Positions 1 to 64,000 of a stretch of DNA of 64,000 nucleotides are shown one piece after another. The position numbers and the translations under genes are program-made. The notes below the pieces were generated by a model. That model was not told the DNA's origin and did no database searches. It saw only the letters and a list, made by a program, of their open reading frames with translations. The DNA is taken from positions 805,182 to 869,181 of the forward strand of contig NZ_QWLV01000001.1 in assembly GCF_003515075.1 (NCBI RefSeq), given 5' to 3'. Origin of the DNA: Sphingomonas gilva. GTDB taxonomy: Bacteria; Pseudomonadota; Alphaproteobacteria; Sphingomonadales; Sphingomonadaceae. How positions within the stretch are numbered: the stretch's first letter is position 1; each line of letters opens with the position of its first letter.

Positions 1-324
1 CGACCAGAAGGCGACCGCGAGCGCGAGCAGGTTGGGGCGGTTGGCGCGCTCCGCCAGCCGCGCCACGGGCAGCCCGGCGATCGAATAGAACAGGGCGAAG
101 GCGGGGCCGCTGATCAGGCCCAGCTGCGCGTCGCTCAGCTTCAGGTCGGTCTTGATCGCCTCCTGCAGCAGCGAGACGATGCCCCGGTCCATCGTGTTGC
201 ACACGCTGACCATGACGAGCACGGCGAGCAGCCAGACCTGATACCGGCTCCATTTCGCGGGCGGCTGCGCCGTCGCGGTTTCGGCGGACGGTGCGTCCGG
301 GGCCGCCTGATCGGTCGTCGCCAT
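1..324 (-). CDS. MFS transporter, N-terminal part (cut by window edge)
   Basis: Only the first 108 codons are in the window. The translation has a short charged N-terminus, a hydrophobic first helix containing a D-R pair (NTMDRG), then the LSDAQLG and GPAFALFYSIAGLPVARLAER segments typical of the sphingomonad MFS group that accompanies aromatic-acid operons. It is clearly paralogous to the complete MFS protein at 21083-22453, which has the matching LTDTQLG and GPAFSLFY segments. The ATG lies 14 bp after the stop of the CoA-transferase gene, so the two are probably co-transcribed. Inferred role: inner-membrane uptake of an organic-acid substrate. The substrate cannot be read from the sequence. 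Confidence 0.85.
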   Translation of the reverse strand, partial: MATTDQAAPDAPSAETATAQPPAKWSRYQVWLLAVLVMVSVCNTMDRGIVSLLQEAIKTDLKLSDAQLGLISGPAFALFYSIAGLPVARLAERANRPNLLALAVAFWS

Positions 325-338
325 ATGCCCGGCCGCCT

Positions 339-1577
339 TCAGATCGCCTGCTCCGCGCGGAGCCGCGCGATCGCGTCCTCGCCCAGGCCGAGCATGTCGC
401 CGTAGATCGCCTGGTTGTCCGCGCCCAGCGGCGCGCCCGCGGCCGCCATCCGCGCCGGCGTCGCCGAAAAGACGATGGGAACGCCCGGGCCGAACACCTC
501 GGCGGTGCGCCCGTGAACGGGGTGCGCCAGCTCGATCACCTCGCCGCGGGCGAGCACGCGCGGATCGCGGTTGGCCTCGTCGGGCGATCGCACCGGCGCG
601 GCGGCGATGCCCTCCGCCTCCAGCCGCGCGATCACCTCTTCGCGCCCGCGCGCCCTGGTCCAGCCGCCGACGATCGCGTCGAGCTCGCGATAATGGTGGA
701 TGCGCGCGACCTGCGTCTCGAAGCGCGGATCATGCTCCAGGTCCACGCGGTCCATCGCGATCGCCAGCCGCTTGAAGTTGCGGTCGCCCGAACAGCAGAT
801 GACGACATCGCCGTCGCTCGCCGGATAGACACCGAACGGGGTCAGGCGCGGCACCGTTGCGCCGGTGCGCATCGGTATGCCGAGCTCCTCGAGCAGCTTG
901 AACGGCTCGGACGCCTGCAGCGCGCTCAGCGCGCCCAGCATCGACACGTCGATATGCTGCCCTTCGCCCGTGCGGGCATGGTGGAAGAGCGCGGAGACGA
1001 TGCCGATCACCGCGAACAACGGCGTGTTCAGATCGGCGAACGGCACGCCGATGCGGACCGGCGCATCGCCTTCGTCGCCGCTGGTCAGCATGATCCCGCT
1101 CATCGCCTGGATGATGCCGTCCATCGCCTTGCCGCCGCCGGGCGCGCCCTCCTGGCCGAACCCGCTGATCGAGCAATAGACGATGTCCTCGCGCGCGGCG
1201 CGGGCGGCGGTGTAGCCGACGCCCAGGCGCTCGGCGGTGCCGCGCGTGTAATTCTCCACCACCACGTCGAAATGGGGAACCAGGCGGGCGAAGATGCCCT
1301 TCGCCTCCGGATGCTTGAGGTTGAGCGTGATCGAACGCTTGCCGCGATGGCGGATCAGATGGCCGATCGCCACGTCGTCGTCGTGCAGGCGCTTCAGGCT
1401 GGCGCCGTCGCGGCCCAGGAAGGGGGCGTTCTCGCGCCCGTCGCCCTTGGGCTCCTCGATGCGGACGATCTGCGCGCCGAGGCCGCCCAGCAGCAAGGTG
1501 GCGAAGGGGCCGGCCAGCGCGCGCGTCAGATCGAGGATTCGGACCCCCGCCAGGGGTCCCGCCGCGCCTTCAACCAT
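339..1577 (-). CDS. Class III (CaiB/BaiF family) CoA-transferase
   Basis: 412 aa, the usual length for family III CoA-transferases such as formyl-CoA transferase, CaiB and FldA. The N-terminus GVRILDLTRALAGP and the segments RSITLNLKHP, VVENYTRGTAERLG and YCSISGFGQEG are family hallmarks. Asp182 in GVPFADLNT is the expected catalytic aspartate that carries the acyl/CoA anhydride. These enzymes move CoA between carboxylic acids without ATP. The ATG is preceded by GGAG. It is divergent from the dehydratase-like operon starting at 1713 and shares a promoter region with it, and is followed by an MFS gene. It is more distant from the other three CoA-transferases here than 4093-5283 and 25186-26376 are from each other. 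Substrate unknown. Confidence 0.93.
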   Translation of the reverse strand: MVEGAAGPLAGVRILDLTRALAGPFATLLLGGLGAQIVRIEEPKGDGRENAPFLGRDGASLKRLHDDDVAIGHLIRHRGKRSITLNLKHPEAKGIFARLVPHFDVVVENYTRGTAERLGVGYTAARAAREDIVYCSISGFGQEGAPGGGKAMDGIIQAMSGIMLTSGDEGDAPVRIGVPFADLNTPLFAVIGIVSALFHHARTGEGQHIDVSMLGALSALQASEPFKLLEELGIPMRTGATVPRLTPFGVYPASDGDVVICCSGDRNFKRLAIAMDRVDLEHDPRFETQVARIHHYRELDAIVGGWTRARGREEVIARLEAEGIAAAPVRSPDEANRDPRVLARGEVIELAHPVHGRTAEVFGPGVPIVFSATPARMAAAGAPLGADNQAIYGDMLGLGEDAIARLRAEQAI

Positions 1578-1645
1578 CGTTCTCCGCCCATCTGTTATTA
1601 AGTTGACCTGAATATTAGCTTGATGTGCGCCGCGCGCAAGGCTAT

Positions 1646-1666
1646 AAATGTTTCAAGATATAACCA
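1646..1666. promoter_or_regulatory. 21-bp element shared with the 7.9-kb divergent promoter
   Basis: This AT-rich segment matches 7922-7942 at 18 of 21 positions (mismatches at element positions 3, 10 and 13). The common core reads TGTTTC, one variable base, AG, one variable base, TATAACCA. Both copies lie between divergently transcribed genes of the same catabolic block, in the same orientation. It is probably an operator or activator site of a shared regulator. The regulator is unknown; candidates in the window are the MarR protein at 15139 and the LysR protein at 29304. Confidence 0.55.
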
Positions 1667-1672
1667 GTTGTG

Positions 1673-1694
1673 TTGCCAATCATCACCTTGGCAA
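1673..1694. promoter_or_regulatory. Inverted repeat TTGCCAA-N8-TTGGCAA, candidate operator
   Basis: Two perfect 7-bp arms separated by 8 bp end 18 bp before the chosen ATG (1713) of the first dehydratase-like gene. A site this close to the start would block transcription or elongation if a repressor bound it. Single TTGGCAA or TGGCAAAC half-sites occur at 7917-7924 (upstream of the TonB receptor) and at 30340-30346 (upstream of the LysR gene). Confidence 0.45.
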
Positions 1695-1712
1695 ACTATG
1701 ACGGGAGAGCCG

Positions 1713-2819
1713 ATGGCGGAGAGCATCAACATGGCGGCGGTGGATCGCATGGCGGCGGCGCGCGCGGCGAAGGCGGCGGGGCGTGCGGTCGTCGCCGTGG
1801 TCGGTCCGGGTGTCCCGATCGAGCTGGTTCTGGCGTGCGGCGCGATGCCGGTGCGGATCGTGGCCGATGCGGGCGGCGCCACCCCGGCGGCGGACGATCT
1901 TGTCGGAACGGCCGAATCGGCCGAGATGCGCGCGCTGATCGAGCAGGCGCTGGGTGGCGGGCTCGCCTTCGCCGATCTGCTGGTGATCACGCGGCCGCAT
2001 GAATGGCTCTATTATTATCTGAAGGAGGCGGTGCGTCTGGGCGCGGAGGGGGTTCCACCGCTGCACATGCATGATCTCGTGCCCAGCGCCGAGGCGTCGC
2101 TGCGCGCCTATAACCGCCAGCGGCTCGAACGGCTGGCCGAAGCGGTCGCGCGCGCGATCGGCGTCGTGCCGACATCCGCCGCGCTTGAACGTGCGATCGC
2201 CGTCGCCAACCGGCGCAGGGCGGCGCTGCGCGATGTCCAGCGGCGGCGCGACGCCGGCTTGCTGGGCGGCGCGGATGCGGTCGCGATGATCGCCGCCAGC
2301 CACGTCCTCGGCCCGGAGACGTTTGCCGACCAGGCGGAAGCGTGGGTCGAGGGGCTTTCGCCGCCATCCGGCCCGCGCCTGCTGCTCCTCGCGAGCGACC
2401 CGGCGGAGGATGGCGCGCTTCATCGTGCGATCGAGGCGGCGGGCGTCGTCGTCGTCGCGGAAGACAGCGAATGGGGCGCGCGCGCCGCGACGCCCGATAT
2501 CGCGGCGGGAGACGATCCGCTCGATGCGCTGCTCGACGATCTCCATGCGATCGCCTGCGGCCCGGACGTCAGCCCGCGCTCGGCGCGGCTCGCCTGGGCC
2601 GAGGCGGCGATGGCGCGCGACGACATCGCCGGCGTGGTGTTCGCGGTCCCGCCCGGCGACCGCCGGTTCGGCTGGGACTATCCCGGCCTGCGCGATCGCG
2701 CCGCCGGGCTGGGATTGCCGCAGCTGCTGCTGCGCGACGATCCGCGGGCCGATCCCGCTTCGGTGACGGCGGCGGTCGCGGGATTCGTCGCGACGCTGGG
2801 GCGGGAGGCGGCGGCATGA
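1713..2819 (+). CDS. 2-hydroxyacyl-CoA dehydratase / benzoyl-CoA reductase-like subunit A (first pair)
   Basis: 368 aa from the ATG preceded by GGGAGAG; an upstream ATG at 1698 lacks a ribosome site. The layout is that of the HgdB/FldB/BcrC family: an N-terminal segment VPIELVLACGAMPVRIV (residues 34-50), a Rossmann-like half ending ADLLVITRPHEWLYYYL (87-103), and a C-terminal half GVVFAVPPGDRRFGWDYP (307-324). Canonical members bind a [4Fe-4S] cluster through three cysteines. Here the expected positions read H-E-W (96-98) and PPGD (313-316). The only cysteines are C42 and C282, neither at a ligand position as I align it. It overlaps the next gene by ATGA. Family assignment is firm; activity is open. 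Confidence 0.85.
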   Translation: MAESINMAAVDRMAAARAAKAAGRAVVAVVGPGVPIELVLACGAMPVRIVADAGGATPAADDLVGTAESAEMRALIEQALGGGLAFADLLVITRPHEWLYYYLKEAVRLGAEGVPPLHMHDLVPSAEASLRAYNRQRLERLAEAVARAIGVVPTSAALERAIAVANRRRAALRDVQRRRDAGLLGGADAVAMIAASHVLGPETFADQAEAWVEGLSPPSGPRLLLLASDPAEDGALHRAIEAAGVVVVAEDSEWGARAATPDIAAGDDPLDALLDDLHAIACGPDVSPRSARLAWAEAAMARDDIAGVVFAVPPGDRRFGWDYPGLRDRAAGLGLPQLLLRDDPRADPASVTAAVAGFVATLGREAAA

Positions 2820-4096
2820 GCGGCGAGCGCCAGCGCCCCGAGCGCGTCACCCAGCTCCAGGTCTCGCACAGCCTGCGCGCGCACCAGCGCCAATGGTATG
2901 CCGATCTCCAGGCGCGGGTCGCCGATGGCGAGCCCTATATCCTGACCAGCCCGATCGCGCCGCACGAGATCTTCGAGGCGCTCGACCTGCTCTACATCAC
3001 CGATGCCTGGTATTCGGGCCTGGTCGCCGCGCGGCGCCAGTCGGCGCATTTCTCGAACGTGATGAGCGCGCACGGCTATCATGACGGGCTCAGGCGCTAC
3101 ATGGCGCTCGGCCTGGGCGTGGTGCTCGATCCGGATCATCCCGACAAGCCCTGGGGCGGGCTGCCCAGGGCCTCCGCGGTGGTGACGACCAACGAAGGCG
3201 GTGGCGGCGCGGCCGAGCTCGCCCGGATGTGGGGCATTCCCTATCTCGGTCTCGACCAGCCCGCGATGCGGGTGATGCATCCCGAATGGTGGTCGATGCA
3301 GCGCCGCCAGTGGGAGGATTATGACGAGACCGACCGCATCGACATGATGGCCGCGCAGTTCGAAGAGGTGGTGCGCCTGGCCGAACGCGTCGCGGGACGG
3401 AAGCTCGACCGCGACCGGCTCGCCGGGATCGTCGATCGGGTGAACCGGCAGGAGGAGCATTTCGACGCGATCCGCCGGATCATCGTCGATTCGCCCAAGC
3501 TGCCCGCGCGGCTGGGCGAGGTGATGAGCCAGACGATGGGCATCCAGTGGCATCGCGGCAGCCAATGGGCGCTAGATCAGGCGGCGGCGTTCCACGCCGA
3601 GGTGAAGGCGCTGGCCGATGCGGAAGCATGGGTCTGCCCCAACGAGCGCCACCGGCTGATGTATGTCGGCGCGGGGCTGTGGCAGAAGCTCGATTTCTTC
3701 GACAGCTTCGAGGACAGCCACGGCGTCGTCTTCGTCCGCTCCAACTATCTGTCGATCGCGAGCGACGGGTATCTGCGCTACGGCGCGCGCGATCCGATCC
3801 GCGCGCTCGCCAGCCGCTACACGGTGCTCGCCAAGCAGATGTGGATTCCGCCGCTCGGCGGCGCATGGGCGGTGCACGAGGCGCGCGAGCACCGCGTGTC
3901 CGGCGCGCTCCAGCTCGATTCCAATCGCGGCATCGCCTTCATCACGCGCGCGCTGCGCGATGCGGGCGTGCCGGTGCTCGATCTGCCGGTCGATCCGGTC
4001 GATGCGCGCAGCTGGAACGACGATCGCATGCGCGCGCTCGTTGTCGATTTCATCGAGAATGCCCTCGAAAAGAACAAGGAAAAGATGGACGCATGA
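2816..4096 (+). CDS. 2-hydroxyacyl-CoA dehydratase / benzoyl-CoA reductase-like subunit B (first pair)
   Basis: 426 aa, the partner of the preceding gene, overlapping it by ATGA. Recognisable blocks are IAPHEIFEALD (residues 48-56), GYHDGLRRY (87-95), a CPNE motif with C274, an EDSHG block and SDGYLRY. The same blocks, almost equally spaced, occur in the 426-aa protein at 13862-15142, so the two are paralogous B subunits. C274 is the only cysteine in the protein, so a three-cysteine [4Fe-4S] site of the HadC/BcrB kind cannot form from this chain. The CPNE cysteine is kept in both paralogues and may have a job of its own. It overlaps the following CoA-transferase by ATGA. Confidence 0.83.
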   Translation: MSGERQRPERVTQLQVSHSLRAHQRQWYADLQARVADGEPYILTSPIAPHEIFEALDLLYITDAWYSGLVAARRQSAHFSNVMSAHGYHDGLRRYMALGLGVVLDPDHPDKPWGGLPRASAVVTTNEGGGGAAELARMWGIPYLGLDQPAMRVMHPEWWSMQRRQWEDYDETDRIDMMAAQFEEVVRLAERVAGRKLDRDRLAGIVDRVNRQEEHFDAIRRIIVDSPKLPARLGEVMSQTMGIQWHRGSQWALDQAAAFHAEVKALADAEAWVCPNERHRLMYVGAGLWQKLDFFDSFEDSHGVVFVRSNYLSIASDGYLRYGARDPIRALASRYTVLAKQMWIPPLGGAWAVHEAREHRVSGALQLDSNRGIAFITRALRDAGVPVLDLPVDPVDARSWNDDRMRALVVDFIENALEKNKEKMDA

Positions 4097-5283
4097 AGCC
4101 GCTTGAAGGGGTCCGCGTGCTTGATCTCAGCCACGCATTGTCGGGGCCGACCTGCACCAACATGCTGGCGCTGCTTGGCGCCGACGTCGTCAAGGTGGAG
4201 CGGCCGGGGGTCGGCGACGACTTCCGCCACTATACCGAACATGCCGGCATGGCCGGGATGAGCGTCCCGTTCGCGGGCGTCAACACCGGCAAGAAGTCGA
4301 TCACGCTCGATTTCAAGAAGCCGGAGGCGCGCGAGGTGATCCTGAAGCTCGCCGAACGGAGCGATCTGCTGGTGGAGAATTTCCGGCCCGGCGTCGCCAC
4401 CAAGCTGGGTCTCGATTACGATACGCTGCGTCAGGTCAACAAGGGGCTGGTCTACGCCTCGATCAGCGGCTTCGGGCAGACCGGCAAGTTCCGCGACTGG
4501 ACCGCCTATGACCATATCGTCCAGGCGATGTCCGGCATCATGTGGATGAACGGGGATCCCGACGGCGGGCCGATGAAGGTCGGCTTTCCGATCATCGACA
4601 CGTTCAGCGGCTATATGGCGGTGATCGGCCTGCTCGCCGCGCTGCACCGCCGCGACAAGACGGGCGAGGGCGATTTCGTCGACGTGGCGATGCTCGACAG
4701 CGCGTTCAGCCTGATGGGCGGCGCGATCCCGACCTACTTCTACACCGGAGAGGTGCGCGGCCGCACCGGCAATCGCGGCTATCGCCTGGTCGCGACCTCG
4801 GAGACCTATCGCACGGCGGACGGCTACATCGCGATCGGCGCCAATCACCAGCATCAGATCGAGGCGATGTGCCGGGTGCTGCACTGCGAGTCGCTGCTGC
4901 AGGACGAGCGCTTCGCCGACCACAAGTCACGGGTGAGAAACCATGAGGAGCTACGCATGGCGTTGTCGGACATCTTCCGCGAGCATAATGGCGAAGAGAT
5001 CGAACCGCGGTTGGCGGCCGCGCACGTCCCGGTCGCCTTCGTCCGCAACCTCGGCCAGGTGCTCAATCATCCGCATTTCAAGGAACGCGAGATCTTCCTC
5101 GATGCCGAGCTTCCCGGCGCGGACGATCCGCTGAAGCTGGTCGGCCCCGGCTTCCAGCTCGGCAGCGGCAGGCTGGAGGCGGGCGCCGTGCCGACGCTGG
5201 GCCAGCACACCGACGAGATACTCGCCGGGCTCGGCTATGATGCCGGCGGGATCGAGGCGCTGCGCGCCGCGGGGGCGGTCTGA
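4093..5283 (+). CDS. Class III CoA-transferase (paralogue of 25186-26376)
   Basis: 396 aa. It starts MKPLEGVRVLDLSHALSGPT and has the family blocks KSITLDFKKPEAR, LVENFRPGVATKLG, YASISGFGQTG and YDHIVQAMSG. Asp169 in FPIIDTFSG is the predicted catalytic aspartate, the same number as the catalytic Asp of oxalate formyl-CoA transferase. It is the third gene of the operon, overlapping both neighbours (ATGA upstream, TGATG downstream). In the anaerobic phenyllactate system a class III CoA-transferase (FldA) loads the hydroxy acid for the FldBC dehydratase. The position here suggests an equivalent role for the dehydratase-like pair. Close similarity to 25186-26376, including GANHQ and LVATSE blocks, points to a common acyl group. 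Confidence 0.93.
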   Translation: MKPLEGVRVLDLSHALSGPTCTNMLALLGADVVKVERPGVGDDFRHYTEHAGMAGMSVPFAGVNTGKKSITLDFKKPEAREVILKLAERSDLLVENFRPGVATKLGLDYDTLRQVNKGLVYASISGFGQTGKFRDWTAYDHIVQAMSGIMWMNGDPDGGPMKVGFPIIDTFSGYMAVIGLLAALHRRDKTGEGDFVDVAMLDSAFSLMGGAIPTYFYTGEVRGRTGNRGYRLVATSETYRTADGYIAIGANHQHQIEAMCRVLHCESLLQDERFADHKSRVRNHEELRMALSDIFREHNGEEIEPRLAAAHVPVAFVRNLGQVLNHPHFKEREIFLDAELPGADDPLKLVGPGFQLGSGRLEAGAVPTLGQHTDEILAGLGYDAGGIEALRAAGAV

Positions 5284-6116
5284 TGTTCGCCGATGGTCTG
5301 CTGGCGGGCAAACGCATCCTCATCACCGGCGGCGGCACCGGGCTTGGCGCGGCGATGGCCGAGCGCTTCGCCGGGCTGGGCGCGAGCCTCGTCCTGTGCG
5401 GCCGCCGCGAGGAGGTGCTGCGCGAGACCGGCGAGCGCATCGCCGCGGCGACGGGAGCTCGCGTCGACGCCATCCGCTGCGACATCCGCGATCCGGCCGA
5501 TGTCGACGCGCTGTTCGACGCCGCCTGGGCGGGCGGCCCGGTCGATTCGCTGGTGAACAATGCCGGGGCGATCTTCGTCGCCCGGTCAGAGCATCTGTCG
5601 CACCGCGCATTCGACGCGGTGCTCGCCACCTCGCTTCACGGCTCGATCTACTGCACGCTCGCGGCGGGCAAGCGGTGGATCGCGGCCGGCCGGCCCGGCA
5701 GCGTGCTCAGCATCCTGTCGACCGCGGCGATCACCGGGCGGGGCTTCACCGTGCCGACGGTCGTGTCGAAGACCGGCGTGCTCGCCATGACCAAGAGCCT
5801 CGCGGTGGAATGGGCGTCGAAGCGCATCCGGCTGGTCGCCATCGCGCCGGGGACCATTCCGACCGCCGGCTTCATGGCCAAGGTGGCGGCGGGCCGGGAG
5901 GGCGAGCCCGAGGCTCCGGGCGACAATACGCTGGAGCGGCCGGGGCGTCCCGACGAGCTTGCCGACCTCGCCACCTATCTGCTGTCGCCCGCCGCCGACT
6001 ATATCAACGGCGAGATGGTCGTGCTCGATGGCGGGCGGCACCTGCGCAACTCGGGCGTCGAGGATCTGCTGAAGCGAAGCGACGCCGAATGGGAGGCGCA
6101 GCGTGCCCGCCGCTGA
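5283..6116 (+). CDS. SDR of the 2,4-dienoyl-CoA reductase type
   Basis: 277 aa. The NAD(P) site ITGGGTGLG (residues 14-22) is followed by GRREE, favouring NADP(H), and NNAG is at 92-95. The active-site stretch GRGFTVPTVVSKTGV and the following KSLAVEW match the mitochondrial 2,4-dienoyl-CoA reductase pattern rather than a classical YxxxK SDR: K163 is kept, T159 is at the usual Tyr position, and YINGEMVVLDGG closes the Rossmann fold. From memory, the Tyr that DECR1 uses lies 15 residues before the Lys; that position is A148 here, so the proton donor is uncertain. A dienoyl-CoA reductase fits beside ring- or double-bond-forming dehydratase/reductase homologues. Translationally coupled to both neighbours. 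Confidence 0.8.
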   Translation: MFADGLLAGKRILITGGGTGLGAAMAERFAGLGASLVLCGRREEVLRETGERIAAATGARVDAIRCDIRDPADVDALFDAAWAGGPVDSLVNNAGAIFVARSEHLSHRAFDAVLATSLHGSIYCTLAAGKRWIAAGRPGSVLSILSTAAITGRGFTVPTVVSKTGVLAMTKSLAVEWASKRIRLVAIAPGTIPTAGFMAKVAAGREGEPEAPGDNTLERPGRPDELADLATYLLSPAADYINGEMVVLDGGRHLRNSGVEDLLKRSDAEWEAQRARR

Positions 6117-7089
6117 CGGCGCGCTCAGGATCTGCGTCTACGGCGCCGGCGCGGTCGGCGGGCATTTCGCGGTGCGGCTGGCGGCGGCGGGGCACCGGGT
6201 GTCGGTCGTCGCCCGCGGCGCGCACCTGGCCGCGATCCGCGCCGACGGCCTGACCCTGATCCGCGCCGGCGAGCGCCTGACCGCGCGCGTCGCCGCGTCG
6301 GACGATCCGGCCGATCTCGGCCCCCAGGACGTCGTGATCGTCACCCTCAAAGCACACGCCCTTCCCGAAGTCGCCCAGCGGATCGCACCGCTGCTCGGCC
6401 CGGACACCCCGGTGATCTTCGCGCAAAACGGCGTGCCCTGGTGGTATGCGAGCGGCCTGGACGTCGCGCGCCGCGCGCCGCCGGACCTGTCGCTGCTCAA
6501 CCCGGCGCTGCTCGCAGATCGCATCGGGATGGAACGCGTGATCGGCGGGGTGATCTATTCCTCCAACGATCTCGCCGCGCCCGGCGTGGTCCAGAACAAT
6601 TCGCCGCGGCGCAATCGGCTGATCATCGGGGAGATCGACGACTCCACCAGCCCGCGTATCGCGATGCTGCGCGGCATGTTGGAGGAGGCGGGCATCGAAT
6701 CGCCCGCGACCGATGACCTTCGCGCGCGGATCTGGGACAAGCTGATCGCCAATATGCGCGTGTCGCTGCTCGCCTTCCTGACCGAGCGGACCTCGCGCGA
6801 GGTCTATGACGATCCCGACCTCAGGCCGGTGATCGATCGGCTGGGCGCGGAGGCGGTGGCGATCGCGGCGGCGCATGGCGTCACCTGCGCGATCGACGAC
6901 CACGGGCCGTCGCCCGGGCACAAATCCTCGATGCTGCAGGATTACGAGCGCGGACGCGCGCAGGAGGTCGACGGGCTCGTTACCGCGCCGCAGCTCTTCG
7001 CGCGGGCGGCCGGCCTCGACACGCCGACCCTGGACACGATCGCCGGCCTGGTCCGCGCGAAGGTGGCGACCGCGCCGCGCACGGCCTAG
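6103..7089 (+). CDS. Ketopantoate reductase-like (ApbA/PanE family) oxidoreductase
   Basis: 328 aa from a GTG at 6103, chosen because GGGAGG lies 6 bp upstream; it overlaps the SDR by 14 bp. GAGAVGG (residues 14-20) is the NADP site. K83 in TLKAHAL and the C-terminal IWDKLIANM block are the expected catalytic and substrate-binding elements of the PanE fold. True PanE reduces 2-ketopantoate to pantoate. Its place at the end of an acyl-CoA operon suggests a catabolic 2-keto acid/2-hydroxy acid oxidoreductase, which would fit a pathway handling 2-hydroxy acids. That role is inference. The stop overlaps that of the convergent crotonase gene by 4 bp. Confidence 0.87.
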   Translation: MPAADGALRICVYGAGAVGGHFAVRLAAAGHRVSVVARGAHLAAIRADGLTLIRAGERLTARVAASDDPADLGPQDVVIVTLKAHALPEVAQRIAPLLGPDTPVIFAQNGVPWWYASGLDVARRAPPDLSLLNPALLADRIGMERVIGGVIYSSNDLAAPGVVQNNSPRRNRLIIGEIDDSTSPRIAMLRGMLEEAGIESPATDDLRARIWDKLIANMRVSLLAFLTERTSREVYDDPDLRPVIDRLGAEAVAIAAAHGVTCAIDDHGPSPGHKSSMLQDYERGRAQEVDGLVTAPQLFARAAGLDTPTLDTIAGLVRAKVATAPRTA

Positions 7090-7874
7090 CGCTTTCCGGC
7101 GAGAAAATCGGTCACAGACTGGCGGTGCTCGCTGCTCGCGTAGCAGATGCCCTGCGCCGCCGCGCCCGCCGAGAGCACGTCGTCGAGCGACGTTTCATGA
7201 CTATGGTTGAGGATCGACTTGGCAAGCCCCAGCGCCACCGGCGATCCGGCGCCATAGGCGGCCGCGCGCTCCACCGCAGTATCGACCAACACGTCGGGCG
7301 CGGCGATCTCGTCGGCCAGGCCGATCGCCAACGCTTCGTGCACAAGGACGGTGCGGCCGGTGAAGATCAGGTTCTTGGCCCGCGCCAGCCCGATCCTGCG
7401 GGGCAGCAGGAACATGCCGCCGCCATCGGGGATCAGGCCGCGCAGGATGTAGCTGTAGGCGAATTTGGCGCGATCCGAGGCGATCACCAGATCGCACGCG
7501 ATCGCGAGATCGGCGCCAAGGCCGGCGGCTGCCCCGTTGACCGCCGCGATCACCGGCTTCTCGATGCTCGCGAGCAGCGTCACCAGCCGGTGCGTGTTGC
7601 GACGCTGGTGCAGCCATCCCTGGGCGGCGACCGCGCCGGGATCGCGTTCCAGCCGGGCCTTCATCGCGGCGATGTCGCCGCCGGCGGAAAAGGCGGAGCC
7701 TTCCCCGGTCAGCACCAGCGCCCGCACCGTTTCGTCCGCAGCGGCGTTTTCGATCGCCGCGATCAGCGCATGCCGCAACGCCTCGTTCACGGCGTTGCGC
7801 GCATCGGGCCGGTTCATCCGCAACAGCGCCACCGTGCCGCGGCGCTCGACGATCAGAACGTCTGAATCCGCCAT
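7086..7874 (-). CDS. Enoyl-CoA hydratase/isomerase (crotonase family)
   Basis: 262 aa from the ATG at 7874, preceded by AAGGAGAG; the frame stays open further upstream without a ribosome site. The oxyanion-hole segments are FSAGGDIAAM (residues 62-71) and GAAAGLGADLA (115-123). The first catalytic Glu of true hydratases is not evident near RGLIPDGGG. Asp150 lies where PaaG-type isomerases and some other crotonases have their acidic residue, so isomerase or hydrolase activity is as likely as hydration. It is convergent with the operon ending at 7089 and divergent from the TonB receptor at 7999, with which it shares a promoter region carrying the 21-bp element. Confidence 0.9.
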   Translation of the reverse strand: MADSDVLIVERRGTVALLRMNRPDARNAVNEALRHALIAAIENAAADETVRALVLTGEGSAFSAGGDIAAMKARLERDPGAVAAQGWLHQRRNTHRLVTLLASIEKPVIAAVNGAAAGLGADLAIACDLVIASDRAKFAYSYILRGLIPDGGGMFLLPRRIGLARAKNLIFTGRTVLVHEALAIGLADEIAAPDVLVDTAVERAAAYGAGSPVALGLAKSILNHSHETSLDDVLSAGAAAQGICYASSEHRQSVTDFLAGKR

Positions 7875-7921
7875 GTGTCTCTCCTTCGCCTTCATCTGAG
7901 CAGCAAACCCTTTACATGGCA

Positions 7922-7942
7922 AACTGTTTCTAGTTATAACCA
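7922..7942. promoter_or_regulatory. Second copy of the 21-bp shared element
   Basis: It matches 1646-1666 at 18 of 21 positions and sits between the crotonase start (7874) and the TonB receptor start (7999), about 57 bp upstream of the receptor ATG. A TGGCAAAC half-site overlaps its left edge (7917-7924). It probably binds the same regulator as the copy at 1.65 kb. Confidence 0.55.
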
Positions 7943-7998
7943 ACTCGACGCTCACAAAGAGCGCTGCAGCCGCCGGTCCGGCGGGGGAGGATAGGAAG

Positions 7999-10740
7999 AT
8001 GGCTCACCGTTTCATGGTTCCGGCGTCCCTGTTGTTGGCCGGCACGTCGGCCTTCGCCCAGACCAGTCCGGCGCCGGCCGATCAGGCGGCGCCCCCCGCG
8101 ACGACGCAGCCCGCGCCGCTGACGCAGGAGGACGTCGCGCCGGAGACCACGGTCGATCCTCAGGGCGTCGAGGGCGACGCCGCTCCGCCGCAGGAGGCCG
8201 GCATCATCGTGACGGGTTCGCGCATCCGCGGCATCGCGCCTGTGGGTTCGAACGTGATCGCGGTGGGCGCCGAGCAGCTCGAGCGGCAGCCGACCGCGAC
8301 CGTGACCGACTTCCTCCGCAAGATTCCGCAGGTGCAGGGCTTCGGCGTCGACGCCTCGTCGCCCACGGTGTCCGGCCAGGGCGGCACCAACACCACTCGC
8401 GGCAGCTCGATCAACCTGCGCGGCCTGGGGCCGGGCGCGACGCTAACCCTGCTCGACGGCCAGCGCCTGCCGTCGAGCGGCGTTTCGGGCAACTACATCG
8501 ATCCCAATGCCATTCCGGCGATCGCGATCGAACGCGTCGAGGTGGTGGCGGACGGGGCGTCGGCGATCTACGGATCGGATGCTGTCGCCGGCGTGGTGAA
8601 TTTCATCACGCGCCGTGATTATGACGGCGTCATGGTCCGCGCCCGCGGCGGTCTTGCAGAAGATTATTGGCTTGCCCAGGCCGGCGCAGTTGTCGGCAAG
8701 CGGTGGGGCACGGGCGGCTTCGCCCTCTCCTACGAGCATACCGAGACCGATAATCTCAACGGCGGCGAGCGCAGCTACATCCGTTCGGACCTGACCGGGC
8801 TCGGCGGTAACGACTATCGCAACAGCCAGTGCAACCCGGGCAATATCGTCACGGGTGGCAGGTCCTACGCGATCCCGGTTGGCGGTGTGACGCCGGAGAC
8901 TGCGGCCTTGCTGATACCCGGAACGCGCAACTATTGCGAAAATCTGCGCTTCGGCGACATTCTGCCCTCCGAGACGCGCGACAGTTTCGTGTTCAACGCG
9001 CACCAGGAGATCGCCGAAGGGCTGACGCTCAACGCGCAGGTGCTGTTCAGCAACCGCAGCTACGAAGCCAAGGCGCTGCAGCAGGGATCGACATCCAATC
9101 TGGTCAACCTCAGCGTACCAAGTCGCAATCCCTATTTCGTCGCGCCGCCGGGAACCAATCCCGCGAGCGTGACGGTCGAATATGATTTCACACGCGAGCT
9201 CGGCCTCATCAACCAGACCGGCTATACGCGCGACAGGCGCTTCAGCGGCGGGCTGGAGTGGGAGATTTCCCAGGACTGGGAGTTCAACATCTCCGGCTTC
9301 TACGGCGTCGACGACAGCGCGCAGGTGACGCGGCGGATTGATTCAGGCGCGCTGAACGCGGCGCTCGGCAGCACCGATCCGGCGGCGGCGTTCAATCCCT
9401 TTGGCGGCGGCAACAGCCAGGCGGTGCTCGATTCGATCTTCGTCGGCATCTTCAATCCCTATGCGATCAACCGCACGCGCGGCGGCCAGGTGAATCTGAG
9501 CGGCTCGCTGCTCAGCCTGCCCGGCGGCGACGTGCGACTGGCGGTGGGGGCCGAGTTCATTCGCTATACGATCGACGGCGGGTCGGCGATGGGCAGGATC
9601 GACAGCCCGAACCTGCTCTATCAGAAGCAGGAGCGTAACCAGAAGTCCGCCTATGGCGAGCTTTTCATCCCCATTTTCGGCTCAGGCAACGCGGTTCCGG
9701 GGTTCGAGCGGCTCGACCTGTCGATCGCCGGGCGCATCGACGATTATAGCGATGTCGGTTCGACCACCAATCCCAAGTTCGGCGTCAACTGGTCTCCGGT
9801 GGACGGGCTGGTGCTGAAGGGCAGCTACGGCCAGTCGTTCCGCGCGCCCAACCTGCAGGACCTGCCGCTGTTGCGGACGGGCGCGGGTCTCGCGGTCGTC
9901 ACCTGGCTCGATCCCGAATCGCCGACCGGCAGCAGCGTGGGCCTGTCGCTCAACGCGGGCAATCCGGATCTCACGCCGGAAAAGGCGACGACATGGTCGG
10001 GCACCGTTGAGTTCAGCCCGCGCAGCACGCCCGGGCTGCTTCTCTCGGCGACCTATTTCAACATCGATTACAGCGACGTAATCGGTTTCCCGCCGCGCAC
10101 CGCGAACAGCCTGCTCGATCCGAACTACAGCTTCGTCGTGACGCGCAACCCGAGCGACGAGCTCATCCAGTCCTATCTTGATCAGGGCTTCACCATCGCG
10201 GGCATCCGTCCGCCGGTGGTCGGATTCTTCTATAACGGCCAGGCGCGGAATCTGGGGTCGATCCAGACCGACGGCGTCGACTTCAACCTGCTCTACGACA
10301 TCGACACCGATGTCGGCGAGTTCGGCCTGGGCCTCAACGGCACCTATCTGTTCAACTACAAGGTGGCGATCAGCCCCGACGCGCCGCTCGAGCAGCAGAA
10401 ATCGAACATCAACTTCCCGGTCGACTTCCGCGCGCGCGGATCGGTGGGCTGGTCCAACGCCGGCGCTTCGGTCGAGGTCACGGTCAACTATCTCAACGGC
10501 TACAACAATGTTCTGGTGAGCCCGGTCCAGCGGGTCGAATCGCTGACCACGGTCGATTTCCACCTGGGGTACGAATTCCAGCAGGACAGCGGCCTGCTGG
10601 AAGGGCTGGAGATCAGCCTGGACGGCACCAACTTCTTCAACGAACGCGCGCCGTTCGTGAACATCCAGAACGGCTTCGATCCGGGGCAGGCGAGCGCGCT
10701 CGGCCGCTTCGTCAATCTGACCGTCACGAAGAAGTTCTGA
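7999..10740 (+). CDS. TonB-dependent outer-membrane receptor
   Basis: 913 aa. A signal peptide ending AFAQ (about residue 21) is followed by a long Pro/Ala-rich stretch, the TonB box-like IIVTGSRI, the plug domain with INLRGLG and DGASAIYGSDAVAGVVNFI, and a 22-strand barrel region ending in Phe (LTVTKKF). It is paralogous to 26414-29134; shared blocks include CNPGN, NPYFVAPPGT and FNPFGGGNSQAV. Such receptors import substrates too large or too dilute for porins. The operon behind it suggests an aromatic or acyl compound. It is the first gene of the hydrolase/oxidoreductase/dehydratase/MarR operon, and the next gene follows within 10 bp. Confidence 0.95.
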   Translation: MAHRFMVPASLLLAGTSAFAQTSPAPADQAAPPATTQPAPLTQEDVAPETTVDPQGVEGDAAPPQEAGIIVTGSRIRGIAPVGSNVIAVGAEQLERQPTATVTDFLRKIPQVQGFGVDASSPTVSGQGGTNTTRGSSINLRGLGPGATLTLLDGQRLPSSGVSGNYIDPNAIPAIAIERVEVVADGASAIYGSDAVAGVVNFITRRDYDGVMVRARGGLAEDYWLAQAGAVVGKRWGTGGFALSYEHTETDNLNGGERSYIRSDLTGLGGNDYRNSQCNPGNIVTGGRSYAIPVGGVTPETAALLIPGTRNYCENLRFGDILPSETRDSFVFNAHQEIAEGLTLNAQVLFSNRSYEAKALQQGSTSNLVNLSVPSRNPYFVAPPGTNPASVTVEYDFTRELGLINQTGYTRDRRFSGGLEWEISQDWEFNISGFYGVDDSAQVTRRIDSGALNAALGSTDPAAAFNPFGGGNSQAVLDSIFVGIFNPYAINRTRGGQVNLSGSLLSLPGGDVRLAVGAEFIRYTIDGGSAMGRIDSPNLLYQKQERNQKSAYGELFIPIFGSGNAVPGFERLDLSIAGRIDDYSDVGSTTNPKFGVNWSPVDGLVLKGSYGQSFRAPNLQDLPLLRTGAGLAVVTWLDPESPTGSSVGLSLNAGNPDLTPEKATTWSGTVEFSPRSTPGLLLSATYFNIDYSDVIGFPPRTANSLLDPNYSFVVTRNPSDELIQSYLDQGFTIAGIRPPVVGFFYNGQARNLGSIQTDGVDFNLLYDIDTDVGEFGLGLNGTYLFNYKVAISPDAPLEQQKSNINFPVDFRARGSVGWSNAGASVEVTVNYLNGYNNVLVSPVQRVESLTTVDFHLGYEFQQDSGLLEGLEISLDGTNFFNERAPFVNIQNGFDPGQASALGRFVNLTVTKKF

Positions 10741-10747
10741 GTTGAGG

Positions 10748-11731
10748 ATGGCGACCGCAACCGACGACAAGGAAGCCGACCCGACGACGGATGCGGATGA
10801 CGGATCGCTTCTCGGCCGCTTCCGAGGGGAGCGGCCGGAGGCGTCCGCCTGGTTCGCCGAAGCGATAGCGGTAGAGCCCAGCCGATCGACATTCGCATCG
10901 GGCGGGGTCGACATCGAACTGTTGACCTGGGGCGAGATCGGCAAGCCCGGCCTGTTGTTCCTGCACGGCAACGGCGCGCACGCGGACTGGTGGAGCTTCA
11001 TCGCCCCCTATTTCGCGCGGGACTATCGCTGCGCCGCAATCAGCTGGTCTGGCATGGGCGGGTCCGGCTGGCGCGAGGCGTACGACCTTCCGACGTTCGG
11101 AGCGGAGGCGTGCGACGCGATCGCCGCCGCCGGGCTCGATCGCGCTTCGGTCAAGCCGGTGGCGATCGCGCATTCGTTCGGCGGCATGCCGCTGATGCAG
11201 GTCGGCGCCCATCATGCCGACCGCATAGCCGGCGGAATCATGGTCGACAGCTTCGTGCCGCCGCCCGACCGCAAGCCGCGCTGGACGACGCGCGGCGCGC
11301 CGACGCGGCGCTATCCGCAATTGGCCGACGCGCTGGCGCGCTATCGCTTCGCCCCCGAACAGGACAGCCAATGGCCGGAAGTGGTCGACCATCTCGCGCG
11401 CACGTCGCTGCGCTGGATGGAAGCCGACGCCCATGGCGAGGCGGGATGGACCTGGAAGTTCGATCCGACGCTGTGGGCGACGATGGACCGGACCGGGGCA
11501 GACGCGCTGCTGGAGCGCGTCGATGTGCCGGTCGCCTTGATCTTCGGCGAGGAATCGCTGCTGGTCCGCGCGGAAGCCGCGCAGGCGATGCAGGCGCGGC
11601 TGCGCAACTGTCCGATCGCGATCGCGATCCCGCACGCGCGCCATCACATCATGGTCGATCAACCGATCGCGCTCGTCGCGGCGCTGCGCGTGGCGGTTCA
11701 GGCGATCGCGGCAGTTGGAGACAGGAAATGA
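10748..11731 (+). CDS. Alpha/beta-hydrolase fold protein
   Basis: 327 aa if it starts at the ATG at 10748; a TTG at 10742 is the alternative, since GAGG directly abuts the ATG. The HGNGAHADWW segment (residues 73-82) supplies the oxyanion loop, S143 in AHSFGG is the nucleophile, and the C-terminal ARHHIMVDQP carries the catalytic His. There is no signal peptide, so it is cytoplasmic. Candidates are a carboxylester, lactone or C-C (beta-ketolase-type) hydrolase; nothing in the sequence decides. It lies 7 bp after the TonB receptor and overlaps the oxidoreductase by ATGA. Confidence 0.88.
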   Translation: MATATDDKEADPTTDADDGSLLGRFRGERPEASAWFAEAIAVEPSRSTFASGGVDIELLTWGEIGKPGLLFLHGNGAHADWWSFIAPYFARDYRCAAISWSGMGGSGWREAYDLPTFGAEACDAIAAAGLDRASVKPVAIAHSFGGMPLMQVGAHHADRIAGGIMVDSFVPPPDRKPRWTTRGAPTRRYPQLADALARYRFAPEQDSQWPEVVDHLARTSLRWMEADAHGEAGWTWKFDPTLWATMDRTGADALLERVDVPVALIFGEESLLVRAEAAQAMQARLRNCPIAIAIPHARHHIMVDQPIALVAALRVAVQAIAAVGDRK

Positions 11732-12726
11732 GGATCTGGCACAGCACCGAAGTCGGCGGGTCCGACGCCCTCGCCATCGCGCAGGTCGATCCGCCCCTTC
11801 CCGGGCCGGGCGAACTGCTGGTCGATGTCCGCGCGTGCGGCATCAATTTCCCCGACAGCCTCATCATTCGCGATCTCTATCAGTTCAAGCCGCAGCGTCC
11901 CTTCGCGCCCGGTGGCGAGGTGGCCGGAGTGGTCAGCGCCGTGGGCGATGGCGTCAACGGCTTCGCTGCCGGCGACCGCGTCATCGCGCGGACCGGCTGG
12001 GGCGGCCTTGCCGAGCAGGTCGTGGTGGCGGCGGACAAATGCATCACGATGCCCGGCGCCATGCCGTTCGACGAAGGCGCGGCGTTCCTGTTCACCTACG
12101 GCACCTCCTATCACGCGCTCAGGCAACGCGCCCGGCTCGCGGCGGGTGAGACCGTGCTCGTCCTCGGCGCAGCGGGCGGCACCGGGGTCGCCGCGATTGA
12201 GATCGCCAAGGCGTCCGGCGCGCGCGTCGTCGCGGCGGCGTCGAGCGAGGAGAAGGTGGCGTTCGCGCGAGAATGCGGCGCGGACGACGGCATCGTCTAT
12301 CCCTCGGGACCGCTGGACAAGAGCGCCTCGCGCGCTTTGGGCGAGGCGTTCAAGGCGGCCGCGCCCAAGGGATTCGACGTGGTCTATGATCCTGTCGGCG
12401 GCGACTATGCCGAGCCGGCGCTGCGCGCGATGGGATGGCGCGGGCGTTATCTGGTGGTCGGCTTCACCGCCGGGATACCCGCGCTTCCGTTCAATCTGCC
12501 GTTGCTCAAAGGGTGCGAGATCGTCGGCGTGTTCAATGGCGGTTTCCAGGCGAACGAACCCGAAGTGGCCGCCGCCAACACCCGCAAACTGATTGCGCTC
12601 TACGGAGAAGGCAAGCTTCACCCCCGCATCACGCGCCGCTTCGCTTTCGAGGACGCGCCCGAGGCGATCGACGCCATCGCCACGCGCGGCGCGCTGGGCA
12701 AGCTCGTCGTCATGGTGTCGGCATGA
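11728..12726 (+). CDS. NADPH:quinone oxidoreductase-like MDR protein
   Basis: 332 aa, zinc-free medium-chain dehydrogenase/reductase of the quinone oxidoreductase/enoyl reductase group. The N-terminal GroES-like part contains ACGINFPDSLIIRDLYQ and PGGEVAGVVSAVG; the NADPH site is GAAGGTGVAAIE. The structural-zinc cysteine cluster of alcohol dehydrogenases is absent. Close relatives include acrylyl-CoA-type and enoyl-CoA reductases as well as quinone reductases, so double-bond reduction of a CoA ester is possible here. The ATG has GGAGACAGGA upstream and overlaps the hydrolase stop by ATGA. The stop overlaps the next dehydratase-like gene the same way. Confidence 0.88.
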   Translation: MRIWHSTEVGGSDALAIAQVDPPLPGPGELLVDVRACGINFPDSLIIRDLYQFKPQRPFAPGGEVAGVVSAVGDGVNGFAAGDRVIARTGWGGLAEQVVVAADKCITMPGAMPFDEGAAFLFTYGTSYHALRQRARLAAGETVLVLGAAGGTGVAAIEIAKASGARVVAAASSEEKVAFARECGADDGIVYPSGPLDKSASRALGEAFKAAAPKGFDVVYDPVGGDYAEPALRAMGWRGRYLVVGFTAGIPALPFNLPLLKGCEIVGVFNGGFQANEPEVAAANTRKLIALYGEGKLHPRITRRFAFEDAPEAIDAIATRGALGKLVVMVSA

Positions 12727-13865
12727 CCGGCGCCGAAGCGCTGGCGCGGTTGACCGCGGCCTATGACGATCGTCTGGGCGAGGCGCGTCGGCGCAAGGCG
12801 GCGGGCGCGACGATCGTCGGCTATTTCCTCAATTCCGTGCCTGTCGAACTGATCGTCGCCGTCGGTCTCGATCCTGTCCGTCTGGTCGGCGATCCGGGAC
12901 GCCGCGCATCCATCGCCGATCGCTACATGGAAGAATATATGGACGGCGAGGTGCGCTCGATCTTCGGATCGATGCTCACCGGCGATTTCGATTTCGCCGA
13001 CCTGGTGGTGATCCCGCGCACGTCCGAAGTCTATCTGCAGCTCTATTACTTCCTGCGCGAGATGCCGCGCTGGGAACCGGATGCGCCGGTTCCCGAAACC
13101 TATCTGTTCGACCTGCTCCAATCGCCGCACTGGCTGACCGCGCGCTGGGACGAATCGCGCATGCGGTCGTTCGCGAAGCGGCTGGAGACGCTCGGCGGCC
13201 GGCCGGTCGACGACGGTGCGCTCGCCGAGGCGATAAGACTGTGCAACCGGCTGCGGTCGGCGCTCCAGGCGGCGAGCAGTTTGTGGCGCGGCGAGACCCG
13301 GCTCGACGGAATCGATGCGCTCAAGGTGATCGGCGCCGCGTCCGTGCTCGCGCCCGAGGACGCGATCGCCGCGCTCGACGCGTTGGCTGCCGATCCCCCG
13401 GAACCGCTGCCATCGGCCCCACGCCTGCTCCTTAAGGGCAGTCCGCAGAGCGACCCGCACGTCACCGCGCTGATCGAGGCGGCGGGCGGCCGCGTCGTCG
13501 CGCACGATCATGTCGCCGGCGACCCGACCTTCCGCGCGCTGGTCGCGGAGAACGACGCGCCCTGGGAGGCGCTCGCCGGTCACTATCAACGACATATTCT
13601 GGGTCCCCGCGTGCATCCGCAGGCCGATCAGGACGCGCATTTCATCGCACTGGCGCAAGAGGCGGCCATCGATGGCGTGATCTTCTTCCACGATGAATGG
13701 GACGACACGCTGGGCTGGGAATATCCCGACCAGCGCCAGTTGCTCGAGGCGCGAGGCATCCCGTCGCTGTTCCTGAAACGCCAACCCTATTTCGATCCGC
13801 CGGCCGAGGACCAGCGCGCCGCGATCTCCGATTTCCTCAGCCAGATCGCGAAGGTGCCGGCATGA
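12723..13865 (+). CDS. 2-hydroxyacyl-CoA dehydratase / benzoyl-CoA reductase-like subunit A (second pair)
   Basis: 380 aa. The signature LNSVPVELIVAVGLDPVRLVG (residues 36-56) is the family N-terminal block; DFADLVVIPRTSEVYLQLYYFL and GVIFFHDEWDDTLGWEYP follow at the positions of the second and third cluster-binding cysteines. Those positions hold T-S-E (100-102) and H-D-E-W instead of Cys, and the position of the first ligand (YMDGEVRSIF, about residues 72-81) has no Cys either. The sole cysteine is C174, in a helix (RLCNRL). It is paralogous to the A subunit at 1713-2819, with the same substituted sites. Overlaps by ATGA on both sides indicate tight stoichiometric coupling to its B partner. 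Confidence 0.85.
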   Translation: MTGAEALARLTAAYDDRLGEARRRKAAGATIVGYFLNSVPVELIVAVGLDPVRLVGDPGRRASIADRYMEEYMDGEVRSIFGSMLTGDFDFADLVVIPRTSEVYLQLYYFLREMPRWEPDAPVPETYLFDLLQSPHWLTARWDESRMRSFAKRLETLGGRPVDDGALAEAIRLCNRLRSALQAASSLWRGETRLDGIDALKVIGAASVLAPEDAIAALDALAADPPEPLPSAPRLLLKGSPQSDPHVTALIEAAGGRVVAHDHVAGDPTFRALVAENDAPWEALAGHYQRHILGPRVHPQADQDAHFIALAQEAAIDGVIFFHDEWDDTLGWEYPDQRQLLEARGIPSLFLKRQPYFDPPAEDQRAAISDFLSQIAKVPA

Positions 13866-15142
13866 CCGAAGACACACGGATGGCCGCGACCCATGCCGCC
13901 AATGCCTATCAGAAGGCCGGGCAGGCGCGCTTCCGCGAAGAGGTGATCGCCGGCGGCGCGCCCTATGTGATCGCCGAGGCGGTGACTCCGCATGAGATCT
14001 TCCACGCGCTCGACATTCCGGTGATCTCGCTGCCTTGGTATTCGGCGATCATCTCCGCCAAGCAGCTCTCGCCCTATTATTTCGGGCTGATGGACAAGCT
14101 CGGCTATCATGACGGCCTGCCGCGTTACGGATCGCTGCCGTTCATGACGACGCTGGACGGGGACCGCGACCGCGCACCCTATGGCGGCCTGCCGAAGCCG
14201 CTGATGATCCTCGAACGGCTGCGCGGCGATTTCGGACAGAAGATCGGCGAGCAATGGGCGCGCGCCTTCGGCGGGGACGTGCCGCTGGTTTCGCTCGACA
14301 GCTCGTCGCTCGCCGATCTCGGCAGCCCGTGGTTCGACCGCAACCAGCACGGCTGGGAGGAACTCTACGGCTCCGACCGGCTGGATTTCCAGGTCGAGCA
14401 GTTGAAGGGCGTGATCGCGCTCACCGAGGCGCTGACGCATCGCGCGCTCGATCCCGAGGAGCTGCGCAAGGTGATGCATCTGGTCAACCAGGCCGGTGAG
14501 CAGGTCGATCGCGCCAAGCGGCTGATCGGCGGGACCAAGCCGGTGCCGGTGTCGCTGCCCGAGCAGCTGACCAACATCATGGCCGCGACATGGAATCGCG
14601 GCGGGCAGTGGGCGGTCGATCATCTGACCGCCTATTGCGACGAGATCGAGGAGCGGATCGATAAAGGCTATGCGATCTGCCCGAACGAGAAGGTCCGCCT
14701 GCTGTGGGTCAACAACGGCCTGTGGTTCAACACCGGCTTCTACCGCGCCTTCGAGGAGAGCCACGGCGCGACCTTTGTGTGGTCGATGTATTCGAACTTC
14801 CTGTCGGACGGGTATCGCAAATATTTCGACGACGGGGTCGATCCGCTCCGCGCGCTGGCGGCGCGGCACATCAGCATGAACGAGCAGCTTCATCTGCCCG
14901 GCTGGATGGCCGAATGGATCGTCCAGCAGGCGAAGGACTATCAGTGCGACGGCGCAGTGGTCCTGGTGCCGATCGGCGACCGGATGAGCTCGTTCGGCAC
15001 CAAGATCTGCCAGCTCGCGCTGGAACAGGCGGGCATCCCGACGCTGGAGCTGACCGCCAGCATGGTCGATTCTCGCCTGTGGGACAATGACGCGATGATC
15101 GCTAAGGTCGGTCGTTTCATCGAGGAGCGAATCGCGGCGTGA
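13862..15142 (+). CDS. 2-hydroxyacyl-CoA dehydratase / benzoyl-CoA reductase-like subunit B (second pair)
   Basis: 426 aa, the same length as its paralogue at 2816-4096. Shared blocks are TPHEIFHALD (residues 42-51), GYHDGLPRY (81-89), CPNE with C273, EESHG and SDGYRKY. It has four cysteines (in AYCDE, CPNE, YQCDG and TKICQ), but none in GYHDGLPRYGSLPF or in the VPIGDRMSSFG segment where canonical members keep cluster ligands. The C-terminal QAGIPTLELTASMVD is the usual family ending. Together with 12723-13865 it should form a heterodimer or heterotetramer in the cytoplasm. The stop overlaps the MarR start as GTGA. Confidence 0.83.
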   Translation: MTEDTRMAATHAANAYQKAGQARFREEVIAGGAPYVIAEAVTPHEIFHALDIPVISLPWYSAIISAKQLSPYYFGLMDKLGYHDGLPRYGSLPFMTTLDGDRDRAPYGGLPKPLMILERLRGDFGQKIGEQWARAFGGDVPLVSLDSSSLADLGSPWFDRNQHGWEELYGSDRLDFQVEQLKGVIALTEALTHRALDPEELRKVMHLVNQAGEQVDRAKRLIGGTKPVPVSLPEQLTNIMAATWNRGGQWAVDHLTAYCDEIEERIDKGYAICPNEKVRLLWVNNGLWFNTGFYRAFEESHGATFVWSMYSNFLSDGYRKYFDDGVDPLRALAARHISMNEQLHLPGWMAEWIVQQAKDYQCDGAVVLVPIGDRMSSFGTKICQLALEQAGIPTLELTASMVDSRLWDNDAMIAKVGRFIEERIAA

Positions 15143-15633
15143 CCACCGGGCTCAACGATCTCGTGCCGAGCCACGCGTCACGGGGGCAGGGCGAATACGA
15201 CATCGGCGTGCTGCGGGACGTGATCGTCTTCCGGCTGCGGCGTATTCGCAACCATATGACCGAGTCGTTCCGCGCGGGCGGCTGGCGCGACGGACTGAAG
15301 CCCGGCGAGTTCACCACGCTTGCGTTGATCGTCGCCAATCCCGGCATCTCGCAGATCGATCTCGCGCGCGTCGGGGGATTCGACCAGACCTCGCTGGTGG
15401 GGATCATGGACGATCTCGAACGGCGCGGCTGGGCGGGACGGGCCAAGGACCCCGACGATCGCCGCCGCCATCGCATCGTCGCCACCGCCGCCGGCCGCGA
15501 AGCGCTCGACGGGCTGATGGCGCGGGCGCAGGAGAACGAGCGGCCCGCGCGCGAGGCGCTGACGCCCGCCGAGCTCGACGCGTTCATGAACGCGCTCGAC
15601 AAGATCTACCACCGGCTGCTCGACCCCGAATAG
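15139..15633 (+). CDS. ferC: MarR-family regulator, FerC-like
   Basis: 164 aa from a GTG overlapping the previous stop (GTGA), with GAGGAG 11 bp upstream. The winged helix-turn-helix spans GISQIDLARVGGFDQTSLVGIMDDLERRGW, followed by the wing DPDDRRRHRIVAT. In Sphingobium SYK-6 the ferulate operon ferBA is repressed by the MarR-type protein FerC, which hydroxycinnamoyl-CoA thioesters release. This gene lies 162 bp upstream of an aldehyde dehydrogenase-ferB-ferA operon, so the same role is likely. Unusually, it is translationally coupled to the end of the dehydratase-like operon, so its own level would follow that operon. The symbol is assigned by context. Confidence 0.75.
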   Translation: MTTGLNDLVPSHASRGQGEYDIGVLRDVIVFRLRRIRNHMTESFRAGGWRDGLKPGEFTTLALIVANPGISQIDLARVGGFDQTSLVGIMDDLERRGWAGRAKDPDDRRRHRIVATAAGREALDGLMARAQENERPAREALTPAELDAFMNALDKIYHRLLDPE

Positions 15634-15739
15634 GCAGGAGCGGGAAGCGTGGCGGCGGGCCCGATTCCGCCTGCCGGCATGATCATCGCAAACATCCAGC
15701 CGCCACCGATGCCCTGAAAACAATTGCCTATTTTGCCAC

Positions 15740-15768
15740 TTGTCGCCTTTACGCTATTACGCTATTTC
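15740..15768 (+). promoter_or_regulatory. Putative promoter/operator of the ferulate-type operon with tandem TTACGCTA repeat
   Basis: In the 162-bp gap before the aldehyde dehydrogenase the sequence turns AT-rich. TTGTCG (15740-15745) and TATTTC (15763-15768) are 17 bp apart and could serve as -35 and -10. Between them the 8-mer TTACGCTA is repeated directly without a gap (15749-15756, 15757-15764), which may be a regulator or polymerase contact. This is a guess from composition and spacing. Confidence 0.35.
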
Positions 15769-15795
15769 ACATAACAATCAGCGATGGAGAGGATT

Positions 15796-17220
15796 ATGGC
15801 GGCGCTGGCGGAACCTGAAGGACCGACCTTTACGCGGATCAGTCCCGTGACCGGTGAGATCGCGAGCACGGCGCGGGCATCGAGCGTGGCGGACGCCGAT
15901 GCGGTGGTCGAGGCAGCCGCGGCTGCGTTTCCGGCGTGGTCGGCAATGGGGCCCAATGCACGGCGCGCGCTGCTGACCAAGGCGGCCGCCGCGCTTGAAG
16001 CCAAGGCCGATCAGTTCGTCGATGCGATGATGGGCGAGATCGGCGCGACCGAAGGCTGGGCGCGTTTCAACCTGATGCTGGCGGCGGGCATGATCCGCGA
16101 GGCGGCGTCGCTCACCACCCAGATCGGCGGCGAGGTCATTCCTTCGGACAAGCCGGGCTGCATCGCGATGGCGCTGCGCGAACCCGTCGGTGTGATGCTC
16201 GGCATCGCCCCTTGGAACGCGCCGATCATCCTGGGTGTCCGCGCGGTCGCCGTGCCGCTCGCCTGCGGCAATACCGTCGTGCTCAAGGCGAGCGAACAAT
16301 GCCCGCGCACGCACGCGTTGATCGCCGAGGCGTTCGCGGAGGCCGGCTTGCCGGCCGGGGCCGTCGGCATCGTCACCAATGCGCCGGAGGATGCTGCCGG
16401 GATCGTCGGCGCGCTGATCGACCATCCGGAGATCAAGCGCATCAACTTCACCGGATCGACCGCGGTCGGGAAGATCATCGCCAGGCGCGCGGCCGAACAT
16501 CTGAAGCCCGTGCTGCTGGAACTGGGCGGCAAGGCGCCGCTCATCGTTCTCGATGACGCCGATCTCGACGAGGCGGTCAAGGCGGCGGCGTTCGGCGCCT
16601 TCATGAACCAGGGCCAGATCTGCATGTCGACCGAGCGGATCATCGTCGTCGACGCGGTGGCCGACGAATTCGTCGCGAAGTTCGGGGAAAAGGTGAGCGG
16701 CATGCCCGTCGGCGACCCGCGCGAGGGTAAGACGCCGCTCGGCGCGGTGGTCGACCTAAAGACGGTCGACCATGTGCGCGGCCTGATCGACGACGCGCTG
16801 CAGGGCGGCGCGGTGCAGGTCAATGGCGGCGAGGCGGACGGCGTGCTGATGCCCGCGCATGTCATCGACAAGGTGACGCCGGCGATGAAGCTGTTCCGCG
16901 ACGAAAGCTTCGGGCCGGTCGTGGCGATCGTGCGCGCGAGGGACGAGGCGCACGCGATCGAACTCGCCAACGACACCGATTACGGGCTCTCCGCCTCGGT
17001 CTTCACCCGCGACACCGCGCGCGGGCTGAAGGTCGCGCGGCAGATCAAGTCGGGCATCTGCCATGTCAACGGCCCGACCGTGCACGACGAGGCGCAGATG
17101 CCGTTCGGCGGCGTCAAGGCCTCCGGATACGGCCGCTTCGGCGGGAAGGCCGGCATCGACGCTTTCACGGAGCTGCGCTGGATCACGATCGAAACCCAGC
17201 CCGGCCACTACCCGATCTGA
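15796..17220 (+). CDS. ligV: Vanillin-type NAD(P)-dependent aldehyde dehydrogenase
   Basis: 474 aa from the ATG at 15796, behind GGAGAGG; the ATG at 15784 has no ribosome site. ALDH features are the cofactor segment APWNAPI (138-144), FTGSTAVGK (218-226), general base E242 in LELGGKAP and nucleophile C276 in NQGQICMSTER. The sequence type is that of vanillin and salicylaldehyde dehydrogenases. It is followed by the hydratase-lyase that releases vanillin or 4-hydroxybenzaldehyde, so it should oxidise those aldehydes to vanillate or 4-hydroxybenzoate. The symbol rests on context and resemblance to the SYK-6 enzyme of about 480 aa. Close relatives with other aldehyde preferences cannot be excluded. 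Confidence 0.85.
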   Translation: MAALAEPEGPTFTRISPVTGEIASTARASSVADADAVVEAAAAAFPAWSAMGPNARRALLTKAAAALEAKADQFVDAMMGEIGATEGWARFNLMLAAGMIREAASLTTQIGGEVIPSDKPGCIAMALREPVGVMLGIAPWNAPIILGVRAVAVPLACGNTVVLKASEQCPRTHALIAEAFAEAGLPAGAVGIVTNAPEDAAGIVGALIDHPEIKRINFTGSTAVGKIIARRAAEHLKPVLLELGGKAPLIVLDDADLDEAVKAAAFGAFMNQGQICMSTERIIVVDAVADEFVAKFGEKVSGMPVGDPREGKTPLGAVVDLKTVDHVRGLIDDALQGGAVQVNGGEADGVLMPAHVIDKVTPAMKLFRDESFGPVVAIVRARDEAHAIELANDTDYGLSASVFTRDTARGLKVARQIKSGICHVNGPTVHDEAQMPFGGVKASGYGRFGGKAGIDAFTELRWITIETQPGHYPI

Positions 17221-17235
17221 ACAGGAAAAAATTGC

Positions 17236-18072
17236 ATGACCGAACTGAGTAGCAACGGCGTCGTCGCCTATGATGTCGCGGACGGCATCGCGTGGGTGAA
17301 GTATAATCGTCCCGAGAAGCGCAACGCGCAGAGCCCGACACTCAATCGCGACATGATGGAGGTGATCGATGCGCTCGAATATCGCGACGATGTCGGCGTG
17401 CTCGTGCTGACGGGCGAGGGCGAGGCGTTCTGCGCGGGCATGGACCTCAAGGAATATTTTCGCGATACCGAAGCCCAGGGTCTTGGCGGCACGCGCCGGG
17501 CGCAGCGCGAGGCCTATGGCTGGTGGCGGCGGCTGCGCTGGTATCAGAAGCCGACCATCGCGATGGTCAACGGCTGGTGCTTCGGCGGCGCCTATGGCCC
17601 GCTATTCTCGTGTGATCTGGCCTTTGCCGCCGAGGAAGCGCAGTTCGGCCTGTCCGAAATCAACTGGGGCATCCTGCCCGGCGGCGGTGCGACCAAGGTG
17701 GCGGTAGAGCTGATGCCCTTCCGCAAGGCGATGTACCACGCGATGATGGGCGAGAATATCGACGGCAAGACCGCCGCCGAATGGGGCCTGGTCAACGAGG
17801 CGCATCCGCTCACCGCGCTCAAGGAGCGTGTGACCGCCGTGGCCAAGGCGCTGCTCAAGAAAAATCCGGTCGCGCTCAAGGCGACCAAGGACGCGGTCCG
17901 CCGGGTGTCGATCCTGCCCTATGACGAGGCCGAGGATTATCTGATCCGCGCGCAGGAGGCGGCCAACAGCTACGATAACGAAGGGCGCAAGGAGGGCATC
18001 CGGCAGTTCATCGACGAAAAGAGCTACAAGCCTGGGCTGGGCGTGTACGACAAGAGCCGTCAGTCGGCCTGA
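17236..18072 (+). CDS. ferB: Hydroxycinnamoyl-CoA hydratase-lyase (feruloyl-CoA hydratase/lyase)
   Basis: 278 aa. This crotonase converts feruloyl-, caffeoyl- or p-coumaroyl-CoA to the matching benzaldehyde plus acetyl-CoA. Family-specific features: Y74 in GMDLKEYFRDTE, E141 in SEINWGILPGG, and Y234 in EDYLIRAQE correspond to the catalytic Tyr75, Glu143 and Tyr239 of the Pseudomonas fluorescens enzyme. The C-terminal EGRKEGIRQFIDEKSYKPG is almost diagnostic. An AGGA ribosome site precedes the ATG. It lies 15 bp after the aldehyde dehydrogenase and 6 bp before the CoA ligase, giving the full ferulate side-chain removal module. This is the most secure functional call in the window. Confidence 0.95.
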   Translation: MTELSSNGVVAYDVADGIAWVKYNRPEKRNAQSPTLNRDMMEVIDALEYRDDVGVLVLTGEGEAFCAGMDLKEYFRDTEAQGLGGTRRAQREAYGWWRRLRWYQKPTIAMVNGWCFGGAYGPLFSCDLAFAAEEAQFGLSEINWGILPGGGATKVAVELMPFRKAMYHAMMGENIDGKTAAEWGLVNEAHPLTALKERVTAVAKALLKKNPVALKATKDAVRRVSILPYDEAEDYLIRAQEAANSYDNEGRKEGIRQFIDEKSYKPGLGVYDKSRQSA

Positions 18073-18078
18073 ACGATC

Positions 18079-20199
18079 ATGGATGCCGCCACCATCGCGC
18101 CGCCGCGGACCCGCTCGCTCGATCGGCTGATCAAGGCCCGCTCGGTCGCCATCCTCGGCGTGTCGGAGCGGCCGGGCGCGCTCGGCAATCAGGTGCTCGC
18201 CAATCTTGAGCGCCACGGTTTCGACGGCGACATCCACCTGATCAATCCGAAGCATGAGACGCTGGCCGGGCGTCCGTGCCTGCGCTCGGTCGCCGACCTG
18301 CCCGAAGGCATCGACGCAGCGGTGCTGGCGATCCCCGGCGCGGCGGTGCTCGATACGGTGCGCGCGCTCGCGGCGCGCGGCGTGGGCGCCGCGGTGATCT
18401 TCGCCGCCGGCTTCGCCGAAGGGGGCGAGGAGGGCCTCGCCGCGCAGCGCGAGGTGGCGCGCATTGCGGCCGAGAGCGGCATGGTGATCGAGGGGCCCAA
18501 CTGCCTCGGCATGACCAACTATGTCGATGGCGTCGCGCTCACCTTCGTCGAGACGCCGGCGGAGCGGCTCGGAGACCGGCCCGGCGTGGGCATCGTTTCC
18601 CAGTCGGGCGCGATGGCCGTGGTGCTCGGCACCACGTTGATGGCCAAGCGGCTAGGCATCTCCATCTCCGTGTCGACAGGCAACGAGGCGGCGTCGGGCG
18701 CCGAGGATTATATCGAGTATCTGCTCAAGGCCGATCACACGCGCGTGATCGCGATGATCGTCGAGCAGTTCCGCCAGCCCAAGCGCTTCCTTGCGCTCGC
18801 CGAACGCGCGCGGGCGCTCGGCAAGACGATCGTGCTGCTGCATCCCGGCAAATCGAGCGCCGCCCGCGAATCGGCCGCGACGCATACCGGCGCGATGGCC
18901 GGCGACTGGCAGGTGATGAAGACGCTGGTCGAGCATGCCGGCGTCGTGCTGGTCGACGGGCTGGAGGAATTGGGCGACGTCGTCGATCTCACCGTCCGCT
19001 GCGGCGGGGTCTCGGCCTCAGGCGCCGCCGTGCTGACCGAATCGGGCGCGTTCAAGGCGCTGACGCTCGACCTGTGCGAGACGATCGGGCTGCCGCTGCC
19101 CGCGCCCGCCGATGCGACGCACGAAGCGCTGCGCGCGGCGATCCCCGATTTCATCCCGGTATCGAACCCGATGGACCTGACCGCGCAGGCGCTGGTCGAT
19201 CCCGATCTCTACCGGCGCACGCTGGCGCCGCTGCTGGCCGATGACCGTTACGGCGCGATCGTGCTCGGCATTATCCAGACCGACATCGCCACCTCGAAGC
19301 TGAAGTTCGAGCCGATCATTGAGGCGATCCGCGCCTTGTCGCCGACCAAGCCGGTGATCTTCGCTGGGCTCGATGACGGCGCGTCGGTGCCGGCCCAATA
19401 TATCGCCGGGCTGCGGAATCTGGGCGTGCCTTACTTCCCGTCGCCGGATCGCGCGTTCCGGGCGCTGGCGCGTCTCGCCGACGCGGGCCGGCGGGGGCAG
19501 GCGAGAGCGGCGATCGATCCGGTGCCGGCGGCGCTGCTGGCCGGCAGGGTCATTCCCGAATATCAGGCCAAGGCGCTGCTCGCGCCGCTCGGTCTCGCCT
19601 TCCCCCCGGGCGGCTTCGCGGCGACCGTGGAAGAGGCGCGTGCGATCGCCGGACGGGTCGGCTATCCGGTGGTGCTGAAGGCGCAGGCGGCCGCGCTCAG
19701 CCACAAGAGCGACGCCGGTGGCGTCATCCTCAACATCGCCGATGATGTCGCGCTGCATGGAGCGTGGGAACGGCTGTTCGCCAACGTCTCCGCCTATGAC
19801 GCGTCGATTGCGCTCGACGGCGCGCTGGTGGAGGCGATGGGCGCGCGGGGCTTGGAACTGATCGTCGGCGCGCGCAACGATCCCGAATGGGGGCCGGTGA
19901 TCCTGGTCGGCTTCGGCGGTGTCACCGCCGAGCTGCTGCACGACGTCCGGCTGCTGCCGCACGACCTGACGCACGAGGCGATCGTCGCCGAGCTGCGCCT
20001 GCTCAAGCAGGGGGTGCTGCTCGACGGCTATCGGGGGTCGCCCGCGCTCGATATCGACGCGGCGGCGCGCCTCATCGGCGTGCTTGGCCGCGTGCTCGCC
20101 GGCACACCATCGATCCGGGAGATCGACCTCAATCCGGTCGTCGTCTATCCCGAAGGACAAGGCGCGGTCGCGCTCGATGCGCTGATCCTCGCCGGATAG
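18079..20199 (+). CDS. ferA: NDP-forming acyl-CoA synthetase, hydroxycinnamate (feruloyl)-CoA ligase
   Basis: 706 aa. The N-terminal CoA-binding domain has VAILGVSERPGALGN (residues 23-37); a succinyl-CoA-synthetase-like middle contains GPNCLGMTN and SQSGAMA. H269 in ATHTGAMAGD is the phosphorylated histidine. The ATP-grasp domain begins near YQAKALLAPLGL and contains VLKAQAAALSHKSDAGG. SYK-6 FerA, as I recall, belongs to this NDP-forming superfamily, unlike the AMP-forming Fcs of pseudomonads, so position and type both support feruloyl-CoA synthetase. The reaction is acid + ATP + CoA to acyl-CoA + ADP + Pi. It sits in the operon with the lyase, 10 bp before the amidohydrolase. Confidence 0.9.
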   Translation: MDAATIAPPRTRSLDRLIKARSVAILGVSERPGALGNQVLANLERHGFDGDIHLINPKHETLAGRPCLRSVADLPEGIDAAVLAIPGAAVLDTVRALAARGVGAAVIFAAGFAEGGEEGLAAQREVARIAAESGMVIEGPNCLGMTNYVDGVALTFVETPAERLGDRPGVGIVSQSGAMAVVLGTTLMAKRLGISISVSTGNEAASGAEDYIEYLLKADHTRVIAMIVEQFRQPKRFLALAERARALGKTIVLLHPGKSSAARESAATHTGAMAGDWQVMKTLVEHAGVVLVDGLEELGDVVDLTVRCGGVSASGAAVLTESGAFKALTLDLCETIGLPLPAPADATHEALRAAIPDFIPVSNPMDLTAQALVDPDLYRRTLAPLLADDRYGAIVLGIIQTDIATSKLKFEPIIEAIRALSPTKPVIFAGLDDGASVPAQYIAGLRNLGVPYFPSPDRAFRALARLADAGRRGQARAAIDPVPAALLAGRVIPEYQAKALLAPLGLAFPPGGFAATVEEARAIAGRVGYPVVLKAQAAALSHKSDAGGVILNIADDVALHGAWERLFANVSAYDASIALDGALVEAMGARGLELIVGARNDPEWGPVILVGFGGVTAELLHDVRLLPHDLTHEAIVAELRLLKQGVLLDGYRGSPALDIDAAARLIGVLGRVLAGTPSIREIDLNPVVVYPEGQGAVALDALILAG

Positions 20200-20209
20200 G
20201 AGGCGAGCG

Positions 20210-21073
20210 ATGGACGTGGACAAGCTGGCGGCGATCGACATCCACGTCCATGCCGAGGTGTCGTGCCACGATCCGGAGGACCCGATCTTCGGCGAGTTCC
20301 TCGACGCCAGCACGCGCTATTTCAAGGCCGAGCGTCGCCGTCCGACCATCCCCGAGACGATCGCGCATTATCGCGAGCGCAATATCGGCTTCGTCATGTT
20401 CACCGTCGACATGGAGGCGGGCACCGGCGTCAAGCGCATCCGCAACGAGGAGATCGCCGAAGCCGCGGCGGCGAACGGCGACATCATGATCGCCTTTGCC
20501 TCGATCGACCCGCACAAGGGCAAGCGCGGCGCGATCGAGGCGCGCGACCTGATCGAGAAGCATGGGGTCAAGGGCTTCAAGTTCCATCCGCCGCTGCAGA
20601 ATTTCGACCCGGGCGACCGCATGGCCTGGCCGCTGTACGAGGTCATCAACCATTACAAGCTGCCGGCGATCTTCCACACCGGCCATTCGGGGCTGGGCGC
20701 CGGCATGCCGGGCGGCGGGGGCATCCGCCTGAAATACGGTCAGCCGATGCTGGTCGACGAGGTCGCGGTCGCCTTTCCCGACATCCGGATCGTCCTTGCC
20801 CATCCCGGCTGGCCGTGGACCGACGAATCGCTGTCGATGGCGCTGCACAAGCCCAATGTCTTCATCGATCTGTCGGGCTGGTCGCCGCGCTATTTCCCCA
20901 AGCAGATCGTAACCTACGCCAACGGTCAGCTGGGCGACAAATTCCTGTTCGGCAGCGATTTTCCCCTGATCCCGCCCGACAAGTGGATCGCGGCGTTCGA
21001 CCAGGCGGGGTTCAAGCCGGAGCTGCGCGAACCGATCCTGAAGGGAAACGCCGCGCGCCTGCTGTTCGGCTGA
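20210..21073 (+). CDS. Amidohydrolase-2 family metal hydrolase (possible beta-ketoacyl-CoA hydrolase)
   Basis: 287 aa TIM-barrel protein. Metal ligands are visible: H12 and H14 in DIHVHAE, H126 in KFHPP, H156/H159 in FHTGHS, H198 in AHPGWPW and D250 in GSDFPL. A strong AGGAGG precedes the ATG. In Rhodococcus jostii an amidohydrolase (CouO) hydrolyses 4-hydroxyphenyl-beta-ketoacyl-CoA in a non-lyase route for p-coumarate. A member of the same superfamily at the end of a hydroxycinnamate operon suggests a second, retro-Claisen exit for beta-keto intermediates. Alternatives are ring-acid decarboxylases or a lactone/pyrone hydrolase of the same fold. The exact reaction is unproven. Confidence 0.8.
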   Translation: MDVDKLAAIDIHVHAEVSCHDPEDPIFGEFLDASTRYFKAERRRPTIPETIAHYRERNIGFVMFTVDMEAGTGVKRIRNEEIAEAAAANGDIMIAFASIDPHKGKRGAIEARDLIEKHGVKGFKFHPPLQNFDPGDRMAWPLYEVINHYKLPAIFHTGHSGLGAGMPGGGGIRLKYGQPMLVDEVAVAFPDIRIVLAHPGWPWTDESLSMALHKPNVFIDLSGWSPRYFPKQIVTYANGQLGDKFLFGSDFPLIPPDKWIAAFDQAGFKPELREPILKGNAARLLFG

Positions 21074-21082
21074 AGGCCGCGA

Positions 21083-22453
21083 TCACTCCTCGTTGATCGT
21101 GCAATGGCGATTGGCCAGCCAGAAGAAGAAGGCCGCGCCGAGGAACGAGGTGGTGACCAGGCCGAGCGCCAGCCGCAGCCCTTCGGCCGATGCGGTGCGG
21201 CACGCATCTGCGAGGGCTGCGGTCGCGCCGGCCGGCGCGTGGCCGCCCGGACAGGCTGTGGTGAACGCGCCGTAAGCGTCGCCGAACATCTGCGCGGTGA
21301 GCGCGTCGCTCAGCAGGCCGACCAGCAACGCGCCCAGTCCCATACCGATGACGTTCGACGCGACGGTGAAGATCGCTGCGGCGGTCGCCCGCATGTGGGA
21401 AGGCACGATATTCTGGATGGCGGCGAAGTTGGGACCGTTCTTCAGGTCGGTCGCCAGGTTGGCGCTGAGCAGGCCCAGCAAGACCAGCGGCCACGCGCTC
21501 ATGCTGAAGGCGATCAGATAGAAGATGAATGAGAGGAGCGCGCCCGTCGCGCAGACGAGAACATAGGATCGCCCGCGCGAATCCGCGAAGCGATCCGCCA
21601 GCCATCCGCCGAGGAAGGTGCCGACCAGCCCCATCGCGCCGAGCGCGCCCACGACCAGCCCCGCCGATGCGATATTGAAACCCTGCGTCCTCATCACGAA
21701 CGATGTGGTGAAGGCGCCGATGCCGGTGATACCGATGCCGTTGAACGCGCCGGCGATGAAGATGAACAGGAACGCGCGGTTGCGGAACGCCCATCCCAGA
21801 TCGGCCAGCAGCGGCTGGACCGGCCGGGCGACGTGACCGGCGGCGTGGCGCGGCTCGCGCAGGATCGCCCATAGCACGACGGCCAGGGCCAGTCCGGGCA
21901 AGCCGACCGCGAGGAACGCCACCCGCCAGCCGAACCAGTGCGCCACCGCGCCGGTGAGCACGGGGGCGACGATAGCGGCGATCGGCGGGCCGGCGGCGTA
22001 GATCGCCATCGCCGATCCGCGCTGGCGCGGTGCGAAGCTGTCCGCGATGGTCGACTGGCTGATCGGGTGGCAGCCGCCTTCGCCCATGCCGACGCCCATC
22101 CGGCACAAGGCCAGCGAGACGAAGCCCGTCGCCGCGCCGCAAAGCGCCGTCGCCCCCGACCAGAAGCTGAGCACCGCGGCGAGCAGCCGCGCGCGGTTCA
22201 CCCGTTCGGCCAGCCGCGCGATCGGGATCGCCGACAGCGTGTAGAACAGCGAGAAGGCCGGGCCTGCGATGAAACCAAGTTGCGTGTCGGTGAGCTGCAG
22301 GTCGACCTTCAGATGCTCCTGCAGGTTCGACAGCGCGTAACGATCGAGCGCGCTGGAGATGTTGACCAGCAACAGCAGCCCGATCGCCAACCACTGATAG
22401 CGCGTCCAACGTTCGCGCGGGGTTGGCGGCAGACGGGTCGCCGCGTCAGCCAT
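21083..22453 (-). CDS. MFS transporter, aromatic/organic-acid type
   Basis: 456 aa with about 12 hydrophobic segments. The first helix carries the ALDRYALSNLQ motif. LARLAERVNRARLL is the cytoplasmic loop 2-3 region, and CRMGVGMGEGGCHPISQS is the helix 4-5 motif of the sphingomonad MFS group. A long periplasmic insertion near the C-terminus (CPGGHAPAG to CRTASAEG) holds two cysteines that could pair. It is paralogous to the truncated MFS at 1-324. It overlaps the stop of the upstream CoA-transferase by 8 bp and is the last gene of the TonB/CoA-transferase/esterase operon. Inferred role: inner-membrane uptake for that pathway. Confidence 0.9.
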   Translation of the reverse strand: MADAATRLPPTPRERWTRYQWLAIGLLLLVNISSALDRYALSNLQEHLKVDLQLTDTQLGFIAGPAFSLFYTLSAIPIARLAERVNRARLLAAVLSFWSGATALCGAATGFVSLALCRMGVGMGEGGCHPISQSTIADSFAPRQRGSAMAIYAAGPPIAAIVAPVLTGAVAHWFGWRVAFLAVGLPGLALAVVLWAILREPRHAAGHVARPVQPLLADLGWAFRNRAFLFIFIAGAFNGIGITGIGAFTTSFVMRTQGFNIASAGLVVGALGAMGLVGTFLGGWLADRFADSRGRSYVLVCATGALLSFIFYLIAFSMSAWPLVLLGLLSANLATDLKNGPNFAAIQNIVPSHMRATAAAIFTVASNVIGMGLGALLVGLLSDALTAQMFGDAYGAFTTACPGGHAPAGATAALADACRTASAEGLRLALGLVTTSFLGAAFFFWLANRHCTINEE

Positions 22454-23645
22454 CGAACCCGCCTTCGGCGCGGATCGCGTCGATGTCCGCCGCGCTCAGC
22501 CCCAGCGAGTCGAGAATCTCCTCGGTATGCGCGCCGGGCAGCGTCGCCGCGTGCCGCACGCGTCCGGGCGTGTCGGAAAGATGGAACGGCGTGCCGACAT
22601 GGATCAGCGTCTCATCGCCATGGGCGACGTCGACATAGACGCCCCGGGCGCGATTATGCTCGTTCGCGATCGCTTCGGCGAGCGAGAGGACGGGCATGGC
22701 CTGGGTGTCCGCCTCGGCGAAGATCGCCGCCCATTCGTCACGCGGCCTGGTGCGGAAGATCGCCTTCAAGTCCTGCTGCATCGCGGGGTGCTGATCGGTC
22801 GCGTGCTGGAGGTCGGCATAGTGCGGGCGATCGACAAGGTCGCAGAAGCGCCGCCAATACGCCGTCTCCATGTCGGTGGTGCAGATATAGCCGCCGTCGG
22901 CGCACTCCCATACGCCGCCCTTCGGCTGCCATCTGGCATCGGGAGGGCCGAGCTTCGACGCATCCGGGTTGCGCGCCATCGTCACCATCATCAGCGGTGC
23001 GGAGGCGTCGCTCATCGCCACGTCGACGCGCTGGCCCCGGCCGGTGCGATCGCGCGCCATCAGCGCCATCAATGTCGCGATCGTCGCGTGCGACCCGGAC
23101 AGCACATCGGCGACCTGCAGGCCCGGCATGGTGGGCGTCGGCAGGCCGTTCAGCCGCGACAGCGCGCCGGCGAGCGACAGCGCGGCGGGATCGTGGCCGG
23201 CGCGCCCAGCATATGGCCCCGTCTGCCCGGTGAACGACACCGAGGTGTAGACCAGCCGCGGGTTGAGCGCCTGCATCTCCGGCCAGCCATAGCCCATCCT
23301 GGCCAGCGTGCCGGGACGATAGTCCTCGACCAGCACGTCGGCGGTTTCGATCAGCCGGTGGATCGCCTCGCGCGCCTTTTCATTGCCGGGGTTGAGCAGC
23401 ACGCTCCGCTTGTTGCGCGCCTGGGTCTGCAAGGCGCGGCGGCGGTGGAAGGCGGCCTCGCTCTCGCCCGCTGCGCCGGCGACGAAGGTCTGCTTGGCGA
23501 GTTCGCGCGGATGCTCGATGCGGATGACGTCGGCGCCCATGTCGGCCATCAGCCATCCGACATAGGACGCCGGCAGGAAGCGGGAGAAATCGATCACGCG
23601 GATGCCGGACAGGGCGGTGGGCGTTCCTGCTTGGGGATCGGTCAT
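22446..23645 (-). CDS. Class III CoA-transferase, divergent type
   Basis: 399 aa from the ATG at 23645, which overlaps the esterase stop (ATGA). Family blocks are SGIRVIDFSRFLPASY, RSVLLNPGNEKARE, LVEDYRPGTLARMG and YTSVSFTGQTGPYAGRAGHD. Asp180 in LQVADVLSG is the catalytic candidate. The AGHDPAALSLAGALSRL stretch resembles alpha-methylacyl-CoA racemase-type members of the superfamily more than the paralogous pair at 4093 and 25186, so racemase activity on a 2-substituted acyl-CoA is an alternative. It is fourth in the minus-strand operon headed by the TonB receptor. Confidence 0.87.
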   Translation of the reverse strand: MTDPQAGTPTALSGIRVIDFSRFLPASYVGWLMADMGADVIRIEHPRELAKQTFVAGAAGESEAAFHRRRALQTQARNKRSVLLNPGNEKAREAIHRLIETADVLVEDYRPGTLARMGYGWPEMQALNPRLVYTSVSFTGQTGPYAGRAGHDPAALSLAGALSRLNGLPTPTMPGLQVADVLSGSHATIATLMALMARDRTGRGQRVDVAMSDASAPLMMVTMARNPDASKLGPPDARWQPKGGVWECADGGYICTTDMETAYWRRFCDLVDRPHYADLQHATDQHPAMQQDLKAIFRTRPRDEWAAIFAEADTQAMPVLSLAEAIANEHNRARGVYVDVAHGDETLIHVGTPFHLSDTPGRVRHAATLPGAHTEEILDSLGLSAADIDAIRAEGGFDG

Positions 23646-25189
23646 GACGGCCTTTCGGGAGTAAGGTCCAGCGCGCTGTCGAGCGCGGCGGCAAGATCGG
23701 GATGAAGGTCGGGGCCGACATTCCATCGGCGGTCGATGTGCATGCGGCGGCGGGTCGCCGCGTCATAGGCGGGCCAGGCTGGCTGCCCCTCGGCGGCGGG
23801 GCTTCCGGTCCCGGCGAAGGCGCGCCAGGCGCCGCTGACGTCGGCCGCTATCGCGCGCGTGTCGTCCGTTGCCGGACCGACCATCTCGGGCGCGCGGTCG
23901 ACGGCATCGAACACGAAGGGCAACTCGATCATGTGCGGGCTGGGGCCGACCGATCCCCAGGCGTCGGTCGCCCAGTCGAAGCGGTAGAGATAGGTCGGAG
24001 CGGAACCGGCCGCGGCACGCCGCGCCGCGATGGTGCGGGCAAAGTGTCCGGTCGGGAATTCGGTAAAGATGGCGAGGTAGGTCTCGAACGGCGAAAGCCC
24101 AGGCGCCGCGCCACGCCACGCGGCGAGCAACGGCTCCATGCCATCGCGCAGCACCGGCGCGAGGCGGCGCCGCACCTCGTCCCATTCCATCGCCGGATCG
24201 TTGGGACCGAAGCCCATTCGCGAGAAATAGCTCGCTTCGGTGCGATTGTAGCCGATGATCAGCGGGATATGCGCGGAGATGGCGGGCGCGCCCTGGGCGA
24301 AGGGATCGCGCGGGATCAGCGCGGCATCGACCACCGGGCTGAATATGCCGGGAAAACCCGGCCCGCGCGACGGCATCGCCTTCGTCACGCGCGCCGCCGC
24401 AGCGACGATCGCATCGGCGGGCAGCGCCCGCAGCGCTTCGATGTCCCCCAGCGGAAGATCGAGCTGCGCGAACAGCGCTTCGGTCGCCGCCCGCGCGCGA
24501 TCGCGATCGAGATGCCGCACCCTCGGCCCGCTCTGCATGATCGCGCGGTGGAACAGCGGGACGGCATCGGGCATCGCGAGCAGCGTCGAGATTTTCAGCG
24601 CGCCGCCCGATTCGCCGAACAGGGTGACGCGTTCGGGATCGCCGCCGAATGCCGCGATATTGTCCCTGATCCAGCGCAGCGCCGCGACGATGTCGGCGAT
24701 CCCGGCGTTGGCGGCGCCGGCGAACGCCGGATCGAACGACTCGAGATCGAGAAACCCGAGCGCGCCGAGGCGGTGATTGAGGCTGACCACCACCATGTCG
24801 CGACGCGCCAGCCGATCGCCCTCGAACAACGGCGCGGAGCCCGAGCCGCTGCCGAACCCGCCGGTATGAAGCCAGACCATGACCGGTCGCCGGCAATGGT
24901 CCGCCGCCTCCGCCGTCCAGATGTTCAGCGCGAGGCAATCCTCATCGGTGCCGATCTCGCGACCGTCCACCCAGATCGGCGGCGGCCGATCGGGACGGCC
25001 GCGCATCGGCTGCGGGCAGCTTGGCGCATAGGCCAACGCGTCACGGACGCCGGCCCAGGGAGTTACGGAGATGGGAGCCTGAAAGCGCTCGGCGCGGGCG
25101 TAGGGAATGCCGCGGAACCAGAGCATCCCATTGATCCGTTCGCCGCGCACGCGCCCGGCGGCGGTCTCGACGATCGGCGCGTCCGTCAC
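23642..25189 (-). CDS. Type-B carboxylesterase, cytoplasmic
   Basis: 515 aa from a GTG at 25189 that overlaps the preceding CoA-transferase stop as GTGA. Carboxylesterase/lipase features are the early FRGIPYA, the EDCLALNIW block (84-91), oxyanion loop HTGGFGSGSGS (108-118) and S194 in FGESGG. There is no signal peptide, unlike the second type-B esterase at 43481-45109, so it should act on an ester already taken into the cytoplasm. It is flanked by two CoA-transferases, suggesting that the acid it releases becomes a CoA ester by transfer rather than ATP-driven ligation. Substrate unknown. Confidence 0.92.
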   Translation of the reverse strand: MTDAPIVETAAGRVRGERINGMLWFRGIPYARAERFQAPISVTPWAGVRDALAYAPSCPQPMRGRPDRPPPIWVDGREIGTDEDCLALNIWTAEAADHCRRPVMVWLHTGGFGSGSGSAPLFEGDRLARRDMVVVSLNHRLGALGFLDLESFDPAFAGAANAGIADIVAALRWIRDNIAAFGGDPERVTLFGESGGALKISTLLAMPDAVPLFHRAIMQSGPRVRHLDRDRARAATEALFAQLDLPLGDIEALRALPADAIVAAAARVTKAMPSRGPGFPGIFSPVVDAALIPRDPFAQGAPAISAHIPLIIGYNRTEASYFSRMGFGPNDPAMEWDEVRRRLAPVLRDGMEPLLAAWRGAAPGLSPFETYLAIFTEFPTGHFARTIAARRAAAGSAPTYLYRFDWATDAWGSVGPSPHMIELPFVFDAVDRAPEMVGPATDDTRAIAADVSGAWRAFAGTGSPAAEGQPAWPAYDAATRRRMHIDRRWNVGPDLHPDLAAALDSALDLTPERPS

Positions 25190-26376
25190 CCGAAGGCGCC
25201 CTCCTCGCGAAGCCTGGCGATCTCATCCGGCGCGATGCCGAGCTCGCCCAGCACCGCATCGGTGCTTTCGCCCAGGCGCGGCACGGGCCCCGGTTCGATC
25301 GGCCCGCTTTCGAGCAGGAAGCCGGGGCCGACGGCGACCAGCGGCTTGTCCGATCCGGGGATCTCCGCCTCGTGGAACAGCGCGCGCTCCTGGAAATGCG
25401 GATGGCTGGCGATCTGCTCGATATCGCGGATCCTCGATACGGGAACCTTCGCCGCCGCCAGGCGGGGCTCAAGCTCCTCGGCCGATTGCGTCAGGAAGAA
25501 ATCGGTCAGCCACGCCTTCAGCGCATCATAATTTTCGACGCGCAGTTTGTGCGTCGCGAAGCGGGGATCATCCAGGATCTCGGGATGGCCGACGACATCG
25601 AGGAACGCCTTGATCTGATCCTGGTGATTGGCGCCCAGCGCGATCCAGCCGTCGCGCGTCTGGTAGAATTCCGACGTCGCGACCAGCCGGAAACCACGGT
25701 TGGCCATCGATTTCGGCGCGACGCCCGTCCAGAAATAGGTCGAGACGTTGGTGTTCATCAGCCGCAGCGCGGAATCGAGCATGGCGACGTCGATCGTCTC
25801 GCCCTCGCCGGTCACATGCCGCTTCTGCAGCGAGGCGAGGATCGCCATCACCCCGACATAGCCGCTGAACGCGTCGATCAGCGGAATGCCGATCATCTTC
25901 GGTCCATCGACCGCGGCGTTCAGCATCGCCAGGCCCGACATCGCCTGGACGATATGGTCGTAGGCGCCCCAGTTACGTAGGCTGCCCGTCTGGCCGAAGC
26001 CGGTGATGGAGGCGTAGATCAGCCGGGGATTGCGCGCACGCAGCACATCCGGGCCATAGCCCAGCCTCTTGAGCACGCCGGGGCGAAAATTCTCGACGAC
26101 GATATCGACCGTTTCGGCCATCTGCAGCAGCACCTCGCGCGCGGCGGGGTGCTTCAGATCGGCGACGATCGATCGCTTGCCGTTGTTCACCGCGCCGAAC
26201 GGCGTGCTCATCAGCGGCGGGCCGGCATGCTCGGTATAGCTTCTCAATGAATCGCCAACGCCGGGTTTCTCGACCTTGATCACCTCTGCGCCCAGCAGGG
26301 CGAGCATGCCGGTGCAGGTCGGTCCGGAGATCGCGTGCGTGAAGTCGAGCACGCGGACGCCTTCCAGCGCCTTCAT
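25186..26376 (-). CDS. Class III CoA-transferase (paralogue of 4093-5283)
   Basis: 396 aa, exactly the length of the protein at 4093-5283 and similar along its whole length (MKALEGVRVLDFTHAISGPT, YASITGFGQTG, GAYDHIVQAMSG, RGFRLVATSEFYQT, GANHQDQIKAFL). Asp168 in IPLIDAFSG is the catalytic aspartate. The chosen ATG at 26376 aligns with its paralogue; the frame is open further upstream but without family sequence. It is placed directly after the TonB receptor gene (37 bp), with the esterase overlapping downstream. The two paralogues probably handle related acyl groups in two substrate-specific branches. Confidence 0.92.
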   Translation of the reverse strand: MKALEGVRVLDFTHAISGPTCTGMLALLGAEVIKVEKPGVGDSLRSYTEHAGPPLMSTPFGAVNNGKRSIVADLKHPAAREVLLQMAETVDIVVENFRPGVLKRLGYGPDVLRARNPRLIYASITGFGQTGSLRNWGAYDHIVQAMSGLAMLNAAVDGPKMIGIPLIDAFSGYVGVMAILASLQKRHVTGEGETIDVAMLDSALRLMNTNVSTYFWTGVAPKSMANRGFRLVATSEFYQTRDGWIALGANHQDQIKAFLDVVGHPEILDDPRFATHKLRVENYDALKAWLTDFFLTQSAEELEPRLAAAKVPVSRIRDIEQIASHPHFQERALFHEAEIPGSDKPLVAVGPGFLLESGPIEPGPVPRLGESTDAVLGELGIAPDEIARLREEGAFG

Positions 26377-26413
26377 CGCAGCCGCTCGCGCATGGTATTT
26401 CGGCCGATCGTCA

Positions 26414-29134
26414 TCAGAATTTCTTCTCCAGAACCAGGGTGAACATGCGGCCGAACAGGCTCGCCGCACTCGCGTCAACACCACCTTGAATATTGACGAA
26501 CGGCGGGTCGGTATCGAACACGTTGGTGACCTCCAGGCTGACGCCCAGCCCTTCGAGCCAGGGCGATCCCTGTTCGAATTCGTAGCCGACGCGCAGATCG
26601 AGCGTCGCGTTCGCGTCGATCTTCTCGTCCGGCGTGACGAGGTTGTTGGTGTAGCCGTTCAGGAACCTGAGCGTCGCCGATGCCGCCCAGCCGGCGTTCG
26701 ACCAGCCGGCATCCGCGTTGAAGCGGAAACGCGGTGGATAGTAGATGGTGTTGAGCACGTTCTGCGCCGGCGCGGCGTCGGTCACCTTGATATCGTACTG
26801 CGTGACCAGCGTCCCGCCGACCGAGGCGTAGATATCACCCCAGTCGAGCCGCTTGTCGTAGCTCAGCACGAAATCGAAGCCGGCCGCCTGCGTGGCGCTC
26901 AGGTTCGACGGCCGACCGTCGAAGATGAAATCCACCTGCGCGGGCAGGACGCCGTTGATCCGAAGCCCGGAATTGGCGATCAGATCGTCCACCTGCTGCT
27001 GCGTCGGGTTGCGGATCACCGTGCCTGCGAAGAGCGGGTTGACCAGCACCGTATTGATTGCGGGCGCCGTGATCTGGCCGGTGTAATCGAGGTTGAAATA
27101 GGTGGCGGTCAGCGTGAGGTCGCTGGTGGGCCGCCATTCGGCGCCGATCGTCCAGGTGGTCGCCTCCTCCGGGCTCAGGCCCGGATTGCCGTCGTTGATC
27201 TGAAGGCCCGTGCTCGATCCGGTCGGCGAACTCGGATCGGGCTGGGTCGTGACGACCAGCGCGGCCCCCGATTTCGGCGACAGCGTATCGCTGAGGTAGG
27301 GCGCCTTGAACGACGTGCCGTAGCTGCCCTTGAAGGTCAGGTCGCGCACCGGCGACCAGTTCACCCCGAACTTCGGATTGAAGGTGCCGCCGACGTCCGA
27401 ATAGTCGTCGTACCGGCCGGCGAGCGACAGCTCCAGGCGCTCGAACCCCGGCGTGGCATTGGCCGATCCGAAGAGCGGAACGTAAAGCTCCGCATAGCCG
27501 GAATGGATGCTGCGCTGGTTCTGCGCCACCGTCGTGACGGGCGCGGCCTGGGTTCCGCGGTTACTCTCACCGCGGAAGTGCATCCGGGTATAGTCGAACC
27601 CGGCCGCCAGCCGCACCGCGCCGCCGGAAATGTCGAACAGCGTGCCGCTTAGCTCCGCCTGGCTCGAAAATATCCTGCTGCGCGGGCGCGAGTTGAAATA
27701 GCTCGAGAACACCGCGTCGCGCACGGCTTGGCTGTTGCCGCCGCCGAAGGGATTGAACGCCGTTGCCGGATCGGTGCTGTTGAGCGCCGCGGTCAACGCC
27801 GCGGGCAGGGCGAAGAACGCGTTCACCACATCGGAGCTGTGCGCCCAGTTCGCCGTCGTCGACACCTTCCATGTGCCGCCGAGCTCAAGGTCCGCGCCGA
27901 TCGTCGCGAGGTGCGACTTGCTGAGGCCGCTGAAGGCGAGCGGCGCATCCGCGCCGAAGAAATACTGGACGACGACCGACGAGGGATCGGTCCCTGGCGG
28001 CGCGACGAAATAGGGATTGGTGCTGGGCACCGTCAGGTTGGCGACGCTGCTGGTGGAGCCTTGCTGCGTGTCGTTCGCGTCGAAGCGCCGTTCCGCATAG
28101 AAGCCACGCGCGAAGACCGAGAGACCGGGCGTCAGCTCCTGGGTGATGCTCGCATAGCCGGCATTGCGTTCCTGCTGCCCCAATATGTCGCCCAGCCGGT
28201 AGACCTCGCACAGGTTGCGGGTGTTGGGCACGAGCTGGTCCGCATTGGCGCTCGTCACCCCGCCTTCGGGGATCGCGTAGGGAATCCCGTCGACGATGAT
28301 GTTGCCCGGGTTGCACTGCTGGCTGCGATAATCGTCGCCGCCGCGATCGGTGAGGTCGGAGCGGTAATAGTCGCGATCGACCCCGCGCAGCCGCGAGTTG
28401 TAATCATGCTGGAACGCGACGATCAGGCCGCCATTGTCCCAATCGACGCCGCCCATGATCGAAAGCTGGCGCTGCGAATAATCGTCGGCTTCCGACAGGC
28501 GCGCGCGCGCGACGAGGCCGTCATAACGGGTGCGCGGTATGAAGTTGACCACGCCGGCCACCGCGTCGGAGCCGTAGATCGCCGAAGCGCCGTCGGCGAC
28601 AACCTCGACACGTTCGAGCACCGAGGACGGGATGCTGGCCGGGTCGGTCTGCGCGCCGTTCAAACCCGACGTTGCGAGCCGCTGGCCGCCGAACAGCACC
28701 AGCGTCGCCTTGGGGCCGACGCCGCGCAGGTTGATCGCGCCGGTGCGGGTCGCGTTGCTCGATGAAACGCCGGGGCCGACGACCCCGCTGACCGATTCGT
28801 TGATGCCCGCGCCGGAGACCTGCGGCACGCGGCGCAGCAGGTCGACGACGTTGGTCGCCGGCGTCTTCTCGAGGCTTTCGGAGCCGAGGGTGATCACGCT
28901 CGAGCCGACCGGGGCGACCCCGCGGATCCGGCTGCCGGTGACGATGATATCCTCGGCGGTCGTTTCCTCGGGCGTTGGCTCGGCAATGTCCTGCGGCGGC
29001 GCGTTCACGCCGGCGGCCGGCTGGGCGGCGTCCTGGGCCAACGCAGTTCCCGATGCTCCGCACATCAGGGCGGCCGTCGTCAGCGCGAGCGCGCGGCGGG
29101 TGCGCCTGCGCGGCGTGCACAATCCTTTCATCAT
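26414..29134 (-). CDS. TonB-dependent outer-membrane receptor (paralogue of 7999-10740)
   Basis: 906 aa from the ATG at 29134 with GGAGAGGAGC upstream. A twin-basic signal peptide ends TALAQ, then comes an acidic linker, TonB box-like IIVTGSRIRG, plug blocks AINLRGVG and DGASAIYGSDAVAGVVNFI, and a C-terminal barrel ending TLVLEKKF. Similarity to the receptor at 7999 is global, including CNPGNI, NPYFVAPPGT and FNPFGGGNSQAV, so the two were probably produced by duplication and serve related ligands. It heads the five-gene minus-strand operon ending in the MFS transporter. Confidence 0.95.
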   Translation of the reverse strand: MMKGLCTPRRRTRRALALTTAALMCGASGTALAQDAAQPAAGVNAPPQDIAEPTPEETTAEDIIVTGSRIRGVAPVGSSVITLGSESLEKTPATNVVDLLRRVPQVSGAGINESVSGVVGPGVSSSNATRTGAINLRGVGPKATLVLFGGQRLATSGLNGAQTDPASIPSSVLERVEVVADGASAIYGSDAVAGVVNFIPRTRYDGLVARARLSEADDYSQRQLSIMGGVDWDNGGLIVAFQHDYNSRLRGVDRDYYRSDLTDRGGDDYRSQQCNPGNIIVDGIPYAIPEGGVTSANADQLVPNTRNLCEVYRLGDILGQQERNAGYASITQELTPGLSVFARGFYAERRFDANDTQQGSTSSVANLTVPSTNPYFVAPPGTDPSSVVVQYFFGADAPLAFSGLSKSHLATIGADLELGGTWKVSTTANWAHSSDVVNAFFALPAALTAALNSTDPATAFNPFGGGNSQAVRDAVFSSYFNSRPRSRIFSSQAELSGTLFDISGGAVRLAAGFDYTRMHFRGESNRGTQAAPVTTVAQNQRSIHSGYAELYVPLFGSANATPGFERLELSLAGRYDDYSDVGGTFNPKFGVNWSPVRDLTFKGSYGTSFKAPYLSDTLSPKSGAALVVTTQPDPSSPTGSSTGLQINDGNPGLSPEEATTWTIGAEWRPTSDLTLTATYFNLDYTGQITAPAINTVLVNPLFAGTVIRNPTQQQVDDLIANSGLRINGVLPAQVDFIFDGRPSNLSATQAAGFDFVLSYDKRLDWGDIYASVGGTLVTQYDIKVTDAAPAQNVLNTIYYPPRFRFNADAGWSNAGWAASATLRFLNGYTNNLVTPDEKIDANATLDLRVGYEFEQGSPWLEGLGVSLEVTNVFDTDPPFVNIQGGVDASAASLFGRMFTLVLEKKF

Positions 29135-29303
29135 CGGTGCTCCTCTCCTCCGATGTGCCGGCCGCTGGCGTCGCATGCGCCTCCGGTCCGGGTCAGCCGC
29201 GCCCGTTCGGGTCCTGGCGCGAGGAGGTGTGACATGGCCGATCCGGCCTTGCCCAACACGTTAAGGCTATGGGGGTATGCGCATGGCGCGTGGCCCCCGG
29301 CGG

Positions 29304-30227
29304 CTATGGCGAAAGCAGTACGCGCGGCCGATCGACCCCCGTCGCCGCCCCGCATTCGCGCTTGACGAGTTCCTCGATCAGCCCGGCGACGGCGGCCACG
29401 CTGCGGATCGAGGTCGATCCGCGGCGCAGGCAAAGCGACATTATGCGGCAGGGCGGCGGATCAGCCGCCGGCGCTACCGATACTTCGCCGCGGGCGAGCT
29501 CGGGCAGGATCGCCGCGCGGGGCAGAACGGTGACGCCAAGGCCCCGCTGGACGGCTTGCAGGACGAGTGCGAGCGAGCCGATCTCCGCAGCGATCCGCGG
29601 CTGCAAGTCGCTGCCCTGAAAGATCGTCGCCAGCACGCCGTGCACCGCGCTCTGCGCGCGCGTCACGATCCACGGCAGCTCAGCGAGCGCGGCGATGTCC
29701 GTCGGCGGTGGCGGCGCGCCCGCGCTCTGGACGAGGACCAACTCCTCGCGGAACAGCCGCGTCACCTGCACGCTCGCATCGGCGCTCTCGACCGGCGCGA
29801 GGGCGAGATCGATCGTCCCGGCGTGGAGTTGCGCCAGCAGGTTGCTCCCGCTGTTCACCTGCAGGCTGATCTGGGGATAGCGGGCAAGGGTTTCGGCGAC
29901 GAGCGCGATCCCGATGAACCGCTCATGGCTTGGCGGCAGGCCGATCGCCACCGATCCGGTGAGGCCGCCGCCGTCCACGCCGACGTCGAACCTGAGGCCG
30001 GAAACCTGCCGGACGATGATCTGGGCGCGGGTATAGAGCGATCGGCCGGCTTCGGTCAGTCGAATCCCATGCGGGGAGCGCTCCACCAGCTGGCAACGAA
30101 GCTCATGTTCCAGAATGGCGAGCTGGCGGCTCATGGCCGGCTGGGCGATCTCCAGGTTCTGCGCCGCCTTGCTGATGCTGCCGGCATCGGCGATGTGCAG
30201 GAAATATTCGAGGCGCCGGGTCTCCAT
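29304..30227 (-). CDS. LysR-family transcriptional regulator
   Basis: 307 aa when started at METRRLEYF, the usual LysR N-terminus. A TTG at 30269 with GAGGGAG just upstream would add 14 residues and has the better ribosome site, so the start is unsettled. The winged helix spans RLEYFLHIADAGSISKAAQNLEIAQPAMSRQLAILE, followed by GIRLTEAGRSLY and a substrate-binding domain ending GLGVTVLPRAAILPELARGEV, as in CbbR/NAC-type members. It lies upstream of, and in the same direction as, the TonB/CoA-transferase operon, and is separated from the broken cyclase gene by an AT-richer spacer. It probably controls the minus-strand operon. Confidence 0.93.
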   Translation of the reverse strand: METRRLEYFLHIADAGSISKAAQNLEIAQPAMSRQLAILEHELRCQLVERSPHGIRLTEAGRSLYTRAQIIVRQVSGLRFDVGVDGGGLTGSVAIGLPPSHERFIGIALVAETLARYPQISLQVNSGSNLLAQLHAGTIDLALAPVESADASVQVTRLFREELVLVQSAGAPPPPTDIAALAELPWIVTRAQSAVHGVLATIFQGSDLQPRIAAEIGSLALVLQAVQRGLGVTVLPRAAILPELARGEVSVAPAADPPPCRIMSLCLRRGSTSIRSVAAVAGLIEELVKRECGAATGVDRPRVLLSP

Positions 30228-30538
30228 GCGCTTCAGGTCGTGTGGGATGCGCGAACCATCGCGAGCCAATATCTCCCTCGGGCAAGCTCGCCCGCCGAGA
30301 TGTCGGGCGGCAAAAACTGTAATACTATAAAGCTATCTTTTGGCAATATGGTTTGCGTCGCGGCCCATCTGCCGAAAGCGCACCACGCTTTCGCCGCCGG
30401 TCGAACAGCGAGGGTCGATTCAGATCAGCGAGATGTTGTGCTGGAGCGGGTGAGAGGAATTGTACTTTGTCACACGTGGCCGAAGGCTAAAATATAGTGC
30501 TGCATTAAAGGTGCTTCGCCGCGACGGGACGCGATTGG
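30228..30538. other. Spacer between LysR and broken cyclase gene
   Basis: About 310 bp without a supported gene. The part at 30310-30350 is AT-rich and includes a TTGGCAA half-site (30340-30346) like those at 1688-1694 and 7917-7924. It probably holds the LysR promoter and autoregulatory site. The missing N-terminal part of the cyclase-family gene is not found here in any frame. Confidence 0.5.
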
Positions 30539-30996
30539 ATGGTGGTGGACGGGCATGTCGCGAGCGCCGAGGCCGTCATCGCATGCCTCGACCGGACCGG
30601 GACCGAACTGCAGCGCGGCGACGTTTGCTGGTGCGCACCGGCTGGCTGCGCGCCTTTCTGGACGCAGCGCCCGCCGAACGGCTATCGCTGTTCCGCGACC
30701 GCACCTATTCGGGTCTGTCGGGTGGAGAGGATATGTGGGAATTGCTTTGGGACCGGCGTGTCGCCGCGGTCGCCGCTGACAATGTGACGGTCGAGGTCTT
30801 TCCGATCACCGGCAAGCCGATGAGCCTGCATCTGTCGATCGCGCGGCTCGGCATGAAGCTGGGCGAGATGTTCGATCTGGAAGCGCTGGCGGACGATTGC
30901 GCCGCGGGCGGCAGCTACGCGGGCTTCTTCACCTCGATGCCGCTCAACATGCGCGGCGGCGTGGGATCGCCGTCCAACGCGATGGCGATCGTCTGA
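30539..30996 (+). pseudogene. Remnant of a cyclase-family (kynurenine formamidase-like) hydrolase, truncated and frameshifted
   Basis: Reading from 30539 gives VVDGHVASAEAVIACLDRTG then TELQRGDV. The family continuation LLVRTGWLRAFLDAA is in another frame from about 30624, consistent with one lost base inside GACGTTTGCTG. After the shift the sequence is a good C-terminal half: VAADNVTVEVFP, LHLSIARLGMKLGEMFDLEAL, GFFTSMPLNMRGGVGSPSNAMAIV. The first hundred or so residues, with the HxGTHxD metal motif of this family, are missing. The broken end suggests a deletion next to the LysR promoter. The stop overlaps the following SDR start as TGATG, so the two were once one operon. Confidence 0.7.
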
Positions 30997-31652
30997 TGGG
31001 CGCGGTGATCGTCGCGGGCGGCGCGGGCGTGCTGGGCCAGGCGGTGGCGGCCGAATTGCGGGCGCGGGGCCATCGAGTTGCCATAGTAGACCTTTCGGAA
31101 CCGAGGGAAGGGGGCGATCTGGCTTGCGCCGGCGTCGACCTGACCGATCCGTCGGCGGTCGCCGCGGCGTATCGAACGATCGCCGATTCGCTGGGTGGCA
31201 TTGGCGCGGTGGTCAACGTCGCGGGCGGCTTCCTTTGGGAAAAGGTCGAGAGCGGCGAGGTCGCCAATTGGGACCTGATGTACCGGATGAACGTCCGCAC
31301 CGCGGCGGTCTCCTGCCGCGCGGCATTGCCGCATCTCACCACGAACGGCGGCGCCATCGTCAATGTGGGGGCCGCCGGCGCGACCCAGCCCGGCGTCGGC
31401 ATGGCCCCCTATGCCGCGTCGAAGGCCGGTGTTCGCGCACTGACCGAAAGCCTGGCGCAGGAACTGAAAGGGGCATGCGTGCGCGTGAACGCGATCCTGC
31501 CCACCATCATCGACACCCCTGCCAACCGGCGCGACATGCCCGATGCCGATCCCGTCGATTGGGTGCGACCGGAGGCGATCGCCAAGGTCGTGGCCTTCCT
31601 GATCTCCGACGATGCCGAGGCGGTCAACGGCGCGTCGATCCTGCTGTCCTAG
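30996..31652 (+). CDS. Short-chain dehydrogenase/reductase
   Basis: 218 aa, shorter than the usual 250. The cofactor motif is GGAGVLGQA (residues 8-16), then NVAGG at about 67-71. The catalytic Ser of classical SDRs is replaced in NVGAAGATQPG, but Y-A-A-S-K is present in APYAASKAGVRALTESLAQEL, followed by VNAILPTIIDTP. It resembles the compact quinonoid-dihydropteridine-reductase-like SDRs. It follows the broken cyclase gene by TGATG overlap; whether it is still expressed depends on transcription through that remnant. Substrate unknown. Confidence 0.85.
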   Translation: MGAVIVAGGAGVLGQAVAAELRARGHRVAIVDLSEPREGGDLACAGVDLTDPSAVAAAYRTIADSLGGIGAVVNVAGGFLWEKVESGEVANWDLMYRMNVRTAAVSCRAALPHLTTNGGAIVNVGAAGATQPGVGMAPYAASKAGVRALTESLAQELKGACVRVNAILPTIIDTPANRRDMPDADPVDWVRPEAIAKVVAFLISDDAEAVNGASILLS

Positions 31653-31733
31653 CATCCTCCTTTGGCTGGCGTCGAACATCGGGCAATTATCCCGGCTGTG
31701 AAAGGCATGGTCGGACGAAGCTGAACGACGCGA

Positions 31734-32696
31734 TCACTGCGTCGCCGGCGCCGGCACGCTGAAGTCGAGTTGCTCCCCGGCGGCGTAGGCGTTCCACTTT
31801 TCGCGAGTGTCGAAGCCGCCCGCGCCCCGGCTCCACGCCGAGCCGGAATAATAGACGAGCGGCGTCCCCGGTGTGACACGGACGATGATCAGATGGTTGT
31901 CGGCGTCATCGCGCACCTCGACGATAGCCGACGGATCGACGCGCAGCGCGATCGCCATCCGGCCATGCGCGTCATCGTCCGGTCCCCACCAGGTCATCAG
32001 CCCCCCAGCGCGATCAATCGTCACCTCGCCGCCGTCGGGCCCGGTCGTCCGCCGGCCGATGCCGATCCCCACCAGCAAGGGTTCGGGGCGGTCGGACGAG
32101 AGCGTCGAGACCATTCGCGTGAAATGCGTGCCGAGCGGCAGGGTGAACCGCCTCGTCTCGCTCACCTGGCGATCGACGCCGACCGGCCAGGGGGCATAGT
32201 CGACTTCGAAATCGGCGGCGTCGCCGCCGCTCGCAAGCACGCGATGCGCGACATAGTTACGCGAGGTCCAAAGCTTGTTGTCGTGCCAGATGCCGAGCCC
32301 ACCCGCTCCGCGGCCGGTGCCGACATTGTAGAAGTCCAACCCTTCGCCGTGATAGCCGTGCTGGTCGCCGGTGCGCAGCTGGCGATCGGCGAATGGCCAA
32401 GGATATTGCTTGCCCCAGCTGTCGATACCGGAGCCCGAAGGCGGCTCGACCGCTTCGAGCGCATGACCATAGATGCGGTGCGCCGTCCGGTCATTCTCCC
32501 ACAGCAGATCGTCGTGGCGATAATCCGCCAGCGTGACCACCGCCGCCGGCGATCGATTCGCCGGCGGCGTCAGCACCGGCGGCTTGGCTGGCATCGCACT
32601 CGAAGCTGCTTTCTGCGAGGACGCGGCGCTGTCGCAGCCGGCTATAGCCACCGCGGCAGCCAGCAGAATCGGGGCGGTCAGTCGCGATGAGTTCAC
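31734..32696 (-). CDS. DUF4861 family lipoprotein
   Basis: 320 aa from a GTG at 32696 preceded by GGAGGAAAAG. The signal sequence ends in a lipobox VAIAGC with C21 as the lipidated residue, so the protein is anchored in an envelope membrane. Recognisable segments are RIYGHALEAVEPPSGSGIDSWGKQYPWPF, GLDFYNVGTGRGAGGLGIW and the C-terminal KWNAYAAGEQLDF, which recall DUF4861 proteins found in polysaccharide-utilisation loci. No catalytic role has been assigned as far as I know. It is divergent from the secreted PHP-like protein and near a sulfatase and TonB receptor, so it is probably part of a glycan-type system. Confidence 0.75.
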   Translation of the reverse strand: MNSSRLTAPILLAAAVAIAGCDSAASSQKAASSAMPAKPPVLTPPANRSPAAVVTLADYRHDDLLWENDRTAHRIYGHALEAVEPPSGSGIDSWGKQYPWPFADRQLRTGDQHGYHGEGLDFYNVGTGRGAGGLGIWHDNKLWTSRNYVAHRVLASGGDAADFEVDYAPWPVGVDRQVSETRRFTLPLGTHFTRMVSTLSSDRPEPLLVGIGIGRRTTGPDGGEVTIDRAGGLMTWWGPDDDAHGRMAIALRVDPSAIVEVRDDADNHLIIVRVTPGTPLVYYSGSAWSRGAGGFDTREKWNAYAAGEQLDFSVPAPATQ

Positions 32697-33098
32697 GAGG
32701 CTTTTCCTCCTTGGTCGAAGATGAATGCGGCACGATGACAGGGTCGAGGCGTGGGCGCGAGGATATGCACGATTGCGAGCGCGATGAAACGATCGCGACA
32801 TTACAACGGCCTGTCGCTGCGGCCAGTATCGATTCCGGCCAGCCGGACGGGCGGTCGACCTTGGTCTCGAGTGCGATCTGGCCGACGCGATCCCGATCAA
32901 CCTCGCCGGAACGGACATTAGCGGGCAGGAGGGCCTACTCATTCGAATCGCGAGAGGATTTCGTTTGCGATGCGCACAATGACGACACCACCTGTTCGAT
33001 CGGCGTTCGCTTTGATTTCCGACCGCGGCCTTGCCCGCACGCGTCGCCCCTGAAAGGGTCGCGCGCACAACATCAACGTACCGAAAGGGAGAGAAGTT
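32697..33098. other. Divergent intergenic region
   Basis: About 400 bp between the lipoprotein and the PHP-like protein. No frame encodes a recognisable protein. The ribosome sites of both flanking genes lie at its ends (GGAGG near 32704-32709 on the minus strand, GGGAGAG at 33087-33093 on the plus strand). It presumably contains both promoters, but I see no convincing operator. Confidence 0.5.
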
Positions 33099-35246
33099 TT
33101 GCGAGATTGCTTCAAGGGGGCGCTCTTCGGCCTCGCATGCGCGACCATGGCCATCGCCGTCTGCACGACGGAAGCGCATGCGCAACGTGCGGTCACGGCG
33201 CTCAAGTCTCCCGCGAAGTCGCTTGCCGGCGACGTGCGCGTCGATCGCGCGCACGACAGCGTCGCGATCAGCTGGCCGGCGGGCGAGGGCCAGCGCGGCC
33301 GCCTGGTGCTGTCGCTCGCCAAGGACCAGCCGCTGATCCGCGCGCTCGGCATCGGCGAGCGGACGATCCTCGCCGGGATCGATCCGGCCGCGGTGATCAC
33401 CATCGGCACCCGCGACCTGCGCCAGGGCTGGACGGTGTTCTTCGACAATCCGCGCAACCGCCCGTTCGAGCATTTCCCGCTCGAGCTGAAGCGCGACGCG
33501 ATCCGCGTCGAACAGGCCGGCGGCTACACCAAGGTCATCGTCGACGGCGCGACGGCGGGGCCGTTCAGCGGCGCCTATGAATTCACCATCTACCCCGGAT
33601 CGCGCCTGATCCGATCGGCAATGGTGATGTCCACCGATCGCGACGCGACCGCCTACACCTTCGACACCGGATTGAGCGTCGCGGAAGCGGCCGATGCGCC
33701 ATGGCGCGCCATCGCCTATACCGACCTTTCCGACGAGCTGGTGCGCGTCACCGGCGACGCTATCGATCAGCCTGCCGCTTCGCCCAGGGTGCGCGGCCGG
33801 ATGGTCATCGCCGAAGGCGCGACCGGCGGCGCGCTGGTGATGCTGCCGCCGCCGCACCAATATTTCTACCCGGTCGATTATGCCAACAACGACAACAGCG
33901 TCTGGTACGGCCGGGATTATCGCGATCTGGAGGGGCGCGTCGGCTTCGGCGTCCGCCAGACATTGGAAGGCGACCGCCGCTACGTGCCCTGGGTCAACGC
34001 ACCGCCGGGGACCGAGCAGGACATGGGCGTCTTCTACCTGCTCGACGGCGGCGATGCCGCCAGCGCGACTCAAGCGGCCTTCGCATACACACGGGGCGAC
34101 CGCCTCAAGTCGCTGCCGGGCCACCGCACCTTCACCAGCCATTATCATGTCGAACATGCGGTCGATTTCCTGAACCAGCAGCGGTTCCAGCAATCCACCG
34201 GCGTTCCCGACGGGCTGGAGCGTCCCGAATTCATCGATCGCTTCAAGGCGATGAACGTCGAGATCGTCCATCTGGGCGAGCTGCATCTTGGCCAGAAGGA
34301 GCTCGACCGTGCGGGCGATCGCCTCACGCTCCTCAAGACCATCCATGAAGAGACCAAGCGGCTTTCGGACGACGAATTCCTGCTGCTGCCCGGCGAGGAG
34401 CCGAACGTGCATCTCGGCGGCCACTGGATGAGCTTTTTTCCCAAGCCGGTCTATTGGACGCTCGACCGCAAGGAAGGCCAGCCCTTCGTCGAGACCGATC
34501 CCGAGCTCGGCAAGGTCTATCATGTCGGATCGCCGGACGACGTCCTCAAGCTGATGGAAGCCGAGAAAGGCCTGATGTGGGCCGCCCATCCGCGCATCAA
34601 GGGTTCGACCGGTTTCCCCGACAAATATCGCGACCAGCCCTTCTTCAAGAGCGACCGCTATCTGGGCGGCGCATGGAAAGCGATGCCGGCCGATTATTCG
34701 CGCGACACGCTGGGCTGGCGCGTGATCGACCTGCTCGACGATATGAACAATTGGGCCGCGAACCCCGGCGAACGCAAGTTCACCCCGGGCGAAGTCGATG
34801 TGTTCCAGATCGACGACGACAGCGAACTCTACGCCCATATGAACATCAACTATCTGCGGCTCGACGCCGTGCCGAAATATGAGGATGGCTGGCAGCCGGT
34901 GCTCGACGCGCTGCGCGGCGGCGCCTTCTTCACCACCACGGGCGAAGTGCTGATCCCGAGCTTCACCATCAACGGCGCGGAGAGCGGCGAAACCGCCACG
35001 TCGGGCGGCAAGGCGACGGTGCAGGCCGCGATCGAATGGACCTTCCCCCTCGCCTTCGCCGAGATCGTCAGCGGCGACGGCACCAAGGTCTATCGCGACC
35101 GGATCGACCTGACCGACCGCGGCGTGTTCGGAACCGCCACGATCTCGAAGACGCTTGACCTTCGCGGACGCAAATGGGCGCGCCTGGAGGTGTGGGACGT
35201 CGCGGCGAACGGCGCGTTTACTCAGCCCGTCTTCTTCCGCCAATGA
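33099..35246 (+). CDS. Secreted protein with PHP/CehA-McbA-like metallohydrolase features
   Basis: 715 aa from a TTG at 33099, chosen because GGGAGAG precedes it and a signal peptide ending AHAQ (28/29) follows. The N-terminal half (to about residue 330) looks like a beta-rich binding region. The C-terminal half starts with H348 and H350 in TSHYHVEHAVDF, then LLLPGEEPNVHLGGHW, H497 in MWAAHPRIK and LDALRGGAFFTTTGEVL. This His-x-His, Glu/His, His-Pro order resembles PHP-domain metallohydrolases of the CehA/McbA group. Function unknown; a periplasmic phosphodi- or monoesterase or amidase/esterase would fit. It is convergent with the sulfatase gene. Confidence 0.65.
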   Translation: MRDCFKGALFGLACATMAIAVCTTEAHAQRAVTALKSPAKSLAGDVRVDRAHDSVAISWPAGEGQRGRLVLSLAKDQPLIRALGIGERTILAGIDPAAVITIGTRDLRQGWTVFFDNPRNRPFEHFPLELKRDAIRVEQAGGYTKVIVDGATAGPFSGAYEFTIYPGSRLIRSAMVMSTDRDATAYTFDTGLSVAEAADAPWRAIAYTDLSDELVRVTGDAIDQPAASPRVRGRMVIAEGATGGALVMLPPPHQYFYPVDYANNDNSVWYGRDYRDLEGRVGFGVRQTLEGDRRYVPWVNAPPGTEQDMGVFYLLDGGDAASATQAAFAYTRGDRLKSLPGHRTFTSHYHVEHAVDFLNQQRFQQSTGVPDGLERPEFIDRFKAMNVEIVHLGELHLGQKELDRAGDRLTLLKTIHEETKRLSDDEFLLLPGEEPNVHLGGHWMSFFPKPVYWTLDRKEGQPFVETDPELGKVYHVGSPDDVLKLMEAEKGLMWAAHPRIKGSTGFPDKYRDQPFFKSDRYLGGAWKAMPADYSRDTLGWRVIDLLDDMNNWAANPGERKFTPGEVDVFQIDDDSELYAHMNINYLRLDAVPKYEDGWQPVLDALRGGAFFTTTGEVLIPSFTINGAESGETATSGGKATVQAAIEWTFPLAFAEIVSGDGTKVYRDRIDLTDRGVFGTATISKTLDLRGRKWARLEVWDVAANGAFTQPVFFRQ

Positions 35247-35353
35247 GTGCAGCTCTGCCTAGACCGGCGGCGCGACGGCTCAGTGGTGGCTGTTCGCGCC
35301 CGCGTCTGCGCGCATCGCATCTGGCGAGATCCGACAACCCGTGGCGACGTCTT

Positions 35354-36796
35354 TCAGTGCCCGACCGCCGGCCCCGGCGCAGGCAGCGACGCTACCCAGC
35401 TACGCAATTGGCTCCCCAGCCGGGCAGCCACGGCACGCTCCTTGGCGTACAGATCGTTCCGTTCCCCCGGGTCCGTTTCGAGATTGTAGAGTTCGGCGCC
35501 ACTGCCGTCGCGGTTCGCCAGCAATTTCCAAGGTCCTGAACGGATCGAATAAAGTGGGCCGAACCGGGCTTCGCGGGCGGGGCGGGCGATGTGCGTGTAG
35601 AAATCGGGCCGATCGGCGATCGGCCGTCCCTGCCAAGCGCGCCCGATATCGATTCCGTCGCCCTCGGGCGGCGGCTGCGCGCCCGCGATGCGAGCGAGTG
35701 TGGGAAACAGGTCGACGGCTTGCGCCACGGTAGTCGTATCGCGGCTACCGGCCTTCACATGGCCGGGCCACCGCACGATCAGCGGTTGGCGGATGCCGCC
35801 CTCGTACAAACTCGCCTTGCGTCCGCGATAGGGCGCTGCGGAGCCGGGCGTGCCCTTGCCCACGGTGGGCCCATTGTCGGACGTGAAGACGATCAGCGTC
35901 TCATCGAGTTCACCGGCCTGTCGCATGCCGTTCACCAAACGGCCGATCTCCGCATCCATCGCGACAAGCACGGCGAGAAACCTGTCCTCCCGCTCGTTCC
36001 GGCCCTTGCCCTTCACCGCCGCCAGTTGCTGGGCGCTGGGCGCCCACGGCGTATGCACGTCGTCGAGCCACAGCTGCGCGAACCAGGGGCCGTCCTTGCT
36101 GCGACGGATGAAGTCGAGCGTCTTGTCGACGTAACGGGCGGTGACCGCAGCACGGGGCGCCCATTCGATCGGTCCCTTGCCAAGCGCCGCGCTCTGCTGC
36201 GCCAGATTGCCGCCAAGATCGCTCGGCAGCAGGCGCGGGCCCAGCCCCTCGAACTGGGTGTAGCTTTCGTCGATCCCATAGGCGGAAGGCAGCGGCGCAT
36301 CGGCCACGTCGCGGCCGCCGCCCAAGTGCCATTTCCCGAAATGCCCCGTCGTATAGCCTTCCTTCTTGAGGGTGCGCGGAAGCACGGGAATGGCCGGATC
36401 CAGCCAGTCGGCCTGGCCGAAGCGCCGGTTGCGCTGTCGATCCGAAATATAGGTGACGAAGCGCTGCTCGGCCGGGAACTGCCCCGTCATGAAGCCTGCG
36501 CGTGAAGGCGAGCAGATCGGCGCCGCATCGTAGAAGCGCGTCATCACCATACCGTCGCGGGCGAGCGCATCGATGTTGGGCGTTCGCACCAGCCGGTTGC
36601 CGGTGAGCGACAGGTCGGCGTACCCCATGTCGTCCACGAGGATGAACAATATATTGGGCTGCTTCGCGGCCTGTCGCGCCGGTGCCGGACTGGTTTCCGC
36701 AACCGTTCCCGCGGAGCATGCGCCCACTGACGCAACGGCGATCGATGCGGCCATCAGTTGAGCAAATTTACGTCGAACGGCGCGCTTGAAGCCCAT
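35354..36796 (-). CDS. Sulfatase, formylglycine type, probable lipoprotein
   Basis: 480 aa from the ATG at 36796, with AGGAGAGACGG upstream. The hydrophobic N-terminus ends VASVGAC, a possible lipobox (C27). Metal ligands D55 and D56 are in ILFILVDDMGYADL. C95 in ICSPSRAGFMTG is the cysteine matured to formylglycine (C-x-P-x-R). GHFGKWHLGG and VFTSDNGPTVGKG supply the remaining active-site residues. It hydrolyses a sulfate ester in the periplasm; the usual substrates are sulfated glycans or aryl sulfates. Formylglycine maturation needs an FGE or anSME, neither of which is in the window. It lies directly downstream of the TonB receptor, 41 bp apart, so the pair likely shares a substrate. Confidence 0.93.
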   Translation of the reverse strand: MGFKRAVRRKFAQLMAASIAVASVGACSAGTVAETSPAPARQAAKQPNILFILVDDMGYADLSLTGNRLVRTPNIDALARDGMVMTRFYDAAPICSPSRAGFMTGQFPAEQRFVTYISDRQRNRRFGQADWLDPAIPVLPRTLKKEGYTTGHFGKWHLGGGRDVADAPLPSAYGIDESYTQFEGLGPRLLPSDLGGNLAQQSAALGKGPIEWAPRAAVTARYVDKTLDFIRRSKDGPWFAQLWLDDVHTPWAPSAQQLAAVKGKGRNEREDRFLAVLVAMDAEIGRLVNGMRQAGELDETLIVFTSDNGPTVGKGTPGSAAPYRGRKASLYEGGIRQPLIVRWPGHVKAGSRDTTTVAQAVDLFPTLARIAGAQPPPEGDGIDIGRAWQGRPIADRPDFYTHIARPAREARFGPLYSIRSGPWKLLANRDGSGAELYNLETDPGERNDLYAKERAVAARLGSQLRSWVASLPAPGPAVGH

Positions 36797-36837
36797 TCCG
36801 TCTCTCCTTGTCGCATCAATACGCACTGCGCGATCGT

Positions 36838-39659
36838 CTAGAATTTGACGCGTGCACCGATCGTGTAGACGGTCTCGTCCCCGAATAGCGCGAAGTTGAT
36901 CCGTTCATTGCCGCGATAGATGGAGGTGCGATTGCGCAGGATGTTGGTGCCGCCGACGTCAAGGCGCAGCGCCTCGGTGACTTCGTAGGCGACGCTGAAA
37001 TCGAGGCGGCCGGCGGGACGCGCATAGGACAGGAGCACCGGCAGATAGGCCTCGTCCTCCCGAGCCGGATCGAAGGGGCGCAACTGCACGCCGCCGGTGT
37101 TGTCGGCATCGATATAGCTGGATCGGTGGGTCCAGATCAGACGACCGCTCAATCCAAATTTGTCATAGAGCAGGCCGGTCGTGTAGTTATACTTGGACAC
37201 GCCGACCAGCGGATTGCCCGCAAGCGGATCGTCGCCCTTGATCTTCGAATCCGCAAGCGTGAATGCACCTTGGACCCCGAAACCGGACAGCGCGCCGGGC
37301 AGAAAATCGAAGAAATATTGACCGCTGACCTCGATTCCCTTCAGGTCGACCGCGCCGACATTACGCGGGGTCGAGATGAGATAGTTGAGGCCGTCGATCT
37401 CCTCCTGGGTGTTCGACGTCACGACGCGGTCCTTGATCGAGCGATAATAGCCCGTCACCGAGATGTAGCCGCTGTCGAAATAATATTCGGCGGTCGCATC
37501 GAAGCTGTCGGATTTCTGCGGCCGCAGATTTGGATTGCCGCGCTGGCCGTTGTTCAGGAGGAAGACATTGCCCACCAGCGTCAGCGATTCGGTTGGGTTG
37601 AGTGAATCGAAGTCTGGCCGGCGGATCGAACGCGAATAGGTCAGACGCGTCTGGAAGCCTCCGGGAAATTTGAGGCGCGCCGTGGCGCTGGGGAGAACAT
37701 CGGTGTCCGACGTTTCGGCAGTAACCGGGGTCAGGACGTCCTCATCCCGTTCGAAACCGGAGATGGTGCGCTCGGTCTTGACGATGCGGACGCCCACCAC
37801 GCCGTCGAGCGTCAGGTCGCCGATCGGAACCTCATAAGCGCCTTCGACATAACCGGCATAGGTCGCCTCGTTGGCGTTGAACTCCTTGGTCGGATCATAG
37901 GCCGGCGCCTTGAGCGGCAGGCCGAACAGGGCGCGCAGTTCGTTGCGGCCGCGCTCCGAGCGTAGATATTCGGGATTGGGGCCGACAAAGGCCATGCCGT
38001 CGTTGATGCGCGGCGCGGTGCCGATGACGCCGATGAAGTCGGGCGATAACGGCAGGCTGGAGACGAGGCGCGCATTGGCTTCGGTCGGCGTGCCGATATT
38101 GCCGAAGCCGATCGAGCCGACCGTGTTGACCTGCTGCACGTTCTGGAACCTGGCGTCGCGATTGGCGTAGCGCACGCCCGCCTTCAGCGTGGACAGGAGG
38201 CCGTTCAGATCCTGCGCGAAATCGGCGCGCGCCTGGAAGAGTTCGCCATCGCCGCGTGAGAAATTCTGGTTGATCGAGTTGCGCAGCGACAGATTGCCGG
38301 AACTGAGCGGGATCGACGGGTCGATCGTCGTCCGCTGCCCATTGTCGACGTCGGATTCGACGAAGACGCTCGCGACGCGCTGTCCGACCTCGGCGTTGAA
38401 ATTCTCGGTGACGGCGCGCGACGTCTGATAGGCGACGTCGAGCGTGGCGCTCGTGCCACCCTGGTCGAAATTGAGCCCTCCTGCGATCATCTTGTTCCGT
38501 TGCGTCACATCCCGGGAAGAGGAGTTCTGGTTGATGACGGCATTCTCGAAGCGAGCGCTTTCGAATTCGCAGACGCGCTGGACTTCGAACGGCTGGAGCT
38601 CGCGGGTGACATTTCCCTCTTCGTCGACACGGCTGATAATCTGCGGGTTCGTGCCGTTCGCGTTGACGCGCGCGTCGAAGCAATAGTCGCTCGCCGTCAC
38701 CTCGGTCATGCGCGTGCCATTGGTGAATGGCTGGACGTTGAAACCGGCAAAGCCCGTGGTCGTGTTGAAATAGGTGTAAAGCCCGTCGGCATAGGCTTCG
38801 AGCGAGGGCGTGGCCTGCCATTGGAAGGCGGCGTTCACCTGATGCCGGGTGACACGGCCCACGTCGGGCATGTTCTGTACGACCTGCGGGATAAGGTAGC
38901 CGGGCGTGTTCAGCGGCCCGGAGTCGGAGTAGCGCCGCTCGGTCAGGTTGCTCTGGCTGCGGATCGTATCCGCCCGCGAATAGGTGGCGCTGATGAGCGC
39001 GCCGATCTCGCCGATCGGGGAGTCGGTCTTGCCCGCCGCCAGCAAGCCGAGCTGCGGATTGCCCGAATCCGCGGTAACCGCATAATTCTGCCGCGCAGTC
39101 AGCACCAGGGTCGGATCCCTGAAGTTGAACGGCCGGTTGAGCCGCAGGTCGATTGCCCCCGCAATACCGCCCTCGATCTGATCCGCCGTTTGTGACTTGT
39201 AGGCGTCGATGCGAGCCAAAGCCTCGGCGGGAACGTCCTGAAGGTCGAAACCGCGTCCGGTCGTGGTGATCACCTCACGGCCGTTGACCGTCGTGAGAAT
39301 GTCGGTGAGGCCGCGAATGCGAACGCCCGACAATTCATTGTTGCGGTCATTCTGGACCTGGATGCCGGGAACACGCTGCAATGCGGCGGCAACGGTGGGA
39401 TCGGGCAATTTGCCGATATCGTCGGCGACCACCGCGTCGACGACCTGCACGGCGTCGCGCTTCACCTCCGCAGCCCGTTCGAGCGATTGGCGGACGCCGA
39501 TGACGACGATGTCTTGCCCGGGCTCGCCTTCGGAAGGCGGCGCCATCGCTTCCCCCGGGACTTCTTCCTGATTTGTCCCGGTATCGCGTCTTGGGCAAGT
39601 ACCGGACCGGCAACCAGGATCGCGGTGGCCGACACGGCCGGCAGCAGGATTTTGCGCAC
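36838..39659 (-). CDS. TonB-dependent receptor with signal peptide in a different frame (apparent frameshift)
   Basis: Starting at a GTG at 39659 behind AAGGGGAGAG, the frame encodes a good signal peptide, MRKILLPAVSATAILVAGPV then LAQD, and then runs into unrelated sequence. The mature protein (TGTNQEEVPGEA, then DIVVIGVRQSLERAAEVKR, plug GVRIRGLTD, barrel to the C-terminal Phe) is in another frame and is intact for over 900 codons. The switch falls at about 39585-39590, where one missing base would restore a continuous reading. The plug type (KRDAVQVVDAVVADDIGKLPD) is that of receptors for carbohydrates in sphingomonads and xanthomonads. Possibilities: a true mutation, a sequencing error, or rescued expression from an internal start without export. 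Confidence 0.8.
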
Positions 39660-39774
39660 CTTTCTCTCCCCTTGCGCGCTCTACAGCGCCATTGGGCTTC
39701 AAATGATCGGGCCAATGAGTGCACGTCAAGATAAATCTTATAAATAGGACGTTGTTTTGCGCCCTCGTTATTTC

Positions 39775-39796
39775 ATTCACACACAAGAGAGTGAAT
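39775..39796. promoter_or_regulatory. Inverted repeat ATTCAC-N10-GTGAAT, candidate operator
   Basis: It lies in the 211-bp AT-rich gap between two divergent TonB receptor genes. The arms are perfect 6-mers. TTGACA follows at 39798-39803 and could be a -35 box for the plus-strand receptor, though I see no good -10 at the standard distance. The motif CATTCACACA (39774-39783) recurs as CATTCACTCA at 47477-47486 before the SDR gene downstream of the TetR gene, so a TetR-type operator is a reasonable guess. Confidence 0.4.
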
Positions 39797-39871
39797 ATTG
39801 ACATTCGCGATTTATGCCGCACAGTGTGACCGTCAGCTCGACGCACGATCGAAGCGACAAGGAGAGGTCAG

Positions 39872-42175
39872 ATGAGGGCATGGCTTTTTGCTTCCACCTG
39901 CGCAGTCGCGCTTTTCATTGTCCCGACATCCGCGGAGGCCCAGGATTCCGGCTCCCGCGCCGAGAACGCAGCGCCGCAAGCCGATGGTGAGCGGGACATC
40001 ATCGTCACGGCCACCCGGCGTGAGGAGCGCATCCAGGACGTCCCCATCAGCATCAGCGCGTTTCAGCAGGAAGAGCTGACCGAGAAGGGGATCGTCGGCT
40101 TCGAGGGCATCGCGCGCGAGACGCCCGGCGTCGTGCTCAACCGGCCGACGCAGAACTTCAACAATTTCACGTCGCGCGGCATCGCGACCAACGGCTACAA
40201 CGCCAATCTGCAGAGCTCGGTCGCCGTCTACATCGATGAGCTTCCGGTCTCGACCATCGGCAACACCACGGTCGTCGATCCGAATCTGTTCGATGTCGAG
40301 CGCGTCGAGTTCCTGCGCGGCCCGCAAGGCACGCTGTTCGGCTCCGGCTCGCTTTCGGGCGCGATGCGCATCCTGACCAAAAGTCCGGACCTCAATGATT
40401 TCGATGTCTCGGCCCTGGTCGACCTCGGTCTCACCGGCTCGGACAGCTTGCGCCAGCGTTATAATCTGATGGTCAACGTCCCCGTCGTGACCGACAAGCT
40501 CGCGATCCGCGCGGTCGGCTTCTACCGGGACGAGGAAGGCTATCTCGATAACGTCGGGACGGGCGTCCACAACTCGAACACGCTGATTGATTGGGGCGGC
40601 CGCGCGATCATCTTGTGGCGCCCCACCGACCGGCTGTCGGTCCGCTTGCTCGGGTCCTACGAAGACAGCGACCCCAAGGATTCGTCGCTCACCAGCCCGT
40701 CGCTGGGTCGCGAGAAGCGTGTTTCGGACCAACCGGACCGCTTTACCGGTAAGCAGACCATCTTCAACGCTACGGTCGATTACGAGTTCGACTTCGCAAA
40801 GCTCACCAGCTCGTCCACCTATTCGGATTTCGACCAGCGCTTCTATGTCGATCTGGCCGGCACCTTTGCGCCCGGTTCGTTCCCCGGCGCGCCTATAGCG
40901 TTCGGGCTCGACGCAGACGCGTACGATAAGGTGTTCGTGCAGGAGACGCGTCTGTCCTCCACGTTGGACGGACCGTTCCAGTTCGTGGTTGGCGGCTTTT
41001 ACCTCAACCGCCGGCGCGACGTCGATTATTTCTATCGCTCCAGCCCCGAATTCCTTGCGGAGCGCGGACTGACCGGGCTGCCCGATCAGTATTTCCAGAA
41101 GCAGTACACGCATCAGATCAGCGAGGAGCTCGCCGGTTTCGGGGAACTGACCTATCGCTTCTCGGAGAGGTTCTGGCTGACCGGTGGCATGCGCTATGGG
41201 CGCACCTCCGCGCAGGGCTTCACCGAGGCAGGCGGCTATCTCGCGACCGCTTTCGGCTTCAACTATTACGATTATGCGTTGCTGGGCCTTCCGGTGAACT
41301 TCGATACCTTCACCGCCTATGAGGCAGTCGAAGGGGTCAAGGCGACGGGATCGAAGCCGTCCTGGAAGGCGAGCGCCAGCTTCAAGCCGAACGAGACGAT
41401 CACCACCTACGCCACCTTCGCGACCGGTTTCCGCGCCCCGATCGTCAACGCCTTCGCCGGTCGGCCGAGCCTCGTGGATGAGAACGACATCATCATCCCC
41501 TATGGCGCGGAGTCGGATGACCTCAAGAGCTACGAGGTCGGCGCGAAGGCGCGCTGGCTCGACGGGCGCGTGACGATGAACGCCGCGATCTACCTGATCG
41601 ACTGGAGCAACATCCAGGCGCAGGCCAATCGAGTCTCGGATTCGGTGCAGTTCGCGACCAACATCGGCGCGGCGCGAAGCAAGGGCTTCGAAGTCGAGAT
41701 GGGGCTGATCCCCGCGACCGACGTGTTCATCGGTTTGAACGCCGCCTACAACGATTCCAAGATCACGAAGCTGTCGGCCGAAGAGGCGGCGATCTCGGGC
41801 GCCGTGCTCGGCCACCGGCTGTCTGCGCCGCGGCTTCAGGGCGCGACCTATATGTCCTACGGCTTCGATCTCGGCGACCTCGCGCGGGGAACGCTGGCGG
41901 TCAACGCGCAATATGTCGGCTCGTACAACAGCTCGTTTCCCAACACGCCGGGCCGGCCTGGCGTGCGGCTGTCGACCTTCGGCGAAACCGACGAATATGT
42001 GAACTTGAACCTGAGCCTGGGCATCGAGCGCGGCGATCTGTCGGCGCAGCTTTATGTCGAGAATCTCTTCGACGATCACTCGGTGGTCTACATCCACCCC
42101 GAGGCGTTCCTGGTCAGCCGCTTCGGAACGCTTCGCCCGCGCACCGTGGGCGTCCGCCTCGGCTATGGGATCTGA
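39872..42175 (+). CDS. TonB-dependent outer-membrane receptor
   Basis: 767 aa with AAGGAGAGG before the ATG. A signal peptide ends AEAQ (about 24), then DIIVTATRREERIQDVPISISAF, the standard TonB-box/plug start of the sphingomonad FyuA/FhuE-like group, then VEFLRGPQGTLFGSGSLSGAMRI. The barrel ends GVRLGYGI, without the usual terminal Phe. It is shorter than and unrelated in detail to the other three receptors. It begins a plus-strand operon continuing into an MFS transporter, secreted esterase and acyl-CoA ligase, which implies an ester or acid ligand. Confidence 0.94.
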   Translation: MRAWLFASTCAVALFIVPTSAEAQDSGSRAENAAPQADGERDIIVTATRREERIQDVPISISAFQQEELTEKGIVGFEGIARETPGVVLNRPTQNFNNFTSRGIATNGYNANLQSSVAVYIDELPVSTIGNTTVVDPNLFDVERVEFLRGPQGTLFGSGSLSGAMRILTKSPDLNDFDVSALVDLGLTGSDSLRQRYNLMVNVPVVTDKLAIRAVGFYRDEEGYLDNVGTGVHNSNTLIDWGGRAIILWRPTDRLSVRLLGSYEDSDPKDSSLTSPSLGREKRVSDQPDRFTGKQTIFNATVDYEFDFAKLTSSSTYSDFDQRFYVDLAGTFAPGSFPGAPIAFGLDADAYDKVFVQETRLSSTLDGPFQFVVGGFYLNRRRDVDYFYRSSPEFLAERGLTGLPDQYFQKQYTHQISEELAGFGELTYRFSERFWLTGGMRYGRTSAQGFTEAGGYLATAFGFNYYDYALLGLPVNFDTFTAYEAVEGVKATGSKPSWKASASFKPNETITTYATFATGFRAPIVNAFAGRPSLVDENDIIIPYGAESDDLKSYEVGAKARWLDGRVTMNAAIYLIDWSNIQAQANRVSDSVQFATNIGAARSKGFEVEMGLIPATDVFIGLNAAYNDSKITKLSAEEAAISGAVLGHRLSAPRLQGATYMSYGFDLGDLARGTLAVNAQYVGSYNSSFPNTPGRPGVRLSTFGETDEYVNLNLSLGIERGDLSAQLYVENLFDDHSVVYIHPEAFLVSRFGTLRPRTVGVRLGYGI

Positions 42176-42179
42176 CGCC

Positions 42180-43484
42180 ATGTCGGCGACGCCCGATGTT
42201 TCGATGCGCGTGACGACGCCAACCCGACGCTCCGGCTTCGTCCTGGCCGCGCTCACCTTCGTATATGTCCTCAATTTCCTTGATCGGCAGCTGATCGGCA
42301 TCCTCGCCAAGCCGATCCAGGACTCGCTCGACATCACCGACGGCCAGCTGGGGCTTATCGGGGGTCTCTATTTCGCGATGTTCTACTGCTTCATCGCGAT
42401 CCCGGTGGGGTGGCTGGCCGACCGTACCAGCCGCGTGGGCGTGCTCTCGCTCGCCTGCGCGATCTGGAGCGGTGCGACGGTCGCATGCGGCATGGCGGCG
42501 ACCTATGGGCAGCTCGTGGTGGCCCGGATGACCGTGGGCTTCGGCGAAGCGGGCGGCGTGCCGCCATCCTATGCGATCATCACCGATACCTATCCGCCCG
42601 GCAAGCGCGCGGCGGCGTTGGGCATCTTCAACCTGGGCCCGGCGATCGGCGCTGCGATCGGCGTCGCATTCGGCGCCGCGGTCGCTGAACGGTTCGGCTG
42701 GCGCATGCCGTTCATCATCATCGGCGCGGTCGGCGTCGTCACCGCCGTGCTCGTCTGGCTCACGGTTCGCGAACCGGAGCGTGGCGGAACTGACATCGTG
42801 CGGGATGCCGGGGCGGCCGAGAAGGCGCGCTTCTGGCCGACGGTCGGCATGTTCCTGTCGCATCCGGTGCTGATGCTCGCGGCGCTGGGGAGCGCCGCGA
42901 CCCAGTTCGTCACCTATGGCCTCGGCAATTTCGCCGTGCTGTTCCTGATGCGCGAAAAGGGTATGGAACTGGGCGACGTCGCGGTGTGGTACGCGCTCGT
43001 CCTGGCGCTCGGCATGGGTGGCGGCATGGTCGTTTCGGGGCGCGTGATCGACCGGATGACGCGCCGGTCGCGCGCCGGCTATGCGGTCGCGCCGGCGATG
43101 TCGCTCGCAATCGCCATGCCCTTCTACATTGGGTTCGTCTGGGCGCCGGGGTGGCCGCTCGCGCTCGCCCTGCTCGCGGTGGTGATGGTGTTCAACTATT
43201 TCTACCTGTCGGCGTCGGTGGCGCTGGTGCAGGAGGAAGTGAAGCCCAACCAGCGCGTGCTGTCGGGCGCATTGCTGCTGCTGGTGATGAACTTCATCGG
43301 GCTCGGTCTCGGCCCGACCTGGGTCGGCTTGGCGAGCGACTGGTTCATGGCGCAGGGCGACACGCAGAGCCTGCAATCCGCGCTGTACACGCTGGCGCCC
43401 TTCTACCTGGTCGCGATAGCGTTGTTTCTGCGGCTGGCGCGGCTGCTGCGCCGCGAGCAGGTGAGGGCGGAGGCCCGGGCATGA
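42180..43484 (+). CDS. MFS transporter
   Basis: 434 aa from the ATG at 42180; an in-frame ATG at 42165 would add five residues, and neither has a clear ribosome site. The first helix contains LNFLDRQLIGIL, the 2-3 loop GWLADRTSRVGVL, and MTVGFGEAGGVPPSYAIITD marks the spinster-like/organic-acid MFS group common in sphingomonad catabolic operons. About 12 hydrophobic helices follow. It overlaps the esterase by ATGA and starts 4 bp after the TonB receptor. It probably carries the product of the periplasmic esterase across the inner membrane. Confidence 0.9.
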   Translation: MSATPDVSMRVTTPTRRSGFVLAALTFVYVLNFLDRQLIGILAKPIQDSLDITDGQLGLIGGLYFAMFYCFIAIPVGWLADRTSRVGVLSLACAIWSGATVACGMAATYGQLVVARMTVGFGEAGGVPPSYAIITDTYPPGKRAAALGIFNLGPAIGAAIGVAFGAAVAERFGWRMPFIIIGAVGVVTAVLVWLTVREPERGGTDIVRDAGAAEKARFWPTVGMFLSHPVLMLAALGSAATQFVTYGLGNFAVLFLMREKGMELGDVAVWYALVLALGMGGGMVVSGRVIDRMTRRSRAGYAVAPAMSLAIAMPFYIGFVWAPGWPLALALLAVVMVFNYFYLSASVALVQEEVKPNQRVLSGALLLLVMNFIGLGLGPTWVGLASDWFMAQGDTQSLQSALYTLAPFYLVAIALFLRLARLLRREQVRAEARA

Positions 43485-45109
43485 GGAGGCTCCTGTTCGC
43501 CGCACTGGTCGCGTGGATGCCGGCGGTACCCGCGCTGGCGCAGGCGCCGGTTGTCGCCGCGCCCGCCGGGTCGGTGGAGGGAGTCCGCCAGGGCGATGTC
43601 CGCGTGTTCAAGGGCATCCCTTACGCCCTGCCGCCTACAGGGGCGATGCGCTGGAAGCCGCCCGCGGACATGCCGGCATGGCAGGGGGTGCGCAAGGCGA
43701 CCGCATTCGGCCCCGCCTGCGTCCAGCCTCGCGGGCGCAATGCGGGCATTTACACCAATCCGCCCGACAAGGTCAGCGAAGACTGTCTGACGCTCAATAT
43801 CTGGGCGCCGAAGGAAGCCAAGAAGCTCCCGGTGTTCGTCTGGATCCACGGCGGGGCCTTGGCCGCGGGCTACAGCCATGAGGACATGTACGACGGCGCC
43901 CGGTTGACGGAGCGGGGCGGTGTGATCGTCGTCTCGATCAACTACCGGCTCGGCATCCTCGGCTATCTCGCCCATCCCGAGTTGAGCGCGGAGTCCGCCG
44001 AGGGTATTTCGGGGAATTACGGCCTGCTCGACCAGATCGCGGCGCTGCGCTGGATCGAGCGCAACATCGCGGCGTTCGGCGGCGACCCCGAAAACGTGAC
44101 CGTCGCGGGCGAGTCCGCGGGCGCGCTGAGCGTCATGTATCTGATGGCCTCGCCCCGCGCGCGCGGGCTGTTCGACAAGGCGATCGCGCAGAGCGCCTAT
44201 ATGATCGCCACGCCCGAGCTGAAACAGGGCCGGCACGGTCTTCCCTCGGCCGAAGCGGCGGGAATGCAGATGATGGGCGCGCTTGGCGCTGCGAACATCG
44301 CCAGGCTGCGTGCAATGGATGCCGAGACGCTCACCGAGAATGCCGCAGCAAAGGGCTATGGTCCCTGGGGCACGATCGACGGGAAGGTGCTGCCGCACCA
44401 GCTGGTCGAGACCTGGGACCGCGGCGAGCAGGCGCCGGTGCCGGTGCTCGCCGGGTTCAATTCGGGCGAAATCCGCTCCCTCCGCGTCCTGCTGCCCCCA
44501 GCGCCGGCGAGCGCCGCCGCCTATGAGGAGGCGATCCGCGTGCGCTACGGCGATCTCGCGGAGCATTTCCTGCGGCTGTACCCGTCGAGCGATGTCGCGG
44601 AATCGATGCTCGCGGCCACCCGTGACGCGCTCTATGGCTGGACTTCCGCCCGGCTTGCGATCGGCCAGACCGCAATCGGGCAGCCCGGCTATCTCTATCT
44701 CTTCGATCACGGCTATCCCGCCGCAGACGATAACGGGCTGCACGCCTTTCACGCCGCAGAGATCCCTTATGTTTTTGGAACCGCGGGAAAGACGCCGGCC
44801 TATTGGCCGAAGATCCCCGACGGGGTCGTCGATCGTCGCCTGTCCGAGGCGATGATCGACTACTGGACCGCCTTTGCCCGTACCGGTGCGCCGGCGGCGA
44901 CCGGACGGCCGGAATGGAAGCCCTATGGCGAGGCGGCGAACTACATGGGCTTTGCGGGGAAACCCAAGCCAGGCACGCGGCTGATGCCCGGCATGTTCGC
45001 GCTGCACGAAGCGGCGGTCTGCCGTCGCCGCGCCACGGGCGACCAGCCTTGGAACTGGAACACCGGCGTCGCGTCGCCGGTCTTGCGCCAGGCGACGGGC
45101 TGCCGATGA
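43481..45109 (+). CDS. Secreted type-B carboxylesterase
   Basis: 542 aa. A signal peptide ends ALA-Q (20/21). FKGIPYALPP, SEDCLTLNIW (99-108), oxyanion loop WIHGGALAAG (121-130) and nucleophile S212 in VAGESAGAL define the family; the catalytic His is probably in GLHAFHAAEIPYVFG. It is distant from the cytoplasmic esterase at 23642. Located between an MFS transporter and an acyl-CoA ligase with ATGA overlaps on both sides, it should cleave an ester in the periplasm and hand the acid to the transporter and ligase. Confidence 0.93.
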   Translation: MRRLLFAALVAWMPAVPALAQAPVVAAPAGSVEGVRQGDVRVFKGIPYALPPTGAMRWKPPADMPAWQGVRKATAFGPACVQPRGRNAGIYTNPPDKVSEDCLTLNIWAPKEAKKLPVFVWIHGGALAAGYSHEDMYDGARLTERGGVIVVSINYRLGILGYLAHPELSAESAEGISGNYGLLDQIAALRWIERNIAAFGGDPENVTVAGESAGALSVMYLMASPRARGLFDKAIAQSAYMIATPELKQGRHGLPSAEAAGMQMMGALGAANIARLRAMDAETLTENAAAKGYGPWGTIDGKVLPHQLVETWDRGEQAPVPVLAGFNSGEIRSLRVLLPPAPASAAAYEEAIRVRYGDLAEHFLRLYPSSDVAESMLAATRDALYGWTSARLAIGQTAIGQPGYLYLFDHGYPAADDNGLHAFHAAEIPYVFGTAGKTPAYWPKIPDGVVDRRLSEAMIDYWTAFARTGAPAATGRPEWKPYGEAANYMGFAGKPKPGTRLMPGMFALHEAAVCRRRATGDQPWNWNTGVASPVLRQATGCR

Positions 45110-46692
45110 TCGACGGAAGCATGCAGGATTATCCGCTGACGCTGGACAAGTTCCTGCACCACGCCGCCAAATGGCATCCGCAAGCGGAAGTCGTGACCGC
45201 CCGCGACGGCGGCGCGATCGACCGGATCGGCTATGCCGATCTCAAGCTTCGCGCGCTCGCCGTGTCGGCGCTGCTGGCGGGATTCGGCGTGCGCCAGGGC
45301 GACCGTGTCGCCACGCTCGCGTGGAACAGCCAGGCGCATGTCGAGGCTTGGTACGCGATCATGGGGATGGGCTCGGTTTGTCACACGCTGAACCCGCGGC
45401 TGACGGCTGCGCAGATCGCCGCGATGGTGGTGCAATCCGAGGCGCGGCTGCTCGTCGCGAGCGCCGACCTGCTGCCGCTTGCGTGCGACGTCGCCGCGCG
45501 CGCAATGGGTATCGAGCGTATCCTGGTGATCGACGGACTGGCCGATCCTTCCTTCGTGTCGGACCGGTGCAAGGTGACCGCACTCGAACCTCTGATCGCG
45601 AGCGCTTCCGGCGGGGTCACCTGGGGCGGCTTTGAGGAGACTGCGCCGTGTGGGCTCTGCTTCACATCGGGCACGACCGGCGCCCCCAAGGGCGTGACCT
45701 ATACCCACCGTTCGAGCTTTCTCCACACGCTGCGCTGCTTGCAGGCCGATGTGATGGCGATCCGCGCGACCGACAGCGTGCTGGTCGTTGTGCCGATGTT
45801 TCACGCCAATGCCTGGGGGCTGCCGTTCGCGCTGCCCGCCGCGGGCGGCAGGCTGGTACTTCCCGGTCGCCATGCCGACGGGGCGAGTCTTGCCCGCCTG
45901 ATCGCCGCGGCGGACGTGACCATAGGCGTCGCGGTGCCGACCGTCTGGCTGGGACTGGTCGAGCATCTCGAGACGACCGGCGCGGCACTGCCCAGCCTCG
46001 AACGAATCATCGTCGGCGGATCGCCGCTCGCCCCCGCGCTGATGGAGCGGATCGAGAAGCGCCTCGGCGTCACCGTCCAGACGAGCTGGGGCATGACCGA
46101 GCTGTCGCCATCGGGCACGGTTGCGCTACCCTATGACCCGGCGCGCTCCGCCGCGGTCTCGGGCCGGCCGGCGATCGGCGTGGATCTGTCGATCACCGAC
46201 GCCGACGGTAATCCGTTGCCCGAACAGCGCGAAGCCGAAGGGCATCTGCGCGTGCGCGGTGCCGCGGTGATCGAGCGCTATTTCGGGCAAACGGAGCCGG
46301 CGGTCGATGCTGAAGGCTGGTTCTCGACCGGCGATCTCGCGCGGATCGACAGCGACGGGAACCTGGTCATCACCGGACGGGCCAAGGACCTTATCAAGTC
46401 TGGCGGCGAGTGGATCAATCCAGCGGAGATAGAGGCGGTGGTGGGCGCGCTGCCCCAGGTGTCGCTCGCCGCGGTGATCGGACGCGCCGATCCCAAATGG
46501 GGCGAGCGGCCCGTCCTGCTTGTCGAGATGCGCGACGAAGCGATCAGCGACGAAGCGCTGCTGGAGCCGCTGCGCGGGCGGGTGGCGCCGTGGTGGATTC
46601 CAGATGCGGTGGTACGGCTCGAGACCATGCCGCTCGCGCCTACGGGGAAGATCGACAAGATTCGCTTGCGGGCACAATATGGAAGCGCTTGA
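45106..46692 (+). CDS. AMP-forming acyl-CoA synthetase (ANL superfamily)
   Basis: 528 aa. The P-loop-like motif is GLCFTSGTTGAPKGVTYTH, followed by MFHANAWGLPF, SWGMTELSPSG (A5 motif) and GWFSTGDLARIDSDGNLVITGRAKDLIKSGGEWINPAEIE, with the C-terminal lysine in PLAPTGKIDKIRLR. The length and FHANAWG segment match medium/long-chain or aryl-acid ligases of the FadD3/DmdB type. It activates an acid to its CoA ester via an acyl-AMP. It is fourth in the TonB/MFS/esterase operon, overlapping the esterase by ATGA. A later ATG at 45121 is an alternative start. Substrate unknown. Confidence 0.92.
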   Translation: MIDGSMQDYPLTLDKFLHHAAKWHPQAEVVTARDGGAIDRIGYADLKLRALAVSALLAGFGVRQGDRVATLAWNSQAHVEAWYAIMGMGSVCHTLNPRLTAAQIAAMVVQSEARLLVASADLLPLACDVAARAMGIERILVIDGLADPSFVSDRCKVTALEPLIASASGGVTWGGFEETAPCGLCFTSGTTGAPKGVTYTHRSSFLHTLRCLQADVMAIRATDSVLVVVPMFHANAWGLPFALPAAGGRLVLPGRHADGASLARLIAAADVTIGVAVPTVWLGLVEHLETTGAALPSLERIIVGGSPLAPALMERIEKRLGVTVQTSWGMTELSPSGTVALPYDPARSAAVSGRPAIGVDLSITDADGNPLPEQREAEGHLRVRGAAVIERYFGQTEPAVDAEGWFSTGDLARIDSDGNLVITGRAKDLIKSGGEWINPAEIEAVVGALPQVSLAAVIGRADPKWGERPVLLVEMRDEAISDEALLEPLRGRVAPWWIPDAVVRLETMPLAPTGKIDKIRLRAQYGSA

Positions 46693-46756
46693 GACGCGGA
46701 GTGACCGGGCCGACTTTTGTCCGGCGGTATCCACCCAGCAGGGGAATGACAGCCTA

Positions 46757-47443
46757 GTGCCGGAGAAAGCGAGATCGCAGCGACGCACCACCAAGGCCGA
46801 GCAGCGCGCCGACACGATGGAGCAGATCCTCGACGTGGCGGAGTATCTCTTCTCGAAGCACGGGCTTCACGGTGTGACGCTCAAGGACGTCGCCAAGCGC
46901 GTCGGGGTGCATCACACGCTGCTCAACTATTATTTCGACGACAAGAAGAAGCTGTTCGATACCGTGTTCGCTCGCCGCGCAGTGGTGACCAGCGAGCGCC
47001 GGCTTCGCGCGCTCGACGAGTATGACGCGGCGACCGGCGGAAAGCCTACGCTGGAGGGCGCGCTCCATGCGTTCCTGGACACTGACCTCGACCTGTACAT
47101 TGAAGGAGGCGAGGGCTGGAAGAATTATGGCGCGCTCGGCGCGCTTGTCTCGAACACGCCCGAATGGGGGGCGGAACTGATGGACACGCATTTCGATCCC
47201 GTCGTCCTGCGGCTGATCGAACTGCTCAAAAAGGCGCTGCCCGACTGTTCCGAGGAGAACATCTTCTGGGGCTATCACTTCGTCACGGGCGCGCTGATGG
47301 TCACGCTTGCGCGCACTGGCCGCATCGACAAGCTGTCGAGCGGCGTTTGCAGATCGGACGATTTCGCCGCGGTCAAGGCGCGTATGGCCTCGTTCATGGC
47401 GGCCGGCTTCCGCCAGATCTGTGGCAATGAACGGCAAGACTAG
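46757..47443 (+). CDS. TetR-family transcriptional regulator
   Basis: 228 aa from a GTG at 46757 with AGGGG about 12 bp upstream; an in-frame ATG at 46679 overlapping the ligase gene is the alternative. The helix-turn-helix is GVTLKDVAKRVGVHHTLLNYYFDDKKKLF, after the typical EQILDVAEYLFSKHG. The C-terminal domain (about 150 residues) is of the type binding acyl-CoA or fatty-acid-like ligands, but this cannot be confirmed from sequence. It is placed between the ligase and the MFE-type SDR and probably represses this unit; candidate operator sequences lie at 39775-39796 and 47477-47486. Confidence 0.9.
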   Translation: MPEKARSQRRTTKAEQRADTMEQILDVAEYLFSKHGLHGVTLKDVAKRVGVHHTLLNYYFDDKKKLFDTVFARRAVVTSERRLRALDEYDAATGGKPTLEGALHAFLDTDLDLYIEGGEGWKNYGALGALVSNTPEWGAELMDTHFDPVVLRLIELLKKALPDCSEENIFWGYHFVTGALMVTLARTGRIDKLSSGVCRSDDFAAVKARMASFMAAGFRQICGNERQD

Positions 47444-47476
47444 CGGTACTGCGGGTCGGCCTTCATCCGTGCTTAT

Positions 47477-47486
47477 CATTCACTCA
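47477..47486. promoter_or_regulatory. CATTCACTCA, half-site like that before the 39.9-kb receptor
   Basis: A 10-mer differing at one position from CATTCACACA at 39774-39783, both preceded by TTAT and located about 30-100 bp before a gene start. Followed by TCATGACATAG. Possibly a site for the adjacent TetR regulator; there is no full palindrome here. Confidence 0.25.
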
Positions 47487-47517
47487 TGACATAGTTATCA
47501 AAGTTCAGGAGGATCAG

Positions 47518-48414
47518 ATGCCGTCGCTTGAAGGACGCGTTGCAATCGTCACGGGCGCCGGTGGCGGGCTGGGCCGTGCACATGCGCTATACTTGGCCGA
47601 TAAGGGCGTCCGAGTGGTCGTGAACGATCTAGCCGCGGAAGCAGCGAAACGCGTGGCTGCCGAGATTGTGGAACGTGGCGGCGAGGCGCTCGCGCTCATC
47701 GGCTCGGTAACCGACGAACAGGCCATCGGGGCGGTTGTGGCGGCGGCGATGGATGCCTGGGGACGTATCGATATCCTCGTCAACAATGCTGGTATCCTGC
47801 GCGACAAGAGCTTCGCGAAAATGAGTCTCGACGATTTCCGACTGGTCGTCGATGTCCATCTGATGGGCGCCGCGATTTGCAGTAAAGCGGTGTGGGAAAT
47901 CATGCGCGTCCAGCGCCACGGCCGTATCGTGATGACCACGTCGTCTTCCGGCCTTTACGGCAATTTCGGCCAGGCAAATTATGGCGCGGCGAAGATGGCG
48001 CTGGTGGGCCTGATGCAAACGTTGGCGATCGAAGGCGAGAGATACGGCATCCGCGTCAACTGCCTTGCGCCCACCGCTGCGACGCAGATGACCGAGGGCG
48101 TGCTCTCACAGGCCAGCCTCGCCGCGCTCGACCCAGCACATGTCAGTCCCGGGCTGCTCGCTCTGGTGAGCGACAACGCCCCGACGCGGACGATCTTGTG
48201 CGCCGGCGCCGGGCATTTTGCGACAGCCAACGTCACACTGACCGATGGCCTCCATATCGGCCAGGTCGAGGCGGCGGGCGAGGAATTGATTGCGCGTTGG
48301 AGCGACGCGACCGATCGAACAGGTGAAATCGTGCCGGCTTACGGCTTCACCCAGGCGGAACGTGAACTCGCCGGCGCCGGCTTGGCCATGCCCGTTATCG
48401 CCTCGGCGGGATGA
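47518..48414 (+). CDS. SDR of the (3R)-hydroxyacyl-CoA dehydrogenase (MFE-2/HSD17B4-like) type
   Basis: 298 aa with AGGAGG before the ATG. NAD motif GAGGGLGRAH (13-22), NNAG in ILVNNAGILRDKSFAKM, catalytic Ser and Tyr in TTSSSGLYGNFGQANYGAAKMALVGLM. The GNFGQANYGAAK signature and the roughly 50-residue C-terminal extension are those of the dehydrogenase part of peroxisomal multifunctional enzyme 2, which oxidises (3R)-hydroxyacyl-CoA in beta-oxidation. Here it is free-standing, without the hydratase or SCP2 domains. It would process the CoA ester made by the ligase at 45106. It lies 74 bp after the TetR gene. Confidence 0.9.
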   Translation: MPSLEGRVAIVTGAGGGLGRAHALYLADKGVRVVVNDLAAEAAKRVAAEIVERGGEALALIGSVTDEQAIGAVVAAAMDAWGRIDILVNNAGILRDKSFAKMSLDDFRLVVDVHLMGAAICSKAVWEIMRVQRHGRIVMTTSSSGLYGNFGQANYGAAKMALVGLMQTLAIEGERYGIRVNCLAPTAATQMTEGVLSQASLAALDPAHVSPGLLALVSDNAPTRTILCAGAGHFATANVTLTDGLHIGQVEAAGEELIARWSDATDRTGEIVPAYGFTQAERELAGAGLAMPVIASAG

Positions 48415-48886
48415 CGGGCGCCGTGCGCTCGAGTTCATCCCGGGCGGAGTGATGGAACGGCGTACATCGGCGCGTCCCATCGAGGTGCATGGCCGTACGC
48501 GACCAAGGTTCAGGACATGGTTGATCCGAATGTCGCTCAGCTTCCACAATAGTTGGCTCCGGGAGCCGCGATCCATCGTACACGCGCATGTTTTGGCGCA
48601 CATCCAACGCTGATCGAGAGGATTATCGCCGGCTTGGAGCCAACCAGCCGATCATCTGTTTATGGCAAATGGACGCGATGAACCCTGATGTCGTCTGGAC
48701 TTGGTCATCGTGTGGGCGCCAACCTGGAGCCGGGTGGCGATCCTCGGGGCCGGCCCGGCCGAAATCCTTGGTCCCGGCAAGCGCTTGGCAACCTCGCTCC
48801 TCCAAAGCATCCAGTTGCCAACCGGACAGGATCGACCTAGGCGCGCCTGTAGATGTAGTTGAACTTATTGACAGTTCTCAGGTGCA
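48415..48886. other. Gene-free spacer before tamA
   Basis: About 470 bp with no frame that I recognise as a protein and no RNA gene or repeat. The stretch at 48695-48835 reads, in one plus frame, VAILGAGPAEILGPGKRLATS, which looks coding in composition but lacks a start and ends at stops, so it may be gene debris. The last 60 bp, ending TTGAACTTATTGACAG, may hold the tamA promoter. Confidence 0.4.
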
Positions 48887-51055
48887 ATGAAATTTCCGCT
48901 GCTCCTCGTCACGGTCTGCCTGCCGCAGCTTGTGCTCGCGGCCACGCCGCAACGTGGGCCGGACCCGGTCGAGCAAGCGCGCGAATCTGCACCCCAAACG
49001 CCGCCTGAAACCAATCAGATCATTTCGGACTCGCAATTCGAGGAAGCGCTGCCGCCGATCGACGCCGAGCTGTCTCAGCCGCTCGACCCTATCGACGATA
49101 TCGATGCGCTTCCGCCCGAACAGCAAGCCGAAGCGCCAGTCCAAACGCCGCCGGCCCTTGTGACTACCGCTCCTGATCCGGCGCTGACCCAACCGTTGCC
49201 GCCGCTTGCGACTTTCGATGTCGAGCCGCCGCAGGCCATTGCGGAGGAAAAGGCGACGCCAGCGCCCGCGGTCCGCTACACGTTGGCGGTCGAGGGCATG
49301 GACGCGGTCGGGCTGGAGGACCGGTTCCGCGCGCTCTCCGCGCTCGAGGATGGCGATGGCGAGGGCGCCAACGGAGCGGTGATCGCCGCGCGAGCGCGCG
49401 AGGACGAGGCTCTGGCGCTGCGCATTCTCAGGTCTGAAGGCTATTATGACGCGGTCGTGACCTCGCTGGTCGAACCGGTGCAGGGTCAGCCCGGCCGCGC
49501 CACAGCGACGATCAGCGCTTCACCCGGACAACGTTATGCGCTGGGCAGTATCGCTATCGAGGGACCGGATACGGTACCGCCTGGGATGCCGCGCGAGATA
49601 TTGGCGTTGAAGACCGGCGATCCGATCGTTGCGGCGGCGATCGAGGGGGCGGAGGCGGGGATCAGCCTGCAGCTGCCGCAGCGAGGCTACCCGTTCGTCG
49701 AGGTCGGCGCGCGCGATATCGTGCTCGACGATGCCGATCATACCGGCGATTACACGCTGCCGGTCGATCCGGGTCCTCGGTCGTCCTTCGGCGGCTATTC
49801 CACGACCGGAACGCTGGCGTTTGACGCCGAGCATGTCGGCATGCTGTCGCGCTTCGAGCGCGGCGAACTGTACGACAACCGCAAGGTCGATGATCTGCGC
49901 GAAGCGATGGTCGCGACCGGGCTGTTCGATTCAGTCGCAATCGAGCCGCAGCGGACCGGCGAGATCGCCCCCGACGGTACCGAATATGTCAACCTGCTGG
50001 TGACCCAGAATGCCGGGCCGGCGCGGCGGCTGGCGGCGACCGCTGGCTATTCGACCGGCCAGGGCTTCCGCATCGACGGCAGCTGGACGCACAAGAACCT
50101 GTTCCCGCCCGAGGGCGCGCTGATCGTCACCGGCGTCGCGGGTACGCAAGAGCAGGGGCTGACCGGCACCTTCCGCCGATCCAACGCCGGGCGGCGCGAC
50201 CGGACGGTGCTGCTGTCGCTTGCCGCCAACCGACAAGATTACGATGCGTATGAGGCTCTAACGGCCGGGATTAACGGTCGTATCAGCCTCGATTCGACGC
50301 CGATCTGGCAGAAGCGCTGGACCTGGGCATACGGCTTCGAGGCGCTGGCAACGCGCGAAACGACCGATTACGATCCGGCGCTGGGCGAACGAGCGCGGCA
50401 GAATTTCTTCATCGCCGGGGTGAATGGCCAGCTGGGCTTCGACAGCAGCGACAGCCTGCTCGATCCAACCGAGGGATTCCGCGCGCTGGCGCGATTGAGC
50501 CCCGAGATTTCCCAGAGCGAGGGTGCGAACAACCAATATGCCCGCGGGCTGATCGAGGGCAGCGCCTATCATCCGGTCGGTGACAGCCTGGTGATCGCCG
50601 GGCGGCTCCGCTTCGGCAGCATCATCGGCGCACCGCGGGACTCGATCGCACCGTCGCGGCGGCTGTATGCGGGCGGCGGGGGATCGGTGCGCGGCTTCGG
50701 CTATCAGCAATTGGGTCCGCGCGTAATCGAGCCGAATCCCGACTTCGACCCGACCGATCCCGAGGAGGAGGATCCCGCGACCATTACCCGCCCGATCGGC
50801 GGGCGCAGCCTGTTCGAAGGCGCGATCGAGGCGCGCTATCGCTTCGGCAATTTCGGCATCGTGCCGTTCGTCGATGTCGGCCAAGCGTATGAATCGAGCA
50901 CGCCCAGCTTCAGCGATCTGCGCTTTGGCGCGGGCATCGGCGGGCGATACTACACCAATTTCGGCCCGCTGCGCTTCGACGTCGCCACGCCGATCGGCCG
51001 ACGCGAGGGGGAATCGCTGATCGCGGTCTATATCTCCATCGGGCAGGCCTTCTGA
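48887..51055 (+). CDS. tamA: TamA-like Omp85 family outer-membrane assembly protein
   Basis: 722 aa. A signal peptide ends VLAAT, followed by an acidic, proline-rich linker (to about residue 120), three POTRA-like repeats (about 125-350, for example GLEDRFRALSALEDG and LYDNRKVDDLREAMVATGLFDSV) and a C-terminal 16-strand barrel with the Omp85 motif region YAGGGGSVRGFGYQQLGP. It ends YISIGQAF with the terminal aromatic residue recognised by BAM. Together with TamB it forms the translocation and assembly module linking inner and outer membranes. It overlaps tamB by TGATG. The Pro/Glu-rich linker is longer than I expect for E. coli TamA. Confidence 0.9.
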   Translation: MKFPLLLVTVCLPQLVLAATPQRGPDPVEQARESAPQTPPETNQIISDSQFEEALPPIDAELSQPLDPIDDIDALPPEQQAEAPVQTPPALVTTAPDPALTQPLPPLATFDVEPPQAIAEEKATPAPAVRYTLAVEGMDAVGLEDRFRALSALEDGDGEGANGAVIAARAREDEALALRILRSEGYYDAVVTSLVEPVQGQPGRATATISASPGQRYALGSIAIEGPDTVPPGMPREILALKTGDPIVAAAIEGAEAGISLQLPQRGYPFVEVGARDIVLDDADHTGDYTLPVDPGPRSSFGGYSTTGTLAFDAEHVGMLSRFERGELYDNRKVDDLREAMVATGLFDSVAIEPQRTGEIAPDGTEYVNLLVTQNAGPARRLAATAGYSTGQGFRIDGSWTHKNLFPPEGALIVTGVAGTQEQGLTGTFRRSNAGRRDRTVLLSLAANRQDYDAYEALTAGINGRISLDSTPIWQKRWTWAYGFEALATRETTDYDPALGERARQNFFIAGVNGQLGFDSSDSLLDPTEGFRALARLSPEISQSEGANNQYARGLIEGSAYHPVGDSLVIAGRLRFGSIIGAPRDSIAPSRRLYAGGGGSVRGFGYQQLGPRVIEPNPDFDPTDPEEEDPATITRPIGGRSLFEGAIEARYRFGNFGIVPFVDVGQAYESSTPSFSDLRFGAGIGGRYYTNFGPLRFDVATPIGRREGESLIAVYISIGQAF

Positions 51056-54000
51056 TGGACGAGGGGGAGCCCCCGGCCATTCGCGACAAGCCCCCCCCGG
51101 GCTGGCGGATCGCGAAATGGGCGGGCATCGTGGTCGTATCGCTGGTACTGCTCGCGGTGCTGGCGGTGTTCGCGCTCAACACTGCGCCGGGCCGCCGGTT
51201 CCTGGTCAGCCACCTCGACGGATACGAGCTGGCGTCGGGGTTGAAGATCAACCTCGGACAACTCGATGGATCACTTTACGGCAAGCTGACCATTTACGAG
51301 CTCAGGCTGAGCGATCCGAAGGGCGTGTTCGCCTACTCGCCGCGGATCGACCTCGATTGGCGTCCCTTCGCCTTCATCAGCAACCATGTCGATGTACGTT
51401 CGGCGACGACGCCGCTGTTCACGCTCGGCCGGCTTCCAGAATTGAAGGAGACGCCGAGCGATCCCACCGCGCCGCTGCTGCCCGATCTGGACATCGATAT
51501 CGGCCGGCTGAAGGTCGACCGGCTGGTGCTGGGCGCGCCGGTAACGGGCAAGCGGCGGGTGATGACGATCGACGGCAAGGCGGCGATCGCCGACGGCCGC
51601 GCGCAAGTGACGGCCAACGCCGCCGCGATAGGCACGGGCGACCGGCTGGCGCTGGTGCTCGACGCGGTGCCCGAGGATAATAGGCTGGTGATCGACGCGC
51701 GGCTGGCGGCGCCGACCGGCGGCATCGTGGCGGGCATGGCCGGGCTGACCCAACCGCTCGAGGCGACGATCGGCGGCAAGGGCAGCTGGGCGAACTGGCA
51801 GGGCAAGCTCGATGCCCGGCTGGGCGGCCAACCGCTCGCCGGGCTGGACTTGACGGCGCGGAACGGCACCTTCGACGTGCGGGGGCTGTTGCGGCCCGGC
51901 CTGATCATGCAAGGGCCGGTCGAGCGACTGACCGCGCCCGAGCTGTTTCTGAACCTTACGGCGACGTTGGCCGAGCGCCGCGCCGACACTCGGCTCTCGC
52001 TGCGCTCCCAGGCGCTGGCGGTGACCGCCGACGGGCTGATCGATCTGGCCGAGAGCCGGTTCGGGAACATGCGGGTCGAGGCGCGGCTGCTGACGCCGGG
52101 CGCGATCGCCGAGAACCTCAACCGCCGCGACGTGCGCGCTTCCTTGCTGATCGACGGCGCGTTCGCGACGCCGGTGGTGGACTACAAGGTGCGCGCCGCG
52201 GCGATCGGCTTCGGCGAAACTGTGGTGCAGGGCCTCTACGCAGAAGGCCGCGGCAGGGTGGATGCGGACCGCATCCTCGTTCCCGTCTCCGCCCGGATCG
52301 CCCGCGTTACCGGGCTCAACGCCGCCGCCGGAGGATTGCTGACCAACGTTGCGATCGACGGCGACTTCGCCATGCAGGGCGACACCATCCTGTCGGACAA
52401 TCTGCGCGTTCGTTCGCCACAGATCGATGCGACGGCGATCGTCGTCGCCGACCTGTCGACCGGCATCTATCGCGGCGCGCTGAAGGGCAGGGTCAACGAT
52501 TACCGGATCGAGGGCGTCGGCATCATCAACCTGACGACCGACATCGACCTTGTCACCGCGCCATCGGGCGGGTTCGGACTGCAGGGACGCTTCGGCGTGA
52601 CCACCGTACGCATCGACAATGAGAGCGCGGCCGAATTCCTGGGCGGGCGCACGGTGATCGCGGGCAATATCCGCTACGATCCGGAAGGTCTCGCGGTGAT
52701 CGAGAATCTGCGCGTCAACGCGCCGCGATTCCGGCTGAGCGGCGGACGCGGATCGTACCGGCCGGACGGCCGCATCGCCTTCACCGCGCGGGGCGGCTCC
52801 GATCAATACGGGCCGCTGGCGGTGGACATATCCGGCACGGTCGAGCGGCCGCTGGTTCGACTGCGTGCGTCGCGGCCCAATGTCGGCGTGCAGCTGAACG
52901 ATGTGGAGGCGGTCATCCGCGGCACCGCGGCGGGCTATGCCGTCACCGCGACCGGTGGATCGCCTTACGGGCCGTTCAACGCGGACGTGCTGGTGCGCAC
53001 CGGGCGTGGCCCGCTGACCATCGACATAAACCGCGCACGCTTTGCCGGAGTGGATTTCGCGGGGACCGTACGCCAGGCGGCGGCGGGGCCGTTCACCGGA
53101 CGGCTGACCGCCAATGGATCGGGCATCAACGGGGTGGTGACGCTGGCCGCGGTCGGGCAGTATCAGCGCGCGGTGATCTCCGCCCGCGCCAACGGCGCGC
53201 GCATTCCTGGGCAGGCGGGACTGGTGATCGACCGCGCGATCATCGAGGCGACCGCGACGCTCTACGACACGCCCGAGGTGATCGCCGACATCCAGCTGGC
53301 GGGCGTCCGCCAGGGCGAGCTGCTGATCCAGACCGCGCGCGCCAAGGTCAATTATCGCGGCGGGCGCGGCACCGCGCAGCTGGTCGCGAGCGGGCGCTCG
53401 GGCGCCGCGTTCCGCATCGCCGCCAACGCGCAGCTTTCGCCTGGCCTGTACCGCGTCGCGGCGCAGGGGCAGGTCGGCACCGTGCCGTTCCGTCTCGCGC
53501 AGCCCGCCGTCATCCGCGCCGAGGGGGCGAACTACCGGCTGCTGCCCGTCACCATCGTCGCGCCGCAGGGCCAGGTGCGAGTCGCCGGGCGATATGGGGC
53601 CGGGCTGGAGGCGCAGGCGCGCTTCCGGAACTTCGATCTCGCCGCACTTAATGCCTTCGCGGCGGGCGCGGGCATCGGCGGGCGCGCGACCGGAGCGCTC
53701 GATTTCGCCCAGGCGTCCGGCGTCGCCTTCCCGCGTGCCGATCTGCGGCTGTCGATCGACAATTTCACCCGCTCCGGCGCGGCGATCGTCTCGACGCCGG
53801 TCGATATTACCGCGCAAGGCTCGCTCCGCCCCGAAGGCGGCACCTTGGCGGCGCTCATCAAACGCGGCGGCGCGACGATCGGCCGCGCGCGGATTCGGCT
53901 GCAGCCGGCTGGCGGCGGCGCGTGGACCACCCAGCTCGCCAATGGTGGCCTGTCCGGCGGCATCCGCTACAACGGCCCGGCCGACGTGCTGTGGAGCCTC

Positions 54001-55242
54001 GCCGCGATCCCCGATCAGCAGCTGTCCGGCCCCATCGGCATCGCCGCCGATGTGTCCGGCACGGTCGGCCAGCCGCGCGCGACGGGCGTGATCCGCGCCA
54101 ACGCGCTGACCTACGACAACGAGACATACGGCACGCGGATCAGCCAGATCCGGCTGAGCGGGCGCTTCACCAACGACCGGCTGGAGATCAGCGAGTTTAC
54201 CGGGCGCGCCGGCGACGGCACCGTCAGCGCGCGCGGCAACGTCGGCTTCGCGGCCAATTCGGGCTTTCCCATCGACGTTCGCGCGACGCTGAACAACGCC
54301 CAGCTGGCGGAGAGCGACGCCGTTTCCGCACGCGTTTCCGGCGACATAGCGATCACCAACAATGCGGAAGGAGCGTATGTCCGCGGCACGCTGCGCCTGC
54401 CCGAGGTGCGCTACGAGATCATCCGCCAGGGCGCCGCCGAGATCGCCGAGCTGGAGGGCGTCCGTCGTAAGGGCACGACGCGCGCGCAGGCTGCACAGCA
54501 GGCGGCGGCGGCCGGCCCGCCGGGGCTGTTCAACCTCGATCTGCGCATCATCGCCGAGGAGCGTCTGTACGTTTCGGGCATGGGCCTGGAGAGCGAATGG
54601 GGCGCGGACCTGCGCGTCGGCGGCACCTCCGCGGCGCCGGTCGTCACCGGAACGGTCGATCTGGTGCGCGGCACCTACAGCTTCGCCGGACGTCGCTTCG
54701 ACCTCGACGATTCGAGCGTGGTGCGCTTCGAGGGCGGGCAGGTGAGCAACCCGTCGCTGCAGATCGCCGCGACGTCGGATATCCAGGGAACGGACGTGAC
54801 CATCAACATCACGGGTCGTGCGCAAAATCCCCAGATCGCGTTCAGCAGCTCGCCCGGCCTGCCGCAGGACGAGCTGCTCAGCCGCATCCTGTTCGGCAAT
54901 TCGGTGACCGAGCTCTCGGCCACCCAGGCGATCCAGCTGGCGGCGGCGCTCAACAGCCTGCGCGGCTCGGGCGGCGGGCTCAACCCGCTGGGCAAGCTGC
55001 GCGGCGCAGCGGGCATCGACCGGCTGCGCATCCTGGGCGCGGACGAGACCACCGGCCGCGGCACGGCGGTCGCCGCCGGGCAATATATCTCCAACGACAT
55101 CTATGTGGAGATCATCACCGACGCCAAGGGCTTCACCGCGACCCAGCTGGAGATCGCGCTGAGCGAAGCGCTTTCGATCCTCAGCCGGACCGGCGGATCG
55201 AACGGGACCGCGGTCAACCTGCGATATTCCAAGGACTATTGA
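51055..55242 (+). CDS. tamB: TamB-like translocation and assembly/lipid-transport protein
   Basis: 1395 aa. One N-terminal transmembrane anchor (about residues 20-42, AGIVVVSLVLLAVLAVFAL) is followed by a very long repetitive beta-rich region with recurring GxGxY/F and DxxGxxxRP patterns. The C-terminal TamB domain includes DLVRGTYSFAGRRFDLDDSS, ISFTGRAQNP-like ITGRAQNPQIAFSSSPGLPQDELLSRILFG and ends in Tyr. TamB spans the periplasm and is thought to help assemble autotransporters and to move phospholipids to the outer membrane. It is the partner of the preceding tamA, a standard proteobacterial pairing. Confidence 0.93.
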   Translation: MDEGEPPAIRDKPPPGWRIAKWAGIVVVSLVLLAVLAVFALNTAPGRRFLVSHLDGYELASGLKINLGQLDGSLYGKLTIYELRLSDPKGVFAYSPRIDLDWRPFAFISNHVDVRSATTPLFTLGRLPELKETPSDPTAPLLPDLDIDIGRLKVDRLVLGAPVTGKRRVMTIDGKAAIADGRAQVTANAAAIGTGDRLALVLDAVPEDNRLVIDARLAAPTGGIVAGMAGLTQPLEATIGGKGSWANWQGKLDARLGGQPLAGLDLTARNGTFDVRGLLRPGLIMQGPVERLTAPELFLNLTATLAERRADTRLSLRSQALAVTADGLIDLAESRFGNMRVEARLLTPGAIAENLNRRDVRASLLIDGAFATPVVDYKVRAAAIGFGETVVQGLYAEGRGRVDADRILVPVSARIARVTGLNAAAGGLLTNVAIDGDFAMQGDTILSDNLRVRSPQIDATAIVVADLSTGIYRGALKGRVNDYRIEGVGIINLTTDIDLVTAPSGGFGLQGRFGVTTVRIDNESAAEFLGGRTVIAGNIRYDPEGLAVIENLRVNAPRFRLSGGRGSYRPDGRIAFTARGGSDQYGPLAVDISGTVERPLVRLRASRPNVGVQLNDVEAVIRGTAAGYAVTATGGSPYGPFNADVLVRTGRGPLTIDINRARFAGVDFAGTVRQAAAGPFTGRLTANGSGINGVVTLAAVGQYQRAVISARANGARIPGQAGLVIDRAIIEATATLYDTPEVIADIQLAGVRQGELLIQTARAKVNYRGGRGTAQLVASGRSGAAFRIAANAQLSPGLYRVAAQGQVGTVPFRLAQPAVIRAEGANYRLLPVTIVAPQGQVRVAGRYGAGLEAQARFRNFDLAALNAFAAGAGIGGRATGALDFAQASGVAFPRADLRLSIDNFTRSGAAIVSTPVDITAQGSLRPEGGTLAALIKRGGATIGRARIRLQPAGGGAWTTQLANGGLSGGIRYNGPADVLWSLAAIPDQQLSGPIGIAADVSGTVGQPRATGVIRANALTYDNETYGTRISQIRLSGRFTNDRLEISEFTGRAGDGTVSARGNVGFAANSGFPIDVRATLNNAQLAESDAVSARVSGDIAITNNAEGAYVRGTLRLPEVRYEIIRQGAAEIAELEGVRRKGTTRAQAAQQAAAAGPPGLFNLDLRIIAEERLYVSGMGLESEWGADLRVGGTSAAPVVTGTVDLVRGTYSFAGRRFDLDDSSVVRFEGGQVSNPSLQIAATSDIQGTDVTINITGRAQNPQIAFSSSPGLPQDELLSRILFGNSVTELSATQAIQLAAALNSLRGSGGGLNPLGKLRGAAGIDRLRILGADETTGRGTAVAAGQYISNDIYVEIITDAKGFTATQLEIALSEALSILSRTGGSNGTAVNLRYSKDY

Positions 55243-55272
55243 ACCCCCTCCAACGGCCTTCGTTGGTAGGCG

Positions 55273-56292
55273 ATGGACCAGCCGATTCCGCCCGTCGCCC
55301 AGACCGAGGACGTCGCCCCCATGGTGAGGGCGCGCGACGACGGCGCGCCGGGTCGCGACGCGCATTCGCCTTGGGCGATGCCACGCGCCGCGTGGTGGCA
55401 GATATTGAAGCGCGTCTGGGTGGAGACGGGCACCGACAACATATCGCTCGCCTCCGCCGGCGTCGCGTTCTTCGCCTTCCTGTCGTTCGTCCCGCTGATC
55501 GGCTCGGTGGTGCTGATCTACGGCCTCGCCGCCGACCCCGCGTCGATCGCCAGCCTGGTGCGCGACCTGTTCGAGCTGATGCCGGCCGACGCCGCGTCGA
55601 TCGTCTCGCGCCAGCTGCAGGATCTGGTCGCCACCGCATCGACCACCAAGGGCTGGGCGCTCGCGCTCGCGCTCGCCACTTCGCTCTATGGCGGAATGCG
55701 CGCCTCGTCGGGCATCATCATGGCGTTGAACATCGCCTATGAAGAGAGCGAGACACGCTCCTTCCTCTGGCTCAATGTCGTGACCCTCGCCTTCACGGCC
55801 GGCCTGGTGGTCGCCGGGCTCGGCCTCATCCTGCTGTCCTCGCTGCTGGTGGCGATGGAGGCGCTGCTGTCGGGTTGGCACGAGGCCGTCATCTGGACCG
55901 CGCGCGGCGTCATCTGGCTGCTGGCGGGCGCGGCGTTATCGTTCCTCGTGGCGGTGACCTATCGCTACGCGCCCGATCGCGCGCGCGCCAAATGGGTCTG
56001 GATCACGCCCGGATCGCTGCTGATGACCATCGGCGGCCTGATCCTCACCGCCGGTTTCAGCACCTATGTCGCCCATTTCGGCAGCTACAACGCCACCTAC
56101 GGCGCGCTCGGCGCCATCGTCGTGTTCCTGTTGTGGCTGTATCTCCTCGCCTATCTGTTGTGCATTGGCGCTGAAGTGAATGCCGAGCTGGAGAAGCAGA
56201 CGGCGATCGACACGACGGCAGGCCGGTCGCGAGCAGCCGGAAAGCGGGGAGCGGCGGTTGCCGATCTCGTCGCCGTCGCACCTCAGGAATGA
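55273..56292 (+). CDS. YihY/UPF0761 family inner-membrane protein
   Basis: 339 aa. After a charged N-terminus (about 50 residues) come six or so membrane segments with the family blocks SLASAGVAFFAFLSFVPLIG, GWALALALATSLYGGMRASSGIIMALNIAYEE and YNATYGALGAIVVFLLWLYLLAYLLCIGAEVNAELE. The family was once called ribonuclease BN; this was a misassignment, and the actual role is unknown, probably transport or envelope-related. It starts 30 bp after tamB and may be co-transcribed. Confidence 0.92.
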   Translation: MDQPIPPVAQTEDVAPMVRARDDGAPGRDAHSPWAMPRAAWWQILKRVWVETGTDNISLASAGVAFFAFLSFVPLIGSVVLIYGLAADPASIASLVRDLFELMPADAASIVSRQLQDLVATASTTKGWALALALATSLYGGMRASSGIIMALNIAYEESETRSFLWLNVVTLAFTAGLVVAGLGLILLSSLLVAMEALLSGWHEAVIWTARGVIWLLAGAALSFLVAVTYRYAPDRARAKWVWITPGSLLMTIGGLILTAGFSTYVAHFGSYNATYGALGAIVVFLLWLYLLAYLLCIGAEVNAELEKQTAIDTTAGRSRAAGKRGAAVADLVAVAPQE

Positions 56293-56736
56293 TCTCATTC
56301 CGCACGACGCGAAGTTCAGTATGTTCAGTCATGGAACGATCGGACCGACATGGTCAGCGTCATCCGCAAACCCTAGGCCGAGTCCCCTCGGACTCCCGCA
56401 GAAAACTGCATTTTCGCGCGATAAGGTAACGGTTTTTCGCGCTGCGTTTTACCTTTGGCCGTTCCACATGCGTGACTGCATGTTCGCGGCCCACGCACGG
56501 TCGGAGCTTTCGACGGTTAAAAGAACAAAAATGGAACATATATCATCGCTTCGATGTAGGAAAGCGATTTCTTTGTTCGTCGCCATCAAATCGCGGCCGA
56601 TGCATCGGATCGCCTCCCGCTTGCCAGCACCGCCTCCAGTCATATAGGCGATATATACGATAAATAGCTGGCGCATTGGACGCACCGTTCTGGCCGAGCC
56701 ACATTCTTTCGCAGCCTCGCATATCGGGAGAGTGAT
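56293..56736. other. Intergenic region with AT-rich promoter-like part
   Basis: About 440 bp without a supported gene. The left part contains small hairpins (see 56380-56414). The right part (56450-56680) is AT-richer than its surroundings, includes TATAGGCGATATATACGATAA and probably holds the promoter of the keto-glycoside pair. No tRNA or operator repeat was recognised. Confidence 0.45.
56380..56414 (+). terminator. Possible weak intrinsic terminator after the tamAB-yihY genes
   Basis: A perfect hairpin GAGTCC-CCTC-GGACTC (56380-56395) is followed by a second, GCAG-AAAA-CTGC (56398-56409), and then ATTTT. The T-run is short, so termination strength is doubtful. Confidence 0.3.
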
Positions 56737-57570
56737 ATGACACCGTTCACAAGGACAACCATCCTGCCGGTCTGCCTTGCGCTGCTCGCGTGCGCCCCGC
56801 CGGCCAGCCATTCCCCGGAGGACGCGTCCGAGAATGTCGCAGACGAATCGATGGACGTGGAAAACACGCTTAGCTCGGAGGAGCGTGCGCAGGGGTGGCG
56901 GCTGTTGTGGGACGGCGAGACGACCGCCGGCTGGAAGGCGGCGAAGGGTGACGGCTTTCCGGCACAGGGCTGGGAAATCGATGACGGCGTGTTCAGCGTG
57001 CTGGCGTCCGACGGCGCCGAATCGCGCAACGGCGGCGACATCATCACGACCGAGGAATTCTCCAACTTCGAGCTGCTGATCGATTTCCGCATCACCCCCG
57101 GCGCCAACAGCGGGATCAAATATTTCGTCGATCCGGACCTGCTGAAGGGCGAGGGATCGGCGATCGGCCTGGAGTTCCAGATCCTGGACGACGAGCGCCA
57201 CCCCGACGCCAAGATGGGCCGCGACGGCAACCGCACCGTCGGCTCGCTCTATGATTTGATCCCGGCGCGCAACCTGGAGAATCCGGGCGAGCCGAAGCCG
57301 GTTCGGCCGATCGGCGAGTGGAACACCGCGCGCATCCTGGTCGACGGCCGCCATGTCGAGCATTGGCTGAACGGCGTGAAGGTGGTGGAATATGAGCGCG
57401 GTTCGCCCGAATTCCGCGCGCTGGTGGCGCAAAGCAAATACGCCAAATGGCCATCCTTCGGCGAATGGCCGAGCGGCCCGATCCTGCTGCAGGACCACGG
57501 CAATTTGGTGTCGTTCCGCAACATCAAGATCCGCCCGCTTCCGGCGGCCGCGAAGGGAGAGGGCGCATGA
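56737..57570 (+). CDS. DUF1080 (3-keto-disaccharide hydrolase) lipoprotein
   Basis: 277 aa with GGGAGAG before the ATG. The signal sequence ends in lipobox LLAC (C19). The domain begins [16 protein letters not shown] and contains [34 protein letters not shown] and [15 protein letters not shown], typical of PF06439. Members hydrolyse or eliminate 3-keto-glycosides, periplasmic intermediates made by glycoside 3-dehydrogenases. The next gene, overlapping by ATGA, is a Gfo/Idh/MocA oxidoreductase, the usual partner enzyme. The pair therefore probably oxidises a sugar C3-OH and cleaves the resulting keto-glycoside. Confidence 0.9.
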
Positions 57571-58880
57571 TCGACCGGCGCACCCTGATCGGTGGAGGCG
57601 TGGCGGCGGCGGCGCTGTCGGCGCCGGCGATGAGCTATGCGCGAATTCTGGGCGCGAACGACCGGTTGCACGTTGCCGTCATGGGTCTGAACGGGCGCGG
57701 ATCGGCATTGATGAAGGCGGTGGCAGGCACGCCCAACAACGAGCTTTCCCGGCTGATCGACGTCGATTCGACGGTGTTGAAGAAGCGCGCCGGCGAGGCC
57801 GTTGCGGATGGCGGGCGGGCGCCTGCCCTCGACCGCGACTATCGCCGCGCGCTCGACCGAAAGGATATCGATGCGCTCGTCGTCACCACGCCCGACCATT
57901 GGCACGTCAAGGCGTCGATCGACGCGCTGAAGGCGGGCAAGCACGTCTATGTCGAAAAGCCGCTGAGCCTGGCCCCGGCGGAGGGCGAGGCGCTGATCGC
58001 GGTGCAGCAGGATAGCGGGCGCGTATTGCAGATGGGCAACCAGCAGCGATCGAGCCGAGAAACGCAGGAACTGGTCGGCATCGTCCGCGAAGGCGGATTG
58101 GGCGACATCTATCAGGCGGACACCTGGTATGCGAACAATCGCGGATCGATCGGCAAGGGCGAATACGCCGCGCCGCCGGCGCATCTCGACTGGGATCTGT
58201 GGCAAGGGCCGCGTCCGCGCGGGCGGTATCGCACCAACCTGGTCCATTATAACTGGCACTGGTTCTGGCGGTACGGGACTGGCGAGACGACCAACAATGC
58301 GTTGCACGAGCTCGATATCGCGCGGCTGATCATGGATGTCGGCTTTCCCGAGCAGGTCTCGGCGCGCGGATCGCGGCAATTCCACCGCGGCGACGATTGG
58401 GAGATGTACGACACGCTCAATCTGGAGCTGATATATCCCGACAAGCGCCTGATCCGCTGGGACGGCCATAGCTGCAACGCGCAGCGGCGATACGGCCGCG
58501 ATCGCGGCGTGCTGGTCTACGGCACCAAGGGCAGCGCGGTGGTCGACCGCAACGGTTATGAGATGTTCGACCTGGCCGGCAAGCAGATCGCCAAGGTGGA
58601 AGCAGCGGCGAAGAGCGCCACGACCAACACGGTGGGAGCAGGCGATCTCGACTTCCGGCATTTCGCCAACTTCGCCGATACGGTGCGCGGCACCGCCACG
58701 CGGCAGGCCTCGCCGGTGCGCGACGGGCATGTCAGCACGACGCTCTGCCATCTCGGCAACATCGCCTATCGCACCGGCAAGGAGCTGCGGATCGATCCCG
58801 CGACCGGCCGCCCGCAGGACGCCGAGGCGATGAAGCTGTGGGCGGTCGATTACGAGCCGGGATGGGCGGTGACGATCTGA
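57567..58880 (+). CDS. Gfo/Idh/MocA family oxidoreductase, Tat-exported (probable glycoside 3-dehydrogenase)
   Basis: 437 aa. A Tat-like signal [19 protein letters not shown] points to export with bound NAD(P). The cofactor site is [41 protein letters not shown] contains the conserved EKP. The substrate domain includes [19 protein letters not shown] with the active-site His. Translational coupling to the DUF1080 gene supports a C3-oxidation/keto-glycoside cleavage module in the periplasm. An alternative is a glycosidase of the GH109 type, which uses the same fold. Confidence 0.9.
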
Positions 58881-58909
58881 TGCGGGCCACGAAGCGCCCG
58901 ATGAGCCGG

Positions 58910-60481
58910 TTATTTCGAGCCGAGGATGCGGACTTCCATGGGCTGCAGGATGGCCGTCATGTCGGCCGGCCGATCGGACGGGGTTATCAGGTCGTATAGC
59001 GGCGCCTGCACCGCGCCCTTCAGGCCGGACGCCACCTCGGCCGGAGCCTCGCCCAGGTTCGCGACGATCAGCGTCCGGCTGTCTCCTTCCTGGCGCAGGA
59101 TGCACAGCAAGGGCCCGGCGTCGTCGCACAGGATTTGCTGCTCGCCCGTCCGGATTTCCGGCCGCTCCGCGCGGAGCTTCAGGAGCGTGCGGTACCAGTT
59201 GAAGAGCGAGGCGGGATCGTCCTCCTGCGCCTCGAGCGATACGCCGTCGCCGCTGCGGTTGTAGCGTTGGGTCCAGCCCGGACGGCCGCTCTTGTACCAG
59301 ATCGCCGACCCCTCCGCCTCCAGATCGCGCCGCCAGCGGAACGCCTCGCGCAGCGGGATGTGCGCCGCGTCCGACAGCCCGCCGGTGCGCGTGCGGCCGC
59401 GCATCCCCAGTTCCTGGCCATAGTAGATCAGCGGTTCGCCGCTGAGCAGGATGTTGAGCGCGGCGCCGACGCGCAGCCGCGCCGGATCGGATTCGGCGAG
59501 CGTCGCGAAACGGTCCGTGTCATGGTTCTCGACGAATATGATCTGCCCCTTGCCGGCGGGCGTGCGCGCCCTGGTTTCGCGAAGCGCGGCGATGATCTCG
59601 CGCTTGTCGAACTTGGTGATCGCGCCGCGCAGCGGAAAGGCGAAGGCGAGATCGGCATCGCCGCGCTTCAGCCAGTCTTCGCCATAGCCCCAATCGGCCT
59701 GCTCGGCGAGGAGCCGCACCTTCGGATTGCGCGCGCGCACCGCGGCGAAGATCGGCGCCCAGAAATCGGCGAAGAGATTGGTGAGCCGTCCCTTATGGTC
59801 GAGATCGTCCATCATATGATCGATGCGGAAGCCGTCGACGCCGTCGCGCAGCGATCCGTCGCCGTGCGGATCGAGCCAGAACAGCAGCAGATCGCGGAAA
59901 TAGCGCTTCACGGCCGGCTTGCGCATGTCGATCATCGCGATGCCGATATAGCTGCCGTCATAGCTGGGCCATGCGGGCAGCTTGAGGAACGGCTCGGGCT
60001 CCTGGTTGCCGGGGCGGTTCCACAGCACGAACTCGCTCTGCGGGTGCCGCGGATTGCCGCGCGCCTCGGTCAGCCAGGGATGCCCCTCGGCGACATATTG
60101 GATCTCCTGGTCGAGATAGACCTTGAGGCCGCGCTTATGCGCCGCGCGGACGAAGGCGAAATACTCCTCCATCGTGCCGAAATCGGGATCGATCGCGCGG
60201 AAATCGGTGGCGAAATAATTATGGTAGAAGGGCGAGGGCTGGAGCGGGGTCAAGAGGATCGAGGTGACGCCCAGCGAGACGAGGTAATCGAGCTTTTCGG
60301 TCAACCCCCTGAGGTCGCCGTCGCGATCCCCGTCCGAATCGCGAAAGCTGCGCATGAAGATGTGATAGAACACCTCCGAGCCGGTTTGGGCGCGTTGGGC
60401 CTGGACGGCCGGCGCGGCGTGGGCGGCGGGCGTGAGCGCCGCGAGACAGGCGCCCAGTAGCAGCATCCGCATCGTCTTCAT
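58910..60481 (-). CDS. Secreted GH13 alpha-amylase family protein
   Basis: 523 aa with GGGAGAGG before the ATG at 60481. The signal peptide ends AHA-A (about 22). GH13 regions: PLQPSPFYHNYFATDFRAID (region I area), D221 in DGFRIDHMM as nucleophile, E260 in LLAEQADWG as acid/base, and D321 in VENHDTDR as stabiliser. It belongs to the sucrose/maltose-type subfamilies acting on small alpha-glucosides (GDRDGDLRGLTEKLDYL). It acts in the periplasm or outside. It overlaps the esterase stop by ATGA, so it ends an operon of PhyH, alcohol dehydrogenase, esterase and glucosidase, an unusual mix. It is convergent with the keto-glycoside pair. Confidence 0.93.
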   Translation of the reverse strand: MKTMRMLLLGACLAALTPAAHAAPAVQAQRAQTGSEVFYHIFMRSFRDSDGDRDGDLRGLTEKLDYLVSLGVTSILLTPLQPSPFYHNYFATDFRAIDPDFGTMEEYFAFVRAAHKRGLKVYLDQEIQYVAEGHPWLTEARGNPRHPQSEFVLWNRPGNQEPEPFLKLPAWPSYDGSYIGIAMIDMRKPAVKRYFRDLLLFWLDPHGDGSLRDGVDGFRIDHMMDDLDHKGRLTNLFADFWAPIFAAVRARNPKVRLLAEQADWGYGEDWLKRGDADLAFAFPLRGAITKFDKREIIAALRETRARTPAGKGQIIFVENHDTDRFATLAESDPARLRVGAALNILLSGEPLIYYGQELGMRGRTRTGGLSDAAHIPLREAFRWRRDLEAEGSAIWYKSGRPGWTQRYNRSGDGVSLEAQEDDPASLFNWYRTLLKLRAERPEIRTGEQQILCDDAGPLLCILRQEGDSRTLIVANLGEAPAEVASGLKGAVQAPLYDLITPSDRPADMTAILQPMEVRILGSK

Positions 60482-61311
60482 CGATCCTCTCCCTGTTTTC
60501 CTTCTGTGGTATCGGCGAGCACGCGTCCGAAGAAGCGGAGCGTCCGTTCGATCTCGCGCGACCAATAGGTCCAATCGTGCCCGCCCTCGGCCTCGCGGTA
60601 GCGGTGCGGAATCCCGGCGTGGTCGAGCGCCAGGTGCAGCGCGCGATTGTCTGGCAGGAAGGGGTCGTCGCGGCCGCAATCGAAGCGCAGCGGCGGGAGG
60701 GGCTTCGGCGCGGCGGTCAGCGCCACCTCGACGCTGACATCCTCTGGCCGCATGCTCCAGTGCTCGCGGCTCTCGGCGATCAGCGGGTCGAGTGCTGCCG
60801 CGCGGGTCACGGCCGAATGCGCGGCGGCGGCGGTTATCCGGCCGGGATATTTCCCCGCGAGGCGGAGCGCCGCGAAACCGCCCATGCTGAGCCCGGCGAG
60901 CAGCAGCGGCGATCGCGGATCGCAGACGTGCGTCGCCTCGGCGGCGGCCAGCGGCACCTCGTCGATGATCCAGCGTTCGAAATCGCGATCCTGGTGCGGG
61001 ACATAGCCCGATCCATCGCCCCACAATCCGTCTGACGGCATGGCGAGCACCACCGGCGGCAGCGCGCCTTCGGCCACCAGCCGCGCAGCGCAGAGATGCG
61101 CGCCGCCCTTGAGCGCCCACGCCCAATGCGAGCCATAGACGCCGTGCATCAGGACGATCAGCGGCGCGGCGCTTCCCGGCTCCGCACCCGGCGCGACCCA
61201 GATGCAGAGATCGGCGCGCGCGCCGAGCGCCGCGCTCTTGACCGTGACGAAGCGCAGGCCTTCCGCCGAGATCCCGGGGTCCGACAGCTCGATGGTGCGA
61301 AAGCCCGCCAT
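60478..61311 (-). CDS. Esterase D/feruloyl-esterase-like alpha/beta hydrolase
   Basis: 277 aa from the ATG at 61311, which overlaps the alcohol dehydrogenase stop by one base. VLMHGVYGSHWAWALKGGAHL provides the oxyanion region, LLAGLSMGGFAALRLAGKYPG the nucleophile serine (G-L-S-M-G), DCGRDDPFLPDNRAL the acid, and GGHDWTYWSREIERTL the catalytic His. The pattern is that of S-formylglutathione hydrolase/PHB-depolymerase-like esterases (PF00756). There is no signal peptide. Next to a class III-like zinc alcohol dehydrogenase it recalls formaldehyde-type gene pairs, but the rest of the operon suggests another acyl ester. Confidence 0.88.
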   Translation of the reverse strand: MAGFRTIELSDPGISAEGLRFVTVKSAALGARADLCIWVAPGAEPGSAAPLIVLMHGVYGSHWAWALKGGAHLCAARLVAEGALPPVVLAMPSDGLWGDGSGYVPHQDRDFERWIIDEVPLAAAEATHVCDPRSPLLLAGLSMGGFAALRLAGKYPGRITAAAAHSAVTRAAALDPLIAESREHWSMRPEDVSVEVALTAAPKPLPPLRFDCGRDDPFLPDNRALHLALDHAGIPHRYREAEGGHDWTYWSREIERTLRFFGRVLADTTEGKQGEDR

Positions 61312-62429
61312 CAGCCGATCCGGATGACGCCCTTGGCGGTGCGGCCGGCGAGCATGTCGCCAATGGCATCGTCGAGGCAGTCCAGGGAATATTCGCGGGA
61401 GATCAGCGCGCCCAAATCGATCTCGCCCTGCTCGACCCAGTCGAACAGGCGGGGAAAGTCCCGCGCGGGAACGCATCCGCCGTAGAGCGGCGTGACGTAG
61501 CGCTTGTTCCAGAACAAATCGGTCATTGCCACTTCGACCTGTCCGTGCGCGCCGCTGACCTGCAGCGCATTGCCGCCGTTGCGCGCGAGCCGCAGCGGCA
61601 GAAAGGCGAGCGCGGCGACGCCGGTCGCCTCGAACGCGTGATCGACGCCCTGACGATCGGTCAGCGCGCGCACGCGTTCGGTGAGCGCCGCGCCGCCATC
61701 GTCCGCGTCGTCGACAAGCAGCAGGTCGGTGGCGCCCATGCTCGCGGCGCGATCGAGGCCCTGCCGGTTTCGATCGATCGCGATGATCCGGCCGGCGCCC
61801 GCGATCGCCGCGCCGCGCACCACGTTGAGGCCGACGCCGCCGCAGCCGATCACCGCGACGCTATCTCCGGGCGCGACCCTAGCGACGTTGATCGCGGAGC
61901 CGATCCCGGTCATCACCGCGCAGCCGAGCACGCACGCCTGTTCCGGAGGAAACCAGCCGGGAAGCGGCGTCACCGCCTCCGCGCGAACGAGCGTGTATTT
62001 CGCGAAGGTCCCCAGATGGAAGGAGCGATCGATCGCCGCGCCCTGCCAGCGCGTTGCGCCGCGATGTACGCGGCTGGTGCCGAAGCGCGCCGGATCGGTT
62101 TCGTGCGTGCGATCGCACAGCGAATCCTCTCCGCGCCCGCATTGCGGGCACGCCCCGCACGGAATCGCCCAGTTGAGCAGCACCGCCATGCCGCGCGTCA
62201 GATGCGTCACGCCTTCGCCGACCGCCTCGATATGCCCGGCGCCCTCATGCCCCATCACCAGCGGGCCCGGCCATTTGAGCGAGGCATAGTCGGTATGGCA
62301 AAGCCCCGCGGCCGCCAGCCGAACCCGCACCTCGCCCGGCATCGGTGCGGCAACCTCGATCGTGTCGATCACGAAGCCGCCCGCGCCGTTGGCGATTGCC
62401 GCCGGACCGTGCACGGCGCCGGCGTTCAC
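61311..62429 (-). CDS. Zinc-dependent alcohol dehydrogenase (MDR, class III-like)
   Basis: 372 aa from a GTG at 62429 that overlaps the dioxygenase stop (GTGA). Catalytic zinc ligands C44 in GLCHTDY and H61/E62 in GHEGAGHI; structural zinc cysteines C91, C94, C97 and C105. NAD site VIGCGGVGLNVV. The overall type is that of glutathione-dependent formaldehyde dehydrogenase and aryl-alcohol dehydrogenases (XylB). Substrate unknown; an alcohol or hemithioacetal produced by the upstream dioxygenase is a candidate. Confidence 0.92.
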   Translation of the reverse strand: MNAGAVHGPAAIANGAGGFVIDTIEVAAPMPGEVRVRLAAAGLCHTDYASLKWPGPLVMGHEGAGHIEAVGEGVTHLTRGMAVLLNWAIPCGACPQCGRGEDSLCDRTHETDPARFGTSRVHRGATRWQGAAIDRSFHLGTFAKYTLVRAEAVTPLPGWFPPEQACVLGCAVMTGIGSAINVARVAPGDSVAVIGCGGVGLNVVRGAAIAGAGRIIAIDRNRQGLDRAASMGATDLLLVDDADDGGAALTERVRALTDRQGVDHAFEATGVAALAFLPLRLARNGGNALQVSGAHGQVEVAMTDLFWNKRYVTPLYGGCVPARDFPRLFDWVEQGEIDLGALISREYSLDCLDDAIGDMLAGRTAKGVIRIG

Positions 62430-63238
62430 GCGCCGCGCTCGTAGAGGACGGGGTTTTTGGGGGTGTCGATGATCGCGCCCACTTCCGCGCCAGGGCACCA
62501 GCGCTCCCAATCGGCCTGCTGCATCTCGTTGGTCGGCGCCTTCAGCCGCATGTCGCGATCCATGTAGATCACCGTCATCACCGATCGCGGACGGACGGAG
62601 CGGTTGGCGCCGGCGCGGTGGAAGGTCCAGCCGAGGTGGAAGCTGACCTCGCCGAGATCGAACGGCGCGTCGACGATAGGGAAACCCTGGCGCTGCATGT
62701 CTTCGGTGATCGCGCGCTCGCTTTCGTCCGAAATGCCCAGATCGCGCCCGAACTCGACCGTCTGGCTGCCGGCGAAGAAGGCGAGGGGCCCCATGTCCTG
62801 CGGCACCGCCTGCAGCGGAACCCAGGCGGTGACCGTGCGATCGCTGGAGACCGGCCAGTAATATTGGTCGGCATGCGCCGGGGTGATGCCGCCGGCGGGC
62901 TCCTTGTAGAGCGACTGATCGTGATACAGCCGGACGCCGTCGATCTCGAGCAGCGCGGCGGCGATCCCCGCCAGCCGCTTGCCGAAGACGAATTCGCGCG
63001 CAAGCCCGCCCTGTTCCCACAGGTTCATGATCTGCAGGAACGCCTTGTCGTATGTCGACCGCTCTTCGAGGGGCACGGTCTGGGTGTTGAGCGCAATGGT
63101 GAGCCGCGTGATCTCCTCGCCGTAATGGCGCAGCTCCTCGGCGTTGAAGACATGCTTCAGGCGGATGAAGCCGTCGCGCCGGAAGGCGGCGACCTGGCCC
63201 GGCGTCACCGGATAGGGGCGGTCGATGTCGATTGTCAT
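62426..63238 (-). CDS. Phytanoyl-CoA dioxygenase (PhyH) family Fe(II)/2-oxoglutarate oxygenase
   Basis: 270 aa. Iron ligands H122 and D124 (PAHADQYYWP) and distal H207 (TFHRAG), with a nearby Arg in RSVRPRSVM for 2-oxoglutarate. GDGFIRLKHVF and PLAFFAGSQTVEFG are common PhyH blocks. It hydroxylates or dealkylates a small molecule using O2 and 2-oxoglutarate. It is the first gene of the minus-strand operon and divergent from an AraC-type regulator gene about 240 bp away, which probably controls it. The 63239-63477 spacer contains no other gene. Confidence 0.88.
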   Translation of the reverse strand: MTIDIDRPYPVTPGQVAAFRRDGFIRLKHVFNAEELRHYGEEITRLTIALNTQTVPLEERSTYDKAFLQIMNLWEQGGLAREFVFGKRLAGIAAALLEIDGVRLYHDQSLYKEPAGGITPAHADQYYWPVSSDRTVTAWVPLQAVPQDMGPLAFFAGSQTVEFGRDLGISDESERAITEDMQRQGFPIVDAPFDLGEVSFHLGWTFHRAGANRSVRPRSVMTVIYMDRDMRLKAPTNEMQQADWERWCPGAEVGAIIDTPKNPVLYERGA

Positions 63239-63477
63239 GTCCGGACTACTCCACGCGGGCGCGGCCGCTACGACGGCCGACCTCTTGCCGCGAAAGCTAG
63301 ACCCTCGCCCGGCCGCGCGCATCAGGCGCGGCTGTCGTCCGGCCCGCCAAAAACTGTCGAGATGTTGACCTGGATGGGAGGCTAGGCGCGCATTTGCCGC
63401 GCGTTCGATCGGGGCACGGCGACTTCGAAGCGACGCCCCCGCTTGCCCCTTGCGCGAAATACTATCACTCTCTTGTC

Positions 63478-64000
63478 ATGGCGGCACGACCAATTTGCGA
63501 GCCGGTGGAGCTGGCGCCCGGGGCATCGGTCGTGGTCGACCGGGTGACCCATCCGGCATCCTCGCCGTCGCTCGGGCGGCTGCTCCACTTCCACGACGTG
63601 AGCGAGCTGGTGCTGTTCGACGCGGTCGACGGCTGGTTCTTCGCCGATGGCAAGCGCTATCGGCTCGATCCGGGCAGCATCGCCTTCGTCCCTTCGATGC
63701 GGCACCACGACTTTGCGCTCGATGCGGGCGCCAAGTCATGGCGGCTGGTGCAGGTCGATCCCTATATCGTCGAGCAGATCGCGGTGCGGCCCGAAGGCGC
63801 CCGGCTGGCGCGGCCGTTCTGCGCGCATCCGAAAGCGTCAGAGTTCGCGCGGCTGGCGATGCTCGCCGAGTGGCTGCAGGACGCCGCCGCAGCCGACGCG
63901 CGGGGTCCGCTGGTCGGGCGCCTCGTCGAACTGCTGCTGACCGCGGTGGCCCAGGCGCCCGAGGCGCGCAGCTCCGAATCGGGCAATGCCGACGCCGATG
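63478..64000 (+). CDS. AraC-type regulator, N-terminal sensor domain (cut by window edge)
   Basis: 174 codons are open to the window end. The sequence starts MAARPICEPVELAPGA and contains LLHFHDVSELVLFDAVDGWFFADGKRYRLDPGSIAFVPSMRHHDFALD, a cupin-type ligand-binding domain as in AraC-family activators, then a helical linker. The DNA-binding domain would lie beyond the edge. It is divergent from the PhyH/alcohol dehydrogenase/esterase/GH13 operon, which it probably regulates. Without the C-terminus, a simple cupin protein is an alternative. Confidence 0.75.
   Translation, partial: MAARPICEPVELAPGASVVVDRVTHPASSPSLGRLLHFHDVSELVLFDAVDGWFFADGKRYRLDPGSIAFVPSMRHHDFALDAGAKSWRLVQVDPYIVEQIAVRPEGARLARPFCAHPKASEFARLAMLAEWLQDAAAADARGPLVGRLVELLLTAVAQAPEARSSESGNADAD

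Follow-up and report, generated by a model that had tools for sequence, protein, structure and literature searches.

Conserved relatives of 2-hydroxyacyl-CoA dehydratases without cluster-ligand cysteines in Sphingomonas gilva and related bacteria

Low-potential radical chemistry, which needs iron-sulfur clusters and ATP-driven electron injection, is the defining trait of the HGD-D family, and this raises the question of what its members do in Sphingomonas gilva if their cluster-binding cysteines are missing, as predicted from sequence for two gene pairs. The window analysed here is a stretch of 64,000 nt from contig NZ_QWLV01000001.1 (positions 805,182 to 869,181), and an ORF check found all four predicted genes in place: A1 (1713..2819, + strand) with B1 (2816..4096, +), and A2 (12723..13865, +) with B2 (13862..15142, +), with the A proteins resembling HadC/BzdN and the B proteins HadB/BzdO. 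The A and B reading frames overlap by 4 bases in both pairs, and a third pair without ligand cysteines (A3/B3), encoded on the minus strand, lies a short way upstream of the window (locus L007, 11792–14121).

All four window proteins scored above the Pfam cut-off of 28.4 bits for HGD-D (PF06050; A1 108.8, B1 82.5, A2 144.3 and B2 127.3 bits), and profile comparison showed near-full-length homology of the pairs to the solved HadBC, BzdNO and MbdON structures, with MbdO giving the top score for the B profile. Models were folded for A2 and B2, each as a single chain. In structure searches the A2 model matched BzdN (Z 38.8, 22% identity) and HadC (3o3m_D; Z 38.7, rmsd 2.7 over 367 aligned residues, 20% identity), while the B2 model, with a mean pLDDT of 71.6 that drops to <50 across most of residues 58–108, the expected active-site region, matched HadB (3o3m_A; Z 30.7, rmsd 2.9, 362 aligned). 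The HadBC/FldBC/BcrBC-type layout originally proposed thus holds for both pairs as full-length members of the fold, by profile score for all four proteins and by fold match for A2 and B2. More specific models were not reached, as the best NCBIfam equivalog scores for class I benzoyl-CoA reductases were 76.9 bits for A2 (BzdN, cut-off 453.8) and 61.5 bits for B2 (BzdO, cut-off 448.6), and the best score against the double-cubane cluster protein model was 86.0 bits (cut-off 350).

The three cluster-ligand columns correspond to residues 87, 122 and 373 of B2 and to residues 74, 101 and 327 of A2, and hold Cys in 16/16 canonical B and 16/16 canonical A rows of the alignment. In the window proteins these columns read P87, G122 and D373 in B2, Arg and two gaps in B1, D74, S101 and D327 in A2, and Ser, His and Asp in A1. 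All six cluster-ligand cysteines are therefore missing from each window pair, and none is present in pair 3; the A-row counts (19 rows) contain A2 twice (L001, L002) and A3 twice (L005, L097), and cover the A proteins other than the short ones of the Cys4 kind described below. The existence of two pairs without ligand cysteines is confirmed, and the opposite outcome, with three conserved cysteines near one site, was not seen at the aligned ligand columns. Total cysteine counts are low as well, with two in A1, one in the 426 residues of B1, as had been noted for the first B subunit, one in the 380 residues of A2 and four in B2.

A cognate activase encoded elsewhere would also have spoken for canonical cluster proteins, and a whole-genome profile search for an ASKHA activase found no match to PF01869 or TIGR00241 in the source genome (G000, 99.98% complete). 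The activase model TIGR00241 was matched in 15/15 genomes with canonical pairs, versus 0/23 genomes with clade pairs only. The broader PF01869 model scored above its cut-off in two clade genomes (115.3 bits in G014 and 101.4 bits in G175), neither of which was matched by TIGR00241. We give almost no credence to the explanation that the pairs are canonical oxygen-sensitive radical enzymes, with cysteines overlooked or misaligned and the activase located elsewhere; their family membership is clear by both profile and fold, but the single Cys of B1 and of A2, the lack of Cys at the ligand columns and the two unmatched activase models all argue against it.

In a tree of B subunits, 31 clade rows were split from 16 canonical rows with support of 100/100. 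The clade contains a ligand-free kind with no ligand Cys at all, which includes the window pairs and some members with A and B fused, and a 'Cys4' kind with CxxC and CxC motifs in B and an A subunit without ligands. Topology tests rejected neither a monophyletic ligand-free group (p-AU 0.59) nor a monophyletic Cys4 group (p-AU 0.52), so the cysteines may have been lost once or more than once. The tree, diagnostic columns, Cys4/transferase alignment and topology tests use 31 rows, leaving out one Cys4 row (L091, from G325) that is included in the residue counts (32 rows). The original prediction of a cysteine-free branch adapted to an aerobic host is partly supported, by the lack of cluster cysteines, the lack of a recognisable activase, the presence of oxygen-dependent aromatic catabolism in the genome and the branch's own set of conserved residues, but the branch is wider than envisaged, since it also includes the kind with four cysteines in B and the fused A-B proteins.

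The operons recur in 19/298 genomes of the family of the window (sphingomonads), and a clade-profile scan of the phylum matched 5/398 genomes at E ≤ 1e-20, four with clade and one with canonical proteins (G797), all Alphaproteobacteria; the taxonomic range given for the clade is that of this one phylum. A plasmid search matched 12 records, of which the seven with at least 80% query coverage were counted as relatives and the other five (23.8–26.2% identity) were not, and a match in G013 below the cut-off (21.2 bits) was excluded from every count. B2 is under purifying selection (dN 0.091 and dS 0.66 against its relative at locus L011, dN/dS approximately 0.14), at a strength similar to that on neighbouring metabolic genes. 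It is hence very improbable that the pairs are functionless copies, in decay, of a pair that used to be canonical, as could be suggested by the long branches of B3 and B1 (2.36 and 1.57 changes per column) and by the faster evolution of A compared with B; the frames are intact, and the gene pairing is conserved in Sphingomonadaceae, Phyllobacteriaceae and one Paracoccaceae MAG.

The residues of the active site were compared with those of known enzymes, in which Glu55 of HadB is the catalytic glutamate next to the cluster. According to a published description (PMC11971306), Glu65 of BzdO is the catalytic glutamate beside the cluster water, Tyr97 and Tyr298 bind the thioester oxygen, and the double-cubane [8Fe-9S] cluster of BzdN is held by six cysteines, for which A1 (two) and A2 (one) have too few. 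The Glu65 column holds Glu in 16/16 canonical and 0/32 clade B rows, while the Tyr97 column holds Tyr in 31/32 clade rows and the Tyr298 column in 32/32. Both tyrosine equivalents are present in B1 and B2 by column identity (Tyr89 and Tyr310 in B2), from which we predict that the clade B subunits retain the acyl-CoA thioester site. Since B3 has Asn at the Tyr89 column and B1 and B3 are on long branches, the reaction may differ among the three pairs. The clade B proteins are set apart by 46 diagnostic columns (31 rows); Asp123 occurs in 30/32 clade but 0/16 canonical rows, and Glu45, Tyr310 and Tyr318 (32/32), Glu298 (31/32) and Gly302 (30/32) are near-invariant. The distinct site once read from shared B-subunit motifs is consistent with these conserved residues, but the motif residues themselves are not general across the 32 rows: His83 of GYHDGL is found in 11, Cys273 of CPNE in 12, Asp316 and Gly317 of SDGY in 16 and 17, and His44 of PHEIF in 25. 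A metal site formed by PHEIF and GYH was discarded, given that neither His44 nor His83 is retained throughout the clade.

The suggestion of a different metal gained no support, as these alignments showed no set of metal ligands shared by all ligand-free members. This also bears on the possibility that the pairs perform one-electron dehydration of 2-hydroxyacyl-CoA with another cofactor, such as a mononuclear metal, a flavin or a cluster on other residues, and without ATP activation. The neighbourhood, with CoA transferase, A, B and medium-chain reductase, resembles that of Had/Fld, and a possible metal site is still present in B of the Cys4 kind, but the loss of the glutamate adjoining the cluster water from every clade B row and the absence of TIGR00241 from all 23 clade genomes make such a reaction improbable.

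The best reading of the setting of the pairs is a hydroxycinnamate/protocatechuate gene island. Pair 1 is flanked by class III CoA transferase genes, one divergent (339..1577, - strand) and one overlapping the end of B1 (4093..5283, +), followed by a short-chain dehydrogenase (5283..6116, +; relative in L011), an ApbA/PanE-like dehydrogenase (6103..7089, +) and a TonB-dependent receptor (7999..10740, +). An alpha/beta hydrolase (10748..11731, +), which like the ApbA/PanE-like gene has relatives in L008, L011 and L014, and a medium-chain, quinone-oxidoreductase-like reductase (11728..12726, +) lead directly into A2. The end of B2 overlaps a MarR-type regulator (15139..15633, +; homologues after B in L011 and L014), followed by an aldehyde dehydrogenase (15784..17220, +), a p-hydroxycinnamoyl-CoA hydratase/lyase (17236..18072, +; NCBIfam equivalog 447.1 bits, cut-off 276) and an NDP-forming acyl-CoA ligase assigned by its domain make-up (18079..20199, +), with two further class III CoA transferases at 22446..23645 (-) and 25186..26376 (-). 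The hydroxycinnamoyl-CoA lyase was found at 4/27 other clade loci and not in the stretch read at the remaining 23, which makes the aryl-propanoid link a local one.

CoA transferases are the more general partner. The four in the window scored 294–402 bits against PF02515 (cut-off 23.3), 6/9 of those in the genome surround the pairs (C9:789–831.5 kb), and one was present at 27/28 clade loci, at 24/28 on the same strand and ≤1.2 kb from B. The Asp of the GxPxxD motif, catalytic in class III CoA transferases, is invariant in 24/24 aligned transferases (371–429 residues). Phenyllactate dehydratase FldABC combines dehydratase subunits and a CoA transferase in one complex, and the clade pairs could be non-catalytic, serving as scaffold or acyl-CoA carrier for a transferase that does the catalysis. 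The close linkage, the intact transferase motif and the disappearance of the catalytic groups known from the dehydratases would all fit, but B, with its diagnostic columns and strict thioester tyrosines, is conserved beyond the needs of a scaffold, and pair 2 is >7 kb from the nearest same-strand transferase in both the source genome and L011, while L014 has none within 10 kb; we consider a purely supporting role unlikely, if worth keeping in mind.

Judged by sequence, the pairs have lost the catalytic glutamate and, in A as well as B, the ligands of the cluster, and no activase was found, while fold, gene pairing, thioester tyrosines and the CoA-transferase partner are retained. The explanation that we favour, with little better than even confidence, is that the pairs form a redox-neutral acyl-CoA enzyme that is fed by CoA transferases and no longer uses radical chemistry. 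A class III CoA transferase would convert a plant-derived, probably aryl-propanoid acid to its acyl-CoA, which B would hold in the old CoA channel with Tyr89 and Tyr310 gripping the thioester oxygen. Acid-base residues by the emptied cluster cavity, with Asp123 and Glu45 of B as candidates, may then perform a redox-neutral step on the acyl chain, of which elimination/hydration, isomerisation and C-C/C-O lysis are examples; as the B2 model is weak at the expected active site, the proximity of these residues and the tyrosines is read from the alignment. The A subunit would be the faster-evolving partner, with Asp and Trp (D327, W332) now at its cluster site. In the ligand-free kind of this window the product may pass to the adjoining medium-chain reductase, and in the source genome could then enter the route through hydroxycinnamoyl-CoA, vanillate and protocatechuate. 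Nothing was found in favour of steroid or bile-acid degradation, an early idea on the substrate that was dropped.

A more speculative extension, which we regard as doubtful, is that the clade represents a cofactor-free, oxygen-tolerant enzyme class derived from a radical Fe-S family, in which acid-base chemistry on the CoA ester replaces the ketyl-radical step of anaerobes within aerobic degradation of plant phenylpropanoid conjugates; Cys4-kind proteins would then be relatives retaining a metal in just one subunit. One example would be removal of the hydroxyl group from aryl-lactyl-CoA or a related 2-hydroxyacyl-CoA, assisted by a para-hydroxyaryl group; aryl-lactate is kept as substrate solely within this extension.

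The clade pairs resemble HadBC/FldBC with HadA/FldA in fold, paired subunits, CoA-ester tyrosines, the adjoining class III CoA transferase and, in the kind of this window, the adjoining reductase, but differ in the missing ligands and glutamate, in the HadI/FldI-kind activase that was not found, and in having been met here in alphaproteobacteria only. With the class I benzoyl-CoA reductases BcrBC, BzdNO and MbdON, they share the fold, the A2 model tying BzdN and HadC and the B profile scoring best with MbdO, but lack the [4Fe-4S]-OH2 ligands and the Glu65 equivalent, and no BcrA/D-type activase was found. The double-cubane cluster protein DCCP (6eno, 7yyl) also shares the fold, with Z scores of 37.1 and 36.8 for the A2 model, but the window proteins are two distinct subunits with too few cysteines for its cluster, and no activase-type partner was found.

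Among the papers listed by searches of open-licence literature, we found none that described these operons or family members lacking the cluster cysteines. In three annotated plasmid records of the Cys4 kind, B is annotated as a '2-hydroxyacyl-CoA dehydratase family protein' and A as a 'hypothetical protein', and the family name may lead readers to assume in aerobic genomes an anaerobic reaction that they probably cannot perform. As the iron-sulfur sites and the powering partner are gone, the clade proteins probably act on CoA-activated acids in some other way, and may contribute to the breakdown of plant-derived compounds. That a conserved and selected clade lacks all of this machinery yet keeps its CoA-ester site residues suggests a fold open to other kinds of chemistry, and with both Cys4 and ligand-free members at hand, the path by which the cluster was lost becomes testable. 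The operons point to a putative CoA-dependent catabolic route that recurs in sphingomonads.

All four reading frames predicted in the window, A1 (1713-2819) and B1 (2816-4096) of pair 1 and A2 (12723-13865) and B2 (13862-15142) of pair 2, were confirmed at these positions on the plus strand, and all match Pfam HGD-D. With canonical, cluster-binding rows included, the A profile matched 3o3m_B, 8s02_B and 9g87_B (E 6e-67 to 1e-49) and the B profile 9g87_A, 3o3m_A and 8s02_A (E 3e-66 to 3e-46); A is a HadC/BzdN-type and B a HadB/BzdO-type subunit. The AlphaFold models of A2 (mean pLDDT 86.0; top chains 8s02_B, Z 38.8, and 3o3m_D, Z 38.7) and B2 (mean pLDDT 71.6, poor across most of residues 58–108; top chain 3o3m_A, Z 30.7) agree with this assignment, the first chains outside the family appearing at Z 8.1 and 5.8, respectively.

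PMC11971306 reports that the BzdO [4Fe-4S]-OH2 cluster is ligated by Cys95, Cys128 and Cys380, that Glu65 and His131 serve as acid/base residues, and that the thioester oxygen is bound by Tyr97, Tyr298 and Gln274. In our B profile alignment the ligands correspond to B2 residues 87, 122 and 373, Glu65 to 58, Tyr97 to 89 and Tyr298 to 310. These columns were read in the HGD-D genes gathered from the loci (32 B rows of the window's clade, 16 canonical). All 16 canonical rows have three ligand cysteines and Glu58, whereas the Glu was found in 0/32 clade rows, and the window pairs indeed lack cysteine at the ligand columns, as the original prediction had claimed. Seventeen clade rows have no ligand cysteine (three of the S. 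gilva genome, L008-L014, six A-B fusions and L093), 14 read C,C,N and one, from genome G014, C,C,C. The tyrosines are kept (Tyr89 in 31/32, Tyr310 in 32/32), and Asp123, adjoining the second ligand position, is present in 30/32 clade rows versus 0/16 canonical ones. The third S. gilva pair, A3-B3 (L007 11792-14121, minus strand, just upstream of window position 1), belongs to the same clade and lacks ligand cysteines; its B3 has Asn in place of Tyr89 and a long branch. In the A subunit, cysteine occupies columns 74, 101 and 327 (A2 numbering) in 16/16 canonical rows; among 19 clade rows of >250 residues (17 different genes) the sole ligand-column cysteine is at 101 in L094, with Asp327 and Trp332 each in 18/19.

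According to the review PMC11574389, protein bases cannot abstract the beta-proton of a 2-hydroxyacyl-CoA, hence the radical route of the known enzymes. All six HGD-D genes of the S. gilva genome (99.98% complete) lie within 18.5 kb and form three pairs; a genome-wide search with PF01869 gave no match to a cognate activase, which would have spoken for canonical pairs. The activase model TIGR00241 was detected in 15/15 genomes that have canonical pairs (14 scores pass its cut-off, and the remaining match is a fragment at a contig end) and in 0/23 that have the new kind only, without exception among these 38 HGD-D-carrying genomes, which are related and hence not 38 independent trials. The one contrary point is that PF01869 scores over cut-off in genomes G014 (115.3 bits) and G175 (101.4 bits); this model is broad and also matches many genomes without HGD-D (104/337 at E <= 0.001). 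A natural contrast to the window is L083, from genome G422 of the same family, with two canonical cluster-binding pairs and an activase match inside the same 20 kb.

A maximum likelihood tree of 47 B proteins (L091 omitted, midpoint root) split 31 new-type rows from 16 canonical ones with support 100/100, with long branches for B3 (2.36) and B1 (1.57). Forty-six diagnostic B columns, ten of them Trp, are conserved in >=87% of the 31 clade rows and <=15% of canonical rows. The dN/dS of B2 versus L011 is ~0.14 (aldehyde dehydrogenase 0.14, p-hydroxycinnamoyl-CoA hydratase/lyase 0.08 in the same two genomes), and A exceeds B in all four ortholog pairs compared. Across L008-L014 (21 comparisons) the A proteins average 42.4% identity and the B proteins 68.5%; in canonical BcrCB-type pairs (55 comparisons) the corresponding means are 70.5% and 75.6%. 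HGD-D matched in 17/337 alphaproteobacterial genomes (12 canonical, 4 new kind, 1 unclassified weak match) and 21/298 genomes of the window's family (19 new kind, 2 canonical), and a phylum survey with the clade profile found 4 clade genomes among 398. Relatives occur in Sphingomonas, Novosphingobium, a Rhodobacteraceae MAG, Nitratireductor, Aquamicrobium and Chelativorans (7 loci), and on plasmids of Rhizobium, Novosphingobium and Croceicoccus (7 records, cover >=80%).

Some clade pairs are fused into single A-B frames of 716–799 codons (L072 9756-12122, L079 8086-10398, L080 8428-10827, L081 8725-11097, L082 9893-12043, L100 9290-11677), each with between one and four domains of class III CoA transferases alongside, L072 having a run of four. 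Another kind carries a re-tooled cysteine set in B (CxxC + CxC, 'Cys4'): cysteine at both 90 and 124 was present in 14/14 rows checked (of 15 C,C,N or C,C,C rows) versus 0/16 canonical ones, and none was aligned at the ligand columns of four short Cys4-kind A proteins (L070, L075, L077, L085). Such A proteins are reported weakly or not at all by Pfam HGD-D in the family-survey genomes, and in plasmid records are annotated merely 'hypothetical protein' (L087 10991-11869, L088 10970-11854, L089 11000-11887; A profile 233–265 bits). Between Cys4-kind A and B lie class III CoA transferases with two tandem domains (L070 6628-8877, L087 11866-13953 and relatives), the first low-scoring (64–82 bits). 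Cys4-kind and fused pairs often stand beside a CapA (PGA_cap) protein (L070 3047-4159 and relatives). This protein scores 87 bits against MslH (cut-off 700), a model for lasso-peptide Trp epimerases, and so might act as a metal-dependent epimerase in the pathway of these pairs. Since its cysteines are confined to B, the Cys4 kind could represent an intermediate that gave up the electron-relay cluster before the other; the tree allows more than one order within the clade, a single ligand-free group (p-AU 0.59) and a single Cys4 group (p-AU 0.52) both being compatible with the data.

Pair 2 is surrounded by a MarR regulator, an aldehyde dehydrogenase, an NDP-forming CoA ligase and a p-hydroxycinnamoyl-CoA hydratase/lyase (447 bits, cut-off 276), the lyase also occurring near the pair at 4/27 other clade loci (L011, L071, L077, L088). 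In the window and 7 relatives this kind of pair is flanked by a medium-chain reductase whose family places it close to the PIG3 quinone reductases (204 bits for the window's gene, below the cut-off of 297; L012 459 bits, above it); other clade kinds adjoin TRAP transporters, CapA and CocE genes or tandem CoA transferases. The contig also carries, ~25–28 kb upstream of the window (L098), genes for protocatechuate 4,5-dioxygenase alpha and beta and 4-hydroxybenzoate 3-monooxygenase, both oxygen-dependent enzymes. Because of these aromatic-catabolism genes and the lyase near the pairs, we infer that the substrate is among the plant phenylpropanoid acids.

A class III CoA transferase was present in 27/28 clade loci (exception L014) versus 0/3 canonical loci, in 24/28 at <=1.2 kb from B on the same strand, and 6/9 of those in S. 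gilva lie around the pairs at 789–831.5 kb of contig 9; a class III CoA transferase match at 247285-248301 of that contig has one in-frame TGA and is possibly a broken gene. The strongest rival reading of the pairs is that they serve as a scaffold for the CoA transferase. Since the CoA-ester tyrosines, paired subunits and CoA transferase supply are kept while both clusters, the Glu at the cluster water and the electron supply are lost, the pairs are probably acid-base acyl-CoA enzymes. As such an enzyme, the pair would polarise the acyl-CoA thioester and then perform acid-base chemistry on the acyl chain, the emptied cluster cavity supplying new acids; candidate acids in B are Asp123 and Glu45, which may face the substrate, though the B2 model is poor in this region (most of 58–108). 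The window's pairs are real, conserved and non-canonical: homology ties them to the radical dehydratase/reductase family, yet they depart from it in three defining respects, the ligands, the Glu and the activase, and the name '2-hydroxyacyl-CoA dehydratase' is therefore unsuitable for them.
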